Shown: positions 1 to 64,000 of the stretch, in pieces
Numbering within the stretch: position 1 is the first letter of the stretch
Layout: each line of letters starts with the position of its first letter
Assembly (NCBI GenBank): GCA_036925085.1
Contig: JAUPFP010000002.1
Span: 331,001-395,000, forward strand
Length of the DNA: 64,000 nt
Origin: Brachycybe producta
Lineage: Eukaryota; Arthropoda; Diplopoda; Playtdesmida; Andrognathidae
Direction: 5' to 3'
The notes under the pieces: model-generated
The model's database searches: none
Told to the model about the DNA's origin: nothing
What the model saw: only the letters and a program-made list of their open reading frames with translations
Program-made: the position numbers and the translations under genes

Positions 1-960
1 GATGTCCCGACGACGGTGACAGGCGTCCGCAGTTTTCTCGGACTTGCCGGTTACTATTGGAGGTTCATCAAGGACATCGCCAAGGTGGCAAGGCCTTTGC
101 ATGATCTGACAAAGAAGGATGCGTCCTTCGAGTGGTCGGATCAGTGCAAACAAGCGTTTGCTCGGTTAAAGGCATTTTTAACCGAAGCGCCGGTGCTCAC
201 CATGTATGACCCTCGTGGTGAGATAATGATACACACTGATGCTAGTGGGTACGGTTTGGGAGTCGTAGTCTACTAGAAGTTGCCGGAGGACAGTATCCCC
301 CGGGTTCATGAAAGGAGCGGAAACACGGTATTCGGTCACTGAGCAGAAGTGCTTGGCGGTCATGTTTGCCGTTGGTAAGTTCCGTCCTTAACTCTTTAAC
401 CAGGAGTTCGTGATCGTGACTGATCACCATGCTCTTTGCTATCTGCAGACAGCCAAGAACCTGCAAGGCAGGTTGGGGCATTGGTGGATGCAGCTTCAAG
501 AGTACCGGTTTAAGGTTCAGTATAGGAAGGGGACACTGCACGTGTATGCCGACGCTTTGAGTCGGTATTCTGTTCGTGAAGTGGCGGACCTTTCCTTGCC
601 TGAATACGTTGAAGCTGACGTAGGTGAGGTGATTTACCAAATCCGTTTCGAGGTGGATTGGGTCAAGGAGCAAGAAGCCGATGGCTGGTGCTTCAAGGTG
701 AAGTAAGTGAAATCTTCCGTGACCCCAACTCGAACCTCAGGTTCAAGTTTGTGTTGGCAGACGACTTGTTGTTTGCCATCAGGTTCATCCAGGATCGGTT
801 GAGAACTGTGCTGGTAGTTTCGAAGTCGAAGTAAGGAAGCTACAAAATATTCCCGAAGCTGGTCACTTCGGGATGTTTAAGACATACCAGAGACTGCGCT
901 CACGCTTCTACTGGGTTGGTATGAAGCAGGACATGCCCGAATATGTTAAGTTATGTTTGG
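1..960 (+). pseudogene. Gypsy family A copy 1: pol remnant (RT thumb, RNase H, integrase zinc region)
   Basis: Decayed 3' half of a Ty3/gypsy pol, entering from beyond the left edge. The first 276 bases read as RT thumb (SFLGLAGYY, LHDLTKKDASFEWS) into the RNase H start (IHTDASGYGLG). A TAG then stops the frame near 274, and a small deletion removes the next RNase H strand. The frame resumes at 410 with VTDHHALCYLQ and HVYADALSR (HVDADALSR in other copies). From about 840 to 950 the HHCC zinc region of integrase is visible (EAGHFGMFKTYQRLRS). It then joins non-pol DNA at the word TGTTTGG (954-960). The same protein is present nearly intact at 33054-36353 on the other strand. It cannot give a working polymerase. 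Family assignment is firm; the stop and frameshifts are read directly. Confidence 0.9.
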
Positions 961-2066
961 GGCCCACCACGGTTTTGGTAGAAACCCAGGGTGGCCCATC
1001 ACCAGGTGTCCGGTCAAAGGTCTGACAAAAGTGGTCCAAGGACGGAGAAATCCGTCCGTAAAAGCCTCCAATAAAGCTTCCATTACTGTCAATGTAAGAG
1101 AATTGACGGTAAATGTCTCTCCCGCCATTTCCAGTCTTGGTGCAGGAGAATTCACCGTGTGTCTGCCCCTAAAAAGGCAGACGACGGTAAAATCTCCATG
1201 GTGACCATGCATGAGGCGGCTGATTGTGTTTTAGCAGCTACTGCATGGCCATTAGCCGCTAAGATGGTGAATTTGGTGGCTGGGCGCCATTTTGTTTATA
1301 ATAAAAATAAACAAAGCACGCCGGCCACACGTTGTCTTATTAAGACGCAAATTCACCGTCATAGAAGCTGTCCAAGCCGGGAAAAAGAGGACATCGAAAG
1401 AAAAGTAAGTCCCTCTAAGGGGATTTCCTTCACCTGCATGTTGGCAGTTCTCTTTTATGTGTTAACGTTGTGTTTTACGGTCAATGACCGTATTCACACA
1501 TGGTGGAAGTGGTTTTGCCGCCATGAGTGTCATCATGGTGGCCATACCACTTCGGAAAGCACTTTTCCGGCGGGTTGAGCCCGTCCAAGCGCCGTTTCGC
1601 TTGGGAAGTCCCAAGTTCGACGGTGTTTGGATGGTAGAATCCCACCAGAGTGGTTCTCACCGTACGAAGGCGGTAAAACACGGTTTTGACAGTGAATTGC
1701 AAACTTTGGACGGTGATAACAGCATTTTGCACAGTAAAAGTCATTGCAAAGCCCTTTTCGACGGTTGGAACTTGGGGAGAGGGTGTTTTCACCGTCCGAA
1801 AGCAGTTAACCATGGTCTTTACTGTGGTTTACCGAGTTTGGACGGTGCAAACCGCGATTCGCACAATGAAAATTCGTGGAATACCCTTTCCGACGTTTCC
1901 GGAAGGGTGAAACGTGGTTTTCACCGCACGAAGATAGTAAAACACGGTTTTGACCGTGAATTACTGACTTTGGACTTTGAAAACAGAAATTCGCACAGTG
2001 AAAGCCCATGGGGTTTCCCTTTCTGCGGTAAAACATGTTTTTGACTGTTTGTTCCCTCTTCAATAG
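961..2066 (+). other. Gypsy family A copy 1: ACGGT-rich spacer between pol and ORF3
   Basis: No convincing protein. The stretch aligns throughout with 49529-50639 of the other ORF3-bearing copy and is unusually rich in the words ACGGT and ACCGT, as is the leader upstream of gag. It ends in a pyrimidine-rich run followed by CAATAG|GTCC at 2061-2070, the counterpart of the splice-acceptor-like site at 50615-50640. Confidence 0.6.
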
Positions 2067-4749
2067 GTCCACCACGAAGAAAAAAAAGGAGGAAGACGAC
2101 GGGAGTGGCCAACGGTCCTCCTCCCTCAGCCTGCTGCATCCTGGGGATGCAAGGCTGTTGGAGTTGGGGTCGGAGGGCTCCCCAACATAGAGTGGGCTGG
2201 AAACGGCTGATGCTACCATGGAATCTGTTGATTCCCTGGCAGCAGAGGCCGTGGAAGGTCTGGGGTCTGCCCAGTTTACTCCGACCGGTGTCGGAGCCTT
2301 CTCAGGCAGATACCTGCAGTCCCCCACCAGTGAAATGGCTGCTACCACCGTTCAGTCGGTGGCGGCGGTAGTTTCTCTGGTTGGAGAGGCTGCGGCAGCA
2401 GGTTCGGGTGGAGGGAAAGCGGCTACCGGTGTGGTAACCGCTAGTACATCGGAACCCAGGTCTCCGGCTGTTCGAGACCTCCTAGATTGGTCTAGGGTGG
2501 TGGAGGACAGTGAGGACGTCTCCTTGGGAGCGTTCTTAGTCATAGACACAGAGATGGAGGTCAAACCCACCGTTGATTTGGTGGTTGACGCCTCAAAGCA
2601 GTGGCGGAGTCACAACTCCTCTTCACAGGGCTCTGACGGGAGTAGTTCGACCTCTGGGGGCAAACCATCGAGTACCGGATCCCACGAAGTTCTCCCCGCC
2701 AATCCAATGTTTTTGGAGGCCGTGGCTGAGTCCCTGGCCGAAGAAGAAGGCCGCTTGGATCAGTTGGATGAAGGACCGTCAATTCTTCATCGGGGAGATT
2801 CCCACCATGCAGGTGAGGAAGGACGGCACAAAGAAGTGCAAGAAGAAGTCCGGAACTGCACGGATCACTCCTCGGGTCGAGGCTCTTGCATAGAGAGAAG
2901 CCAGGCTGAAGGTCCAGGAGGAGGCGTTGAAGAAGTTCACGCCTGCTCTAGGACTTAGAGCCGAGACTCTCGTCCGCCCTGACGGTTGTCCAGGGGCTGC
3001 TTGGCTGGAGAAGCTGGCTGCTGTGTCAGATCTGCCTGAAGCAGTAGCCGGATGCTCCAGCTGGCAGTCCGCCAACCCGAAGAGAGACCGGCGAGCGGAG
3101 AAGAAGGCTGCTCAGCCTCCAGTACCCGCTCCCGGTAAAACGGGTAAATCTGTAAGTGGTGGTGGTGGCAAGAAACAAAAGAGGTCCAGCCCTCACTTCC
3201 CACCAGTTGCCGAAAGCTCAAGAGGCAAGAAGGCCAGGTCCTCAGGTCAAGGAAAGGCCTCCGAACCTCGGAAGCCGGCGAGCTTAGAAGACATGCTCAA
3301 ATGCAAGTGAGCAGCAGGAGTTTGAGTGCCGAGCTGCGGAGTTCCCTCCTCGCTGGCCAGTAGCGAATTGCCCAGAGAGAGGTGATGCAGGCTTCCAGTG
3401 CACCAGCCCATGGTGCGGAAGCCAAAGCTACTGGTGACAAGATTCAGCCGACTCTTGCACCGAAGGTGAAGCCTCTCCTTCAAGATGGTCGAGGAAGATT
3501 TGTCTCTGCACAATCATCCTGTCACTTCGGCTAAGGGTGCTTCTCCGAAGAAGAGTACGGCTCCGGCCGAGAAACCTTCGAAGAAGAAGTCCGAGAGGGC
3601 GAAGGGGGCTAACCACCCGCCTATGCCTGACCAGCCCAGTAAGTCATCGGGGTCAGTTAAGTCAGACACGATGCATGGTCAACCTTCCTCTCACAGGAAG
3701 AAAAAGAAAAAAGACCGTGAAAAGTCCAGACGTGAGAGGAAGGGGAGTCCAACACCCTCCAGTAGTAGGCGCCAGGAAGCTGAAACTGGAGGCATTGTGG
3801 CAGAGAAAAAGGAGTAATGGCGTGTTCAGGCAGGCATGCCGGCCGGGAGTCAGCCGGTCCATACCCGTCCCGTTGAGGCAGCGCGAATGGATGGCAGGTC
3901 GATGAGCGATGTTTTGGTCGGCACGCCTCCATCCTCCCCATAGGTGGATGCGGATGCGGTGGGAACCCTACACCGTGTGACTTTGCCCTCACCTAGCGGC
4001 AAAGGAACCTCGGTGGTAGGAGTCAGTGTTCCCCCAACAAGTGACCCTGTGACCCCTATTGGGGTACACCCTTCTTTCCGGTCCATAGTGGTGGGGTATT
4101 TGATACCCTAGGACCAGAAACATTGACCTCTCCTAGGCCTGAGGCCGAGGGACGGCGTATTGGCGCATTGCCCCTGTATTCAGATGCAGAGGTTTATCTG
4201 AATAACCGACTGGGTTTTTGGCAGGACCAACCAGGAATAAAGGGTTGCCAATACCACAGCTACTACCGTCTGAATGAGCCACTTCCAGAGCCGTGGGTAG
4301 CAAGGCTACTGCCGTACAACATGCGCCATGTGGTGGCGTTTGGTTGTGGAGGTTTTCCGGTCATAATGGTCGTGAACCCAGTCCAGCAATGCCGGGATAG
4401 TTCGTCTAGCCTGGCGTGCAGCCCCATTCATCCAACATTTGCTGGGATGTGGCCTAGGAGGTATGGCAGGTCAGTTTATTACTGAACCATTACCAGGGTG
4501 TGAAACCGAGCCCGCGGTTGCCCTGGTAGACTCCTAACAAGTCGGACGCTTCACACTCGTCGGCAACTCCAGGATATTTTTTTCGAATAATTTCGAGCCC
4601 TGGAGGAAAGCCGTCTTAGGGGGATGGTCTTTGATCCTGGTTTTGGGTGGCGTAACACCCAGATGTGCCTGTGGTGGGCACGTTGGTGGGCTGTGGAGTG
4701 GATGGGCTCCACTTTCGCGACACCGCCAGGGAAGCCATCCGGTACCTAA
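2067..4749 (+). pseudogene. Gypsy family A copy 1: ORF3 (unknown protein in env position), decayed
   Basis: Copy 1 of the third reading frame of family A, between pol and the 3' LTR. The frame can be followed in pieces: 2218-2958 (acidic, Ser/Ala/Gly-rich), 2927-3310 (Lys/Pro-rich), 3485-3817 (basic, KKKKKDREKSRRERKGSPTP) and 4123-4749 (C-terminal domain with YLNNRLGFWQDQPG and VVAFGCGGFPV). Unlike the second copy it has an ATG in good context at 2218 (ACCATGG; GTG in the other copy). Frameshifts and short deletions separate the pieces, and the stop is TAA at 4747-4749. I see no signal peptide, membrane helix or protease site, so it is not an obvious envelope gene. No function is recognised. 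Confidence 0.7.
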
Positions 4750-4827
4750 GAAGGTCAGGTTCAAGGGAGCAATTGTGGCTGTCTCGACTGACCTGTTCCC
4801 GAGATGGAACAGTTAAGTTGAGAGGAT

Positions 4828-5658
4828 TGTGGCAACCTGGTCTGCTCATTTTCAAATTTTTGAATGAGCAGACGAATTTCCTATGGTGGTCTGCCTGACA
4901 GCTACAGTGAATGAGCAGACAAATTCCCTATGGTAGTCTGCTTGACATTTACAGTAGGCTGTTGGGACGGACGCCATTTTGGTGCCAGCAGAACTCTCAC
5001 CATGAAGTCTATGTGTGAGAGGTCAGATGTGACCTCTGTCCCCTCCAGGTGGAGTTGCCTGGAGGTTTCTTGTGGCATGGTCAGCCACAGGATCTGGGCA
5101 GTTGGTTGTGGGCAGCTGGACTGACAACATCGAGGGTGGAGGTCGGGGAGACCTCCACAGTAACCTTTGTTCATCTTTCTTTTGTGCCTTTTGGCCTGTT
5201 GGCCTCTATTTATATTAAGTGCTTTTCGGCTGGTCAAACGGACCAACCTTTATGTAAATATTATTACTGCCATCATTATCGTTTTGTCATAAGTGTATAT
5301 TTAACACTTTTATTCATCTACACTTGTGTCGTGTTTTTTTCCTTTAGGATTTACCGCGGGAGGGTGTTTTTCCGGTCTGGGGGAAAACACCACCATCCAC
5401 TTCCGTCTTGTATCGGCCGGTAATCGTGTTGGCTTGTGGTGAAACAGGGGTTTCACCGCGATATTCTCGGCGAGGCGGCGTTTTTCGTCTTGTTTCACCG
5501 TCGGGGAAGCTCCGCATCGCCACATCCCGAGGTTCACCGTGCAGAGGCGGCTACGGGTGCGGTCCCATCCCCGTCGTCAGAGCTTGGTCACCGGTAAGTG
5601 AGTCCGTTTTTACGTTTTTATTTACCGTGCATTGTAACGGTCCGGGCGGGACGTTACA
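4828..5658 (+). mobile_element. Gypsy family A copy 1: 3' LTR (subfamily A2)
   Basis: 831-bp LTR starting TGTGGCAACC and ending GGGACGTTACA. Other copies of the family are 794-799 bp; the extra length is a 47-bp tandem duplication in U3 (4862-4955). A purine-rich run (AAGTTGAGAGGA) ends just before it, as expected for a polypurine tract. A GTAAGT donor-like site is at 5594-5599. The U5 sequence (GGGGAAGCTCCGC type) groups it with the solo LTR at 29196 and the 3' LTR at 53650. The partner 5' LTR lies outside the window, so the target-site duplication cannot be tested. Confidence 0.93.
4862..4955 (+). repeat. 47-bp tandem duplication inside LTR U3
   Basis: Units 4862-4908 and 4909-4955 both run from GAATGAGCAGAC to the word ACAGT and differ at several sites. 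Other family A LTRs have one unit. It doubles part of U3, where enhancer sites would lie. Confidence 0.9.
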
Positions 5659-5977
5659 TAAGTGCGGTTATATTTTTAAAAACTATTTCAAAATTGCGAA
5701 TGTCTATCTCTTATATTGAGTACACACGCTCATAATGGAAAAAAACATCCATTAAAATGCTCGCAAAAATACGTAAATACTTATTTTAAATAGCCGAAAA
5801 AAATCACCACTTGCACAATGTGCTGGCTTCACTGTGGATTAATTGTGGCTTTGAAAATTGTTTTATGTATTACATAATGATCATTTTAATGCATGTTTTT
5901 GCTTATGATCGCGCGTACTCAATATGAGTTAGAAATTCACTATTTTGAAATAGTTTTTAAAAATATAACTGCACTTA
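5659..5977. mobile_element. MITE-like element with about 60-bp terminal inverted repeats
   Basis: The first about 65 bases (starting TAAGTGCGGTTATATT) are matched in inverted orientation by the last about 65 (ending AATATAACTGCACTTA), with a few mismatches. The interior is AT-rich and non-coding. It starts exactly where the upstream LTR ends, so either the gypsy element landed at its tip or the left flank was lost. No clear target-site duplication. Confidence 0.7.
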
Positions 5978-6107
5978 CCAATTTTTTGTCATTATATCAC
6001 TCGATCTGCAATTGTGTATTTTAAAAATTACCATTTTTTTCTTTTAACATTGGGTCTATGGGTTCAATAGAAAAACGATGCTAGTGCTCTTTGCGGAGAT
6101 TTTTCGA

Positions 6108-6235
6108 AGTAATTTTGTGATGTAGCTTCTTAAATTGATAGTGTAAGATACTACCAGATATGACCAATACGACCTGTGCCCCGCGAGGGGGCGCCCCGAT
6201 GCCACGCATCCTTTGCTTATCGTGTTGAGCTGGCA
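6108..6235 (-). repeat. Dispersed repeat with GC-rich hairpin (copy 1)
   Basis: On the minus strand it reads AAGCAAAGGATGCG, then a GC-rich stem (CGCCCCCTCGCGGGGC), then a tail through TTAAGAAGCTACATCACA. The same order of blocks recurs on the plus strand at 41494-41601. The GC-rich stem stands out in an AT-rich background. Class unknown. Confidence 0.55.
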
Positions 6236-6344
6236 CTGGCAATTTGAACCCCAAAAAGCAAATTGAGGATATCAGACAATTAATTGTTTTAAAACTCTAT
6301 GAAATTTCAGAAGAATTGAAATTGGTTTACAAAATGTACCCATT

Positions 6345-6547
6345 AAAAGTGAATGGATGGTCTTTAGCATTGGTCAAACAAATTAGCATAATCTTAATTT
6401 GTGCAAAATATTACAATGAAAAGATAGTCACAACTTTCTAGAAAAGAATGAAAATTGACTTTGTCACCGGATATTAGTCATTGACGTTTTTCAGTTTGTA
6501 TTATGCTAATTTGCTTGAACCATGTTAGAGACCATTGACCATTAAAA
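6345..6547. repeat. Imperfect inverted repeat, about 50-bp arms
   Basis: The block around 6345-6395 (containing CAAATTAGCATAAT) recurs inverted around 6495-6547 (containing ATTATGCTAATTTG). A small open frame (6244-6441) overlaps the left arm; I do not recognise it and treat it as chance. Probably a decayed foldback element. Confidence 0.5.
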
Positions 6548-7754
6548 TGTTGTTTGGGGTTTGTAGAGCCAATTGAGTAACTTTGAAAATGCAACATTAA
6601 CCGTGTCCAGTGGCGTAGCTAGGCTTAATTGCCTTTCAAGTTACACCTGCTGCATGTTTACGTCGCACTTTTGGTGACAAGCCGTGGTCATAAGTGGGCG
6701 CACTTTGGTCAGAACTGAGCGGCACCTGTTTTGGTAAGGAGTTACTCTCGTCGTAGTTACGGAGTTACTTTACCCTTTTTGGGTCAAGTCGGATGAGACA
6801 TCGTTGTCGACAAATGTTAGGCTTAAAGCCTATTGCCTTAGTCCCATGTGTGTTTTACAGTTAACACAGACGTAGAGCCCACTTTTGGGATAAGTTGGAT
6901 AAGACATCGTTGTCAACGAATGTTAGGCCTAAAAGCAATCGACTTAGTCCCGTGTGGGGTTTTTACGTTTTTCATGAAACATAGAGCCCACTTTTGGCCC
7001 AAACTCTCATGTGTAGTTATACACTAACACCACGAGAGGAGCCACCACCGTGCTTTGAGTGCACTAATGCCACTTGCACTTGCAGCCATTTTTTTTCAAA
7101 ATAAGCGGCAATTCAAACAGGGATAACTTAATAAAATCTTCACACAGATGATTTTTTTAACTAAGGACCCCGTGAAGATTAAATCTTTGAATAAGGGGCC
7201 TTACGGCCTTACGGTCTTCGATTAAATGTCGAAGTAGTATTCGGCCAAAAAGTGCATACATTTTTCGGTTTTTTATGCCTCTTTTCGGTGCACGCTCATG
7301 CAACAACTTTGCATGAGTAAAGAAAATTGTAATCATTACATTGGGACCGATTGTTCGAGCCAATCGCTGTTTCCATGTAAGATTCTTTGAATTTGAACAT
7401 ACAAGTTTTTGGGCTTTTATGTCATCTTTTGATGCATGCTCTTCCAAAGTGTGACTTATGGAAACCGAGCAGCTTACGGCAGAATCAATGGTTGGGGCCA
7501 ATCGATCTTTCTGTGTAAGCAAAAAAAGAAAGATCAGTACCATCATCTGAGGAACCATGGGCCTTTTTTGAGCTCTTTGGTGGCCTCATTCTTTCTTTCC
7601 AACATAAGGTCGTTTGCTTTCTGTGCTGTCTGTGAATAATAATAGATTCATTTGGGCATTCAGCAGTCAATGCTGAACATACTGAATCACTTCTAAAATG
7701 TGTGTTGCTTTTGTCGTTTCAGTAACCCACTCATAATACGAAGTGCATATTAAA
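6548..7754. other. Non-coding repeats, including two local duplications
   Basis: No supported gene. CAGTGGCGTAGCTAGG at about 6610 resembles the tips of hAT-type DNA transposons, but no partner end is found. A roughly 106-bp unit (containing GACATCGTTGTC and TAGAGCCCACTTTTGG) is duplicated in tandem at about 6781-6886 and 6887-7000. A weaker duplication of about 145 bp spans about 7250-7510 (shared GAGCCAATCG / GGCCAATCG ends). Confidence 0.5.
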
Positions 7755-9799
7755 ATGGGTAAACACAACAAGTCAAGGAAGGTGACTATATCAAATAATG
7801 TCGATGATCCATATAATTCTGGCAAAGCAAACGGTAAAGCTGTGGCAACCTGGTTTGCTCAATCAAAATTTTTGATTGAGCAGACGAACTCCCTATGGTG
7901 GTCTGCCTGACAGCTTGCAGTAGGCTGTTGGGTCGGATGCCATGTTTGTACCAGCAGACCTTTCACCATCGGAGTCAATGGGTGAGAGGTCAGAAGTGAC
8001 CACTGTCCCCTCCAGGTGGAGTTGCATGGAGGTATAAATGGCCTAGTCAGCCATTTGTTCTGGGCAGTGTGTTGTAGGCTCTTAGCTGGTGACCATCTTC
8101 ATACTGGAGGCCAGGGTGGCCTCCATTGTTTCTTTGTTTTGTTTGGTTTTGGTTTTACTTTGTTTTCCATGGGGGCTTGGCTGGTGGATTGCACCAGCCA
8201 AGTTGTGTGGATAATTAACCACTGCTTTACCGTGGGGTGGAGGAATCTGTGGGGATTTCCACTCTCTATATCTGGCTTGTTTTGGCCGGTGCTCTTCCTG
8301 AAATAAACCCTAAGGTTCTTGAAATAGAAGGTCATGTTTTGCCTCGTGATCTGAAGCAAAGTCAAAAATGTTCGCTATGCAGTTAGAAAGGCAAGACAAA
8401 TAAGTGGTGATGTGTTTTATAATTTATACCATCTTGCAAAAGGAGAATTGTCAGAGTTTATCCTGAAAATTGTCACTTTTCTGGAGTTGATTGTTGCATG
8501 CAGTCACAAAGAAGCGATAACACTCGCTGATCATTTACTGGCTTGTAGTTTCATGAATCCTGACTTGGAGGAACTGCTGTCATATGATACGACTTTTAAT
8601 TTGTGTGAAGTACAATACAAATTTAACGATGAGAAATACAGAGGTGAAAGGTGACAATATTTTTTTTCTGTTCTTCTTTTTACACACAAATAAGTTTTAA
8701 AAAACACACAGGTTCATTTTCTGGGAAATTATTTGTGACTTGCTTAATTTAAACAAGCATGGATGAGATGTCCCTCTAGCTACAAATAGAGAGCAAGGAA
8801 TTGTAAAAGCTATATTAGAAACTGTGCCCTATTCAAAAACAAATCTTGTGTTTTGTCAAAATCATATTTTTGCAAGACATTAAGTTTTGATTAAAAAAAA
8901 GAAAGGACAAGCTGGTGATGTTTCTGGCTAAACAAATCATGTTAGAGGCCGTTTATTGTGTGAAAACACAAATGCATTTGAAGAGATGTATGATCTTTTT
9001 GAACTCAAATGGTCAAAATGTTTTGTAGATTATGCTAATGTTCATCTTAAAGATGAATTAAAAAAAACCATGGCATTGCAGCCATTACAAAACAGAAAAA
9101 ACTGGCATGTAAAAGAACAACTTCAAAAGGAGTCCCTGCAATTGCAACTCCCAGGTGTAACACTATGCAATTGATGAAATTGTTTCAGAAGTAAAAAAAA
9201 CATGGTAAATCCAGATGTAGTGGAAAAGAAAAAAAAATATGTGAAATGTTGCAACCATTCATTGCTCGAATGTGCATTGATCAAGGGAGAGTATTCTTGA
9301 ATCCTGCAAATCAAGTGTATGTTGTTGGAAGTTCTTTTTGAGACAGTATTGTCACAGTGAACCTAAGAGCCAAGCAGCTTTGTCTAGTTCATAAAAGTTC
9401 ATGCTTTCATGTACTAGCTGTGTAGGCTTATAATGGTTCGAAATTACCCTCTACCACTGCCAAATACCACCTCACAGAACTAATGAAAACAACCCCAAAA
9501 TCTGGAAAGAAAAAGCCACGAATTATTCACTATGACTACAAAATATTTGAGGCAAATGATTCTATTCTGGCAAGGCAGATTAGAAGTTCAACACCAAAAC
9601 ATGGAATACCTTTGGCTGAACTCACTAAGGAATTTGGGAAAAGAAAAGGATCTTCAACAGAATTTATAGATGATATAGATGTAGATGACAAACAGCTTTC
9701 TGCAATTTCTATGCAAGCAGTTGAACGAATTTCAGAAGAAATTTTTGAGCTGCCAACAAAAGCAACAATCTGTGCAATGTTTAAATTCTACCTCCTGTA
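7755..9799 (+). pseudogene. DNA transposon protein remnant (MULE- or KDZ/Zisupton-like), SWIM-type motif
   Basis: Pieces of one decayed coding region separated by stops and by an LTR insertion. The start is MGKHNKSRK at 7755. The frame is cut at 7841 by a gypsy LTR fragment and resumes near 8304. Further pieces lie at 8412-8654, 8943-9175 and 9245-9440. The last reads YVVGSS, then a conserved-looking strand and LCLVHKSSCFHVLAV. That fits the SWIM zinc-finger pattern (CxC...CxH) with one cysteine missing. The piece at 9483-9799 is Lys-rich. SWIM plus a downstream C48 peptidase is known from some MULE and KDZ/Zisupton transposons. No DDE core was recognised, so the superfamily is inferred. Confidence 0.5.
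7841..8303 (+). mobile_element. Gypsy family A LTR fragment, 3'-truncated and divergent
   Basis: Begins with the LTR start TGTGGCAACC and follows the family A LTR through U3 (TGGTGGTCTGCCTGACAG, CTCCAGGTGGAGTTGC) and the downstream GCTTGTTTTGGCCGGT motif. It has internal deletions and stops without the LTR end. It interrupts the transposon frame, which continues on the far side. Divergence from the other LTRs suggests an old insertion or another subfamily. Confidence 0.8.
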
Positions 9800-9859
9800 A
9801 ACACTAATCCCACTCTTGCAAAAGGATGAGAAATTGAAAATGGTGTCATTGCAGATTGC

Positions 9860-10357
9860 ATGAAAGTTGCAGTAAGCATGCACAGTATTAAAGAAAGAGT
9901 AGTGGTAGTTATTGATAGTTGTATTCTGTCAATAATTAACAAATACTATCACACATTAGTTGAGGAAATAATAAATACCCAGGCTCTAAACAGGGATTTA
10001 ATAGCTGTTTTTCTACCAATAATGAGTCAAGGTATTCATTGGACATTAGGAATAATCTATTTTGAATCAAAAACATTTGTAATACTTGATTCATACAGCC
10101 TCTTAGGTGCCGAAAAACAAAAAATTTGCTTTGCAAGTGCAAACTTGCAAGATTTAGTGAGAAATTGGACTTCTATTATCAGCAATGATTGCCCACAGCA
10201 ATGTAACACATTTCATTGTGGGATGTTTACTGCCATAAACTTCCTTTCGATACTGCAAAAAATAATACATAGTGAAACTGAAACCTTCCCAACCTTTTCC
10301 CCTCTCCAATTTAATATCATGGGGTTCTTGGATGAGAAGTGTGCAACAGATAGTTGA
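9860..10357 (+). pseudogene. C48 (Ulp1-like) cysteine peptidase domain of a DNA transposon
   Basis: A 165-codon open frame. LIAVFLPIMSQGIHWTLGII holds the catalytic His of Ulp1-fold peptidases, VILDSYSLLG the Asp, and CPQQCNTFHCGMFTAINFL the Gln and catalytic Cys. Order and spacing (H, about 20 residues, D, about 50 residues, Q and C) fit family C48. It lies at the 3' end of the decayed transposon that starts at 7755. The last about 25 codons (FSPLQFNIMGFLDEK) come from repeat R1, which replaced the native C-terminus. Domain identity is fairly firm; the element is probably dead, with stops upstream. Confidence 0.7.
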
Positions 10358-10490
10358 CCTTGAGAAAAAAACGGTTCATTTATTCATTTAAATTTAAATT
10401 TATATAAATTCTGACGTGCTTCACAGTTTTTGTCTTTGTTTGTACAGCGTTAGATCAGACAGATGGGACTTAATATATAGATATAATAAA
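10285..10490 (+). repeat. Repeat R1, 5'-truncated copy
   Basis: Matches 26655-26845 (CCTCTCCAATTTAATAT, TATGGGGTTCTTGGA, TAGTTGACCTTG) and ends in a TATA-rich tail. The 5' hairpin of full R1 copies is absent. The R1 sequence reads into the peptidase frame and supplies its stop codon. Confidence 0.75.
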
Positions 10491-10556
10491 TGCATTCAAT
10501 GCAGTTTTAATCTAATGTTGTGGCACATTCTTTTCATTTCAAATAATATGCCAGTA

Positions 10557-11057
10557 TTTTTATTGATGCCATAAAAATGTTTCCTTTTGCTACTATTTTC
10601 TATTTTCTTTCTAAATAACAGGGCTTTTTTGAATGTTATGGAATACCAAAACAGACAAAAAATGCACACATTCTATTCATGCCAAACTGTATGCTGATGG
10701 CTCAGTGCCATAGTTGCAGGCTAATGAAGTGAATGGGTTTTCTGATGTAATTTTTATGGATACCATAAAAATGTTTCTCTTTGATACAGTATGTTTTGTT
10801 TCAGTTTTCTTGTAAGATTTTATCTGAATAACAGGGCTTTTTTCATGTTATGGAATATCAGAACTTCAGGTAAATTGCACATTTTCTTCATGCAAATTAG
10901 TATGCTGATGGCTCCATGCCATAATTGCAGGCTAATGAAGTGAATGGGTTTTCTGATGTAATTTTTGTGGACACCATAAACATGTTTCTCTTGTTACAGT
11001 ATTTTTATAGATTACCAAAAATCCACATTTTATTTATGCCAAATGGTATGTTGATTG
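10557..11057. repeat. Tandem array, about 2.5 units of about 200 bp
   Basis: Units start at about 10557, 10751 and 10962. Each begins TTTTT(A/G)T..GA..CCATAAA and includes AACAGGGCTTTTTT and GGCTAATGAAGTGAATGG; the third is truncated. Diverged, non-coding. Confidence 0.8.
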
Positions 11058-11767
11058 CATTTCTAGGTCATTCCACCTAAAGTTGTTTACCTTAGACATT
11101 TCAGCTAAAATATTACACCTAAACCAAATACTATTGTTTTTTTACTTATATGACAATACAGCTAAAGCCTTCACCTAATAAACGTTAAGTTAGTGAGTTC
11201 TTTAATATATTTACATCTAAATCCATTTAATTTAATAGTATGTTGCCTCATTTCGTTCACACACAAAACGTTTTTCTTCTAAACTTTTTTCTTTAAACAA
11301 TTTCACCAAAACAAATTCACCAAAATAAATTTCACAACTTTAACTCGACAAATTCATCAACATACAGATCACCTAAAATATTTTCATCTAAAGATTTTTC
11401 TAGTAAACAAGTTAACATAAAATACATTTGACCTTGTGTATCAAAACATTTGTTTCAAAAACTGTTTCACCTATATAACTTTTTTTTAGTACAAATTATG
11501 TTTGCAAAACTTGATTAAGGCTGTTTCTTTAAGCAAAATTGTGGCTAAAATTAATTTAAATTAGACACAAAAATAAGTGTAAGAAAGCTGAGTTATTTAA
11601 ACTTCTCTGTTAGTTGATTTTCTTTTCTCAAAAAGTGTATTTGTGTAATAGTGTACAAATGTTTAGATGAAAATATGGAATTTTTCTCTCTTGGTGTACT
11701 CTATTCTGCAGAGTTCCAATGATTTCTTGTTCCCTAAACAAGAAAACTCTGCCAGTGAGTATACACT
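11058..11767. other. AT-rich DNA with degenerate short repeats, no gene
   Basis: Runs of related words (CACCTAAA, TCATCTAAA, CACCAAAA) recur about every 18-30 bases between 11090 and 11470, like a decayed minisatellite. The array at 41255-41368 has a similar look (TTTGYCCTAAA). Nothing coding is seen. Confidence 0.5.
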
Positions 11768-12360
11768 TTGACGTGGTGGCAGAGTTTAAAGGTTAGTGAT
11801 TTCCTGAACCAAGTGATACTCTGGAGGATTGTGCAAATGAATGTTATTGCAAGTAGAAAAATATCAACACAAAAGATTTCATTTTTCTCGGTGATAATCT
11901 CAATAAAGCACTCTGGATCAAACAATGCAATTGATAAAGAGCTATCTGAGGATGCCTTGTTGGATGAGGTTGAGAATGGACCATTTGAAGCTGTTGTCTC
12001 TAGAAGAAAAAAGGAAGGTATGTCAATAATGGGTAATGGTTCTTCCTCAAGTGTCCTTATTGGATGTGCACCACATCTTAGGCTATTTGTGGGAGGATGT
12101 GTTTCCACTACCTCTTCTGAAGCTGTTAAGGAAATCTAAGTAATCAACATGTAACTACTATTACGGTGCTCAAGACATCAAGAATTGGCAGCAGGAGGAA
12201 CTTTTTCTTTGTTATTGTTGATGAATCTGACTGTACAGCCAGGCAACTGAGCCTCCAACTGAGAGAATGGATGGACTGAGTGGGAGGCTGCCCAACAAAG
12301 ATCGATAGAAATGACGATGGAAGGATCATCCAGACATCTAATCTGGGCATCTCTTTTGGT
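11768..12360 (+). pseudogene. CR1-like LINE 1: ORF1 remnant
   Basis: The open frame 11768-12139 ends NGPFEAVVSRRKKEG...LFVGGCVSTTSSEAVKEI, followed after a stop by FFFVIVDESD. The pattern of a basic VVSRRKK stretch, then (L/I)FVG...TT.E.VK, then a short strand resembles the RNA-binding ORF1 of CR1-clade LINEs. The endonuclease follows directly downstream on the same strand. Stops and a frameshift near 12139 disable it. It could also be an unrelated frame, but the order of parts argues for ORF1. Confidence 0.45.
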
Positions 12361-12391
12361 TTAAAGTGTGTTGTTTAATTCGAGGAGTATA

Positions 12392-13282
12392 ATGAACAAA
12401 CTTAATTTATTGAAGGTTCTAGCTCAGTGAGAAAGTTATGATTGTATTTGTATGTGTGAGACCTGGATACCTAAAGAGACTCTTGATTCCTTTGTGTGTC
12501 CTCCAGGTTATAATATTGTGATAGGAGATAGAGAAAATACAAGAGGTGGTGGTGTCTGTATCCTGGTCAGAGATTCATTGTCCTATTTGCCTGTAACAAT
12601 TTAAAGACTTCATTTTGAAGGAGCTTGTGTTGAGCTCAAAAGTACAAAAAGTAGCATACAATTGGTGGTTTATTACCAGAGTCCAACCCAGGCTACTTCT
12701 ATGGATCATATGACGGCACTTATTCAAAGTATTAAAAATATTTGTAATGGGAATTGTCTGGTTATTATTGTTGGGGACATTAATCGCCCTGGTGTACAAT
12801 GGACAGAAAATTTAGGCCATAATGCATGTGTTGAATCTTTTGTCATGTCAATGTGTGAATTGGGTTTAACACAAAACATCATTTTTAAGAACCATGGTAA
12901 TAATATGCTTTCTTTATTATTTGTTAATAATGACTATAGTGTGGATTTGATAATGGCTGGTGAACCAATTTTTGACAGCAATAATCCTCTGCATCTCTCC
13001 ATTAATTTTCGGGTTCATGGTTATTTCATTAAAGATATGAATCCGAGACTTGGTAGGATTCTTGACCTTAAAACTCTTCAATCTATTTATCATCAACTTT
13101 TGTTTGAACTGATGTTTGTCCCTCATTCTGATAATGTGGAGGAATGTTGGCTGTTTCTGAAAGAGAGATTAATAACATGTCTGGACACTGAAGCTTCTAT
13201 TGTAAAAAAAATTTCCTTTTCCACTCACAATCCAAAGAGCTTATCTTGCAAAAAAGCATGCTTGGAAAGTAATGAGGGCTAA
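12392..13282 (+). pseudogene. CR1-like LINE 1: apurinic-type endonuclease remnant
   Basis: The AP-endonuclease domain that nicks target DNA in non-LTR retrotransposition. CETWIPKETLD and RGGGVCILVRD near 12460-12580 are the second and third endonuclease blocks. After a stop near 12600 the frame continues at 12662 with VVYYQSP, then CLVIIVGDINRPGVQW (the GDFN..GI.W block, Asp kept). The frame runs on into the linker before RT. Stops interrupt the N-terminal half. Confidence 0.8.
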
Positions 13283-13345
13283 TAGTACAACTTTTAATCA
13301 TGCTCAGTACAAATTACACCAATCTATATGTGCTATTCTTGTGAA

Positions 13346-13619
13346 GGATCATACTAGATCGTAGAAATTATTCTTGAGGGTGGTGACGTAAAGACGTTTT
13401 TTTAATTAGCTAAATCAAAAATTAGCACTAATAGGAAATTACCAATTCCCGCTCTACGTAATGACGATGGAATTATGTGTTTGGATCATGCTAGATTTTT
13501 GAAATTATTCTTGAGGGTGGTGACGTAAAGACGTTTTTTTAATTTGCTAAATCAAAAATTAGCACTAATAGGAAATTACCAATTCCCGCTCTACGTAATG
13601 ACGATAGAATTATGTGTTT
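13346..13619. repeat. 137-bp tandem duplication within LINE 1
   Basis: Units 13346-13482 and 13483-13619 share GGATCAT, GGGTGGTGACGTAAAGACG and CCCGCTCTACGTAATGACG. They differ at only a handful of sites, so the duplication is younger than most LINE decay. It lies between endonuclease and RT and disrupts the frame. Confidence 0.92.
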
Positions 13620-14722
13620 GGATATACAGGAGAAGACAAATATTTCAAATGATCACTTCTTTAAGGTTTTTAAGCATAATAAATTAGATCTTGTGCAAGA
13701 CTTTAGTAGTTGTCATACTGACTATAGTATTGTGGATATTTTTACTACTGAGAAAGTTTGGAAAGAAGTTTTGCACATTAAGCCTGGTTCTGCTACTGGT
13801 CCGGTTAACATTCCTGCTCAAATTTTAAATTTTTGCTTCGAGATTTTATGTGTACCCTTGGCTTATATTTTTAAACTGAGCATGTTAAAGGGGGAACTGC
13901 CCAGTGACTGGAAGCTTCCTAATGTAACTGCAGACTATAAGAAGGGGAACAAAGATGACCCAAATAACTACAGACCAATTTCCATTACAAGTATAGGTGT
14001 TAGGGTAAAGGAAAAAAATTATTGCTAGGTTTTGATCACTCGTTTAATGAATAATAACCAAATTTCAAGTAAGCAATTTGGTTTTTTGCCTAGAAGGTCT
14101 ATTACTACACAACTATTGCATTGTATGGAACTAATAACAGAGTCTTTGGACAACAAAAGCCTTTAACTTGAATCACACATTGCTGAAACGTAAATTTACT
14201 GACAGAGATTTAGACCTCTTGATAATCAAATGGATAACAAACTTTTTAACTTTGCGACAACAGAGGGTTAAACTGGAAAATACATTTTCGCAATTGTCTG
14301 AAGTTATTAGTGGAGTACCAAAGGAAAGTGTGTTGGGACCATTGCTTTTTGGGTTTTTCATAGATGACTTGCCCTCAGTTATTGATAGTGTGCATACATT
14401 TTTATATGCTGATAATTCAAAACTGATTTCTGATAATTCAGCATGCTTACAAATGGGTATTGATTCCTTTGCATGCTGGTCAGAGTTGAACAAATTGGAG
14501 CTTGGGCTACAAAAGTGTGTTTTCATGTCACTGTGTTCTGGTAGTGGGCTTGATAAGTTTTGGTTAAAGGATTATTTCTTTGAGAAAAAGCATGAAGTGG
14601 CCAACTTAGGAGTTGTTATTAATGATAAACTGAGTTTTGTGGCACACTGTAGAAGCATTATTATGAAGGCAGAAAGTAGGGCCTGGATGATGAATAACAT
14701 TTTTGTCCACAGTACCTTATAA
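13612..14722 (+). pseudogene. CR1-like LINE 1: reverse transcriptase remnant
   Basis: Two open pieces. The first, 13612-14028, holds the fingers: KPGSATGPVNIPAQIL, LPSDWKLPNVTADYKKG and NNYRPISITS. A frameshift and stops follow. The piece 14168-14722 holds WITNFL..RQQRVKL, SGVPKESVLGPLLFGFFIDD and FLYADNSKL. The catalytic Y-A-D-D motif reads Y-A-D-N. The order RPIS, GVP(Q)GSVLGP, YAD(D) identifies a CR1/Jockey-superfamily RT. The Asn and the frameshift make it inactive. Confidence 0.88.
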
Positions 14723-14738
14723 AGTGTATGTGTAACTT

Positions 14739-15402
14739 TTGCTAGAGTTCGCATCTCTGATATGGTCAGCAGGTAATACAACAGATGTGAATGCCATTGA
14801 AAGATTCCAACGTAAATTCACAAGTCAATTTGCAGAGTGTAATAACTTGAATTATGAGCAGAGGTTGGAATTATTAGGTCTCAGATCACTTAGAGAGAGA
14901 CAAATTGTAGCAGATATGGTGGTGTTCTTTAAGGTTGTACATGGTTGGTTTATTGTATGCCCAAGTTTATGTCAAAATTAAAGCCACTTAATTCACGAAC
15001 AAGGGGTCATGATATGCATTTCGTTTTGCCAAATTAGAGGTGTCAACATTGAAAGATGAGCTATCTAAATTGCTGTATTCCAATTTGGAATTGTCTGCCA
15101 ATTGAAGTTGTCCACTCTCCTACACCTGATGTTGTATGCACAAAATTATATGCCATGCAGATTTTAAAATGGTGTTCAGAGAAGAGTTTACTTGAATGAT
15201 TGTTATATTATTTCTAATTTGTTCACATTAGGATGTTGTGTTGATTTTTGATTTTTATGGTTTTATATTTTTTTACCAATATGCTCATGTTTCTTTATTC
15301 TTTTTCTTTTTTTATTTTTATCAATGACGTTATTTGTTATATGTTGTAATTCAACAGATATATAATAAAGTTTCTATTATTATTATTATTATTATTATAA
15401 TA
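14739..15402 (+). pseudogene. CR1-like LINE 1: C-terminal region and 3' end
   Basis: 14739-14981 encodes the C-terminal region after RT (LEFASLIWSAG, IERFQRKFTSQ, YEQRLELLGLRSLRERQI), typical of this LINE group. A frameshift near 14730 separates it from RT. The 3' UTR runs to TATAATAAAG and a short (ATT)n tail at 15374-15400, which marks the 3' terminus. Confidence 0.8.
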
Positions 15403-16255
15403 AAAGCAAACAATAAAATAAAAACTCAAAAATACACTTACCTAATGTTGAACAGTGTTATTGTAACTTTGTCCTGTATAATATGTGCATTTCATGCTGT
15501 AAAATAACCCATTATTTAAGAAAATGCTCCTAGATAAACTAGAAATAATTTTCCCCTAATTTTCCCCTTTTTTATAAAAAAACTGCAAAAAATAGATAAG
15601 TTGGACTTAATAGATAGTTGGACATTTCTATGCATACCTCCACCAAGAACACAGTGGCCTGCCTGCAAATGGCCTTAATATAACTTGTCCTACCTGCCCC
15701 TGCTCACTTTTTTAAGTACCCCCACCTACCCTTGATTACCCTCACCTGCCCAAAAATTTTGCGACCTGCCCAGAAATAATGAAATTCTGCCCATTATATA
15801 CAAAAAATTTCAAATTTTTTTTTAAAATTACGGAAGTTTTATTTTGGGCAGGTAGTGGTTCAGTTTAGTAGAGAGTACCCTCACCTACACTAGATTACTC
15901 TCACATACCCAAAAATATCGTGACCTGCCCAGAAATAATGATATTCTGCCTTTTCTGCCCATTCTGCCCATCCTGCCTTTTAGTATGACCCCTAAGATTG
16001 GCAAATCTTCATCCAGATTCACAACAGATCACATATATGGAAAGCCATTTTACTTTTTTATCCACATTTACTGGATTCCAAGAATAGAAATAAAATCTGA
16101 AAGTCCAGTAAAACGTGGAAAAACTAAAATGCTTTGCCATGCAGTACATGATTCACCCTGCAATGTCTTCCCATTGCATTTTATGCACAAATAATGCCAC
16201 CAGACGGAGCTAGCTTCATTTTTTGTTTTAGACCAGGCATTCAATGCTTTAACAT
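15403..16255. other. AT-rich DNA, no gene assigned
   Basis: Contains a diverged direct repeat of a C-rich block (ACCTGCCCAGAAATAATGA at about 15760 and 15920). The plus-strand frame 15985-16194 is open for 69 codons but is not recognised. Nothing else is supported. Confidence 0.4.
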
Positions 16256-16640
16256 AGAGAAGATAGGAAGTTGTCAGTCCAGGAAAGTAATATTGAGATG
16301 TTTTGGGCCTGCCACTTTTTATTAATTTAGTGCCATTTTAGTTTGGGTTTTTAAACTTTGTTTGCACCTTGTATTTTGTTTTAGCTTCTGGGCCACTCGG
16401 TACGTTTAGGTACCGATTGACCCAGATATTATTTTTAACTTGACTTTATCGTTCTCCCCTCTTATGCCATAGTTCTCAACTTTCACTAGAGTAGATTTTA
16501 TTACTTTTTGATTAAGTTGTTTACATTTTTCATTTACCCTTTTAAGAGGGCCATGAGTCATCATTTTGGCAAAAGAGACCAATACATTGATTGGTCTATT
16601 TGGACCCAAACTTTATTTTGTCCAATCAGAGAAATGTGTC

Positions 16641-16679
16641 CTGAGAATCCGACTTCTGGATTCTCAGGGTATAAATAGA
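16641..16679 (+). promoter_or_regulatory. Candidate Pol II core promoter: inverted repeat plus TATA box
   Basis: CTGAGAATCC (16641-16650) and GGATTCTCAG (16658-16667) form a perfect 10-bp inverted repeat, followed 2 bases later by TATAAATAG (16670-16678). A CCAAT-type word lies at 16622. This may be the promoter of a solo LTR spanning roughly 16.3-17.1 kb, since AATTGGTGACA at about 17100 could be the start of a primer-binding site. LTR ends could not be fixed. Confidence 0.4.
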
Positions 16680-17120
16680 GATGTGCCCAATTTTAGCTAG
16701 GTTTTTGCACATTATTTCCAAACGTGATTATTATTTTTATGTGTTGTGATTTAAAACGAAGTTATCATTTTGCCTATTTTTATATGTGGAATAAATCCCC
16801 AATTTTCTATTTAAACTACAGTGGTGATTTTAATTATTCTCGAGATCAATTATTTCGTGACTGTGCAATTCATCATTTCTTTGCAGCCCTACGCCATTTG
16901 GATACTCCAAGTCTTTGACAGGTGCAAGCTTGCAACATCAAGTTCATGAGTATATTCGCATTTTTTTCAAGGGTAAATTTACGAACACAAGTCAATGAAG
17001 TACAGAGACAAAAGATCCTCAAAACTGAGAGTCTTTATAAGAGACTAGTGAGGACATTAAATAGACCTTATATTGGTCTAGTCCTCCCGGGCCGATAGAA
17101 TTGGTGACATAGCCAATCAC

Positions 17121-19038
17121 CTTTAATAAGAGTGAAAACTCGCTCATACCATTAGAAAAGAGCAGATTCTATCAGGGAGAAAAGTTACATCACAAAATAT
17201 GGTGGAGGTGCAGGGTAGTTTATAAAACTTTCTACCTTGTTTTGCCCTTGAAGAGCATGTTGAAAAACACAAAGCAGTATCATATTTCAATTCTGTAAAC
17301 AATTTTGAATCAAAACAAAATTTTTGAAAGTTTTTTGTCACAATATATACGATAAACAGTGGTGAATACCAACGGAATAACCAAAGTTCTCCTAGCAACT
17401 CCTCCAATAAAAAGGATGGATACTTAATGTTTATAAAACATAGTCATCTTATATTATTAAAAGTAATTTTCTGAAAATAAAAATGACTTTAAAATAAATT
17501 AAGTTGAGTTAAGAAAATGTTAATTTTGAAATTAAGAAACTTACTAACAATCACTACAAGAGTGAAAAGGTAAACTAATTTTAAGATAACGTAAACATGT
17601 TAATGAAACATGGCCATCTTATGCTAATTTCAAAAGGATATAAATTTTTGTAACTTGTGAAATTGCAAAAATGAAGTAATGTGATGCCTATCATTATATT
17701 CATTATTTATGTAAGTGAGAAATTAATACAAAATTTTGGAAAGAATTGTTAAGTATGTTTATTGAAAACAGCCATTTCTTTAAAATTTCTTGTTTTTCTC
17801 TAAATAATAAGTTCAAAACAAACAAACAAAAAACTTTTTTAGTTTTTATTAATTTTAAACAAGAATATATAAGAATATAGAAGCAAGACAAAAAATACCT
17901 CTTGTAAATTTTGAGTTGTACAAAATTGACCAGATGGTACAAACAAACTGTATATTGTATAGGTTTGTATATTTTGAAATTGGACACAAATAAGACAATA
18001 ACACTGCTTTATTTATGTCTGAAATGAAGTGAAATGTTATACCTAAAATTGACACCCCGTGTTAATTGAAACTAACATCTACAATGTCCTTCTTCATCTA
18101 CATAAAATTTAGATAAATAAGGATGTGTGACAATATAGTCACTAAACAAATAGTGAAAACATGTTTAACTGTAAGTGTAAATAGCTTAATTCAAGTCTAT
18201 AAACTTGATGAAGTTCAATTGTAACTTTTAATTATTAATAATTACTGTATGCCCTTGGTGATAGGTATTAGTGTCTTAAGTCCATGTTAATTTTATGTTA
18301 ATCATTAATTCAGTGTCTAAATCATTTATGTGTCCTAACCAAAAACAATCAAAGGGCATGAATGTTCAGAAATACCTTTTAAAAGTTAAATTATTATTAT
18401 CTTATAAAAAGCAAATTAAAATACTTTACTTTTGATGTTATTGAATAGTTCAATACTATGAGAGGAGTTTTTATAACAGTATTGCTAAATATTATTTTTT
18501 TCAAAAAATCGATTTTATATCTAAATTTTGTGTCAGAATTATATTGTTGTCTCAACTATAAAATATGTCTAAGTGTGAAGACAAATGTTATTGTAAATAA
18601 CAAACTACAACTCTTAAAAAATTTAAATAACCTAGTGCCTTTTCCTTCAAAAAAGTGGTAATTACTGCCTCGTAAGTGCAAACATCACCGTGCAATAGTA
18701 TGGACGATCTCATCTTCATAGACATCTTAAAAATGTCCTAATTTTTGTTTTACTACAAAAAACAATCATCAAGAAACTATAAAACTTATCTAACTACTGA
18801 AGAGCACTACCTAAGTGAGAGAGCATTCTTAATAGCTGAACACAATCTTCTTCAAAAGACTTGATTAAGAATCATCTAGGCTAATGACATCTAAGAAAAA
18901 AGATCTTCCAGTCCAAAAACATTCTAGAGAGAAAGTCTTCAAGTTTCATTATTTTCATCAGGCATGCTACCAACCATATCTTCTACTAGCTATCATCCTA
19001 GGCACTGTGGCACCAAATATATAATATATGCTATATTC
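17121..19038. other. AT-rich DNA, no gene found
   Basis: Both strands have only short open frames without recognisable motifs. No long repeats or inverted repeats are evident. Confidence 0.5.
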
Positions 19039-19062
19039 AATTCAATTCAATTCAACTCAGTA
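19039..19062 (-). repeat. LINE 2 3' tail, (TTGAA)n
   Basis: Plus-strand TTCAATTCAATTCAATTCAA; in the LINE's sense this is a short TTGAA microsatellite at the 3' end, as in many CR1/L2-type LINEs. It fixes the element's right-hand terminus in its own orientation. Confidence 0.8.
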
Positions 19063-19246
19063 CACCTGCAATCAGCTCGAAAGCCATGTGGCAGGGGGGA
19101 TTGCTCCCATTCATAAACTACTGTCATTTAAACAGAATAGGACATCATTGTTAAATTGAAATTGTCCTAACAAAGGGCTATCTACTGGAAGAGAATTCCA
19201 TAGTCGAATAACATTTGGGAAAAAAGACCAGAAATATGCATCAGTT

Positions 19247-20523
19247 CTAGCAGTTAATTTTTTGATGGCCTTGTCTACCCTTAAGAGGATTTCTAGTTAA
19301 TAAGCCATTGAGCAGAGCAATGTTATCATCAGTCAGCAACCATTCGAATAGGGCAAGGCTTTGCTCATTTCTTCTGGCTGTTAATGATTCCCATTGTAGT
19401 TCCTGGAGCATTGACGATACACTGTCGGTATACATATATCTTCCTTTCACAAATTTTGCAGCCCTACACTGTACCATTTCTATTTCATGTTTTGAGTTAC
19501 TTCTAAATGGATTCCAAATTAGTGAATAATATTCTAATATAGGTCTAAACAGGCTAAAATAACATGCCTCTTTTACATTTTGTTTACAATGTTTAAGGGT
19601 GCGTTGAACAAATTGCAGTCTTTGATTAGCTTTGCTGACTGCTTTGGTTATATGTTCTTTCCATAGCATGTCTTTTGATAAGGCTAAGCCTAAATAATTG
19701 ATTTTATCAACATGGGTTAGCTGAACATCCCTCATAGTGTAAGGTACCCTGCAAGGTTCATGTTTTCGGGAAACATGCATAATGTTGCATTTAATTCTAT
19801 TTAGTAGTAAATGCCACTCAGCACACCATTCTTCAATGCTATTTAGATCTCTTTGGAGGGCTTCAATGTCCTCATTACTCCTAATCCTTCTGTACACAAC
19901 AGCATCATCGGCAAATAAACACATTGTACTGCTGCACCTATCTGCCAGATCATTTATGAACAAAAGGAAAAGCAGTGGTCCAAGAATGCTACCCTGAGGT
20001 ACACCAGATGTTACTTGTGCCCAGTCTGACATGGCGCCATCAATTTGGACACGCAGTTGTCTATTGGATAAGAAAGATGACATCCATAAAATTACTTGGT
20101 TATTTATATTAAATGTTATCATTTTTTTTTAATTAGTAGTGAATGTTTTACTGTATCAAATGCTTTTGCAAAATCCAGAAATACCAAATCAAATTCGGCC
20201 TTACTGTTCAAACCAGACTGTATGTCTTGCATGAATAGTGCCAACTGGGTATCACACGATCTGCCTTTGTGAAAACCATGCTGATTTTCATGAATTAGTT
20301 TATGCATCTTTAAATGCTTGATTGTACAAGAATAAATTATGTGTTCAAGGGTTTTACAAACAATGGATGTTAAAAAAATTGGTCTATAGTTTTTTGGAAG
20401 GTGTTCATCACCCGTTTTAAAAATTGGACAAATGCTCGCTTGCCTCCATGCTAATGGCAATATTCCACTCTGAAGGGAGTCTTGAAAAAGTTTACTTAAA
20501 AATGGACTGACTTCTGCAGCCAA
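19247..20523 (-). pseudogene. CR1-like LINE 2: reverse transcriptase and C-terminal region
   Basis: Two frames joined by one frameshift at an A-rich run near 20120. The upstream piece (20523-20119) has LPLAWRQASICPIFK, NYRPIFLTS, NQHGFHKGRSC and DLVFLDFAKAFDTV (catalytic Asp of motif A). The 291-codon piece (20122-19247) has SGVPQGSILGPLLFLLFIND, LFADDAVVY (intact ADD), YLGLAL and the C-terminal region with FRPILEYYSLIW and MVQCRAAKFV. All RT catalytic residues are present, so one frameshift is the main defect here. Assigned to the CR1/Jockey superfamily. Confidence 0.93.
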
Positions 20524-21094
20524 CTCTTTTAGTAATCTTGGTAAATTTCATCTGGGCCTGATGATTTGTTTGTATCTAAATTACAAAGAAGGGTTTGTAA
20601 TCCAGTGGTGTCTATGACTATGTCTGGCATAACTTGAGGTAAGGTGTCCATTGGTTGTACCTTGTTACCATCATTAGAATGAAAAGATCAAACATCAGAA
20701 CAAACATCACCTAGGGGTGTCATAATTGAAGTTATGGTATTTGGACTTTTGTTGAGACTTTTTACATATTTCCAGAATGATTTAGGGTTTTTATGGAGTG
20801 AGACACCCAACACATTATTTGTAAAATTTAAGTGTTCCTTTTTAAGTAAACTTTTCACATGAGATCCCTGGAAGCTGAATTGTAATTTAGTAGTGGCATT
20901 AATATTTCTTTTCATTTTAGATTGAGTTTCGCGTTGCTTACGAAGAGCCCGGCGTATCTCATTTGTGTACCAAATTGGCTCCGAGCTTGATTTAGAATTT
21001 TTGAGTGGAATGAATTATTTTATTCCATTTGAAATTACTCTAACAAATGATGCCCACTGTTGGTTTACATCACTTGATTTAACATTATCATTAT
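20524..21094 (-). pseudogene. CR1-like LINE 2: linker between endonuclease and RT
   Basis: The open piece 20915-20688 includes NPKSFWKYVKSLNKS, the usual linker of these LINEs. RTKGTQ-type and Ser-rich text follows before the RT fingers. Stops and frameshifts lie on both sides. Confidence 0.75.
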
Positions 21095-21886
21095 TCAATT
21101 CTTTTGACACATAAAGTTTAAAATTAGCCCAATCAGCTTTGTTGTACTGAAGAACATTTCTGGGAGCCTATTGGATTTTTTCAACTTGGGTAACTCCAAG
21201 TAAATCATTTTGTGATCACTTATGCCATCAACAACTTCAATTGATTGCACATTCTCTGGGGTGTTGGTCAATACTAAATCTTGAATATTAGCTGATGAAT
21301 TGGTGAGACGTGTTGGGGTTTGCACAAGCTGATCCAGGGAATACGTGTATACACAATCAAGCAGTATATCTATTAATTTATGACATGAAGTCTGGGAATC
21401 TATAGCATAATTTTTCCAATTTATTCCAGGAAGATTAAAATCACCACCAATGAGAACTGATGCATATTTGTGGACAGAAAATAAGGAGTCCAGACATTTT
21501 CTAAATTGGAGTAAGTCCTCCTCGTCATTTGATGGTGGATGTCTTCCATTTTTAAGCAAAATGCTACAACAAACAGCCTCACAGTCTCCCTCAAACAATG
21601 GCTCTATTTGACAAAAAAATTTTGTTGAAAACTAGAAATACTCTACCACTTTTTTTTTCTCCCTATCTTTTCGGAATATGCTAAATTGTTGGGGAAACAC
21701 TTCTTCAGAGGGAACATCTTCAGATAGCCATGATTCACCACCAAAAATAATATCAGGAAAATAGCTTTCTACTGCTTCTTTAAACTGAATTACTTTATTT
21801 CTTATACTTCGGCAATTCACTATTAGTGTTTTTAGTATATTACTTGAAGGCTTATTATTTTCTTTGTTGTCCTGAGAATCTTTCAT
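21095..21886 (-). pseudogene. CR1-like LINE 2: apurinic-type endonuclease
   Basis: 21886-21632 encodes the N-terminal endonuclease blocks (LIVNCRSIRNKV and GESWLSEDV, where the N and E are active-site residues). After a frameshift in an A-rich run near 21630, 21598-21095 continues with ILLKNGRHPPSN, SVLIGGDFNLPGINW, a leucine-rich stretch and VVDGISDHKMIYLEL (the SDH block). All main catalytic blocks can be seen. The domain nicks target DNA for target-primed reverse transcription. Confidence 0.9.
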
Positions 21887-22071
21887 TGAAGGCTTTTTAT
21901 TAGAAAGGGTTTCTTTTTGGATATTTGATTTACATGCATTAACTGAACGATCTTTCTTCCTAAAAGCAGGGCATTTAGCAATTAGTGGTTTCCCTGGACA
22001 TTACTGCAGACAGATTTCCAGAGAACAGAGCTCAAGACATCCTTACCAGCTGCAGTCAGGTGAAGGCCATT

Positions 22072-22760
22072 TCATAGATAATACTCCTCAGGAGCTCTAA
22101 GAAGCTCCTGAGAAGCATCAGCATATGAGTAACCAGCACTACGACAGAGAAGAGAAATCTCTCGTGAGAGATCTGTCTCTCTAGAAAGATGTTTGAGTTG
22201 CTCAGCTATCCCCTTTGGTGCATCCATCTTGATATTGTTAGTGCCGGCATGCACAACCACAACAGGGTTAAGACTTGCTTTACTCAGTGCTGCCTCAACT
22301 CGAGTGGTTAAGTGCTCAACACGTGTGCCTGGATAACACCACGTAGTTGACTTTCCAGTTTTGCCGACCTTAACACCTCAAACGATACTGTCACCAATGA
22401 GATGCACATTGATAGGCTTGTCAGTTTGCGGGCTAACATTAGTGGAGGTAGAGGCAGGGGGCTCCCAAACCCCAGACAACACACCAAATCAGTTTCCAAC
22501 CATGGCAGAAGGACTACCACTAGCCACGACACTGGCAAAGCTTTTTCTCTGTGGCTGAAATCCTTTGCCTTTAACCACCGTCCATCGATCACCTGTCTGG
22601 GCTGCCCAATTCATAACAACAAGATCAGTCCCAACAGATGCATTGGATGTCGAACCGGATGCTGCATCACAAGTCTGGCACCCAACCTCATGACAAAACA
22701 ACAGGAGATGGAAATGGCTATACTAACAGATGCAATTCCTAAAACAATCTTCAACTCTCT
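22072..22760 (-). pseudogene. CR1-like LINE 2: ORF1 with SGNH esterase-like domain
   Basis: The minus strand reads VHLIGDSIV near 22400 (SGNH block I, with the GDS serine), then WCYPGTRVEHL, then VVVVHAGTNNI near 22260 (block III, with Gly-Thr-Asn), then KDLSRE-type helix and YSYADASQELL. This is the SGNH/GDSL esterase-like module known from ORF1 of CR1 and L2 LINEs. Upstream, 22701-22489 has a Cys-containing N-terminal part and NWAAQTGDRWTVVKGKG. A TGA sits right after GDSIV, and frameshifts separate the parts. Confidence 0.8.
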
Positions 22761-22789
22761 CCTGAAAGACTTATATAAGTAATTAAATA

Positions 22790-23341
22790 TTTATTTTCTT
22801 TTTTTATAAAACAGACCAATTGCTGAGATTTTTGCCATCAATATATTTAATAATTTTTTTACTACCTGACACTACTCCACCAGAAGATTGCCAAAATATT
22901 AACTGAAATGTGATTGGCTAAATAAGCACCAGGTATGTTAAGAATATTAAGGAAATCTTTCAAACTATGGTTGTGTTTTAATCAGCTTAATTAGCTTAAT
23001 CAGTTTTATCAAGCTTACTATTTAAGTTAGAAACTGGGTAACATCGTAATTTACTTTATGGCTTCAGAACAAATATTTTTCTTTCATTTGTTATGATCAT
23101 AACCTTATTATACAATTATTATTCTTATTGTTTCTTGCTTTCTAAACTTTGTTTGGAATTCCAAAATGTGTGGAAAACACAGAGCAATGCGCCAGTAATA
23201 CATTGATGGATAACTTTCCTGAAAAATGATGTTTATATCCTACAACTTGATTGCATTGATGTCTTTTGGGCAGATGATATGTTGTTTTTAAGGTGTTTTT
23301 TAAACTAGAAAATTGCATTTATTCATTTATTTTTATGAAAG
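22790..23341. other. AT-rich DNA, no gene found
   Basis: Only low-complexity AT-rich sequence; includes the direct words AATCAGCTTAATTAGCTTAATCAG at about 22980 (a short tandem). No coding signal. Confidence 0.5.
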
Positions 23342-23461
23342 ATTCGCACGCAAAACTGTTGCAAAATTAACAATAGAAGAAGAAAAAACACGAGTGCAAC
23401 AGGATACAAGCAAAAATAAGGTGGCATACGTTGCCCACAAACGGACTGTGGTTTTCAAATG
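23342..23461 (+). other. Candidate coding exon, unrecognised
   Basis: A 120-base open block (read RFARKTVAKL...KTRVQQDTSK) flanked by a T-rich run ending AAAG on the left and G|GTAGGA on the right, as a symmetrical internal exon would be. The composition is Lys/Arg/Thr-rich and charged, unlike the surrounding AT-rich DNA. No family is recognised. It could belong with the RBR-like fragment 400 bases downstream, or be chance. Confidence 0.25.
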
Positions 23462-23829
23462 GTAGGATAACAAAATACTAATGAAAATTTTCTAGCAATA
23501 TAATAGGTGCACACGAGTAACTTATGAGTGCAAGTTCAAGCATAGATCATTGTGATGGCAATGGAACAATGTGTGAAACATGCCTTTGTTTGTAATTTTA
23601 TGAATTTCAAAATTTATAATTTAGAATTAATCAATTGAAAGTAAAATAATTACAACTAATCAACGAGAGCAAGTTTTTTGGGAAGAACATTTAAGTGACT
23701 TGTGTGTACTACTTGCCCAAAGTGCCAACTAAATAAACTGAAGTCAATTTTTTAGATTCTAAGGTGCAAATTGTGCACATGCTATATACAAACAAAAACC
23801 ACTCTTGATGTGAAGAAGGCCGCCATGAA

Positions 23830-24056
23830 ATGAAAATTTGGGTGGACACGCCAGTGTCCAAAATGTGGATTTTAATGTGAAAAATCTGGAGGACGAAACT
23901 ACATGACATGACAAGTGGTGCTGGTCGTGTGGCAAAGGGCTTGACAAGAACAATCCCTTGTGCCATTTTAATAGTGAAAGTGACTCACCTTGTGCTGGAC
24001 TGCTCTGCTTATTGAATCTCGGACAACTGACAAGAGTTCTTGTAGAGGAGATCAAC
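23830..24056 (+). pseudogene. RBR (RING-between-RING) E3 ligase fragment, RING2-like
   Basis: Read on the plus strand, 23840-23915 gives RQCPKCGF, a stop, then CEKSGGRNYMT. After a frameshift, 23912-24056 gives HDKWCWSCGKGLDKNNPLCHF. The series CPKCG...EK.GG.NYMT...WCWSCG matches the RING2/Rcat part of RBR ubiquitin ligases, including the WCWSC. The usual catalytic-site C after NYMT and the following C.CG are lost with the frameshift, and GC has become GR. It is therefore a broken copy, either a processed pseudogene or a decayed host exon. The gene is not identifiable. Confidence 0.55.
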
Positions 24057-24090
24057 AGATTGGCAATTCAAATTGATGATAACTTCACAT

Positions 24091-24199
24091 TAACTTCAAA
24101 CAGCAGATATCTTTTTTTCCATATATAACAATTCTACTGATATGTAAAATCAGTAGAATTGTTATATATTGCAAGAAAGATATCTGCTGTTTGAAGTTA
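24091..24199. repeat. Near-perfect 51-bp hairpin with 7-base loop
   Basis: Left arm 24091-24141 (TAACTTCAAACAGCAGATAT...) and right arm 24149-24199 are complementary with 3 mismatches clustered mid-arm. The loop is ATGTAAA. Size and shape resemble a hairpin-RNA or pre-miRNA, or a tiny palindromic MITE. Transcription is unknown. Confidence 0.9.
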
Positions 24200-24926
24200 G
24201 CCAGTTACGGCTGCTCCACCATTATAAATCAAGTTATTGAGAGTTACTTCAATGGTCGAGATTTTAGCTCTCATTAATGTCATTGTCTTTACTTCCTATA
24301 CTTTTGTGGTTGGGTTAAGTTGAATAGTAAACATATGAATATGTTTCATTTATCATATTGTTTATTAGTTTTGTTTTTCTTCCTAAAAATGTTACCAATG
24401 AGCTCTTTCATGTAATTTTAAAAGAATGTGTGCAAAAAGTGCTTCCATATTTTTTGTACCCTGAAAAATAATTGTAATTTTTATGAAAATAAATCTCATC
24501 AATTAGGTTTCATTTTTTTATAAAAAGCAACTTATTTTTTCTACTTTTTGTATTAACCTGTGTATCTAATGAAAGTTAATCATACTCTTAAGAGAACAGT
24601 AGTTTTGTAAATAAACATTTTTTTATTAAAATCTAAGTGTATTCTATTTTTATGGTTAAAGTTTAAAATGAAATAAACTGTTTCAGTAATAATATTTATG
24701 AAAAGCGTTTTAATAGGAAAGCCTATTAAAGTGGTCAAAACTGAACAATGAAAAGATAAAGTACCAATTTTTGTATATTATTCTATTGTCATGCACTATA
24801 CTGCAAATCTAAACATAATTTTAGCAAAGAATAATTTTAAAATTCATGAGTTTGTTTGAATCAGAAATGTAATGAAATAATGTATATTGATAACATTTCT
24901 AGAAGATTTGTTTAAAACACTACTAC

Positions 24927-24998
<72 letters not shown>

Positions 24999-25322
24999 GA
25001 GGGACATTGACAAATTTACAGGCAACACAAAACTTACAAGGCTTATATAATTGGAAATTTCCAATAATTTATCAGTGAACTATTATTGCACAATTTGCTG
25101 AGAGGTGCCGAGAGATTGGCCGAGAGGTGCAACATCTATATACAAGCAATACACTTACTTTATAAATCCATCACAACACCCAATACATCACAAAACCTAA
25201 AACTCCATGACAATGCCCATGGCCCACACAATGGAGGTCTGGCAGGGCTCTAGCCTGGAGGCTCGAGATTAGGGGGCTTGGCATGGCAGGTTGGGCAACT
25301 AAGTGAGATGAACAGAAGACAA
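24200..25322. other. AT-rich DNA with a (TA)n microsatellite, no gene
   Basis: A pure TA dinucleotide run covers about 24929-24995. The rest is AT-rich without open frames of note. From about 25080 the base composition becomes more even, up to the solo LTR. Confidence 0.6.
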
Positions 25323-25326
25323 AAAG

Positions 25327-26044
25327 TGTAACAACCCGACTTGGGCCCTTTACAATGCCCGGTAAAACTTCTCTGTCTTACCGGAATCCAGACTCCTACG
25401 GGGTCCGGGATTGCAGCCTTAGCTGCCCTCTTGCACATTGTGTCGGGGTGGCATCAGCCAGCCCGAGTCTGACCCGCCGAGAAACGCCGGATGAAAGACC
25501 GACGAGAATGGCGAGAACCCACGGTGAATCCCATGGAGGGTTTCCCGTGAAACCGGTGTCGAGAAGTACCAGCCGCAAGCCGAACTGTACCGACTGTACA
25601 GGACGGTGATGGTTAGGGAGGACTCCCTCGCTGAAAACCCCTACCCTCCCCTTGGCAGCTTTACTAATAATTAACACAACTCAGTGTAGTATAGTGAAAT
25701 TAATAATAATTTATTCAGATATAAATATAAACACTTACTGAATAAATGAGATTCACCAGTATTCCAAAACAAACAAAGAACAAAGGAATCATCAAATGGT
25801 GGCCATCTTGGTCACCAGCACACACAACACATTCTTTTACATTTCAGAGTTTCACTACACTGTCCAGTATATAATGGCAGCTGCTAATATATATCCCCCA
25901 GGTTACTTCACCTGGGGGAGGACCGTGACCCTACCTGGGGTTCATGTCATCTGCTGGGCTGCCTACTATAGCAGCCTAGCCAATGACATAAGGATTCAGT
26001 CTGCCCCTTCCCATTACAGGCAGTTGTGAAACTGGGTCGTCACA
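25327..26044 (-). mobile_element. Solo LTR, gypsy family C
   Basis: 718-bp LTR with ends TGTAACAACCCGAC...GGGTCGTCACA on the plus strand (TG...CA in either reading), flanked by the 4-bp duplication AAAG at 25323-25326 and 26045-26048. In the minus sense it carries AATAAA-type poly(A) words and a GTAAGA donor-like site near its 3' end, laid out like family A LTRs. No internal region is present, so it arose by LTR-LTR recombination. A related fragment lies at 62917-63321. Confidence 0.9.
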
Positions 26045-26495
26045 AAAGTGACTATAAAATGTTGGATTTTTGTCCATCCAACTAAAATTATTTTATCAGG
26101 CACATTACATTATCTTCTCATCATACTAACTTTTTGTTTCTACTTTACTGATAGCTATTACTGGGTGGGCAACCCTTAACCATAGCAGTAGGACCTATCA
26201 CCTGAATTATTGGCAGGCCCTCTGCCTATCAGGTAGTTAGAGGCCCACTTCAACTTGTGGGGGCCATGATAACACCAAATAAGCCACAACACAAAGTTCC
26301 ACAACACCAAATACACAACAACACATCCCACAACATGGCAACAATCACAAAATAATGTTTTGCAACAACACCAAATACACTACAACACAAACTGTGCTCC
26401 AACCCCTGAAAAGTCACAATACATTTTTTCACATGAAACATTTTTCAGAATAGGCCACATACATTAAAATCTAAGTTTTAAATTTATATTTATTT
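26045..26495. other. Low-complexity and repeat-derived DNA
   Basis: 26250-26400 is dominated by CACAACACCAAATACAC-like words on the plus strand. No gene is seen. Confidence 0.5.
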
Positions 26496-26845
26496 ACTAG
26501 TGGGGTAACCAGTCATAAATGATGGGAGCAAAATTCACAGGCAATTGTGTGCATGTGCGTCGTTTGTTCCTTTTTTACTCCTTTCATTTCAATTTCAGTC
26601 ACGCCTCCCCCTTTTTTACTCCCTCTACATTTCTCTCTCTCCCCCTCCTCTACACTTTCCAACCTTTTCTCCTCTCCAATTTAATATTATGGGGTTCTTG
26701 GACGAGAAGGGTGCAACATATAGTTGACCTTGGAAAAAAAAAGCTGTTCATTTCTTCATTTATTTAAATTTATATAAATTCCTATGTGCTTCAAGGTTTT
26801 TGTACAGTGTTACTCCACACACACACACAGACCTGGGATATTAGA
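26496..26845 (+). repeat. Repeat R1, full-length copy
   Basis: Starts ACTAGTGGGGTAACC, followed by a decayed form of the CCCGTCA-TAAA-TGACGGG hairpin (here CAGTCATAAATGATGGG). Next come AGCAAAATTCACAGGCAATT, a pyrimidine-rich block (CTCTCTCCCCCTCC), the conserved 3' region (TATAGTTGACCTTG), a CA run and a TATA-rich tail. Without terminal inverted repeats it looks like a short retroposon or a Helitron-like element rather than a MITE. Class unknown. Confidence 0.75.
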
Positions 26846-26963
26846 TATATAATAAGTAGAAGTGGGATGAATCCTATATTTTCTCAAATCCAATCCGAAT
26901 CCAATTCTAAAAGATTCTCGAATCCCTCATATAATAATCCTATAGTATTCATTATAAAGATAC

Positions 26964-27649
26964 TGTTGTGGTTTGGTTACACACAACTGTTGTGGTTATT
27001 GCACAACTTTTTATTAATAAATTGAATATTTAATAATCTCAACACAAACACTGCAAATTGCATTTGAATAGCTTTATTTTATTTACTTGCATCGACCATG
27101 AGGTCCACCACTAGAGTTGCCAGAGGAATTGCGTGAGGTCGAAACCTGCAGAACAACACCTAAGCTGGTCCAAATGACCAAGTGTCTGTTTATGATCCAG
27201 AGGAACACTGGGGTTCAACGTGACAGTTAGATGACTAGCAAGACAAACTGTCCACATCGATAGGAGCTGCTGAAGGCACCCAAAATTTGCCCGTAAGCAC
27301 TGCCTTTGCAATGAGAAGGCTGGAAGGATATGGAGGGTTAGTGACCATTGCTGTAGTGGTGAACGTGGAGGGTTACTGACCATTACTGTAGTGGTGAACG
27401 TGGATGCTTTACATATATAATAATTGGTACATGATAATGAATTGCAAAGTACATGAAATGATACACAACCAGAAAACACATTGTCAAAAACAATCTAAAC
27501 AAGATAATCATAACGTAGATAAACTATAAGTTAAGACATAATGATATTTACACTAAATAATGTGTGTGCAGTTGTAAACATGCACGGTCATGCACCAAGT
27601 TACTGAAAATTATTTTGAAAGAGAAAATGAATAGCTGCTGATCACCACA
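26964..27649 (-). mobile_element. Gypsy family B 3' LTR
   Basis: 686 bp, with TSD ATAC on its left. In the minus sense a G-rich polypurine tract (TTAGGGGGGAGTAC) immediately precedes it. Compared with the 5' LTR it has 24 extra bases at the outer end (26964-26987, repeating TGTTGTGGTT) and lacks the left arm of a 14-bp hairpin. Many substitutions show an old insertion. Confidence 0.88.
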
Positions 27650-27699
27650 GTACTCCCCCCTAAGTGTTAACTGAGAGAGAAGAAAAAAAATAGAAAAGT

Positions 27700-29195
27700 T
27701 CAATGTCTGTTGAGAAATGCTTCTGCTGCTTTGCTTGTGAACCGAACTCGTCGTCCAGAACGGGTTGTGATGACTGGAGGTTCTGTAGCAACAGGTGGGC
27801 TTGCAGGAACAGGTGAGAGTGGCTGCTGGTCTTGAGTTGGTGTGATGAAAGCTGGTTTAAGGCGGTCTATAGAGATGCAGACTTTGTGACTGTTGATTCT
27901 AATCATGAAGAACTTTGGAGACCTTGAAAAAACTTCATATGGTCCGTCGTATGGTGCTTGAAGAGGGCGGCGCACTGCACTATGTCAAACGAAAACATGT
28001 GTGCAGTTGGAAAGTTTTTTGAATATGAAGACTGGATGTGTGCCATGATGCTGGGGTATCGATGGTCGTAAATTCCGCATGTGTGTTTCAAGTCGTTTAG
28101 CAAAGTCTGATGTATCGATGCTGTTGTCCTCCTGAGAAGTGAAGAATTCACCAAGAATTGACCAATGTTGCTGATGTTGCATTGAGGTCTTCTTTGAAGG
28201 AACAACGGATACCTAGGAGTAAGATCGGTAGCTCTTCAGTCCACTTGTCATTACCACGGCACATGATGGCTGTTTTTAGCTGACGATGGAAACGTTCTAT
28301 GAGGCCATTAGATGCTGGATGGAAAGCTGTAGTACTAATTCGTGTTGTACCAATTAAAGTTGTAAGTGCTTTAAAAAGGTACAACTCGAACTGGCGTCTT
28401 TGATCTGATGTGATGTAGAGAGGTACACCAAATCTTGCAATCCAAAAGTTGAAAAATGCCGTTGCAACTGTTTCTGCTGTGATGTCCATGATGGGAACAG
28501 CTTCTAGCCATCGTGTAAAACGATCTATCATGGTGAGGCAAGAAGCAAATCCAGAAGATGGAGGCATGGGTCCAATAATGTCTATGTGGACATGCTTGAA
28601 GCGCATCTGTGGATGTGGAAATGCTGAAAGTGGTGCTGAGACGTGTCGAGTAACTTTGGAATGTTGGCATTGCAAACAGGAATGCACAAATGTTTTGCTA
28701 TCTTTTTCCATGTTTGGCCAAACGAAAGTTTTGTTGACTAGAGGCAAAGTTGCTTTAGTACCAGGGTGGGCAATATCGCGCAGGTTATGAAGAACTTGCT
28801 GACGAAAGTTCACAGGTACGAACAGTCTAGGTGAAGATGTAGACATATCACAGTATAATGGGTGTGATGTTGTAGGAAACTGCATTCTAGATAACTTGAG
28901 GCTTGTCTCTGAGTTGAGAAGATGCTGTAGTTCATCATCTGTTTCTTGAGCTTCAGAGATGGCTTGGAAGTCAAGGTCTTTAGAAATGGATTCTGTGCGT
29001 GACAAGGCATCAGCTGGAATGTTAGCTGAACCGGGAAGATGATGGATGTCCGTTGTGAACTGTGCGATGAGTTCAAGATGCTTAGCTTGCCTTGGTGATG
29101 CTTTCTCGGGTCGTTGTCTCCAAGCGTAAATGAGAGGCTTATGATCGGTGAAGAGGATGAATGATCTTGCTTCCAACAAAAATCGGAAATGCTTG
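27700..29195 (-). pseudogene. Gypsy family B: RNase H end and integrase
   Basis: The main frame (29218-28148) starts with the RNase H end ([26 protein letters not shown]). The integrase zinc region follows (H...H and SCLQCQHSK), then the catalytic core: VHIDIIGP (Asp 1), [11 protein letters not shown] (Asp 2) and [12 protein letters not shown] (Glu). After a frameshift near 28150 the C-terminal part continues in 28205-27903 and ends in RPLQAPYDGPYEV...SIDRLKPAF (27975-27700). The upstream RNase H half is split off by the LTR at 29196. Stops and shifts make it inactive, but the DDE residues are still visible. Confidence 0.9.
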
Positions 29196-29994
29196 TGTGG
29201 CAACCTGGTCTGCTCCAATTTTGATTTTGATGGAGAATTTTCCTATGGTGGTCTGCCTGACAGCTACAGTAGGCTGTTGGGACGGACGCCATTTTGGTGA
29301 CAGCAGACCTTTCACCATGAAGTCTATGGGTGAGAGGTCAGAAGTGACCTCTGTCCCCTCCAGGTGGAGTTGCCTGGAGGTTTCCTGTGGCCTAGTCAAC
29401 CACAGGATCTGGGCAGTTGGTTGGAGGCTTGAACAGTGACTAGACCTGTGGGTGGAGGTCTGATTGACCTCCACTGTCCAGCATCTATTGGATCATCTTT
29501 TGTGCCTTTGGCCTGGAGGCTTCTTTGCCTTGTTTGTATATTTATGGGGGCTTTGCTGGTAGAAGTTTACCAGCCAAGTTGTGTAAATATTATTGCTGCC
29601 ATCATTTTGCATCTAATTCGTCGTAAGTGAATAAATCACTTTTAATCATCTTACCTTGTGTGTCGTGTCTATTTCTTGGAGAGTACCGCGTGGGAGGGTG
29701 GGATTGGCGGTTGGGGAATCACCACCGTCCTGCTACCGACTTGTTTCGGCCGGTACTCGTGTCGGCTCGCGGTAAAACTGGAGTTCTACCGCAATATTCT
29801 CGGCGAGGCGGCGGTCTTTCGTCGTGTTTCACCATCGGGAGAGCTCCGCGTCGGCACCACCCAAGGGGTGCACCGTGTGGAGAGGCAGCTACGGGTACGG
29901 TCCCGTCCCCGTCGTCAGAGCTCTGGTACCAGTAAGTGCGAGCGTTTTTAGAATTCGTTTACCGGGTATTGTAACGGTCCGGCGGGACGTTACA
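29196..29994 (+). mobile_element. Solo LTR, gypsy family A (subfamily A2)
   Basis: 799 bp, TGTGGCAACC...GGGACGTTACA, flanked by CTTG at 29192-29195 and 29995-29998. It lies in the RNase H coding region of family B in opposite orientation. AATAAA is present in R, and GTAAGT at 29932-29937 near the 3' end. The U5 type (GGGAGAGCTCCGCG) matches copy 1 and the 3' LTR at 53650. It is the product of recombination between the two LTRs of a former full element. Confidence 0.95.
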
Positions 29995-29998
29995 CTTG

Positions 29999-31247
29999 AC
30001 AGCAGAGTAGGCGGCAAGGAGTTTGCGATCATATGCTGACCATAAGAGTTGATTTGCACTGAGCTTCTTTGAGAAGAAAGCGAGAGGTTGCCAATCATTA
30101 TTGATAAGTTGCTGGACACTGGCACCGTAGGCAAAATTAGAGGCATTGACCATCAATGACAGAGGTACAGTGGGCACTGGGTGAGCAAGTAATGCTGCAT
30201 TGGCAAGGCTTTTCTTGAGGTTCTCAAATGCAGTGATTGTTTCTTCTGTCCATGAAATGGGTTGCTTGCTGGAGCGCTTGTGACCTTGAAGAAAGACATC
30301 TATATGTGCTTGGAATTAAGCTGCTTTCGCCAAGAAGCGACGATAAAAGTTAATCATCCCCAGGAATTGTCGAAGATCTTTGACAGTTGTTGGTAGAGTG
30401 TACTTCATGATGGTGTCCACTTTATCAGGTAATGGACGTGTTCCAGTGACATCAACGAGGTAACCCAAAAATTTATTGGAAGAAACTCCGAAGATGCACT
30501 TGGAAGGGTTGATTGTGACACCGTATGTGCTGAAACATTGGAAGAGTTGTCTAAGGTGGTCATGATGTTCATCATTGTTACGAGAGGCAATTAGCACATC
30601 ATCAATGTAGGCATAGCAGAGAGGTAAGTCTCTTGTAACTTCATTGATGAAGCATTGAAATGTCTGTGCTGCATTGCATAGTCCAAACGTCATACATGGG
30701 AATTCCCATTTGTGGATGTCTTCTTTAGCCACTGGAATTTGGTGAAAAGCTCGAACCAAATCAATAGCAGAGAAGATCGAAGAACCTGCTAAATTCTGTG
30801 TGAAGTCTTCAATGGGCGGAACTGGGTATCTGTCAGGGATGGTCCTGGAGTTGAGAGCACAGAAATCTCCACAAGGGCGCCATTCGAAATTTTTTATACG
30901 AACCATATGAAGTGGAGTTGACCAGTTGCTTTTGGAAGGACGGCAGATTCCGATTTGCAGCATGACTTTGAATTCACGTTTAGCAATGGCTAACTTAGAA
31001 CAGTCGAAACATCGTGGCTTGGCATAGACTGGTGGGCCAGGGGTTGTGGGAATATGATGCTCTGTCGTGTGTTGATGTCCTTTTGCATGGAGAAAGGTTG
31101 AGTTATGCTTGGAAATTCTGAGACAATGTTGTGATACTCAGAATCACAACTGACAGTTCGCAGGCCTAGTGTAGTAACACTATTGATGCACCCAGATGAA
31201 GAAAGACTGGTGGTGCTGTCTATGAGGCGTCGCTGTCCGAGGTCTGG
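29999..31247 (-). pseudogene. Gypsy family B: reverse transcriptase and start of RNase H
   Basis: The open frame 30963-30316 carries RPCGDFCALNSRTIPDRYPV, FSAIDLVRAFHQIPV (motif A Asp), PFGLCNAAQ-type block, YAYIDDVLIAS (YIDD active site) and LGYLV, with the thumb KDLRQFLGMINFYRRFLAKAA ending at a TAA. After it come FKNLKKSLANAALLAHP-type text and VNASNFAYGASVQQ (RNase H start; the catalytic Asp reads Asn) before the solo LTR. Upstream, 31247-30964 is the PR-RT linker. At least one nonsense codon (30316-30318) makes it inactive. Confidence 0.9.
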
Positions 31248-31251
31248 CAGT

Positions 31252-32046
31252 TGTAACGTCCCGCCGGACCGTCACAATAACCCCAGTAAGTTCACCCCAA
31301 AAAGGACGTAAAACTTACCGCTTAACCGGCTCCTTACGGGGACGGGACCGTACCCGTAGCCGTCTCCCACACGGTGCTCCTTGAGTTGTGTCGGCTCCAC
31401 GGAGCCACCCTCGATGGACACGGACGAGAACCACGCCGCCACGCCGAGAATATCGCGGTAGAACACCGGTTCTACCGCGAGCCGACACGAGGACCGGCCG
31501 AAACAAGTCGGTAATAGGACGGTGGTGATTTCCCCAAACCAGAAACCCACCCCCCTCGCGGTACTCCCCAAGAAAAGACTCGGACACAAAGTAAGATGAA
31601 TATAAAAGTGGATTTATTCACACTTACGTTGATTAGATGCATAAAACGATGGCAGTGATATTTACACAACTTGGCTGGTCAACTTCTACCAGCCAAGCCC
31701 CCATAAATATACAAACAAGGCCAACAGGCCAAAGGCACAAAAACAGAAGAGGCACTGGCCAGTGGAGGTCTCCTTGACCTCCACCCACAGGTCTAGTCTC
31801 ATGTACAGCCTACAACCAACTGCCCAGATCCTGTGGTTGACTAGGCCACAGGAAACCTCCAGGCAACTCCACCTGGAGGGGACAGAGGTCACATCTGACC
31901 TCTCACCCATAGACTTCATGGTGAGAGGTCTGCTGGCACCAAAATGGCGTCCGACCTAACAGCCTACTGTAGCTGTCAGGCAGACCACCATAGGGAAATT
32001 CGTCTGCTCAATCAAATTTAAAAATTGAGCAGACCAGGTTGCCACA
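31252..32046 (-). mobile_element. Gypsy family A1 3' LTR
   Basis: 795 bp. Preceded in its sense by the purine-rich GGGAAGTTGAGAGGAT (polypurine tract). TATA-type (TATATTTATGG) and AATAAA words are present, and donor-like GTAAGT lies at 31313-31318 (minus strand). Confidence 0.95.
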
Positions 32047-32123
32047 ATCCTCTCAACTTCCCTGTTCCGTCTCGGGAACAGGTCAGTCAAGCCAGCCAGG
32101 ATTGCTCCCCGAACCTGACCTTC

Positions 32124-33053
32124 TTAGGTACCGGACGGCTTCTCTGGCGGTGTCGCGAAAGTGGAGCCCATCCACTCCGCAGCCCACCGACGTGCCCACC
32201 ACAAGCACATCTGGGTGTTACGCCACCCAAAACCAGTATCGAAGACCGTCCCCCTAAGACGGCTTTCCTCCAGGGCTCGGAATTCCTCGAAAGGAATATC
32301 CCGGAGTTGCGGACGCGTGTGAAGCGTCCGACTTGTTAGGAGGTCCACCAGGGCGACCGCGGGCTCGGTCTCGCACCCTGGTAGAGGCTCAGTTATAAAC
32401 TGTCCAGCCATACCTCCTAGGTCGCATCCCAGCAAACGTTGGATGAATGGGGCTGCATGCCGGGCTAGACGAACTATCCCGGCATCTAGCCCCACCACAT
32501 CCAAAATAGCAAACGTTTGCTGGACCGGAGCTGGAAGGAGATTATCAATCTCCATCCGGGGCTCACGGCCAAACAACAACTGATACGGAGAGACTTGCGT
32601 ACTCTCCTGGACAGCTGTGTTATAAGCCCACACGGCGGGCCGTAATTTATCCCACCAGTCATGCTGTTCCTTGAGGGGATCAAGGTACCGCTTGATGGTT
32701 TCCATTACGGTTTTATTTGTACGCTCCGTAAGCCCATTAGCTTGTGGATGGTACGCCGTCGTGAAGTGATGCGCTATGTTATAGCGCTCCCGGAACTTCA
32801 GCAGGACTTTGCTGGAGAACTGGGACCCACGATCCGAGACAAGAGCTTTCGGTGTACCATACACCGAAAAGATCTCGTCCTTCAGAAATTTCACCACACA
32901 GGCGGCCGTGGCCCTTCGTACCGCCCTTGCCACACCGTACCGGGTGAAATAGTCAACCATGATTAATACATAGGTGACTCCACCCACGGAGGCAGGAAAC
33001 GGTCCAACGAAGTCCATTCCCCAGGTATCAACTGGGTACTCCGGCACAATCGG
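32124..33053 (-). pseudogene. Gypsy family A1: truncated integrase fused in frame to ORF3 C-terminal domain
   Basis: Continues the pol frame after its single stop codon. The integrase core is present: VDTWGMDFVGPFPAS (Asp 1), LVSDRGSQFSS (Asp 2) and YHPQANGLTERTNK (Glu), then QLLFGREPRMEIDNLLP. At about 32521-32532 the integrase stops, and the ORF3 sequence VQQTFAILDVVGLD starts in the same frame, running to PEKPSGT and the stop. So about the last 200 residues of ORF3, including the CDLGGMAGQFITEPLPGC block, replace the integrase C-terminal domain. The normal integrase end survives at 61389-61808. This is a deletion product. Whether the fusion has a role is unknown. Confidence 0.85.
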
Positions 33054-36000
33054 TTAGAGAAATCCCTGACTTCGAGCGAACTGTCGCGCTCTCTGACACA
33101 CCAAACATGACTTAACATATTCGGCAGTGTCCCGCTTCATACCGATCCAGTAGAAGCGTGAGCGCAGTCTCTGGTAGGTCTTAAACATCCCGAAGTGACC
33201 AGCTTCGGGAATGTCATGTAGCTTCCTTAAGCAGAAAGCCCTGCATGACTTCGGAACTACCAACACAGTTCTCAACCGATCCTGGATGGATCTGATGGCA
33301 AACAACAAGTCATCTGCCACCACGAACTTGAACCGGAGGTTCGAGTTGGGGTCACGGAAGATTTCACTCTTCACTTTGGAGCACCAGCCATCGGCCTCTT
33401 GCTCCTTGACCCAATCCACCTCGGAACGGATGTGGTAAATAACCTCACCTACGTCGGCTTCGACGTATTCAGGTAAGGAAAGGTCCGCCACATCACGAAC
33501 AGGATACCGACTCAAAGCGTCGGCATCCACGTGCAGTGTTCCCTTCCTATACTGAACCTTAAACCGGTACTCTTGAAGCTGCATCTGCCAACGCCCCAAC
33601 CTGCCTTGCAGGTTTTTGGCTGTCTGCAGATAACAAAGAGCATGGTGATCTGTGACAATCACAAACTCCCGGTTAAAGAGGTAAGGACGGAATTTAACCA
33701 CGGCAAATATGACCGCCAAGCACTCCTGCTCGGTGACCGAATACCGTGTTTCCGCTCCTTTCATGAGTCGGCTTGCGTAGGCCAGAACACGGGGGACACT
33801 GTCCTCCGGTAACTTCTGGTAGACTACGACTCCCAAGCCGTACCCACTAGCGTCGGTATGGATAATTACCTCACCACGCGGATCGTACATGGTGAGTACC
33901 GGCGCTTCGGTTAAAAATGCCTTTAACCGAGCAAACGCTAGTTTGCACTGATCCGACCACTCGAAGGACGCATCCTTCTTTGTCAGATCGTGCAAAGGCC
34001 TTGCCACCTTGGCGAAGTCCTTGATGAACCTTCGATAGTAACCGGCCAGTCCGAGAAAACTGCGGACGCCTGTCACTGTCGTCGGGACATCAAACTCCTG
34101 GACTGCCCGCACGAGATCCGGGTCCGGAGCAACTCCCTCGGCACTCACTACGTGACCGAGATAACGTACTTTGTTAAAGCCAAAGAAACATTTCTTCGGC
34201 TGGAGTTTCAGCTCCGCCCCTCGTAACAGCCCAAGGACAGTGGAGAGTCTCTCGAGAAACTGCTCGAAGGTGTTCCCAAAGACGATAATATCGTCCAGGT
34301 ACACCAGACAAGTCTCCCACTTATGTCCTGCCAATAAGAGGTCTAGCGCTCTCTGCATGGTGGCTGGAGCATTACAGAGTCCGAAAGGCATTTTCCGGAA
34401 CTCAAACAGACCTTGAGAGCAAATAAATGCCGTTTTCTCAACGTCTGGCTCAGCCATCCGAACCTGCCAGTAACCACTAGCCAGGTCCAAGGTAGCGAAG
34501 AACTTCGCACCGGCCAATGAGTCGAGTGCATCATCGATGCGAGGCAACGGATACTGATCCAGCTTTGTCTGGGCATTCAGTTTCCGGTAGTCCACGCAAA
34601 AACGAAAGCCACCATCCTTCTTGCGGACAAGCAAGATAGGGCTCGCGTAGGGACTACGCGAAGGTTGGATAACTCCTGCATCCAACATCTTCGCCACCTC
34701 TTCTCTCTCGACTGCTCTGGCCGCTGGAGCGGTTCGACGCAATCCTTCACGCACAGGAGGTTGCCCACCGGTATCGATCGTATGTTCGACCAGAGAGGTT
34801 TCACCCAACTCTGTGAAGTCGAACGCGAAATGATCCCGGCGTGCCAGCAGGAACTCTCGAAGCCGTCTTGCCTCTTCAGGCTTCAGATTGTCACCAATGT
34901 TAAGACACTCTTCGAGGGTGGGAGCCGTCGCCACGTTGAGCACTTGGCGTCCGTTTCCGGACGCCCCTCTCAACTTAGACGAGGACTTCCCTGGTCGAAC
35001 CGTCCTCTGAGTGGGGTCTCCCCCTCTCAACTTAGACGGCTCTTCCAGCCCTACCACAATGGCAGCCTCCACTGCTTGAGCCGTGGCTACACCCTCTCCT
35101 GTTTCCAGGGCAATGGGTGCATTCCCCATGTTTTCAAGCCATATATCGTACGTGCCAAGCCGGTTAGCTGCAGCAATACCGGCCACAGCTAACACACCAA
35201 GTCCACCTAAGGCTTTCCGGTGCGGCTCCACGAGAAGCAGCTGGCCAGGGCCGGCATGCTCTACCAACGTCACAGATACGACACGTCGTACGTGGGCTGG
35301 TAGCCAGACATTCTCCCTCAGTCGCAGAGAACAAACTTCTCCGCGCCCGATAGAGGTTTTGGTCTCGGGCAGCTCTGGTGAAACAATGTTCACCCACCCG
35401 TCAACCTGCTCGAGTGCAGGCGGATCCACTGGGAGTTGCCGTCCCTGAGGCAAAGCCTCTGGTATCGGCGATGGAATTGCTTCCACCTCCCTAGGTTCTG
35501 CAAGCGCTCGATCGGTGAATGCAGCTTGGAGGGCGTCTGGATGTGCAGTCCAGACATCCTCCCGGAAGTAAACCTTCCGGTGCACGATATCAACCATCAA
35601 GCCGAAGCGTGAGGCGTGATCAACGCCCAACAACGCTTCCCCCTCTCCTTTTACCAAAAGGAGAGGCACCTTGATGGTTTTCTTGTGGATGGTCAATTCC
35701 ACATTTGTGACCCCTACTACCTCGATGGAGTGCCCACCCATTCCAAGAAGGAATGAAGGAACCGCCAGTTCCTCTATAGGCAACTCCATCACTCGTGCCG
35801 CCGTAATGCTTAGGACCGACACGTCGGCCCCGGTGTCTACGATCATCTCCAACAGACGATCGCCTATCGACACCCACACTCGGGGTGACCCTACATCATA
35901 GGCCCGGCTCTGAAGCTCAGGGATGGGAACCCTCGGGCTCCCACCATCGATCTTCTGCCTCCCGTCCACCTTACCGTCCACACCGGACGGTAATCCCAGA

Positions 36001-36353
36001 CGTGCAGAAGACTGGGGAACAGTCTCACCAACCAGAGACTCCCCAGGCACCACGGAAGGTTTGGGCACACCAACTCCTTCCGCCTGCTCGATGAGCGCAC
36101 GATCCAGCACCTCACCACTAGGCATATAGGGTGAGGGGGCAAACCAGCGATCCAGCTGGCTGCACACGGCCTCCAATGTGGAGCATGGCGATGGAAATAC
36201 CCACTGGGTAATTTCCGGGTCCGCAGACCTCGCCAGAGGCACTCCTGCCTTCCGCAGGACATCCACATATTTGGAGACCGCCCGGAGGTACGTCCCTCGT
36301 TCAGAGCTCAGGCCGTGACAGGCACCTGAGCTTTGAAGCTTTACCGGTCGCAC
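33054..36353 (-). pseudogene. pol: Gypsy family A1: pol (protease, RT, RNase H, integrase zinc domain), one nonsense codon
   Basis: An 1,099-codon open frame, in the -1 frame relative to gag. Domains in order: unassigned N-terminal region; aspartic protease with DTGAD at about 173-177 and LLGVD at 241; a long linker; RT with KKDGGFRFCVDYRKLN (about 578-593), LDLASGYWQVRM, PFGLCNAPATMQR and VYLDDII (YLDD at about 685-688); thumb; RNase H (IIHTDASGYGLG at about 829, TEQECLAV, VTDHHALCYL, VDADALSRYPV); integrase HHCC zinc domain (EAGHFGMFKT...CLVCQRAR). It ends at TAA where the + strand copy has CAA (after SQGFL), a single C-to-T change; the frame is open beyond it. No ATG is needed if pol is made by frameshifting from gag. 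Otherwise nearly intact. Confidence 0.95.
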
Positions 36354-36389
36354 ACCACTCAGTTCGGTGGCGACCGGCGGCGGTTTAAC
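36344..36389 (-). promoter_or_regulatory. Candidate -1 ribosomal frameshift signal between gag and pol
   Basis: On the minus strand G TTA AAC (36389-36383) lies in the gag frame exactly as a -1 slippery heptamer should. A 5-base spacer follows, then arm CCGGTCGC (36377-36370), continued by CACC. The loop holds the gag TGA. The return arm is GGTG, one bulged T, GCGACCGG (36351-36344). GTTAAAC is a known slippery site in arteriviruses. A slip here moves the ribosome from gag into pol. The + strand copy keeps the site and stem at 46842-46887 with one stem mismatch. Confidence 0.7.
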
Positions 36390-38134
36390 GAGGATCTCTC
36401 CTCGTCCTCCACGAGTCGATAGTAGAACTGGCCATCGTGAACGGTGGCCAGGTACTTACGACCCTCCAGCCAAACTGGTGCAACACCAGCGGTTGGCTGG
36501 AGGCTCTGACTTTCGTCAGGCACCACTCTAGCAACTTGCCCTTTGGCCGCAGCCTTCGGACAATCCTTCCTCAGGTGACCCATTTGGTTACACCCGAAAC
36601 AAGGACCTAGTCGCCGGAGTGAATCTCCCGTATGGTCCGTACCACGAGGCGTTGCCGCCGGCTGACCTCCGCCAGAGCCTGCCTGCTTCTTCTTCTTGCC
36701 TCCGGTCTTGGCTCCTGCTTTGTCCGACTTGGACGGTGCAGCAGCCTTCGCACCCGTTTGGCTTGAAGATGACGCCTTGGCAGCGCTCCCAGAGCTAGCC
36801 GTGGTTCCGGAGGACGGAGCGTTAGCCCTGTCCGGAGGAACCCCTCTTGTACGGGTAGGTAATTTACCTACAAGAAGCAAATCGGCTTCGACCAGCCGTG
36901 CCTTTCGGGCATATGCCTCCACCGTACCGGCCTTACAACCGATCAACTGATCAGTGATGGCCGTCTGGAGTTTCCGTTTGAAGCGAATGAGCCGACAGCT
37001 CTCGTCTTCGCCCGGAGACACTCGGTCGGACAGTTCCAAGAACCGCCAGTAGAATGCCTGTACAGACTCGGTAGCCCCCTGTTTCATGGACTCAAATTCA
37101 CCGAAACAGAGGCGAGCCTGATTGCTTGTGCTGAAGCGGCTACGCATAGCATCCTTCAGCTCCGTCCAGGTCAGGTCCGGAAGAGTTTCCACCAACGTGG
37201 CGTAATACTCTTCCGCCGGACCGTCCAGCAGAAACGTAAAGAAACTGCATCGGGATTTGTCCGTCCAGCGCTGAGCTCGGGCTTTCGCTTCGAACTTGCG
37301 GAGAAAAGGCGTCAAGTCCTCTCTGCCGTCGTAACGAGCAAAAGAGTGGACCGGGTTAAAGAACCCGAACGCCTGAACCTCCGCCGGAACCGCTGGAGCG
37401 GGCGTCCAAGCAGCGGCGCTAACCCTGCGAGGTTGCCTGCTCCGGTTCCCCGAAACGTCAGACTCCGACTCAGCTTCCGAGGGAATCATCATCTGAACCC
37501 TCGGCTGCTGTCCGGGTACAGCAGGAGCTCCCCGGCCAAGTCCCCGAGGAGACGGCCTGGGTGCTACCCGCGGAGGGACCAACCGGGGAAGTACCGGTGG
37601 TTCCTCTCGCCGTGCGCCTTCACGCACGGGCGACAGTGAGAACCGAGGTGCCACCCTCGGCTCAACCGACGACCGGGACAGTCGTCCTTCCAACCGAAGG
37701 ACATCTATCCCGTAAGCAATCTCAACGAGTTGCTGCTCGGATAGCCCGGCCAAAAAGGCCCGGCCCTCACGTGCAGTCTCGTCCGGGATTTCCACCATGT
37801 CCCTACGGGGCTGATCGCCACGTCCAACCGGACGGGCGACTGTGGAAACTTGGACAAGCGGCCGTGGCTGCTCGTCCTCCCCGGTGAGATCACCGTCGGA
37901 CCCACTGTCTTCAACCAGGTATTCCCCCGGACGGACGTCACGGCAGCGTTTCCGCACCGTGACCCAGTCCTCCGGGAGATCCCCGCCTATGCTACCGCTA
38001 GGTCCCTCTGTTTCCAGAGGATCCCCGCCTTCTGCCCCCACAAGGGGACGGTCGACTACGCGGCCGCGTAACTCTAACCCCGCATCTGCTCCAAGTTCCC
38101 GACCTCCCGTCGGTACTTTTGGGGCTGGCTCCAT
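36359..38134 (-). CDS. gag: Gypsy family A1: gag
   Basis: 591 codons, ATG to TGA. The N-terminal 240 residues are acidic then Pro/Arg-rich. Residues about 255-385 are a retrotransposon gag (capsid-like) domain (FARYDGREDLTPFLRKFEAK, WTELKDAMRSRF, VQAFYWRFLELSDRV). About 435-485 is a Ser/Ala/Lys-rich basic tail, and one zinc knuckle, CFGCNQMGHLRKDC, sits at 512-525. The product would form the particle and bind RNA. The frame is intact and 591 codons in both large copies (other at 45097-46872), so this length is original. The stop lies in the loop of the frameshift hairpin. Start choice: first ATG after the leader, same in both copies. Confidence 0.95.
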   Translation of the reverse strand: MEPAPKVPTGGRELGADAGLELRGRVVDRPLVGAEGGDPLETEGPSGSIGGDLPEDWVTVRKRCRDVRPGEYLVEDSGSDGDLTGEDEQPRPLVQVSTVARPVGRGDQPRRDMVEIPDETAREGRAFLAGLSEQQLVEIAYGIDVLRLEGRLSRSSVEPRVAPRFSLSPVREGARREEPPVLPRLVPPRVAPRPSPRGLGRGAPAVPGQQPRVQMMIPSEAESESDVSGNRSRQPRRVSAAAWTPAPAVPAEVQAFGFFNPVHSFARYDGREDLTPFLRKFEAKARAQRWTDKSRCSFFTFLLDGPAEEYYATLVETLPDLTWTELKDAMRSRFSTSNQARLCFGEFESMKQGATESVQAFYWRFLELSDRVSPGEDESCRLIRFKRKLQTAITDQLIGCKAGTVEAYARKARLVEADLLLVGKLPTRTRGVPPDRANAPSSGTTASSGSAAKASSSSQTGAKAAAPSKSDKAGAKTGGKKKKQAGSGGGQPAATPRGTDHTGDSLRRLGPCFGCNQMGHLRKDCPKAAAKGQVARVVPDESQSLQPTAGVAPVWLEGRKYLATVHDGQFYYRLVEDEERSSLNRRRSPPN

Positions 38135-38765
38135 TTTTCACCGTAAATGAATGGTAAAATCTGGACAAAGCCACCAGATCTCGGGTTTCCACCGTCGAAA
38201 ACGGTAATCCCACGGACAAAAGTCCGTCAAATACCGTAACGAACGGATGGAACCGTGCAAAACCGCGGTATCACGGACAAAAGTCCGTGTCCCACGGTGA
38301 AGAACGGTCAGAGTTTGACCTTTACCGGTTTCTACCGCGGTATAACGGACAAAAGTCCGTCTCTCGCGGTGTACTTCACGGTAAAAGACCTTTTACCACT
38401 TTCTACCGTGGACCAACGGACAAAAGTCCGTACACCACGGTGTACTTGCGGTAAAATACCGTACACCACCAAAAACCACGGTACCACGGACCGTAGTCCG
38501 TGCCCCATGGTAATTCGACGGTACCAATACGGTTACCGACGGTAGATTTACCGTAAACCACGGTACAACGGACCAAAGTCCGTTCCCCACGGTATACAAC
38601 GGTAAATCAACGGTGAAACGGTCGTTTCCGCCGCTGTCCCACGGACCAAAGTCCGCGCCCAGTGACGTACTCTCACCGCACGGTGATTCGACCGACTTAA
38701 CGGTCGAACTCACGGTAAATCACCGTGCGAGAAGCGGGGTACAGGTACCCGGCGCCTCCACCAAT
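38135..38765 (-). promoter_or_regulatory. Gypsy family A1: 5' leader with seven-hairpin array
   Basis: Non-coding stretch between LTR and gag. The LTR is followed by ATTGGTGGAGGCGCCGGG; a TGG two bases in could start a primer-binding site, and TGGAGGCGCC slightly further resembles the complement of a tRNA-Thr end. I could not assign the primer. Short palindromes ACGGACAAAAGTCCGT or close variants are at 38212-38227, 38272-38289, 38345-38360, 38416-38431, 38485-38502, 38568-38583 and (core only) 38643-38654. Between them ACGGT/ACCGT words are dense. Same layout in the + strand copy. Confidence 0.8.
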
Positions 38766-39560
38766 TGTAACGTCCCGCCGGACCGTCACAATAACCCCAG
38801 TAAGTTCACCCCAAAAAGGACGTAAAACTTACCGCTTAACCGGCTCCTTACGGGGACGGGACCGTACCCGTAGCCGTCTCCCGCACGGTGCTCCTTGAGT
38901 TGTGTCGGCTCCACGGAGCCACCCTCGACGGACACGGACGAGAACCACGCCGCCACGCCGAGAATATCGCGGTAGAACACCGGTTCTACCGCGAGCCGAC
39001 ACGAGGACCGGCCGAAACAAGTCGGTAATAGGACGGTGGTGATTTCCCCAAACCAGAAACCCACCCCCCTCGCGGTACTCCCCAAGAAAAGACTCGGACA
39101 CAAAGTAAGATGAATATAAAAGTGGATTTATTCACACTTACGTTGATTAGATGCATAAAACGATGGCAGTGATATTTACACAACTTGGCTGGTCAACTTC
39201 TACCAGCCAAGCCCCCATAAATATACAAACAAGACCAACAGGCCAAAGGCACAAAAACAGAAGAGGCACTGGCCAGTGGAGGTCTCCTTGACCTCCACCC
39301 ACAGGTCTAGTCTCATGTACAGCCTACAACCAACTGCCCAGATCCTGTGGTTGACTAGGCCACAGGAAACCTCCAGGCAACTCCACCTGGAGGGGACAGA
39401 GGTCACATCTGACCTCTCACCCATAGACTTCATGGTGAGAGGTCTGCTGGCACCAAAATGGCGTCCGACCTAACAGCCTACTGTAGCTGTCAGGCAGACC
39501 ACCATAGGGAAATTCGTCTGCTCAATCAAATTTAAAAATTGAGCAGACCAGGTTGCCACA
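38766..39560 (-). mobile_element. Gypsy family A1 5' LTR
   Basis: 795 bp, nearly identical to 31252-32046. It would hold the element's promoter; donor-like GTAAGT is at 38827-38832 (minus strand), 61 bases from the inner end. Confidence 0.95.
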
Positions 39561-39564
39561 CAGT

Positions 39565-40535
39565 AGACCGTAGTGGCTTAGGAAATCAGCTCCGATGATG
39601 GGTGTGGTGACATCAGCTACAACAAACTTCCACAAGAACTGTCGGCGAAGCTTGAAGTCGAGGTTCAGTGTGATGCTGCCATAAGTTTTGATGACTGAAC
39701 CATTGGCTGCAAAGAGGTGATTTTCCTTGCAGGCCCGTCGTGATGTTAGATGAACTGGATACACACAAAGATCAGCACCAGTGTCAATCAGGTACTGAAC
39801 CTTTGTTACAAAGTCTGTAATGAAAAGGTGACAGCTGGTTGGAGTGGGATCAGTGGCCATCTCTACTGACCCGCTTGCTGGTTTCCCGAAGTCAAGGAAC
39901 ATGGCTTGGTGCACTTGCTGGCAGGGCTGCACAGGGATGTCACTGGACACAGGAAACACTTTATGGCTAGTTGCTGATCGAAAAGTTTATTTGCGACTTT
40001 AGCGACAGTGTCGAGGTCACCGGGAACGATAGTGAGGATGCGTTGTACATCGGCTGGCAAACGAGAAATCCAAATGTTTCAGAGGACATCATTGCTCAGG
40101 CCATCAGCAAGAGTGCGTAGACATCTAAGGAACTGAGATGGTGTTCGGTCCCAAATTCCACGTTGTGCAGAAGCTGCGTGATGCAGCGATGCTTCGATTG
40201 TGAGAGTCTTTCAATGAGTGCTGCTTTGATGGTGTTATACTTGTCTGTGGCTGGCAGATTGCAGATGATGTCTTGAACTTCTTGGGCTTGACGTCAAGGC
40301 TGGTGAGTCTCTTGATGACATGGCCAAGTTTGGTTTCATCTTTGGTGATGCCAGCGAGGTTGAACTGAAGATCGAGGTTGGCAAACCACAGGCTGGGGTT
40401 GTCGTCCCAAAATGGAGGAGCGTTTAAGAAGACCGCAAATGTTGACTGGACCGGCAAATGCTGAGCTTGAAGAAACTGGTCCGGCGAAGACTGGACCGGC
40501 ATAGACATTTCTGGATTATGGGGTGGGGCCTAAGG
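39565..40535 (-). pseudogene. Gypsy family B: gag and protease remnant
   Basis: Gag starts near 40508 (MSMPVQSSPDQFLQAQ) with LNAPPFWDDNPSLWFANLDL, then GITKDETKLGHVIKRL, the pattern of CsRn1/Kabuki-type gag. A frameshift near 40270 breaks it; the remainder continues to VQRILTIVPGDLDTVAKVAN. The protease frame (39959-39522) has VQYLIDTGADLCVYPV (active-site DTGAD) and TPIIGADFLSHYGLL, the conserved end of the fold. The family A1 element cut the region at 39560, just after the protease; RT continues at 31247. Confidence 0.88.
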
Positions 40536-40538
40536 CTC

Positions 40539-41225
40539 TGTTGTGGTTATTGCACAACTTTTTATTAATAAATTGAATATTCTCAACACGAACACTGCAA
40601 ATTGCATTTGAATAGCTTTATTTATTTGCTGCATCAATTTATTTACTTGCATCGACCATGAGGGCCACCACTAGAGTTGCCAGGGGAATTGTCTAAGGTT
40701 GAAACCTGCAGAACAACACTTAAGCTGGTCCAAATGACCAAGTGTCTGTTTATGATCCAGAGGAACACTGGGGTTCAACGTGACAGTTAGATGACTAGCA
40801 AGACAAACTGTCCACATCGATAGGAGCCGCTGAAGGCACCCCAAATTTGCTGTAAGCGCTGCCTTTGCAATGAACAGGCTGGAAGGATATGGAGGGTTAG
40901 TGACCATTGCTGTAGTGGTGAACGTGGAGGGTTACTGACCATTACTGTAGTGGTGAACGTGGATGCTTTACATATGTAATAATTGGTACATGATAATGAA
41001 TTGCAAAGTACAAGAAATGATACACAACCAGAAAACACATTGTCAAAAACAATCTAAACAAGATAATCATAACGTAGATAAACTATAAGTTAAGACATAA
41101 CAATATTTACACTACGCAACTGCGCACACATTATTATGTGTGCGCAGTTGTAAACATGCATGGTCATGCACCAAGTTACTGAAAATGATTTTGAAAGAAA
41201 AAATGAATAACTGCTGATCACCACA
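40539..41225 (-). mobile_element. Gypsy family B 5' LTR
   Basis: 687 bp, followed on the right by TSD ATAC (41226-41229). It contains a perfect 14-bp inverted repeat (41117-41130 and 41137-41150, 6-base loop) whose left arm is missing in the other LTR. A typical tRNA-Trp primer site of this clade is not found next to it. Confidence 0.88.
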
Positions 41226-41229
41226 ATAC

Positions 41230-41482
41230 AAATGGGTGTGAGACGTTTGCCCAAAAGGCACTTGTCCTAAATCATTTGTCTTAAAGGAACATTTGCCCTT
41301 AAACCATTTGCAATAAAGAGACATTTACCATAAAACCACTTGCCCTAAAAAGACATTTGTCCTAATCATTAGTGTAAATTCACGTCAATTGGCGTTTTTT
41401 GTACACCGCAGGTGCGCGAAACGCTAAACCGTATAAAAGAGAACAAAGAAGTGATTTTAGGGCAAATGTCTTTTTAGGCGGT
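41230..41482. repeat. Minisatellite-like array and inverted repeat (TTTGYCCTAAA words)
   Basis: Between about 41255 and 41368 a roughly 20-base motif (ACATTTGYCCTAAAACC and variants) repeats. The last unit (41344-41365) is matched in inverted orientation at 41457-41478 with one mismatch, so the block may be one arm of a larger terminal repeat. Confidence 0.6.
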
Positions 41483-41493
41483 GTCGGCTTAAC

Positions 41494-41601
41494 AGGTTAA
41501 GCAAAGGATGCGCCGCATCGGCGTGCCCCTGTGAGGGGTTGCTGGGCGTCGCCTGTGATTTGGTTATATCTTAAGAAGTTACATCACAATGCAAATAGCA
41601 C
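41494..41601 (+). repeat. Dispersed repeat with GC-rich hairpin (copy 2)
   Basis: TTAAGCAAAGGATGCGCCGC, then GTGCCCCTGTGAGGGG, then TTAAGAAGTTACATCACA. Same blocks in the same order as 6108-6235 on the minus strand. It adjoins the TTTGCCCTAAA inverted repeat. Confidence 0.55.
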
Positions 41602-42229
41602 TGGTGTTTCACTGGCATTTGGTATTCTTTTTTCTACTGAGCCCATAGACACAATTCTAGCAAAACTAAGAGGTAGTTTTAGTTTGCAGGTGTTCCTCCA
41701 AGTAGCATTGTGGAGGAATGATGTCACCCCACCTGAGTATATAAGTCTATACTCAGGTGGTCTCTGGGCACTTGTTTGGACCCTGGAAGTCTTGTCAGCC
41801 AAAGGCTCTGCTCCATCTTCATGTAGTCTTTGTTTTTTTTTTTGGTTTTTAGTTTTATGGATTTCCAAGTTGGCACTTCATGGCCATCCTGGCAGCCATA
41901 ATTTTTATTGTGTAAAGTTTGGTTTTATTGCTTTATTCTACTGTGTCTCCACTATTATTTTGGGCCTCAACTTGGGGCGTTATTGTTGTTGTTAGTGAGA
42001 ACCGTATTTCGCACTATCCAAATCCCCTGGGATGGTTTCGTCCAGTCTTCATCATTCGCAAGGGACACCTGTATTTCATCGATTGTTGCCACAAAAATTC
42101 TATGGTGCCACTCAATGTGTGACTCCATGCAAACCTCCCTGTTGCCCAAAAAGTTCAACACCAAACATTCTGTGTTTTGTTTTCACCCGGACCAGGAGTT
42201 GGGTAAGCATTGGAGGTGCTGCCACTTGT
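41602..42229. other. No gene; possible LTR-like promoter region
   Basis: Open frames on both strands here carry no known motif. The stretch holds the inverted repeat/TATA unit at 41729-41760 and T-rich DNA. Confidence 0.4.
41729..41760 (+). promoter_or_regulatory. Perfect 13-bp inverted repeat embracing a TATA-like box
   Basis: CCACCTGAGTATA (41729-41741), TAAGTC, TATACTCAGGTGG (41748-41760). The element includes TATATAAG across the left arm and loop. It may be the core promoter of an unrecognised transposon or LTR. Confidence 0.4.
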
Positions 42230-42749
42230 GTGGCGAATTCTTTTAATAACCTAAGTGGAGTTTCATCTTGACCTGATGACTTGTTGACAACCAGATTGCA
42301 AATAAGCATGTCATTGGGGTGTAATACTATTTTTGGCATACTTGCTTGTGAAAATGCTAGTGTTGAATATCATTGTCTTCATCCTTGTGAAAGAAACTTT
42401 GCAAATCTTCATTAAATTTGTTCGTGGCACAATCACCATTAGATGTTTTTTAAAAATATGGTGTTTGTATTTTTGTTAAGACTTGACTTACTTATAAAAT
42501 TGCTTGGGGATTTTTTGAAGGAGGCTTTTTATCTGAGATCATAAAGAATTGAGTTCCACCCAATGTTTACATTGTCATCATTTTTTATTTTGGAAGGAAT
42601 TTGTTGCTGATTGGGAAGGGCATGGTGTATCTCAGTTGTGTACTAAACTGGATCTGAAGTTAATTTAATAGTTTTGAAAGGAACAAGATTTTTGGTTCTT
42701 TGTGCAATGGCGTTTACAAATAAAGCCAACTGCTGGTCAACATTATTAG
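42230..42749 (-). pseudogene. CR1-like LINE 3: linker/RT-proximal remnant
   Basis: Aligns by eye with 20520-21060 of LINE 2 in the same orientation (shared plus-strand words TTGACCTGATGA / GGCCTGATGA, GGTGTATCTCA / GGCGTATCTCA and TTGTGTAC). The frame is destroyed. It continues after the R1 copies at 43510. Confidence 0.6.
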
Positions 42750-43104
42750 ACTAGTGGGGTAACCCGTCATAAATGACGGGAGCAAAATTCACAGGCAATT
42801 GTGCGCATGCGCGTCGTTTTTTTCTTTTTTTTTACTCCTTTCATTTCAATTTCAGTCACCCCCTCCCACTTTTTTCTTTCTCTCCCCCTTCTACACTTTC
42901 CAAACTTTTCCCCTCACCCCTCCCACTTTTCTCTCTCTCTCTCTTTCTCCCCTTCTACACTTTCCAAAAAAAGAGTTCAACATATAGTTGACCTTGAGAA
43001 AAAAAAAGGTTCAGTTATTCAAATTTATATAAATTCCGACATGCTTCAATGGTTTTTGTTACTCCACACACACACACATACACAGACCTGGGATATTATA
43101 TATA
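42750..43104 (+). repeat. Repeat R1, full-length copy
   Basis: Begins ACTAGTGGGGTAACCCGTCA with the intact 7-bp hairpin CCCGTCA-TAAA-TGACGGG, then GCGCATGCGC, pyrimidine blocks, the 3' domain, a CA run and TATA. Inserted in LINE 3. Confidence 0.85.
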
Positions 43105-43509
43105 ACTAGTGGGGTAACCCGTTATAAATGACGGGAGCAAAATTCACAGGCAATTTTGCGCATGCACATCATTTTTTCCTTTTTTACTCCTTTCATTTCA
43201 ATTTCAGTTTCCCCCTTCCACTTTTCCGCCCTCCACGTTTTTCTCTCCCCCTACACTTTCTCCTCACCCCTCTCACTTTTCTCTTTCTCCCCCTTCTACA
43301 CTTTCCAACCTTTTCCCCTCACCCCCTCCCACTTTTCTCTCTCTCTCCCCCCCTTCTACACTTTCCAAAGGAAGAGTTCAACATATCGATGACCTTGAGA
43401 AAAAAAAAGGTTCAGTTATTCAAATTTATATAAATTTCGAAGTGCTTCAATGGTTTTTGTTACTCCACACACAAACACAAACACACAGACCTGGGATTTT
43501 ATATATATA
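43105..43509 (+). repeat. Repeat R1, second copy in tandem
   Basis: Starts directly at the end of the previous copy with ACTAGTGGGG. Its pyrimidine block is longer, with the unit TCACTTTTCTCT..CTACACTTTCC repeated three times. Head-to-tail arrangement suggests insertion at the TA-rich tail of the first copy or tandem amplification. Confidence 0.85.
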
Positions 43510-43668
43510 TAATAATAATGTCTCTTTTAGTTCATTTGTGACATATATCTTAAAGTGGTCCTAATTTGCTTTTTTTATGGTGGAACTGGTCAGGCAGGTG
43601 AATACTTTTTCAGTTTAAGTGATGACCTCACGATAAATCATTTTGTGATCAATTAAGTCACCAGCTAT
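43510..43668 (-). pseudogene. CR1-like LINE 3: endonuclease-end remnant
   Basis: The minus strand reads LIDHKMIY close to 43650, matching GISDHKMIYLEL of LINE 2. It is cut at 43668 by the 5' LTR of the + strand gypsy element. Confidence 0.6.
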
Positions 43669-44467
43669 TGTGGCAACCTGGTCTGCTCAATTTTTAAATT
43701 TGATTGAGCAGACGAATTTCCCTATGGTGGTCTGCCTGACAGCTACAGTAGGCTGTTGGGACGGACGCCATTTTGGTGCCAGCAGACCTCTCACCATGAA
43801 GTCTATGGGTGAGAGGTCAGAAGTGACCTCTGTCCCCTCCAGGTGGAGTTGCCTGGAGGTTTCCTGTGGCCTAGTCAACCACAGGATCTGGGCAGTTGGT
43901 GGTAGGCTTTGAGACTGGATAGACCTGTGGGTGGAGGTCAAGGTAGACCTCCACTGGCCAGCTTCTGGTTCTTCTTTGTTTGCCTTTTGGCCATTAGGCC
44001 TTTGTGTATATATTTATGGGGGCTTGGCTGGTAGAAGTTTACCAGCCAAGTTGTGTAAATATCATTACTGCCATCATTTTCATCGTAATACGTCGTAAGT
44101 GAATAAATCACTTTATATCATCTTACCTCGTGTGTCTGTGTCTTTTTATTGGGGAAGTACCGCGTGGAAGGGTGGGATTACCGGTTGGGGAGTCACCACC
44201 GTCCTGTTTCCGACTTGTTTCGGCCGGTCTTCGTGTCGGCTCGCGGTAGAACCGGTGTTCTACCGCGATATTCTCGACGTGGCGGCGTGGTATTTCGTCG
44301 TGTCCGTCGGGCGTGGCTCCTGGAGCCGACACAACTCAAGGAGCACCGTGCGGGAGACGGCTACGGGTACGGTCCCGTCCCCGTGAGGAGCCGGTTGAGC
44401 GGTAAGTTTTACGCCGTTTTTGGAGTGAACTTACTCGGGTATTGTGACGGTCCGGCGGGACGTTACA
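43669..44467 (+). mobile_element. Gypsy family A 5' LTR (subfamily A1)
   Basis: 799 bp. TATA-like TGTATATATTTATGG at about 44005-44018, AATAAA at 44102-44107, donor-like GTAAGT at 44402-44407 (another at about 44095). The U5 part reads TGGCTCCTGGAGCCGACAC, as in the minus-strand element. Confidence 0.95.
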
Positions 44468-45096
44468 ATTGGTGGAGGAGCTGGGCGCCTGTACCCCACC
44501 TCTCGCACGGTGATTTACCGTGCATTCGACCGTTAAGTCGGTCGAATCACCGTGCGGTGAGAGTACGTCACTGGGCGTGGACTTTGGTCCGTGGGACAGC
44601 GGCGGAAACCACCGTTTCACCGTTAATTTGCCGTTGTTTACCGTGGGGGACGGACTCTGGTCCGTTGTACCGTCGTTAACGGTAAATTTACCGTCGGTTA
44701 CCGTATTGGTACCGTCGAATTACCGTGGGGCACGGACTACGGTCCGTGGTACAGTGGTTTTCGGTGGTGTACGGTATCGTACCGCAAGTACACCGTGGTG
44801 TACGGACTTCTGTCCGTTGGTCCACGGTAGAAAGTGGTAAAAGGTCTTGTACCGTGAAGTACACCGTGAGAGACGGACTTTTGTCCGTTATACCGCGGTC
44901 GAAACCGGTGAAGTAAACTCTGACCGTACTTTACCGTGGGACACGGACTTTTGTCCGTGATACCGCGGTTTCGCACGGTTCCATCCGTTCGTTACGGTAT
45001 TTGACGGACTTTTGTCCGTGAGATTACCGTTTTCGACGGTGGAAACCCGATATCTGGTGGCTTTGTCCAGATTTTACCGTTCGTTTACGGTGAAAA
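44468..45096 (+). promoter_or_regulatory. Gypsy family A: 5' leader with seven-hairpin array
   Basis: Palindromes at 44579-44590 (core GGAC..GGTCC), 44650-44665, 44731-44748, 44802-44817, 44873-44888, 44942-44959 and 45004-45019; most read ACGGACTTTTGTCCGT. Spacing is about 60-80 bases. A further 9-bp inverted repeat (ATTCGACCG / CGGTCGAAT, 44524-44547) lies near the LTR. No AUG-initiated frame of note. Possible roles are RNA packaging, dimerisation or translation control; none is shown. Confidence 0.8.
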
Positions 45097-46872
45097 ATGG
45101 AGTCAGCATCAAAAGTACCGACGGGAGGTCGGGAACTTGGTGCAGATGCGGGGTTAGAGTTACGCGGCCGCGTAGTCGACCGTCCCCTTGTGGGGGCGGA
45201 AGGTGGGGATCCTCTGGAAACAGAGGGACCCAGCGGTAGCGTAGACGGGGATCTCCCGGAGGAATGGGTCACGGTGCGGAAACGCCGCCGTGACATCCGT
45301 CCGGGAGAATACCCGTTAGAAGACAGTGAGTCCGAAGGTGATCTCACCGGGGAGGACGAGCAGCCACGGCCGCTTGTCCAAGTTTCCACCGTCGCTCGTC
45401 CGGTTGGACGTGGCGATCTTCCCCGTAGGGATATGGTGGAAATCCCGGACGAGACTGCACGTGAGGGCCGGGCCTTTTTGGCCGGGCTATCCGAGCAGCA
45501 ACTCGTTGAGATTGCTTACGGAATAGATGTCCTTCGGTTGGAAGGACGACTGTCCCGGTCCACGGTTGAGCCGAGGGTGGCACCTCGGTTTTCACTGTCG
45601 CCCGTGCGTGAAGGCGCACGAGGAGAGGAACCATCGGTACTTCCCCGGTTGGTACCTCCGCGGGTAGCACCCAGGCCGTCTCCTCGGGAACTTGGCCGGG
45701 GAGCTCCTGCTGTGCACGGACAGCAGCCGAGGGTTCTGATGATGATCCCCTCGGAAGCTGGGTCCGTGTCTGACGTTTCGGGGAACCAGAGCAGACAACC
45801 TCGCAGGGTTAGCGCCGCTGCTTGGACGCCCGCTCCAGCGGTTCCAGCGGAGGTTCAGGCGTTCGGGTTCTTTAACCCGGTCCACTCTTTTGCTCGTTAC
45901 GATGGCAGAGAGGACTTGACGCCTTTTCTCCGCAAGTTCGAAGCAAAAGCCCGAGCTCAGCGCTGGACGGACGAATCCCGATGCAGTTTCTTTACGTTTC
46001 TGCTGGACGGTCCGGCGGAGGAGTATTACGCCACGTTGGTGGAAACTCTTCCAGACCTGACCTGGACTGAGCTGAAGGATGCTATGCGTAGCCGCTTCAG
46101 CACAAGCAACCAGGCTCGCCTCTGTTTCGGTGAATTCGAGTCCATGAAACAGGGGGCTACCGAGTCTGTACAGGCATTCTACTGGCGGTTCTTGGAACTG
46201 TCCGACCAAGTGTCTCCGGGCGAAGACGAGAGCTGTCAGCTCATTCGCTTCAAATGGAAACTCCAGACGGCCATCACTGATCAGTTGATCGGTTGCAAAG
46301 CCGGTACGGTGGAGGCATATGCCCGAAAGGCACGGCTGGTAGAGGCCGATTTGCTTCTTGTAGGTAAATTACCTACCCGTACAAGAGGGGTTCCTCAGGA
46401 CAGGGCTAACGCTCTGTCCTCCGGAACCACGGCTAGCTCCGGGAGCTCTGCCAAGGCTTCATCTTCGAGCCAAACGGGTGCGAAGGCTGCTGCACCGTCC
46501 AAGTCGGACAAAGCAGGGGCCAAGACCGGAGGCAAGAAGAAGAAGCAGGCAGGCTCTGGCGGAGGACAGCTGGCAGCAACGCCTCGAAGTGCGGACCGTA
46601 CAGGAGATTCACTCCGGCGACTAGGTCCTTGTTTCGGGTGTAACCAGATGGGTCACCTGAGGAAGGATTGTCCGAAGGCTGCGGCCAAAGGGCAAGTTGC
46701 TAGAGTAGTGCCTGACGAAAGTCAGAGCCTCCAGCCAACCGCTGGCGTTGCGCCAGTTTGGCTGGAGGGTCGGAAGTACCTGGCCACCGTTCACGATGGC
46801 CAGTTCTACTATCGACTCGTGGAGGACGAGGAGAGAAACTCGTTAAACCTCCGCCGGTCGCCACCGAACTGA
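45097..46872 (+). CDS. gag: Gypsy family A: gag
   Basis: 591 codons, ATG to TGA, same length as the minus-strand copy. It keeps the capsid-like domain (FARYDGREDLTPFLRKFEAK) and the zinc knuckle CFGCNQMGHLRKDC, and differs by scattered substitutions. The frame is fully open although pol behind it is dead. The intact gag in both copies suggests either youth or recent selection. Expression is expected from the 5' LTR, with pol reached by frameshifting at 46842. Confidence 0.95.
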   Translation: MESASKVPTGGRELGADAGLELRGRVVDRPLVGAEGGDPLETEGPSGSVDGDLPEEWVTVRKRRRDIRPGEYPLEDSESEGDLTGEDEQPRPLVQVSTVARPVGRGDLPRRDMVEIPDETAREGRAFLAGLSEQQLVEIAYGIDVLRLEGRLSRSTVEPRVAPRFSLSPVREGARGEEPSVLPRLVPPRVAPRPSPRELGRGAPAVHGQQPRVLMMIPSEAGSVSDVSGNQSRQPRRVSAAAWTPAPAVPAEVQAFGFFNPVHSFARYDGREDLTPFLRKFEAKARAQRWTDESRCSFFTFLLDGPAEEYYATLVETLPDLTWTELKDAMRSRFSTSNQARLCFGEFESMKQGATESVQAFYWRFLELSDQVSPGEDESCQLIRFKWKLQTAITDQLIGCKAGTVEAYARKARLVEADLLLVGKLPTRTRGVPQDRANALSSGTTASSGSSAKASSSSQTGAKAAAPSKSDKAGAKTGGKKKKQAGSGGGQLAATPRSADRTGDSLRRLGPCFGCNQMGHLRKDCPKAAAKGQVARVVPDESQSLQPTAGVAPVWLEGRKYLATVHDGQFYYRLVEDEERNSLNLRRSPPN

Positions 46873-46887
46873 GTGGTGTGCGAACGG
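46842..46887 (+). promoter_or_regulatory. Candidate -1 frameshift signal, + strand copy
   Basis: GTTAAAC at 46842-46848 in gag phase, a 5-base spacer, arm CCGGTCGC 46854-46861, return arm GCGAACGG 46880-46887 (one mismatch against the minus-strand copy's perfect stem). The gag stop lies in the loop. Confidence 0.65.
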
Positions 46888-49430
46888 TAAAGCTTCAAAG
46901 CTCAGGTGCCTGTCACGGCCTGAGCTCTGAACGAGGGACGTACCTCCGGACGGTCTCCAAATATGTGGATGTCCTGCGGAAGGCAGGGGTGCCTCTGGCG
47001 AGGTCTGCGGACCCGGAAATTACCCAGTGGGTATTTCCATCGCCATGCTCCACATTGGAGGCCGTGTGCAGCCAGCTGGATCGCTGGTTTGCCCCCTCAC
47101 CCTACATGCCTAGTGGTGAGGTGCTGGATCGTGCGCTCATCGAGCAGGCGGGAGGAGTTGGTGCGCCCATACCTCCTGTTGTGCCTGGGAAGTCTCTGGT
47201 TTCTGAGACAGTGCCCCAGCCTTGTGCACGTCGGAATTACCGTCCGGTGTGGACTGTAAGGTGGACGGGATGCAGAAGGTCGATGGTCGGAACCCACGGG
47301 TTAACATTCCTGAGCTTCAGAGCCGGGCCTACGACGTAGGTTCACCACGGGTGTGGGTATCGATTGGCGATCGTCTCTTGGAGGTGATCATAGACGCCGG
47401 GGCCGACGTGTCGGTCCTAAGCATTACAGTGGCACGAGTGATGGGGTTGCCTATAGAGGAACTAGCGGTTCCTTCATTCTTTCTTGGAATGGGTGGGCAC
47501 TCCATCGAGGTAGTAGGGGTCACAAATATGGAATTGACCATCCACAAGAAAACCATCAAACCTAACCCTCTCTTTTCACCAAAAAGAGAGGGCGAAGCGT
47601 TCTTGGGTGTTGTTCACGCCTCACGCTTCGGCTGGATGGTAGATATCGTGCACCATAAGGTTTACTTCCGGGAGGATGTCTGGACGGCACATCCAGATGC
47701 CCTCCAAGCTGCAGAAGGAAGAGGTGGCAAAGATGTTGGATGCAGGGGTTATCCAACCTTCGCGTAGCCCCTACATGAGCCCTATCTTGCTTGTTCGCAA
47801 GAAGGATGGTGGCTTTCGTTTTTGTGTGAACTACTGGAAACTGAATGCCCAGACAAAGCTGGATCAATATCCGTTGCCTCGCATCGATGATGGGCTCGAT
47901 TCGTTGGCCTGTGCGAAGTTCTTTGCTACCTTGGACCTGGCTAGTGGTTACTGGCAGGTTCGGATGGCTGAGCCCGACGTTGAGAAAACGGCATTTATTT
48001 GCTCTCAAGGTCTGGTTGAGTTCCAGAAAATGCCTTTCGGACTCTATAATGCTCCAGCCACCATGCAGAGAGCGCTAGACCTCTTATTGGCAGGACATAA
48101 GTGGGAGACTTGTCTGGTGTACCTGGACGATATTATCGTCTTTGGGAACACTTTTGAGCAGTTTCTCGATAGACTCTCCATTGTCCTTGGACTGTTACAA
48201 GGGGCGGAGCTAAAACTCCAGCCGAAGAAGTGTTTCTTTGGCTTTAACAAAGTGCGTTATCTCGGTCACGTAGTGAGTGCCGAGAGAGTTGCTCCGGACC
48301 CGGATCTCGTGCGGGCAGTTCAGGAGTTTGATGTCCCGACGACGGTGACAGGCGTCCATAGTTTTCTCGGACTTACCGGTTACTATCGAAAGTTCATCAA
48401 GGACTTTGCCAAGATGGCAAGGTCTTTGCTTGATCTGACGAAGAAGGATGCGTTCTTCGAGTGGTTGGATCAGTGCAAACTAGTGTTTGCTCAGTTAAAG
48501 GCATTTTTAACAGAAGCGCCGGTACTCACCATGTACGATCCTCGTGGTGAGGTATTTATCCATACCGACGCTAGTGGGTACGGCTTGGGAGTCGTAGTCT
48601 ACCAGAAGTTACCGGAGGACAATGTCCCCCGTGTTCTGGCCTAAGCAAGCCGGCTCATGAAAGGAGCGGAAACACGGTATTCGGTTACCAAGCAGGAGTG
48701 CTTGGCGGTCATGTTTGCCGTGGGTAAATTCCATCCTTACCTCTTTAACCGGGAGTTTGTGATCGTAACAGATCACCACGCTCTTTGCTATCTGCAGACA
48801 GCCAAAAACCTGCAAGGCAGGTTGGGGCGTTGGCAGATGCAGCTTCAAGAGTACCGGTTCAAGGTTCAGTATAGGAAGGGAACACTGCACGTGGATGCCG
48901 ACGCTTTGAGTCGGTATCCTGTTCGTGATGTGGCGGACCTTTCCTTGACTGAATATGTCGAAGCCGACGTAGTTGAGGTTATTTACCACATCCGTTCCGA
49001 GGTGGACTGGGTCAAGGAGCAAGAGGCCGATGGCTGGTGCTCCAAAGTGTAGAGTGAAATCTTCCGCGACCCCAACTCGAACCTCCGGTTCAAGTTTGTG
49101 GTGGCAGATGACTTGTTGTTTGCCATCAGGTCTATCCAGGATTGGTTGAGAACTGTTCTGCTAGTTCCGAAGTCGTGCAGGGCTTTCTGTCTAATGAAGC
49201 TACATGACGTTCCCGAAGCTGGTCACTTCGGGATGTTTAAGACCTACCAGAAACTGCGCTCATGCTTCTACTGGATCGGTATGAAGCGGGACACGGCCGA
49301 ATATGTTAAGTCATGTTTGGTGTGTCAGAGAGCGCGACAGTTCGCTCGAAGTCAGGGATTTCTCCAACCGATTGTGCCGGAGTACCCAGTTGATACCTGT
49401 GGAATGGACTTCGTTGGACCGTTGTGGGGT
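46850..49430 (+). pseudogene. Gypsy family A: pol, inactivated
   Basis: Same domains as 33054-36353, with several breaks. There is a frameshift near 47228 before the protease (47222-47767 holds IDAGADVSVLS, where the active-site DTG reads DAG). A deletion of roughly 840 bp near 47710 removes the PR-RT linker and joins HPDALQ to EEVAKML. RT then runs open from 47676 (FRFCVNYWKLN, where D and R of the usual block are changed; VYLDDIIVFGN intact). TAA at 48642 and TAG near 49050 interrupt RNase H and what follows. Integrase stops at VEWTSLDR/GMDFVGP near 49420 and runs into unrelated sequence. Confidence 0.92.
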
Positions 49431-50639
49431 ACCCTGTGGGTGTCCCTACCGTGGTGGAGTAGAGCAGGCGGTCCGCTACTGTGGGCGGACGGCTGGGAGA
49501 GGAGGCGGCCCGGACATTGCGGTGTTTGGGGCCCGCCGCGGTTTCGGTAGAAACCAAGGGCGGCCCATCACCAGTTGTCCAGCCAAAGGCCCGACAAAAT
49601 CGGTTTGTGGACGGAGAAATCCATCCGTGAAAACCTCCGTGAAATTTCCCATTACCGTCAATATAAGAGAATTGACGGTAAATGTCTCTACCCACCAGTT
49701 CCAGTCTTGGTGTAGGAGAATTCACCGTGTGTCTGCCTCTAAAAAGGCAGACGATGGTACAATCTCCATGGTGACCATGCATGAGGCGGCTGATGACGTT
49801 TTAGCCGCTACTGCACGGCCATTAGCCGCTAAGACGGTAAATTTGGTGGCTAGGCGCCATAATGTTTGTAAACGAAACAAACACAGGACGCCGGCCGCAC
49901 GTGTTTTTCTAAAACCAGAAATTCACCGTCTAAAAAGCGTGCCAAGACTGGAAAAGAGGGGCAATATTGATAAAGTAAGTCCCTCTAAGGGAATTTCCTT
50001 CTCCTGCCTGTTGGCAGTTCTCTTTTATTTGTTAACGGTGTGTTTTACGGTCAATGACCGTATACACACGTGGTGGGAGTGGTTTCGCCGCCATGACTGT
50101 TGTCATGGTGGCCAAGCCACTATGGAAAGCACTTTTCCGGCGGGTTCGGCCCATCCGAGCGCCATTTCACTTGGGAAGGCCCAAGTTCGACGGTGTTTGG
50201 ACGGTAGAAGCCCGCCAGGGAGTGGTTTTCACCAATCGAAGGCGGTAAGACACGGTTTTGACCGTGAATTCCCAACTTTGGACGGTGATAACGGCATTGT
50301 GCATGATAGAAGTCCGTGCAATGCCCTTTCCAACCGTCAGAGCTCGGTGAAAGGGTGTTTTCACCGTCCGAAGGTGGTCAGCCATGGTTTTTACCGTGGT
50401 TTACCGACTTTGGACGGTGAAAACCGCGATTCGCACGGTGAAATCCCGTGGAATGCCCTTTCTACCTGTTCCGAAAGGGGGAAAAGTGGTTTTCACCGTA
50501 TGAAGGCGGTAAAACACAGTTTTGACCGTGAATTACCGACTTTGGATGGTGAAAACATGAATTGTCACTGTAAAAGCCCGTGGAATTCACTTTTCCACGG
50601 TGAAAACTTGTTTTTGACGGTTTCTTCCCTGTTTATTAG
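49421..50639 (+). other. Gypsy family A: ACGGT-rich spacer between pol and ORF3
   Basis: No convincing coding function, although the frame happens to be open into ORF3. Motifs such as GACGGTGAAAACCG, TTTACGGTCAATGACCG and CACGGTGAAA recur. The word ACGGT/ACCGT is also the hallmark of the leader before gag, so the two regions may share origin or binding function. It aligns with 961-2066 of copy 1. Confidence 0.6.
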
Positions 50640-50640
50640 G
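50615..50640 (+). promoter_or_regulatory. Candidate 3' splice site upstream of ORF3
   Basis: A T/C-rich run (TTTCTTCCCTGTTTATTAG) directly before GTCCACC. The same place in copy 1 reads TTTGTTCCCTCTTCAATAG|GTCC (2048-2070). The open ORF3 frame continues from it without an ATG for well over 100 codons, which fits an exon that receives its start from a spliced upstream piece. Confidence 0.55.
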
Positions 50641-53572
50641 TCCACCACGGAGAAGGAGAAAGAGGAAGGCGACGGGAGTGGCCGACGGTCTCCCTCCCTC
50701 AGCCCGCTGCATTCTGGGGATGCAAGGCTGTTGGAGTCGGGATCGGAGGGCTCCCCATCATCTGGCGGACCGGAAACGGCTGACGCTACCGTGGAATCAG
50801 TTGATTCCCCGGCGGCAGAGGCCGTGGAAGGTCCGAAGTCTGCCCAGTCGACTCTGACCGGTGTCGGAGCCTTCTGGGGCAGATACCTGCAGTCTCCCAC
50901 CAGGGATACGGCTGCTACCACCGATCAATTGGTGGCGGCGGTAGTTTCTCCGGTTGGAGAGCCTGCAGAAGCGGGTGTTGATGGTGGGAAAGCGGCTACC
51001 GGTGTGGTAACCGCTAGTACCCCGGAACCTGGGTCTCCGGCTGTTCGAGACCTCCTAGATTGGTCTAGGGTGGTCGAGGACAGTGAGGACGTCTCTTTGG
51101 GAGCGTCCTTAGTCATTGACACGAAGATGGAGGTCGAAACCACCGTTGATTCGGTGGCTGACGCCTCCAGGCAGTGGCGGAGCCGTAACGCCTCTTCAGA
51201 GGGCTCTTTGGAGTCTGACGGGAGTAGTTCGGCCTCCGAGGGTAAACCGTCTGGGACGGGATCCCCCGGAATTCTTCCCGCCGATTGAATGTCTTTGGAG
51301 GCCGTGGCTGTGTTCTTGGCCGAAAAAGAAGGCCGCTTGGATCGGTTGGATGAAGCTAGATGGGACATGGTCCAGGAAGGTGGCTTCCTGGTCGGGGACC
51401 ATCGATTCTTCATCGGGGAGATTCCGACCGTGCAGTTGAGGAAGGACGGCGCAAAGAAGCGCAAGAAGAAGTCCGGAGCCGCACGGATCACTGCCAGAGC
51501 CAAGGCTCTCGCAGAGAGAAAGGCAATGCTTAAAGCTAAGGAGGAGGCGTTGAAGAAGTTCACGCCTGCTGTGGGGCTTCGAGCAGAGACTCTCGCCCGC
51601 CCTGACGGTTGTTCAGGGGCTGCTTGGCCAGAGAAGCCGGCTGCTGGATCGGGTCTGCCCGAGGCAGTAGCTGGCCCCTCCAGCTGGCAGTCGGACAACC
51701 CGAAGAGGGACCGGCGAGCGGAGAAGAAGGCTACCCAGCCTCCAACACCCGCTCCCGGTAAAACGGGGAAATCTGTGAGTGGTGGTGGTGGCAAGGGAAA
51801 AAAAGGTCCCGCCCTCGCACCCCACCAGTGGCTAAAAGCTCGAGAGGCAAAAAGGCCAGGTCCTTCGGTCAAGGAAAGGCCTTCGAACCTCGGAAGCCCG
51901 AGAGCTTGGAGAACAAGCTCAAACGGCTTCAGGCTCAAGCAGCGAGCTTGCACCGACAGATCGCTCGTGCGGTTGGTGCAGGTGAGTGGCAGGAGTTTGA
52001 GCACAGGGCTGCGGAGTTCCCTCCCCTGCAGGGAATGCCCGCCCGGAGTCAGCTCAACACAGGGGAACCTCCTGTCGGTCGTGGCGTCCCGTCGATTGCG
52101 AGTGCCACGACCATCGCTGGCCAGAAGCGAATCGAAGAGAGGGAGGCGATGCAGGCTTCCAGTGCACCAGCCCATGGTGCGGAAGCCAAAGCTACTGGTG
52201 GCAAGAGTCAGCCGACTCTTGTACCGAAGGAGAAGTATCTCCTTCGGGATGGTCGAGGAAGATTTGTCTCCGGACAGTCATCCTCGGCTGTCACCTCGGC
52301 TAAGGGCACTTCTACGAAAAAGAGTACGGCTCCGGCCAGAAAACCTTCGAAGAAGGAGTCCGAGAAGGCGAAGGGGCTAACCACCCGCCAAAGCCTGATC
52401 GGCCCAGTAAGTTGTCGGAGTCAGTTAAGTCTGACACGACGCATGGTCAACCTTCCTCTCACGGGAAGAAAAAGAAAAAGAAGGACCGTAAAAAGTCCAA
52501 GCGTGAGAGGAAGGGAAGTCCGACACCCTCCAGTAGTAGGAGCCAGGGAGCCGAAACTAGAGGCGTCGTGGCGGAAAAGGAGGAGTCCCGGCATGCTCAG
52601 GCAAGCACGCCGGCCGGGAGTCAACCGGTCCATACCCGTCCCGTTGAGGCGGCGCGGATGGATGGTAGGTCGATGCGCGACATTTTCGTCGGCACGCCTC
52701 CATCCTCCCTGAAGGTGGATGCGGTCTCGAACCTGCGGGTTCGAGCAGTGGGAACCCTGCACCATGTGACTTTGCCCTCACCTAAGGGCGAAGGAACCTC
52801 GGTTGCAGGAGTCAGTGTTCCCACAAGACGTGACCCCGTGACCCCCAGTGGGGGTACACCCTTCTCTCCAGTTTATGGCGGCGGGGTATTTGATACCCTA
52901 GGACCCGAATCGTCAACCTCCCCTAGGCCTGAGGCTGAGGGACAGTGTATTGGCGCATTGCCCCCGTATTCAGATGCAGAGGTGTATCTGAATAACCGGC
53001 TTGGTCTGTGGCAGGACCAGCCGGGAATGGAGGGTTGCCAATACCACGGCTACTACCGTCTAGATGAGCCACTTCCAGAGCCGTGGGTAGCAAGGCTACC
53101 GCCATACAACATGCGCCATGTGGTGGCGTTTGGTTGTGGAGGTTTTCCGGTGGTGATGGTCGTAAACCCGGTACAGCAAACGTTTGCTATTTTGGATGTG
53201 GTGGGGCTAGATGTTTTGATAGTTCGTCTAGCCCGGCGTGCAGCCCCATTCATCCAACGTTTGCTGTGATGCGACTTAGGAGGTATGGCTGGACAGTTTA
53301 TAACTGAGCCTCTACCAGGGTGCGAGACCGAGCCCGCGGTTGCCCTGGTAGACCTCCTAACAAGTCGGACGCTTCGCACGCGTCCGCAACTTCAGGATAT
53401 TCCTTTCGAGGAATTCCGAGCCCTGGAGGAAAGCCGTCTTAGGAGGACTGTCTTCGATACTGGTTTTGGGTGGCGTAACACCCAGATGTGCTTGTGCTGG
53501 GCACGTCGGTGGGCTGCGGAGTGGATGGGCTCCACTTTCGCGACACTGCCAGAGAAGCCGTCTGGAACCTAA
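50640..53572 (+). pseudogene. Gypsy family A: ORF3, unknown protein in env position
   Basis: About 975 codons in three frames. Part 1, to TGA at 51286-51288, is acidic and Ser/Ala/Gly-rich. Part 2, 51289 to about 51830, has DHRFFIGEIPTVQLRKDG, a KKRKKKSG basic cluster and an Ala/Lys/Glu helix (AKALAERKAMLKAKEEALKK) likely to form a coiled coil. After a frameshift, 51828-52400 has NKLKRLQAQAASLHRQIARA (second coiled coil) and DGRGRFVSGQ. After a one-base loss near 52375, 52412-53572 has KKKKKKDRKKSKRERKGSP and the C-terminal domain (SDAEVYLNNRLGLWQDQPG, CQYHGYYRLDEPLPEPWVA, VVAFGCGGFPVVMVVNPVQ, TEPLPGCETEPAVALVDLL, DTGFGWRNTQMCLCWARR), itself broken by a stop at 53267. There is no signal peptide or transmembrane helix, so it does not look like an envelope protein; basic clusters suggest nucleic-acid binding or nuclear entry (inference). 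Confidence 0.7.
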
Positions 53573-53649
53573 GAAGGTCAGGTTCGGGGAGCAATCCTGG
53601 CTGGCTCGACTGACATGTTCCCGAGACGGAACAGTGAAGTTGAGAGGAT

Positions 53650-54443
53650 TGTGGCAACCTGGTCTGCTCAATTTTTAAATTTTGATTGAGCAGACGAATT
53701 TCTCTATGGTGGTCTGCCTGACAGCTACAGTAGGCTGTTAGGTCGGACGCCATTTTGGTGCCAGCAGACCTCTCACCATGAAGTCTATGGGTGAGAGGTC
53801 AGATGTGACCTCTGTCCCCTCCAGGTGGAGTTGCCTGGAGGTTTCCTGTGGCCTAGTCAACCACAGGAACTGGGCAGTGTGTTGTAGGCTGTGAGGAAGA
53901 CTAGACCTGTGGGTGGAGGTCAAGAAGACCTCCACTGGCCAGTGCCTCTTCTTGGCTTCATTTGTGCATTGGCCGGGAGGCCTTTGTTTTTGTATATTTA
54001 TGGGTGTTGGCTGGACAAGGGATCCAGCCAATGTGTAAATATTCACTGCCATCATTTTTATCATCGTAAGTGTGAATTAAACACTTTTATCTTATTCATC
54101 TTACTTTGTGTCCATGTCTATTTCTTGGGGAGTTACCGCGAGGGGGGGTGGGTTTCTGGTTTGGGAAAACTCCACCGTTTTTTACCGACCTGTTTCGGCC
54201 GGTACTCGTGTCGGCTCGCGGTAGAACCGGGGTTCTACCGCGATATTCTTGACGAGGTGGCATGTCATTGTCGTGTTTCACCGTCGGGAGAGCTCCGCGT
54301 CGACACCACCCAAAGGGTGCACTGTGTGGAGAGGCGGCTACGGGCACGGTCCCGTCCCCGTCGTCGGAGCTCTGGTACCGGTAAGTGTGAACGTTTTTGA
54401 AGTTCGTTCATCGGGTATTGTAACAGTCCGGCGGGACGTTACA
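53650..54443 (+). mobile_element. Gypsy family A 3' LTR (subfamily A2)
   Basis: 794 bp; polypurine-like AAGTTGAGAGGAT before it. U5 reads GGGAGAGCTCCGCGTCGAC, unlike the 5' LTR but like 29196-29994. GTAAGT at 54381-54386. Confidence 0.95.
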
Positions 54444-54555
54444 TTCTCGAATCTCAAACCAACGTGATAGATCGCTATCATAAGTCCTTGACGCACAATA
54501 GTGTTAATTATGAAAGGACCAAACCACTGTTTTACCAGCTTCCAATCTCTTGCTG

Positions 54556-54790
54556 CAAGAATATAACTATACAGTGGTCTACAAGGCTGTAATCACACAT
54601 GTGGATGCTGACTATATTTTTCACAGTCCGATTCATGTATCAGACAATTGGAGACTTCAAGGAGCCCCAGACAACTTGGATGACAGTGTGATCTATGCTG
54701 TCACTTTCCGATGAGATTGGGCACTAGAGCAACGAAAACACTTGGGATTAATAAAGATCATTGACGAACTCTGACAGATGCCAGGGTCCG
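54556..54790 (+). pseudogene. Unrelated Ty3/gypsy RNase H-integrase linker remnant
   Basis: The plus strand reads LLQEYNYTVVYKAVITHVDADYIFHSPI and then PDNLDDSVIYAVTF and WALEQRKHLGLIKII. This matches the end of gypsy RNase H (LQEY.F.V.YK....HVDAD.LSR.P, here LSR decayed to IFH) and the acidic linker and (D)W..EQ...L.. that follow. The sequence differs from families A and B. The frame ends at TGA near 54718 and the rest is lost. Confidence 0.55.
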
Positions 54791-55484
54791 AGCTCCACAA
54801 GATATACATCATTGTGGATAAATTATTGTGTTGTGGCATACCACGGCAGCATTTTTCCAAAACTAGTAACAGTCATACCACAACAACTGGTACAATAGGT
54901 GCTTCACCTCCTGCATGATAGTCCAGAAGCCAGATAGTCCAGTTGCTTGGTGAGTTGTTTGTGCACTTTGTGATAAAGCACCAAACTTGGCAGATATGAA
55001 GAACTATGTAAAAGACTTGCTTTCAGATATGGAGACACTTCGGCATGACGCCATTTTGGTGGCCATCTTGGAAAATGACTGACTTTCTTTTTTTTTCCTG
55101 AATATCTTGGGAACCACAAGTCAAATTGATGTGCGGATTTTCTCTATATATGTATGACAGTACACTGCACATATTTTATGTAATACATAATTAACATAAA
55201 ACGTAAATATGTTTAGATATGATGACGTTTTTGGAGAACTTCATTAAAAATCGTGTATTTCGCTTTATATTACCTTAAGCAGTACAGATGCATTTTTTTA
55301 ACATTTCATGTAACTTCAAGACACAATCATTTTGAACATTTTTTATATAAATTCGCCAATTATTTTTTGAGTTACAGCAATTTTAGTAATGCTGTATCAA
55401 GAGAATGTACACATGCTACAAATGTTACATGCACAAAAAAATATTTCATAGAAGTTCCTTTATCTGCAGTTCGATTGGTTAGGA
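54791..55484. other. No gene; AT-rich, probable repeat-derived DNA
   Basis: Only short frames without motifs. Words such as GACGCCATTTTGGTGGCCATCTTGG (about 55045) look repeat-like. Nothing can be named. Confidence 0.45.
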
Positions 55485-56013
55485 TTTAAAATTTAAAATT
55501 TAAAATTTAAAATTTAAAATTTAAAATTTAAAATTTAAAATTTAAAATTTAAATAAAATAAAATAAAATAAAATAAAATAAAATAAAATAAAATAAAATA
55601 AAATAAAATAAAATAAAATAAAATAAAATAAAATAAAATAAAATAAAATAAAATAAAATAAAATTAAATTAAATTAAATTAAATTAAATTAAATTAAATT
55701 AAATTAAATTAAATTAAATTAAAGAAAAATAAAATTAAAGACAAATAAAATTAAAGAAAAATAAAATTAAAGAAAAATAAAATTAAAGAAAAATAAAATT
55801 AAAGAAAAATAAAATTAAAGAAAAATAAAATTAAAGAAAAATAAAATTAAAGAAAAATAAAATTAAAGAAAAATAAAATTAAAGAAAAATAAAAAAAAAA
55901 TAAAATAAAATTAAAGAAAAATAAAATTAAACAAAAATAAAATTAAACAAAAATAAAATTAAACAAAAATTAAATTAAACAAAAATAAAATTAAACAAAA
56001 ATAAATAAAATTA
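55485..56013. repeat. Composite A/T microsatellite and minisatellite
   Basis: Four successive blocks: AAAATTT (period 7) to about 55555; AAATA (period 5) to about 55660; AAATT (period 5) to about 55722; then a 16-base unit (AAAGAAAAATAAAATT) to about 55915, changing to AAACAAAAATAAAATT. Each unit can be derived from its neighbour by small changes. Confidence 0.95.
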
Positions 56014-56159
56014 AAATATTACAGAGCCTGCTTAGGGCCGAGAAGACTGCGCCACCTATTCGTTTTAACAGACGATATAGACGCCATACTTTTTCTCAAC
56101 ATTACTCTTGAATTTGAAGAAAATGAGCAGGCCTTTGGTATAGAGGCCATATACACAGC

Positions 56160-56350
56160 CAATTACAAATCGTGACAAACAGAAAGTGGCTCCGCCCTGA
56201 GGACCGGCAACTTTTACTTGGTTGGTTTTGTAGTTTGATGTCCCTTGCTTCGTCCTTTTCAACGTCGAACCACACAACAAGCCAATTAGAAGTTGCCGTT
56301 CGTCAAAAAAAGGGCGGAGCCAACTTCTGTTTGTCCCGATTTCTAATTGC
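56160..56350. repeat. Inverted repeat, about 65-75-bp arms
   Basis: CAATTACAAATCGTGACAAA at 56160 pairs with TTTGTCCCGATTTCTAATTG ending about 56350. The inner parts CCGGCAACTTTTACTTGGTTG and CAAGCCAATTAGAAGTTGCCG also pair. Probably a MITE. It lies 230 bases upstream of the RPRD-like exon. Confidence 0.7.
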
Positions 56351-56574
56351 CTGTCCATGATACTTCATTTTACATAGCGCGTAGTATGGTGTTTGGTTCA
56401 CTAATGGGTGGTTTTTAATGTATCTCTGATTGTACGGTTGCGTTTATTTAGTGAATTTGAGATTGTTTACGTGTGAGGTTATTTGTTTCTGCTGTTGAAA
56501 CAATGAGTTTGTTGATGTGATCGAATAAACAGGTTATTATATTCTTTATGTCGGTTGTCTCATCGACGTGAATC
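56351..56574 (+). promoter_or_regulatory. Upstream flank / 5' UTR of the RPRD-like gene
   Basis: Unique-looking sequence between the inverted repeat and the start codon. No TATA box in a typical place; GCGCG word near 56380. The transcription start cannot be placed from sequence. Confidence 0.35.
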
Positions 56575-56737
56575 ATGAAGATGGCAGCCTCTTCTCTTAA
56601 CGAGGTGAATTTGGAGAAACGGCTTATGAACGTGACCAATACTCAGGAGAGTATTCAGACGTTGTCATTGTGGTGTTTGCATCATAAGGCCCATTACGCG
56701 AAAATTGTTGAGATTTGGATGAGTGTGTTTACAAAAG
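56575..56737 (+). CDS. First coding exon of an RPRD1/RPRD2-like gene (CID domain), partial
   Basis: Encodes MAASSLNEVNLEKRLM, then VTNTQESIQTLSLWCLHHKA, then IVEIWMSVFTK. This is the start of a CTD-interacting domain. Blocks LEK.L, (V/S)N(T/S)..S(I/V)Q.LS.W, HH..H and IV..W match RPRD1/RPRD2 proteins, with VTNT.ESIQ closer to RPRD2 and LEK.L..QTLSLW to RPRD1. RPRD proteins bind the RNA polymerase II C-terminal domain in the nucleus. The second ATG (56581, AAGATGG) has the better context and is the likely start; an ATG at 56575 is in frame. The exon ends AAAAG|GTAGGT, a good donor, with intron phase 1. The expected next exon (LFYLANDVIQN-type block) is not found to the window's end, so intron 1 exceeds 7 kb. 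Confidence 0.78.
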
Positions 56738-57082
56738 GTAGGTTTTTCAATGTTTGATAATTTTAGTGTTGTTTCCTTTAACAGTGAATAGAATAACAAT
56801 ATATTGCTTAGAAAATAAAGTAGGCGTACCCGGTATTAAGAAAAGGTAGCCCCCCCCCCCTTCTCAATAAAAGATGTACCATAGCCTAATAGGAGGCTAT
56901 GGATGCACAGAACCGAGGAGGAGGTTATGGATGCCAGATAACACAGGACAGGATAAGCGACTTTTGCCAACAGCAGCAGTCATTTTTTGCGCGCTATCTC
57001 TCGTCAGGCCTTACTTTTTGCTTGTTTATTTACATTGCTTTATACAAACCAATGCATTAACATTGAAATAATAAATAATTAT
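56738..57082 (+). other. Start of intron 1 of the RPRD-like gene
   Basis: Begins GTAGGTTTTT. It holds a C10 run near 56850 and a short inverted pair (ATAGCCTAATAGGAGGCTAT, 56880). No further exon is recognised. Confidence 0.5.
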
Positions 57083-58037
57083 AATGAGCCATATGTCCAA
57101 TAAGCGCCTCTAGTGGCAGTAGGCTAAAAGATGGCCCCAAAGAAGTTAGCAGACGAAACTTTAATATAGAACTCTATGGAAAAATCGCTGCACGCTTAAG
57201 TTTTTTTGCCGTCTTCTCGCAAATTACTCGCCCAATTTTCGTGACAAAAAGACAAAAATACGTAGTTTCACATCCATTCATTAGTTTTTTAATATTGCTC
57301 GTTGTTTTTTGTTTTCGAGCTTTTGTTCTGAAACGTTGCTGTTAAACCGAAACATTAACATGGAAGCTAATGGAGATTTCGAAAAGTCGGTAAGTTCTTT
57401 TGCTGTTTTCTTGCAAATTACTTGCATAATTATCGTGAAATCTTAAAGAAATAAAACAAAAATAGGTAGTTTTATAATTAATCATTGTTTAATTATATGT
57501 TCTTCCTGTTAGTTTGTTTTTCACGTGTTCTTCAAAAAATCCACCTCAACTATTCAGTGTAGGATTCAGAATAAAACATTGAAAACAAACAAACAATGAG
57601 GGACATTAAGATACCAATGCCTGATTGTGAAACTACGTACTTTTTTCGTTATTTCTTTAAAATTTCATGATAATTGTGCAAGTAATTTATAAGAAATAAG
57701 CAAAAGAACTTTAAGGACATATCCAAATCTCCATTGGCTTCCATGTTAAAAGTTTCGGTTTATCAGCAACGTTCAGAACAAAACATCATAAACAACACAG
57801 CAAAGTGAATTGTTAAATAAACTAATGCATGGATGTGAAACTACGTACTTTTGTCCTTATTTTTTTCAAAAATTCACGAAAATTGGGCGAGTAATTTGCT
57901 AGAAAACGGCAAAAAAACTTGCCAGTGCAGCAAATTTTCTGTAGAGTTCTATGTTAAGAGTTTCGTCTGCTAACTTCTTAGGGGGCCATCTTTTCGCCTA
58001 CTGCCACTAGAGGCGCTTATTGTTCATATGGCTCATT
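57083..58037. mobile_element. 955-bp foldback (palindromic) element made of four related units
   Basis: Ends AATGAGCCATATG and CATATGGCTCATT. The left half is repeated inverted in the right half over most of its length (for example GCGCCTCTAGTGGCAGTAGG at 57102 and its complement near 58000). Within each arm a block of about 240 bases occurs twice (GCAAATTACTCGCCCAATTT and its diverged form GCAAATTACTTGCATAATT). Flanks TAATTAT and TAACTAT may be a 7-bp target-site duplication with one mismatch. No coding capacity. Confidence 0.85.
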
Positions 58038-58599
58038 TAACTATTTTAATAATTTAAAAAATAAATTAATATTGAAATGAAATATTTTCGAAAAATGAAT
58101 AAACATTAAAAAAATAGATAATTAAATATTAGTTTAAGATTTATTATAAAACGAAATGTATATTTAATTAAAATAACAAAAATGAATTAATGGTAATCTT
58201 AGTAATAATGCGCATTTTATTTAAGTGCGGACTTGAATGTCTATGTAAAAAACAGAATTATGCAGAAATTTTCTCGACTTACACAAGCGGATTTTTATGT
58301 AATTTGGAATATTCGGTGTAATTCATTATTTTATGTTTGCAGTTCTAAAAAATATGGAATTCATGAAACTTACACGTTGTAATGCGGAATTTAGTTTAAA
58401 ATACAAGATTGGTATTTGAAATATTTTTAAAGTGCGTAATTATTTAAATTAATAACAAATAAAATGTTTATTTAATGTATACATCTTGCATTTAGTTAAT
58501 TTCATTATTTAATACCCTGTATGTTTTATACTTAATACGAGTAGTTATATTAGTATATAATATATGTATTCTCACTACCCACCTGGTTTCTCAAGACAA
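58038..58599. other. AT-rich DNA, no gene found
   Basis: Low-complexity TTTAAAT-type sequence on both strands, without repeats long enough to name. Confidence 0.5.
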
Positions 58600-59020
58600 A
58601 TACCCACGGTAACTAACTGCACAGTCTCCACTTTGGGGACAGGATCGTATGCAAGCTTCCTCCCAGTGAACCTCCTGGGAGTCTGCCGTGTCTTAGTTAA
58701 TACCAGAAAAAACGCAACAAGACGAGTTTGCCGGTGCAACACCAAGACAGGTCTGCTGACGGACCAACATGGATGTTGGGTAAACACCCAAACAACCCTC
58801 CAAAATAAGACACAAGTCAGGTGTAATTTTAAGATAAAAACATTTATTAACTCGCAATATGTAAATGAAACTATTTATGCAAGTGCTGGCAAACTTGGCC
58901 AGCAGGCAGCGAGTTACATAAAACAAACCAAATAACACGAAACACGTCGCTGTAGTCCGGGCCTGGCCTTGGTGAAAATGCCTGTTAAGTGTTTGATAGC
59001 CAGACCACATTTTTCTTACA
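58600..59020 (-). mobile_element. Putative LTR fragment of an unassigned gypsy family
   Basis: In the minus sense the order is TTGCATAAATAG (TATA-like), then GTTAATAAATG (poly(A) signal), then CTTGTGTCTTATTTTGG and GC-richer DNA, laid out like the R-U5 part of the family A and C LTRs. Termini are not found. The plus-strand frame 58564-58935 has no recognised motif and is taken as chance. Confidence 0.4.
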
Positions 59021-59034
59021 GCTCAAAGGACACA

Positions 59035-59698
59035 TCCTTCTTCGTCAGCTTCTGCCATGGTTTTGCCACTTTAAAGAAGTTCTTGATTAACTGCCGATAG
59101 TAACTGGCCAGTCCGAAGAAACTACGGATGTCTGTCACCATCATTGGCACTTCAATCTTTTGGACTGCCCATACGAGATCTGGGTCCGGAGTAAATCTTG
59201 GCCCTCACCACATGGCCGGGATACCTGACTGTCATAACCAAAGAAATATTTCTTCGACTGGAATTTCTAACTCTGCCCCTCAACAGTCCAAGGACCGTGG
59301 AATGTCTTGTTGAAGGACTGCTCAAAGGTGCTACCAAAGACGATCATATTGTCCAAGTACCCTTGCATCCAAACCTTGCCACCTCTTTTCTCAATTGCAC
59401 ATTCCACCGGAGTGGTTCGTTGCAAACGTTCGTGCACCACAGGCTTCCTTTTCTGCATTGAAGACTCGGAGGCATGCATCACCAGGTGCCCTTCTCAACT
59501 TGGACATTGTTCCTCCACACAAACTATACCAGATCAAGGAGAATCACTCAACTTTGATGTTTTATCCAGTCCTATCACAAGTGCAGCCTCCACGCTTGAG
59601 CAGTAGTAACTCCACGGGTTGAGCAGTAGTAACTCCTTCTCCTGTTTCCAGTGCAATAGGACTGTATAATGACCAAACTGGCTGTGCAATACCCTGGT
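59035..59698 (-). pseudogene. Gypsy family A-like pol remnant, minus strand, internally deleted
   Basis: 59035-59377 aligns with the RT thumb/palm region of the A1 pol (33960-34310). 59377-59470 then matches the region just upstream of RT (34690-34760), and 59570-59698 the PR-RT linker (35040-35130). So the core of RT is deleted. Frameshifts are frequent. It ends at a head-to-head junction with the next feature. Confidence 0.8.
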
Positions 59699-61808
59699 AA
59701 GATTGAGACCACTTTACTGGACTGCACATCCAGATGCCCTTCAAGCCACACTCACCGATCGAGCACTTGGGGAACCTGTGGAGGTGGAAGCAGTTCCACC
59801 GCCGATACCAGAGGCTTTGCCTCAGGGACAGCAAATCCCAGTGATCCCGCCTGCACTCGAGAAATTTGATGGCGGTTCATCAAGGACTTTGCCAAGGTGG
59901 CAAGGCCTTTGCATGATCCTTCAAATGGTCGGATCAGTGCAAACGAGCGTTTGCTTGGTTAAAGGCATTTTTAACCGAAGTGCCGGTACTCAACATGTAT
60001 GATCCTCGTGGTGAGTTAATGATACATACCGACGCTAGTGGGTACGGCTTGGATGTCGTAGTCTACCAGAAGTTACCAGAGGACAAGTTCCCCCGTGTTC
60101 TGGCCTACACAAACCAGCTCATCAAAGGAACGGAAACAGTATTCTGTCACCAAGCAGGAGTGCTTGGCGATAATGTTTGCCGTGGGTAAATTCCTTCCTT
60201 ACCTCTTTAACCGGGAGTTTGTGATCATGACAGATCACCATGCTCTTTGCTTTCTGTAGACAGCCAAGAACCTGCAAGGCAGGTTGGGGCGTTGGTAGAT
60301 GCAGCTTCAAGAGTACCGGTTTAAGGTTCAGTACAATAATGGGACACTGACGAGGATGCTGACGCTTTGTGACGGTATCCTGTTCGTGATGCGGCGGACC
60401 TTTCTTTACCTGAATACGTCAAGGCTGATGTAGGTGAGGTGATTTACAGAGTCCGCTCAGAGGTGGATTGGGTCAAGGAGCAAGAAGCCAATGGCTGGTG
60501 CTCCAAGGTGAAGAGTGAAATCTTCCGTGACTCCAACTTGAACCCTCGGTTCAAGCTCGTGGTGGCAGACGACTTGTATGCCATCAGATCCATTCAGGAT
60601 CGGTTAAGAACTGTTCTGGTAGTTCCGTAGTCATGCAGGTCTTTCTGTCTTAGGAAGCTACATGACACTCCCGAAGCTGGTCACTTCGGGATGTTTAAGA
60701 CCTACCAGAGACTGCGCTCACGCTTCTACTGGATCGGTATGAAGCGAGACACCGCCGAGTACATTAAGTTGTGCACAGTGTCAACGAGCGTGACAGTTCG
60801 CACGTAGCCAGGGATTCTTACAACCCATTGTGCCGGAGTACCCAGTTGATACCTGGCGAATGGACTTCATTGGGCCATTTCCTGCCTCCGTGGGTGGAGT
60901 CACCTATGTCTTGATTATTGTTGACTCACCCGGTATGGTGTGGAAAGGGCTGTGCGAAGGGCCACGGCCGCTTGTGTAGTAAAATTCCTGAAGGACTTGT
61001 CTCGGATCGTGGGTCCCAGTACTCCAGCAAAGTCCTGCTGAAGTTCCGGGAGCACTATATCATAGTGCATCACTTCACGACGGCGTACCATCCGCAAGCT
61101 AATGGGCTTATGGAGCATACGAATAATACCGTAATGGAAACCATCAAGGCCTCAAGGAACAGCATGATTGTTGCAATAAAGTGCGGCCCGCCATGTGGGA
61201 TTATAACACAGCTGTCCAGGAGAGTACGCACGTCTCTCCGTATTCGTTGATTTTCGGCCGTGAGCCTCAAATGGAGGTTGATAACCTCCTTCCAGACGGT
61301 CCAATCTGTGACTTGCCTGACCAGCAAGCTGTGGAGGAGCAGGCACGTCAACGTTTGACGGCTGCTCAGAATTGGCAAAAAGAAAGGTATGACTGGCCGA
61401 GTGCAATCGCCTCTTTATCCGCCTGGGGCTCAGGTGTGGATTAGAGACCAGGCTGGGAAGCTCGGCCAGGCGAAGAAGTGGAACTTAGCCTATAAAACTG
61501 AGAGGGGTACGGTGGTCTCGCGGTATTCCGACCTGGTTTACAAAGTGGAATTCGTAGATGGGTATGGTCGGAAGGTGCGAGACCGGTTTCATGTTGATAA
61601 TTTGAAACCGTACATACCCACCTGCACTGTGAGGGAGGAAGATGGACTTGGTGTCTCTGACACCTCCTCCTCTGATGCAGGCAGCAATGCTACGGAGGCT
61701 TTGGCGGGGAGTAGTGTGACTCCGGTGCCAAAGCCACCATCCGTTTCTTTGCAAGAGTACTACTCTGAGCAGAGGTCTTATAACTACAAAAAAAGACCAA
61801 TAATATGA
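59699..61808 (+). pseudogene. Gypsy family A-like pol remnant, plus strand, with complete integrase end
   Basis: Starts in the PR-RT linker (WTAHPDALQATLTDRALGEP) and jumps by deletion near 59875 to the thumb (IKDFAKVARPLHD region). It continues through RNase H ([19 protein letters not shown] followed by a stop) and integrase (GHFGMFKTYQRLRSRFYWIG, GMDFIGP-type block, SDRGSQYSSKVLLKF, YHPQANGLMEHTN, where the catalytic Glu region reads LMEHTN). After frameshifts the integrase C-terminal domain is well kept at 61389-61808 (YPPGAQVWIRDQAGKLGQAK, RDRFHVDNLKPYIP), with a Ser-rich tail and stop TGA. It is the only copy here with the integrase end, which shows what the other copies lost. Confidence 0.85.
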
Positions 61809-61814
61809 ATCTGT

Positions 61815-62905
61815 CCTAGCAAAAATCTCCCTAATTTTCTTAGAGTGGTCAGCCCTGCCCATATATAGTGCTTTATGAATTTCACTGGACTGCGGTTTAG
61901 GACAATCACCAAGAGTAATTTTTCCAAACAATTTCAAACTTAACTCAGCCCTGTGATGTGCCAAACTATGCCATTGTAGCACTGACAGCATCTCAGTGAC
62001 ACTGTAAATTTCTGCCTGCCACAAACAAACTTAGCTGCCTTATGCTGAACCATTTCAATTGAGTGAGTGTGAGAGTGAGAATTCCATACACTGCAGCAAT
62101 ACTCAAGATGAGGCCGAACCAATGCTTGATAGGCAATAGTTTTAACTTGTACCTTTGACTAAAACGAAGCATTTGTAGAGCTTTCCCAGTAACACCATCA
62201 ATGTGTTTCTTCCAAGGTCATCTGTCATTGTAACCCCCAAGTACTTATAACACTTGACTCTCCTAAGAATAGTGTCATTCATACTATAATTGAACACAAT
62301 TGGATTTTTACCCTGAGTTAGCCTCAAACACTACACTTCCAAATATTCTACTGAAGTTACCATGTATTACACCATCCCTCAATTGCCTTCAAGTCGTCTA
62401 GAGCTAATGTTTCACAGTTTTAGATACCACTAACCTCTTTGTATCATCAGGAAATAGTCTACAGTTGCTGCTAACTGTGCTGCCGAGGTCATTAATAAAT
62501 ATCCGGAACGAAAGAGGACCCACACAATACCCTGGGGTACACCAGATTTAACAGCCCTTAAAAAAGAAGTTACCCATTTGGTTACCTGTCCCCAACCCAT
62601 ATGCTGCAACTTTTGCCAGAAGTTTTGAATGTGAAACAGTGTCAAATGCCTTAAAGTAAAAAAGCACCATGTCAGCATGTTTACCATTGTCTAAACTCTT
62701 CTGGAGGTCATCCACTACCAGGGTAAGTTGAGTCACAAGAGTGCCCTCTCAGAAAACCATGTTGGTTATCAGAAATTAGATTGTGATATTTTAGAAACTT
62801 AATGCAGCCAGAGTATATGATATGCTCAAGAATTTTACAAACCACTGACGTTAGAGATACAGGTCTATAGTTTGCAGCTTAGGACTTATTACCCGGCTTA
62901 AATAT
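61815..62905 (-). pseudogene. CR1-like LINE 4 remnant (RT palm to C-terminus)
   Basis: Minus strand: LVVDDLQKSLDNGKHADMVL and KAFDTVSHSKLLAKV (motif A, 62736-62548), SGVPQGIVWV near 62540 (GVPQG(S/I)), FPDD-type active site near 62450 after a frameshift, YLGVTMTDDLG (62260), VRPHLEYCCSVWNS and MVQHKAAKFVCG (62122-61940). The order is that of LINE 2, but it is broken by many stops. It abuts a gypsy remnant and an LTR fragment. Confidence 0.82.
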
Positions 62906-62916
62906 TGGGGTAATTG

Positions 62917-63321
62917 CTGTATATTAAGTGTTCGAATAAATTGTATTGTTTTTATATTTTATTATCTACACTGGTGTCGTGTCACCTTATTTTGTGGGGA
63001 AGTCACCGAGGGGAGGGTGGGGGTTCACGGTTGGGAGTTCCTGTTTCTTCACTTTCCCATTTCCGTCTTTTCGGCCGGTACTTCACGTGCCAGTTTTACG
63101 GTGGAACCATCCGGAGTTCATCGTGGGTTTACCATCATGGTTTGACGGTCCTCTAACCATCAACATTAGGCGGAGCAGACTCGGGTTGGCCGGTGCCACC
63201 CTGGACACGGCAGTCCAAGAGGGCGGCTATTGTTGCAATCCCGTCCCCAGTGAAGTCTGGATACTGGTAAGACGGTGCAGTTTTACCAGGTTGTTGTAAC
63301 TAGCCTAGTCGGGTCGTTACA
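62917..63321 (+). mobile_element. Gypsy family C LTR, 5'-truncated
   Basis: Begins in the R region (AAGTGTTCGAATAAATTG) and ends GTCGGGTCGTTACA. U5 is related to the solo LTR 25327-26044 (AGACTCGGGTTGGCCGGTGCCACC against AGACTCGGGCTGGCTGATGCCACC in its sense). GTAAGA, a donor-like site, is at about 63267. The LTR start and U3 are missing, so no duplication can be checked on that side. Confidence 0.8.
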
Positions 63322-63990
63322 CACTGACTATATGCCCGAGATACTTGACTGTCAAAGTCAAAGAAACTTTTTCAGCTGGAGTTTCAGCTGTACCACTCGT
63401 GAAAGTTGAAGGACAGTGGATAACCTGCCAAGAAACTGCTCGGTGTTCTCAAAGACAATATTGTCAAGGTACACCAAGCAGGTTCTGCTAACAGGTTGAA
63501 CTCTTTTCATCTTTGCCAGAGCATTACAGATTCTGAAAGGCATTTTTAGGAACTCAAGCAGACCTTAAGAACAGATGTGTTGTCTTTTTCATTTCTTGCT
63601 CTTCCATTCAATTCGGCCAATAGCCACTGGCCAGATATAATGTTGCAAAATACTTCACTGACAAGTGAAGGGCATTCAGTTTCCGGTTGTCCATGCAGAA
63701 CCGAAGGCCACCATCCCTCTTGCAGAAAAGAAACATAGGGCTCGCGTAGGGACTATGCAAAGGTTGGATTACTTCTGCTTCCAACATCATCACCTCTTCC
63801 CTCGACTGCTTGTGCCACCGGTTTTGACAAAATTTTGCCTGTAATAGGATTAAAGGTCCACCCACCATAATGCTTAAGGTCTGTTATGCCTCGGTCAAGT
63901 CTACACCTGCGCAAAACACCTGAATTAAGGAATAGAAACACCTGGAAGTGTCAGAGTCGCCACCACACAGACAGTTTGGGTGGTTCTGCT
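63322..63990 (-). pseudogene. Gypsy family A-like RT remnant, minus strand
   Basis: The minus strand shows EVIQPLHSPYASPMFLF, KRDGGLRFCMDNRKLNALH, ATLYLASGYW, MPFRICNALAKM and CLVYLDNIVFENTEQF (YLDD reads YLDN). It corresponds to 34145-34930 of the A1 element. The upstream end fades towards the window's edge. A distinct copy from 59035-59698, since the two overlap in RT content. Confidence 0.82.
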
Positions 63991-64000
63991 ACTTGAAGCA

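What the first reader, a model, noticed from the sequence alone, without database searches (positions are those of the whole stretch)
50640..53572. A large third reading frame (ORF3) of unknown function in the env position of gypsy family A
Two copies (2067-4749 and 50640-53572) carry homologous frames of about 970 codons between pol and the 3' LTR, and a third keeps the C-terminal 200 residues. It has acidic, coiled-coil, strongly basic and globular Cys-containing parts, but no visible signal peptide or membrane helix. Most gypsy extra ORFs are envelope-like; this one is not obviously so. The C-terminal block is the best conserved across all three copies.
Basis: partly seen in the sequence, partly recalled or inferred. 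Interest (0 to 1): 0.8.

Follow-up and report, generated by a model that had tools for sequence, protein, structure and literature searches.

The report
Third gene of a gypsy retrotransposon
A jumping gene of the gypsy type carries a large third protein where an envelope gene would normally sit; natural selection kept it, it does not look like an envelope, and it was probably made from a spliced message to help the element handle its own RNA.

Summary
The frame is real and was under purifying selection. Between copies A and B its dN/dS is 0.37 [0.30-0.46] over 873 codons, against 1.09 and 0.80 in the shifted frames and 0.31 for RT; the C-terminal block is strictest at 0.26. A codon model trained only on copy F's gag-pol picks the same frame in 30 of 32 windows. 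Both copies are broken; the third keeps 134 C-terminal residues, fused in frame to an integrase core.

It does not look like Env: 1 sequon, 8 Cys and no membrane helix in 966 residues. It has an acidic N part, zipper-like helices, K/R tracts and a conserved C-terminal part.

It was probably spliced: a U5 GTAAGT site is the best donor in 6 of 6 LTRs, and the best acceptors scanned lie at 50640 and 2067. The predicted intron ends in ~1 kb that folds strongly (z -16, -14).

Best guess: an accessory protein handling the element's own RNA, like CERV of Cer1. That function is inference. No homologue was found, but the database barely covers this family. Consensus and read-through were referred.

The parts
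43669..44467 (+). 5' LTR of copy B (TGTGGC...TTACA), with TATA-like box at 44007 and AATAAA at 44102
44402..44402 (+). predicted 5' splice donor (first intron base) in U5; best-scoring donor in each of the 6 LTR copies that span it
44468..45096 (+). leader: no ATG in B, many short hairpins, ACGGT/ACCGT 43 per kb
45097..46872 (+). gag (591 aa, Retrotrans_gag, CCHC knuckle)
46878..49423 (+). broken pol: protease, RT, RNase H, HHCC; homology to copy F stops at 49423, at the start of the integrase core
49523..50639 (+). region X between pol and ORF3: strongly folding, ACGGT/ACCGT-rich, 2.8 copies of a 132-bp repeat at 50221-50593; predicted 3' part of the intron; nearly stop-free in the ORF3 frame
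50640..50640 (+). predicted 3' splice acceptor (first exon base), score 9.3; the aligned site in copy A at 2067 scores 9.9
50640..51285 (+). ORF3 N part, acidic (net -20 over 215 aa), dN/dS 0.51 [0.31-0.78]; codon signal rises from the window at 50690 on
51289..51801 (+). ORF3 M1: basic, coiled-coil-like heptads, K/R cluster; dN/dS 0.35; preceded by a nonsense codon at 51286
51828..52304 (+). ORF3 M2: basic, leucine-zipper-like heptads; dN/dS 0.40; other register than M1
52304..52789 (+). ORF3 C1a: K/R-rich tract; dN/dS 0.43
52790..53572 (+). ORF3 C-terminal part, 7 of the 8 Cys, dN/dS 0.26; interrupted by a nonsense codon at 53267
53650..54443 (+). 3' LTR of copy B
2067..4749 (+). ORF3 of copy A (decayed); in-frame ATG in a near-consensus context at 2218
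954..2066 (+). region X of copy A
32124..32528 (-). ORF3 C-terminal 134 aa in copy F, in frame behind the integrase core (open frame 33047-32124)
31252..39560 (-). copy F: both LTRs, leader, gag 38134-36359, pol 36353-33054, 4-bp target duplication

Best explanation
ORF3 is a genuine third gene of this gypsy-type LTR retrotransposon. It was most likely translated from a spliced mRNA that joins a donor in U5 of the 5' LTR to an acceptor just upstream of ORF3. The product is not an envelope protein but a soluble, probably nuclear accessory protein: acidic N part, dimerising coiled coils, K/R-rich tracts for nuclear import or RNA binding, and a conserved C-terminal part. Its most likely job is to bind the element's own unspliced RNA, whose leader and intron are rich in a shared ACGGT/ACCGT hairpin motif, and to promote its nuclear export or packaging, as CERV does for Cer1. 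Shown here: coding under purifying selection, and non-envelope make-up. Supported by sequence only: splicing and the hairpin regions. Inferred: nuclear location, RNA binding, the export role. My odds that it is a real, selected, non-envelope gene are about 0.85; that it was made by splicing, about 0.65; the figure below is for the full mechanism.
For: dN/dS 0.37 [0.30-0.46] for ORF3 against 1.09 and 0.80 with all segments shifted, 0.31 for RT-HHCC and 0.71-0.99 for LTR frames. Codon model trained on F gag-pol picks the ORF3 frame in 30 of 32 windows from 50600 on and both frame changes. A GTAAGT site is the top donor in 6 of 6 LTR copies that span it. The acceptors at 50640 and 2067 are the best in the stretches scanned (49300-51000 and 900-2500). 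K/R clusters and zipper-like heptads; 1 sequon and no hydrophobic 19-mer above KD 1.65 in ORF3 pieces. ACGGT/ACCGT: 43 per kb in the leader, 14-29 in X, 2-5 elsewhere in the element. X folds at z -16.0 and -14.2. Precedent: CERV, from a spliced mRNA and needed for gRNA export (PMC10309623; abstract, passages, section 15).
Against: No RNA evidence of splicing. The splice matrices were approximate and recalled; acceptors of at least 9.3 occur 35 times per strand in the window and donors of at least 9.6 occur 17 and 16 times. The solo LTR's donor scores only 7.4. The first ATG after the acceptor (50720 / 2147) is out of frame. Taken part by part, off-frame dN/dS is not always near 1: 0.67 for N, 0.52 for M2, and 0.49 [0.29-0.84] in a stop-ridden frame of X2, so N and M2 alone are weak cases. 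Pair conservation in X between A and B is not clearly better than in controls. ORF3 N itself folds better than shuffles (z -9.3). The stop-free frame in X is not explained by an intron. No homology to CERV or Rev was tested.
Confidence: 0.33

Rival explanations
1. ORF3 is a structural or particle-associated protein (a second Gag-like protein), whose basic and coiled-coil parts package RNA or assemble particles rather than export RNA.
For: Basic tracts and coiled-coil-like heptads fit a nucleocapsid-like role; large size; selection in the C-terminal part as strict as in RT.
Against: No Retrotrans_gag or CCHC match in ORF3 pieces; no convincing similarity to the element's own gag or pol (best E 0.076 outside the fused copy F).
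Confidence: 0.22
2. ORF3 is part of a longer membrane protein that starts in X (in-frame ATG 49777) and has a signal anchor near 50000, so it is a divergent envelope or another cell-transfer protein.
For: X in B is open in the ORF3 frame: 0 stops where simulations average 12-13 in their best frame, 0 of 3000 reaching it in each of three models; 1 stop in 366 aligned A codons (null 5.5, P 0.02). Hydrophobic 19-mer with KD 2.27. Envelope-free transfer by a short transmembrane protein is reported for Drosophila elements (PMC11952523, abstract and outline only).
Against: dN/dS of X in that frame is 0.76 [0.47-1.22] and 1.11 [0.62-2.18]. The frame is the best-scoring one in 3 of 13 windows of the codon model. 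The simulations do not keep the 132-bp in-frame repeat, and X of copy A as it stands has at least 7 stops in every frame. ORF3 itself has 1 sequon, 8 Cys and K/R tracts unlike an ectodomain.
Confidence: 0.15
3. ORF3 is a captured host or foreign gene with an enzymatic or host-modulating role, as in rotifer LTR elements with esterase or exonuclease ORF3s.
For: Such captures are documented (PMC5408684, abstract and section 3.3); the C-terminal part is compact and the most conserved.
Against: Best Pfam E-value for an ORF3-only piece is 0.027, below the curated cut-off; PDB sequence best E 0.14 and 1.5; no fold match at E <= 0.001 for the one model searched. All searches used pieces, and both models were poor (mean pLDDT 42.6 and 46.6).
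Confidence: 0.18
4. The frame is an accident of composition or of antisense constraint, not a gene.
For: GC-rich sequence (0.59) makes long frames common; a 416-aa antisense frame overlaps it.
Against: Frame-specific dN/dS and codon-usage support along the length.
Confidence: 0.03

Closest known systems
CERV of Cer1, a C. elegans LTR retrotransposon (PMC10309623; gypsy type is recalled)
   Same: Large novel protein from a spliced mRNA of an LTR retrotransposon; predicted leucine zipper, K/R nuclear-localisation motif and Cys-containing domain; no resemblance to known retroviral proteins (paper).
   Different: The CERV mRNA has five exons, four of them in the frame of the Cer1 polyprotein; here one exon in its own frame downstream of pol is predicted. 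Homology was not tested. Function here is unknown.
Retroviral Rev-type export proteins with a structured RNA target (recalled, and as summarised in PMC10309623 section 15)
   Same: Layout: spliced basic protein plus structured RNA inside the intron of the genomic RNA.
   Different: ORF3 is about 930-970 residues, far larger (Rev's size recalled); no export signal or RNA binding shown; no homology tested.
Non-envelope ORF3s of bdelloid rotifer LTR retrotransposons (PMC5408684)
   Same: Extra ORF beside gag and pol that is not an envelope.
   Different: Those have recognisable esterase or exonuclease domains; none recognised here.
Envelope genes of gypsy-type errantiviruses (recalled)
   Same: Position between pol and 3' LTR; spliced expression.
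   Different: No signal peptide or membrane helix, few sequons and Cys, and no Pfam envelope match in ORF3.

Membership tests
Ty3/gypsy LTR retrotransposon | LTRs flanking gag and pol, in the order protease-RT-RNase H-integrase | tested here: met
   Pfam matches and positions; integrase core behind RNase H and HHCC in copy F, fragments likewise in D. The order as the defining feature is recalled; no RT tree was built
Ty3/gypsy LTR retrotransposon | short target duplication on insertion | tested here: met
   4 bp at copy F and at the solo LTR; flanks do not match in B; A not testable
gypsy-type envelope protein | signal peptide or membrane helix in ORF3 | tested here: not met
   highest KD19 1.65 in 966 residues, a hydropathy scan only; the hydrophobic segment (2.27) lies in X, upstream of the predicted acceptor
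gypsy-type envelope protein | glycosylated, Cys-rich ectodomain | tested here: not met
   1 sequon and 8 Cys in 966 residues
gypsy-type envelope protein | match to an envelope or fusion-protein family | tested here: not met
   no such Pfam match in any piece; pieces only
CERV/Rev-like export protein | encoded by a spliced mRNA | tested here: inconclusive
   conserved donor and acceptor sites, no RNA data
CERV/Rev-like export protein | nuclear localisation and gRNA binding | not testable with these tools
   K/R clusters only
CERV/Rev-like export protein | structured target RNA in the intron | tested here: inconclusive
   fold z -16.0 and -14.2, but pair conservation not clearly better than controls
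CERV family | sequence homology to CERV | not tested
   no CERV sequence was fetched
Gag-like second protein | capsid or zinc-knuckle domain in ORF3 | tested here: not met
   pieces only

The most novel reading that the evidence does not exclude
ORF3 and the ACGGT/ACCGT hairpins of the leader and of X form an independently evolved RNA-export (or RNA-packaging) system of a gypsy element: a large spliced regulatory protein of a new family plus its repeated RNA target, analogous to Rev with its response element and to CERV, but related to neither.
Probability: 0.18. Interest if true: 0.78.

Novelty: new variant of a known kind. Interest (0 to 1): 0.52.

Why it matters
Extra ORFs of gypsy elements are often called envelope-like from their position. 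This one was under selection close to that on pol, yet lacks envelope features. If it is a spliced RNA-handling protein, it would be a further retrotransposon solution, beside CERV, to the problem of exporting unspliced genomic RNA. The motif shared by leader and X gives a directly testable RNA target.

Tried and rejected
Envelope: rejected for ORF3 itself on sequons, Cys, hydropathy and Pfam. A Ulp1-type protease reading of the C-terminal part, made by eye, had no Pfam support and was dropped. Own gag or pol duplicate: no convincing match. Known domain: Pfam at E up to 10 gave only sub-cut-off hits for ORF3 pieces (best LEP503, E 0.027); PDB sequence best E 1.5 and 0.14. AlphaFold2 models of the two halves of the C-terminal part were poor (mean pLDDT 46.6 and 42.6); Foldseek was run on the first only and gave nothing at E <= 0.001. 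Homologues: an ORF3 piece, gag of copy F and the open pol frame of copy F gave 0 (at E <= 10), 0 and 3 hits in the protein database (in the last two only the 7,991 and 7,993 candidates sharing most words were scored), and the first two gave 0 confirmed relatives in viral contigs. Because gag also fails, these null results say little about ORF3.

Covariation as proof of RNA structure in X: broken pairs were fewer than under random placement (45 against 66.8, 0 of 2000; other direction 52 against 64.7, P 0.0035). But controls ORF3 N and RT show it too (P 0.001, 0.0085), while ORF3 C and gag do not (0.21, 0.18), and compensatory changes are not in clear excess in X (P 0.16, 0.12) though they are in the ORF3 N control (0.02). 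The RNAalifold consensus is fitted to both copies and was not used as evidence. Not claimed.

Gag-start exon for ORF3: the donors above 6.5 behind the gag ATG of B are in the wrong phase for the 50640 acceptor, 4 of 4 up to 47000. In copy F one weak LTR donor (39064, 6.6) follows an ATG (39156) in the right phase; F has no such acceptor, and B has no ATG there, so it was not pursued.

Start codon at 2218 / 50791: dN/dS does not settle it. The stretch 50640-50790 upstream gives 0.45 [0.16-1.47], the stretch after it 0.53 [0.30-0.94].

Full report
What is in the window. Pieces of one gypsy-type LTR family were mapped by tblastn and blastn. Copy B (43669-54443, plus) has LTR, leader, gag, a broken pol, region X, ORF3 and LTR. 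Copy A (1-5658, plus) starts at the window edge within pol and has X, ORF3 and a 3' LTR. Copy F (39560-31252, minus) has both LTRs, leader, gag and pol; a stop lies between the HHCC motif and the integrase core, and the core then runs in frame into the last 134 residues of ORF3. Copy D (about 59794-61805) holds broken fragments from RT to the integrase core and, by eye, the integrase tail. A solo-like LTR lies at 29196-29998 and an LTR fragment at 7841-8208. Gag, protease, RT, RNase H and integrase core were named by Pfam.

Is ORF3 a gene? Three tests agree. A/B substitutions fall 90/97/149 on codon positions 1/2/3 when the ORF3 segments are summed. Nei-Gojobori dN/dS is 0.37 [0.30-0.46] over 873 codons (gapped codons and the stretches at the frame changes left out), against 1.09 and 0.80 with all segments shifted. 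By part it is N 0.51, M1 0.35, M2 0.40, C1a 0.43, C-terminal 0.26; RT-HHCC is 0.31 and LTR frames 0.71-0.99. The parts differ in weight: off-frame values run from 0.52 (M2) and 0.67 (N) to 1.29 (C-terminal), and one stop-ridden frame of X2 gives 0.49 [0.29-0.84], so the case rests on the whole and on the C-terminal part. A codon-usage model trained on copy F's gag and pol frames, which hold no ORF3, scores the ORF3 frame best in 30 of 32 windows from 50600 on and places both frame changes of B. A and B are decayed copies, so constraint in the active lineage was probably stronger (inference).

How broken are the copies? B has nonsense codons at 51286 and 53267 and frame changes near 51800-51860 and 52300. 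A has 6 stops in the 873 aligned codons and 14 indels in ORF3 relative to B. A and B both lack a recognisable integrase core, with different breakpoints; in B a weak tblastn stretch remains (49374-49655, 28% identity). F's junction suggests that an ancestor had integrase and ORF3 in cis.

What does the protein look like? The N part is acidic (net -20 in 215 aa), M1, M2 and C1a are basic (+13 to +14 each), and the C-terminal part is near neutral with 7 of 8 Cys. Zipper-like heptads lie in M1 and M2, K/R clusters in M1 and C1a (simple heuristics). There is 1 sequon in 966 residues, and the strongest 19-residue hydrophobic window is KD 1.65. This is not an envelope make-up. Pfam, PDB sequence and fold searches on pieces gave no match.

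How would it be expressed? The LTRs hold a TATA-like box and AATAAA and, near the end of U5, a GTAAGT donor that is the best donor in each of the 6 LTR copies that span it (score 9.6-10.5 in five, 7.4 in the solo LTR) while its flanks vary. The best acceptors of the stretches scanned are at 50640 in B (9.3) and 2067 in A (9.9). Such sites are not rare: donors of at least 9.6 occur 17 and 16 times on the two strands of the window, acceptors of at least 9.3 occur 35 times on each. The matrices were approximate and recalled. From an assumed transcription start at 44035 to the gag ATG, B has 0 ATGs in 1062 nt (Markov mean 8.6, 0 of 500 simulations as low); F has 2. After the acceptor the first ATG (50720 / 2147) is out of frame. 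A has an in-frame ATG in near-consensus context at 2218, behind its stop at 2188; the aligned B codon at 50791 is not ATG. The rise of the codon signal from the window at 50690 on fits a start there, but dN/dS cannot tell (0.45 [0.16-1.47] before, 0.53 [0.30-0.94] after).

Region X and the leader. ACGGT or ACCGT occurs 43 times per kb in the leader of B (42 in F), 14 and 29 in the two parts of X, 2 to 5 elsewhere in the element, and 0.6-0.7 in two AT-richer stretches outside family A. The leader reads as many short hairpins. X folds at z -16.0 in B and -14.2 in A, against -9.6 for the leader, -9.3 for ORF3 N and -5.4 for gag, each with 20 shuffles. Evolutionary support for the pairs was not clearly better than in controls. 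X also has an open frame in register with ORF3. In B it has 0 stops, where Markov simulations average 12-13 in their best frame and 0 of 3000 reach it in each of three models; the simulations do not keep the 132-bp in-frame repeat, and X of A as it stands has at least 7 stops in every frame because of indels. In aligned codons A has 1 stop in 366 (null 5.5, P 0.02). But the dN/dS of that frame is 0.76 and 1.11, and it scores best in only 3 of 13 codon-model windows. It encodes a hydrophobic segment of KD 2.27. I could not decide whether X is only RNA, an N-terminal extension, or both.

Interpretation. The best-supported reading is a spliced, non-envelope accessory protein. Nearest in layout is CERV of Cer1, needed for export of unspliced genomic RNA (abstract, passages and section 15 seen). 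The export role for ORF3 is inference from layout and composition. Eight answered paper searches listed no paper whose title or abstract start describes this element; two listings were cut (20 of 26, 10 of 40), the library lacks most subscription journals, and no element name was available to search for.

Limits. The host is unknown, its genome could not be searched (18 of 18 calls unanswered), and the protein database barely holds this family (gag 0 hits, pol 3 distant hits). dN/dS rests on one pair of decayed copies. B may itself be a recombinant: its LTRs are 18% apart and its flanks do not match, whereas F and the solo LTR show 4-bp duplications.

Noticed in passing
49430-50639 and 954-2066: Region X has a nearly stop-free frame in register with ORF3, with a hydrophobic segment and an in-frame ATG at 49777, but dN/dS near 1. 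Unexplained.
   Followed up: partly
44468-45096 and 49523-50639: ACGGT/ACCGT motif strongly enriched in leader and X, in repeated short hairpins; possible RNA or DNA binding array.
   Followed up: partly
33047-32124 (minus): Copy F joins the integrase core in frame to the last 134 residues of ORF3.
   Followed up: partly
43669-54443: Copy B's two LTRs differ by 18% and its flanks show no target duplication, unlike F (ACTG) and the solo LTR (CTTG): possible recombinant of two insertions.
   Followed up: partly
44035-45096: No ATG in the 1062 nt before gag in copy B; F has two.
   Followed up: yes
28148-31080 (minus): A second gypsy family with RT and integrase-type frames, 23-33% identical to family A pol; the solo LTR 29196-29998 of family A appears to be inserted in it.
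   Followed up: no
55503-56062: Tandem array of about 16-bp units (10-bp spacing at its start) downstream of copy B.
   Followed up: no
57063-58057: Nested inverted repeats (arms 39-100 nt, 73-91% complementary), perhaps a hairpin-type non-autonomous element.
   Followed up: no
9860-10357: 165-aa frame that resembles a Ulp1-type protease by eye; recalled motif, not tested.
   Followed up: no
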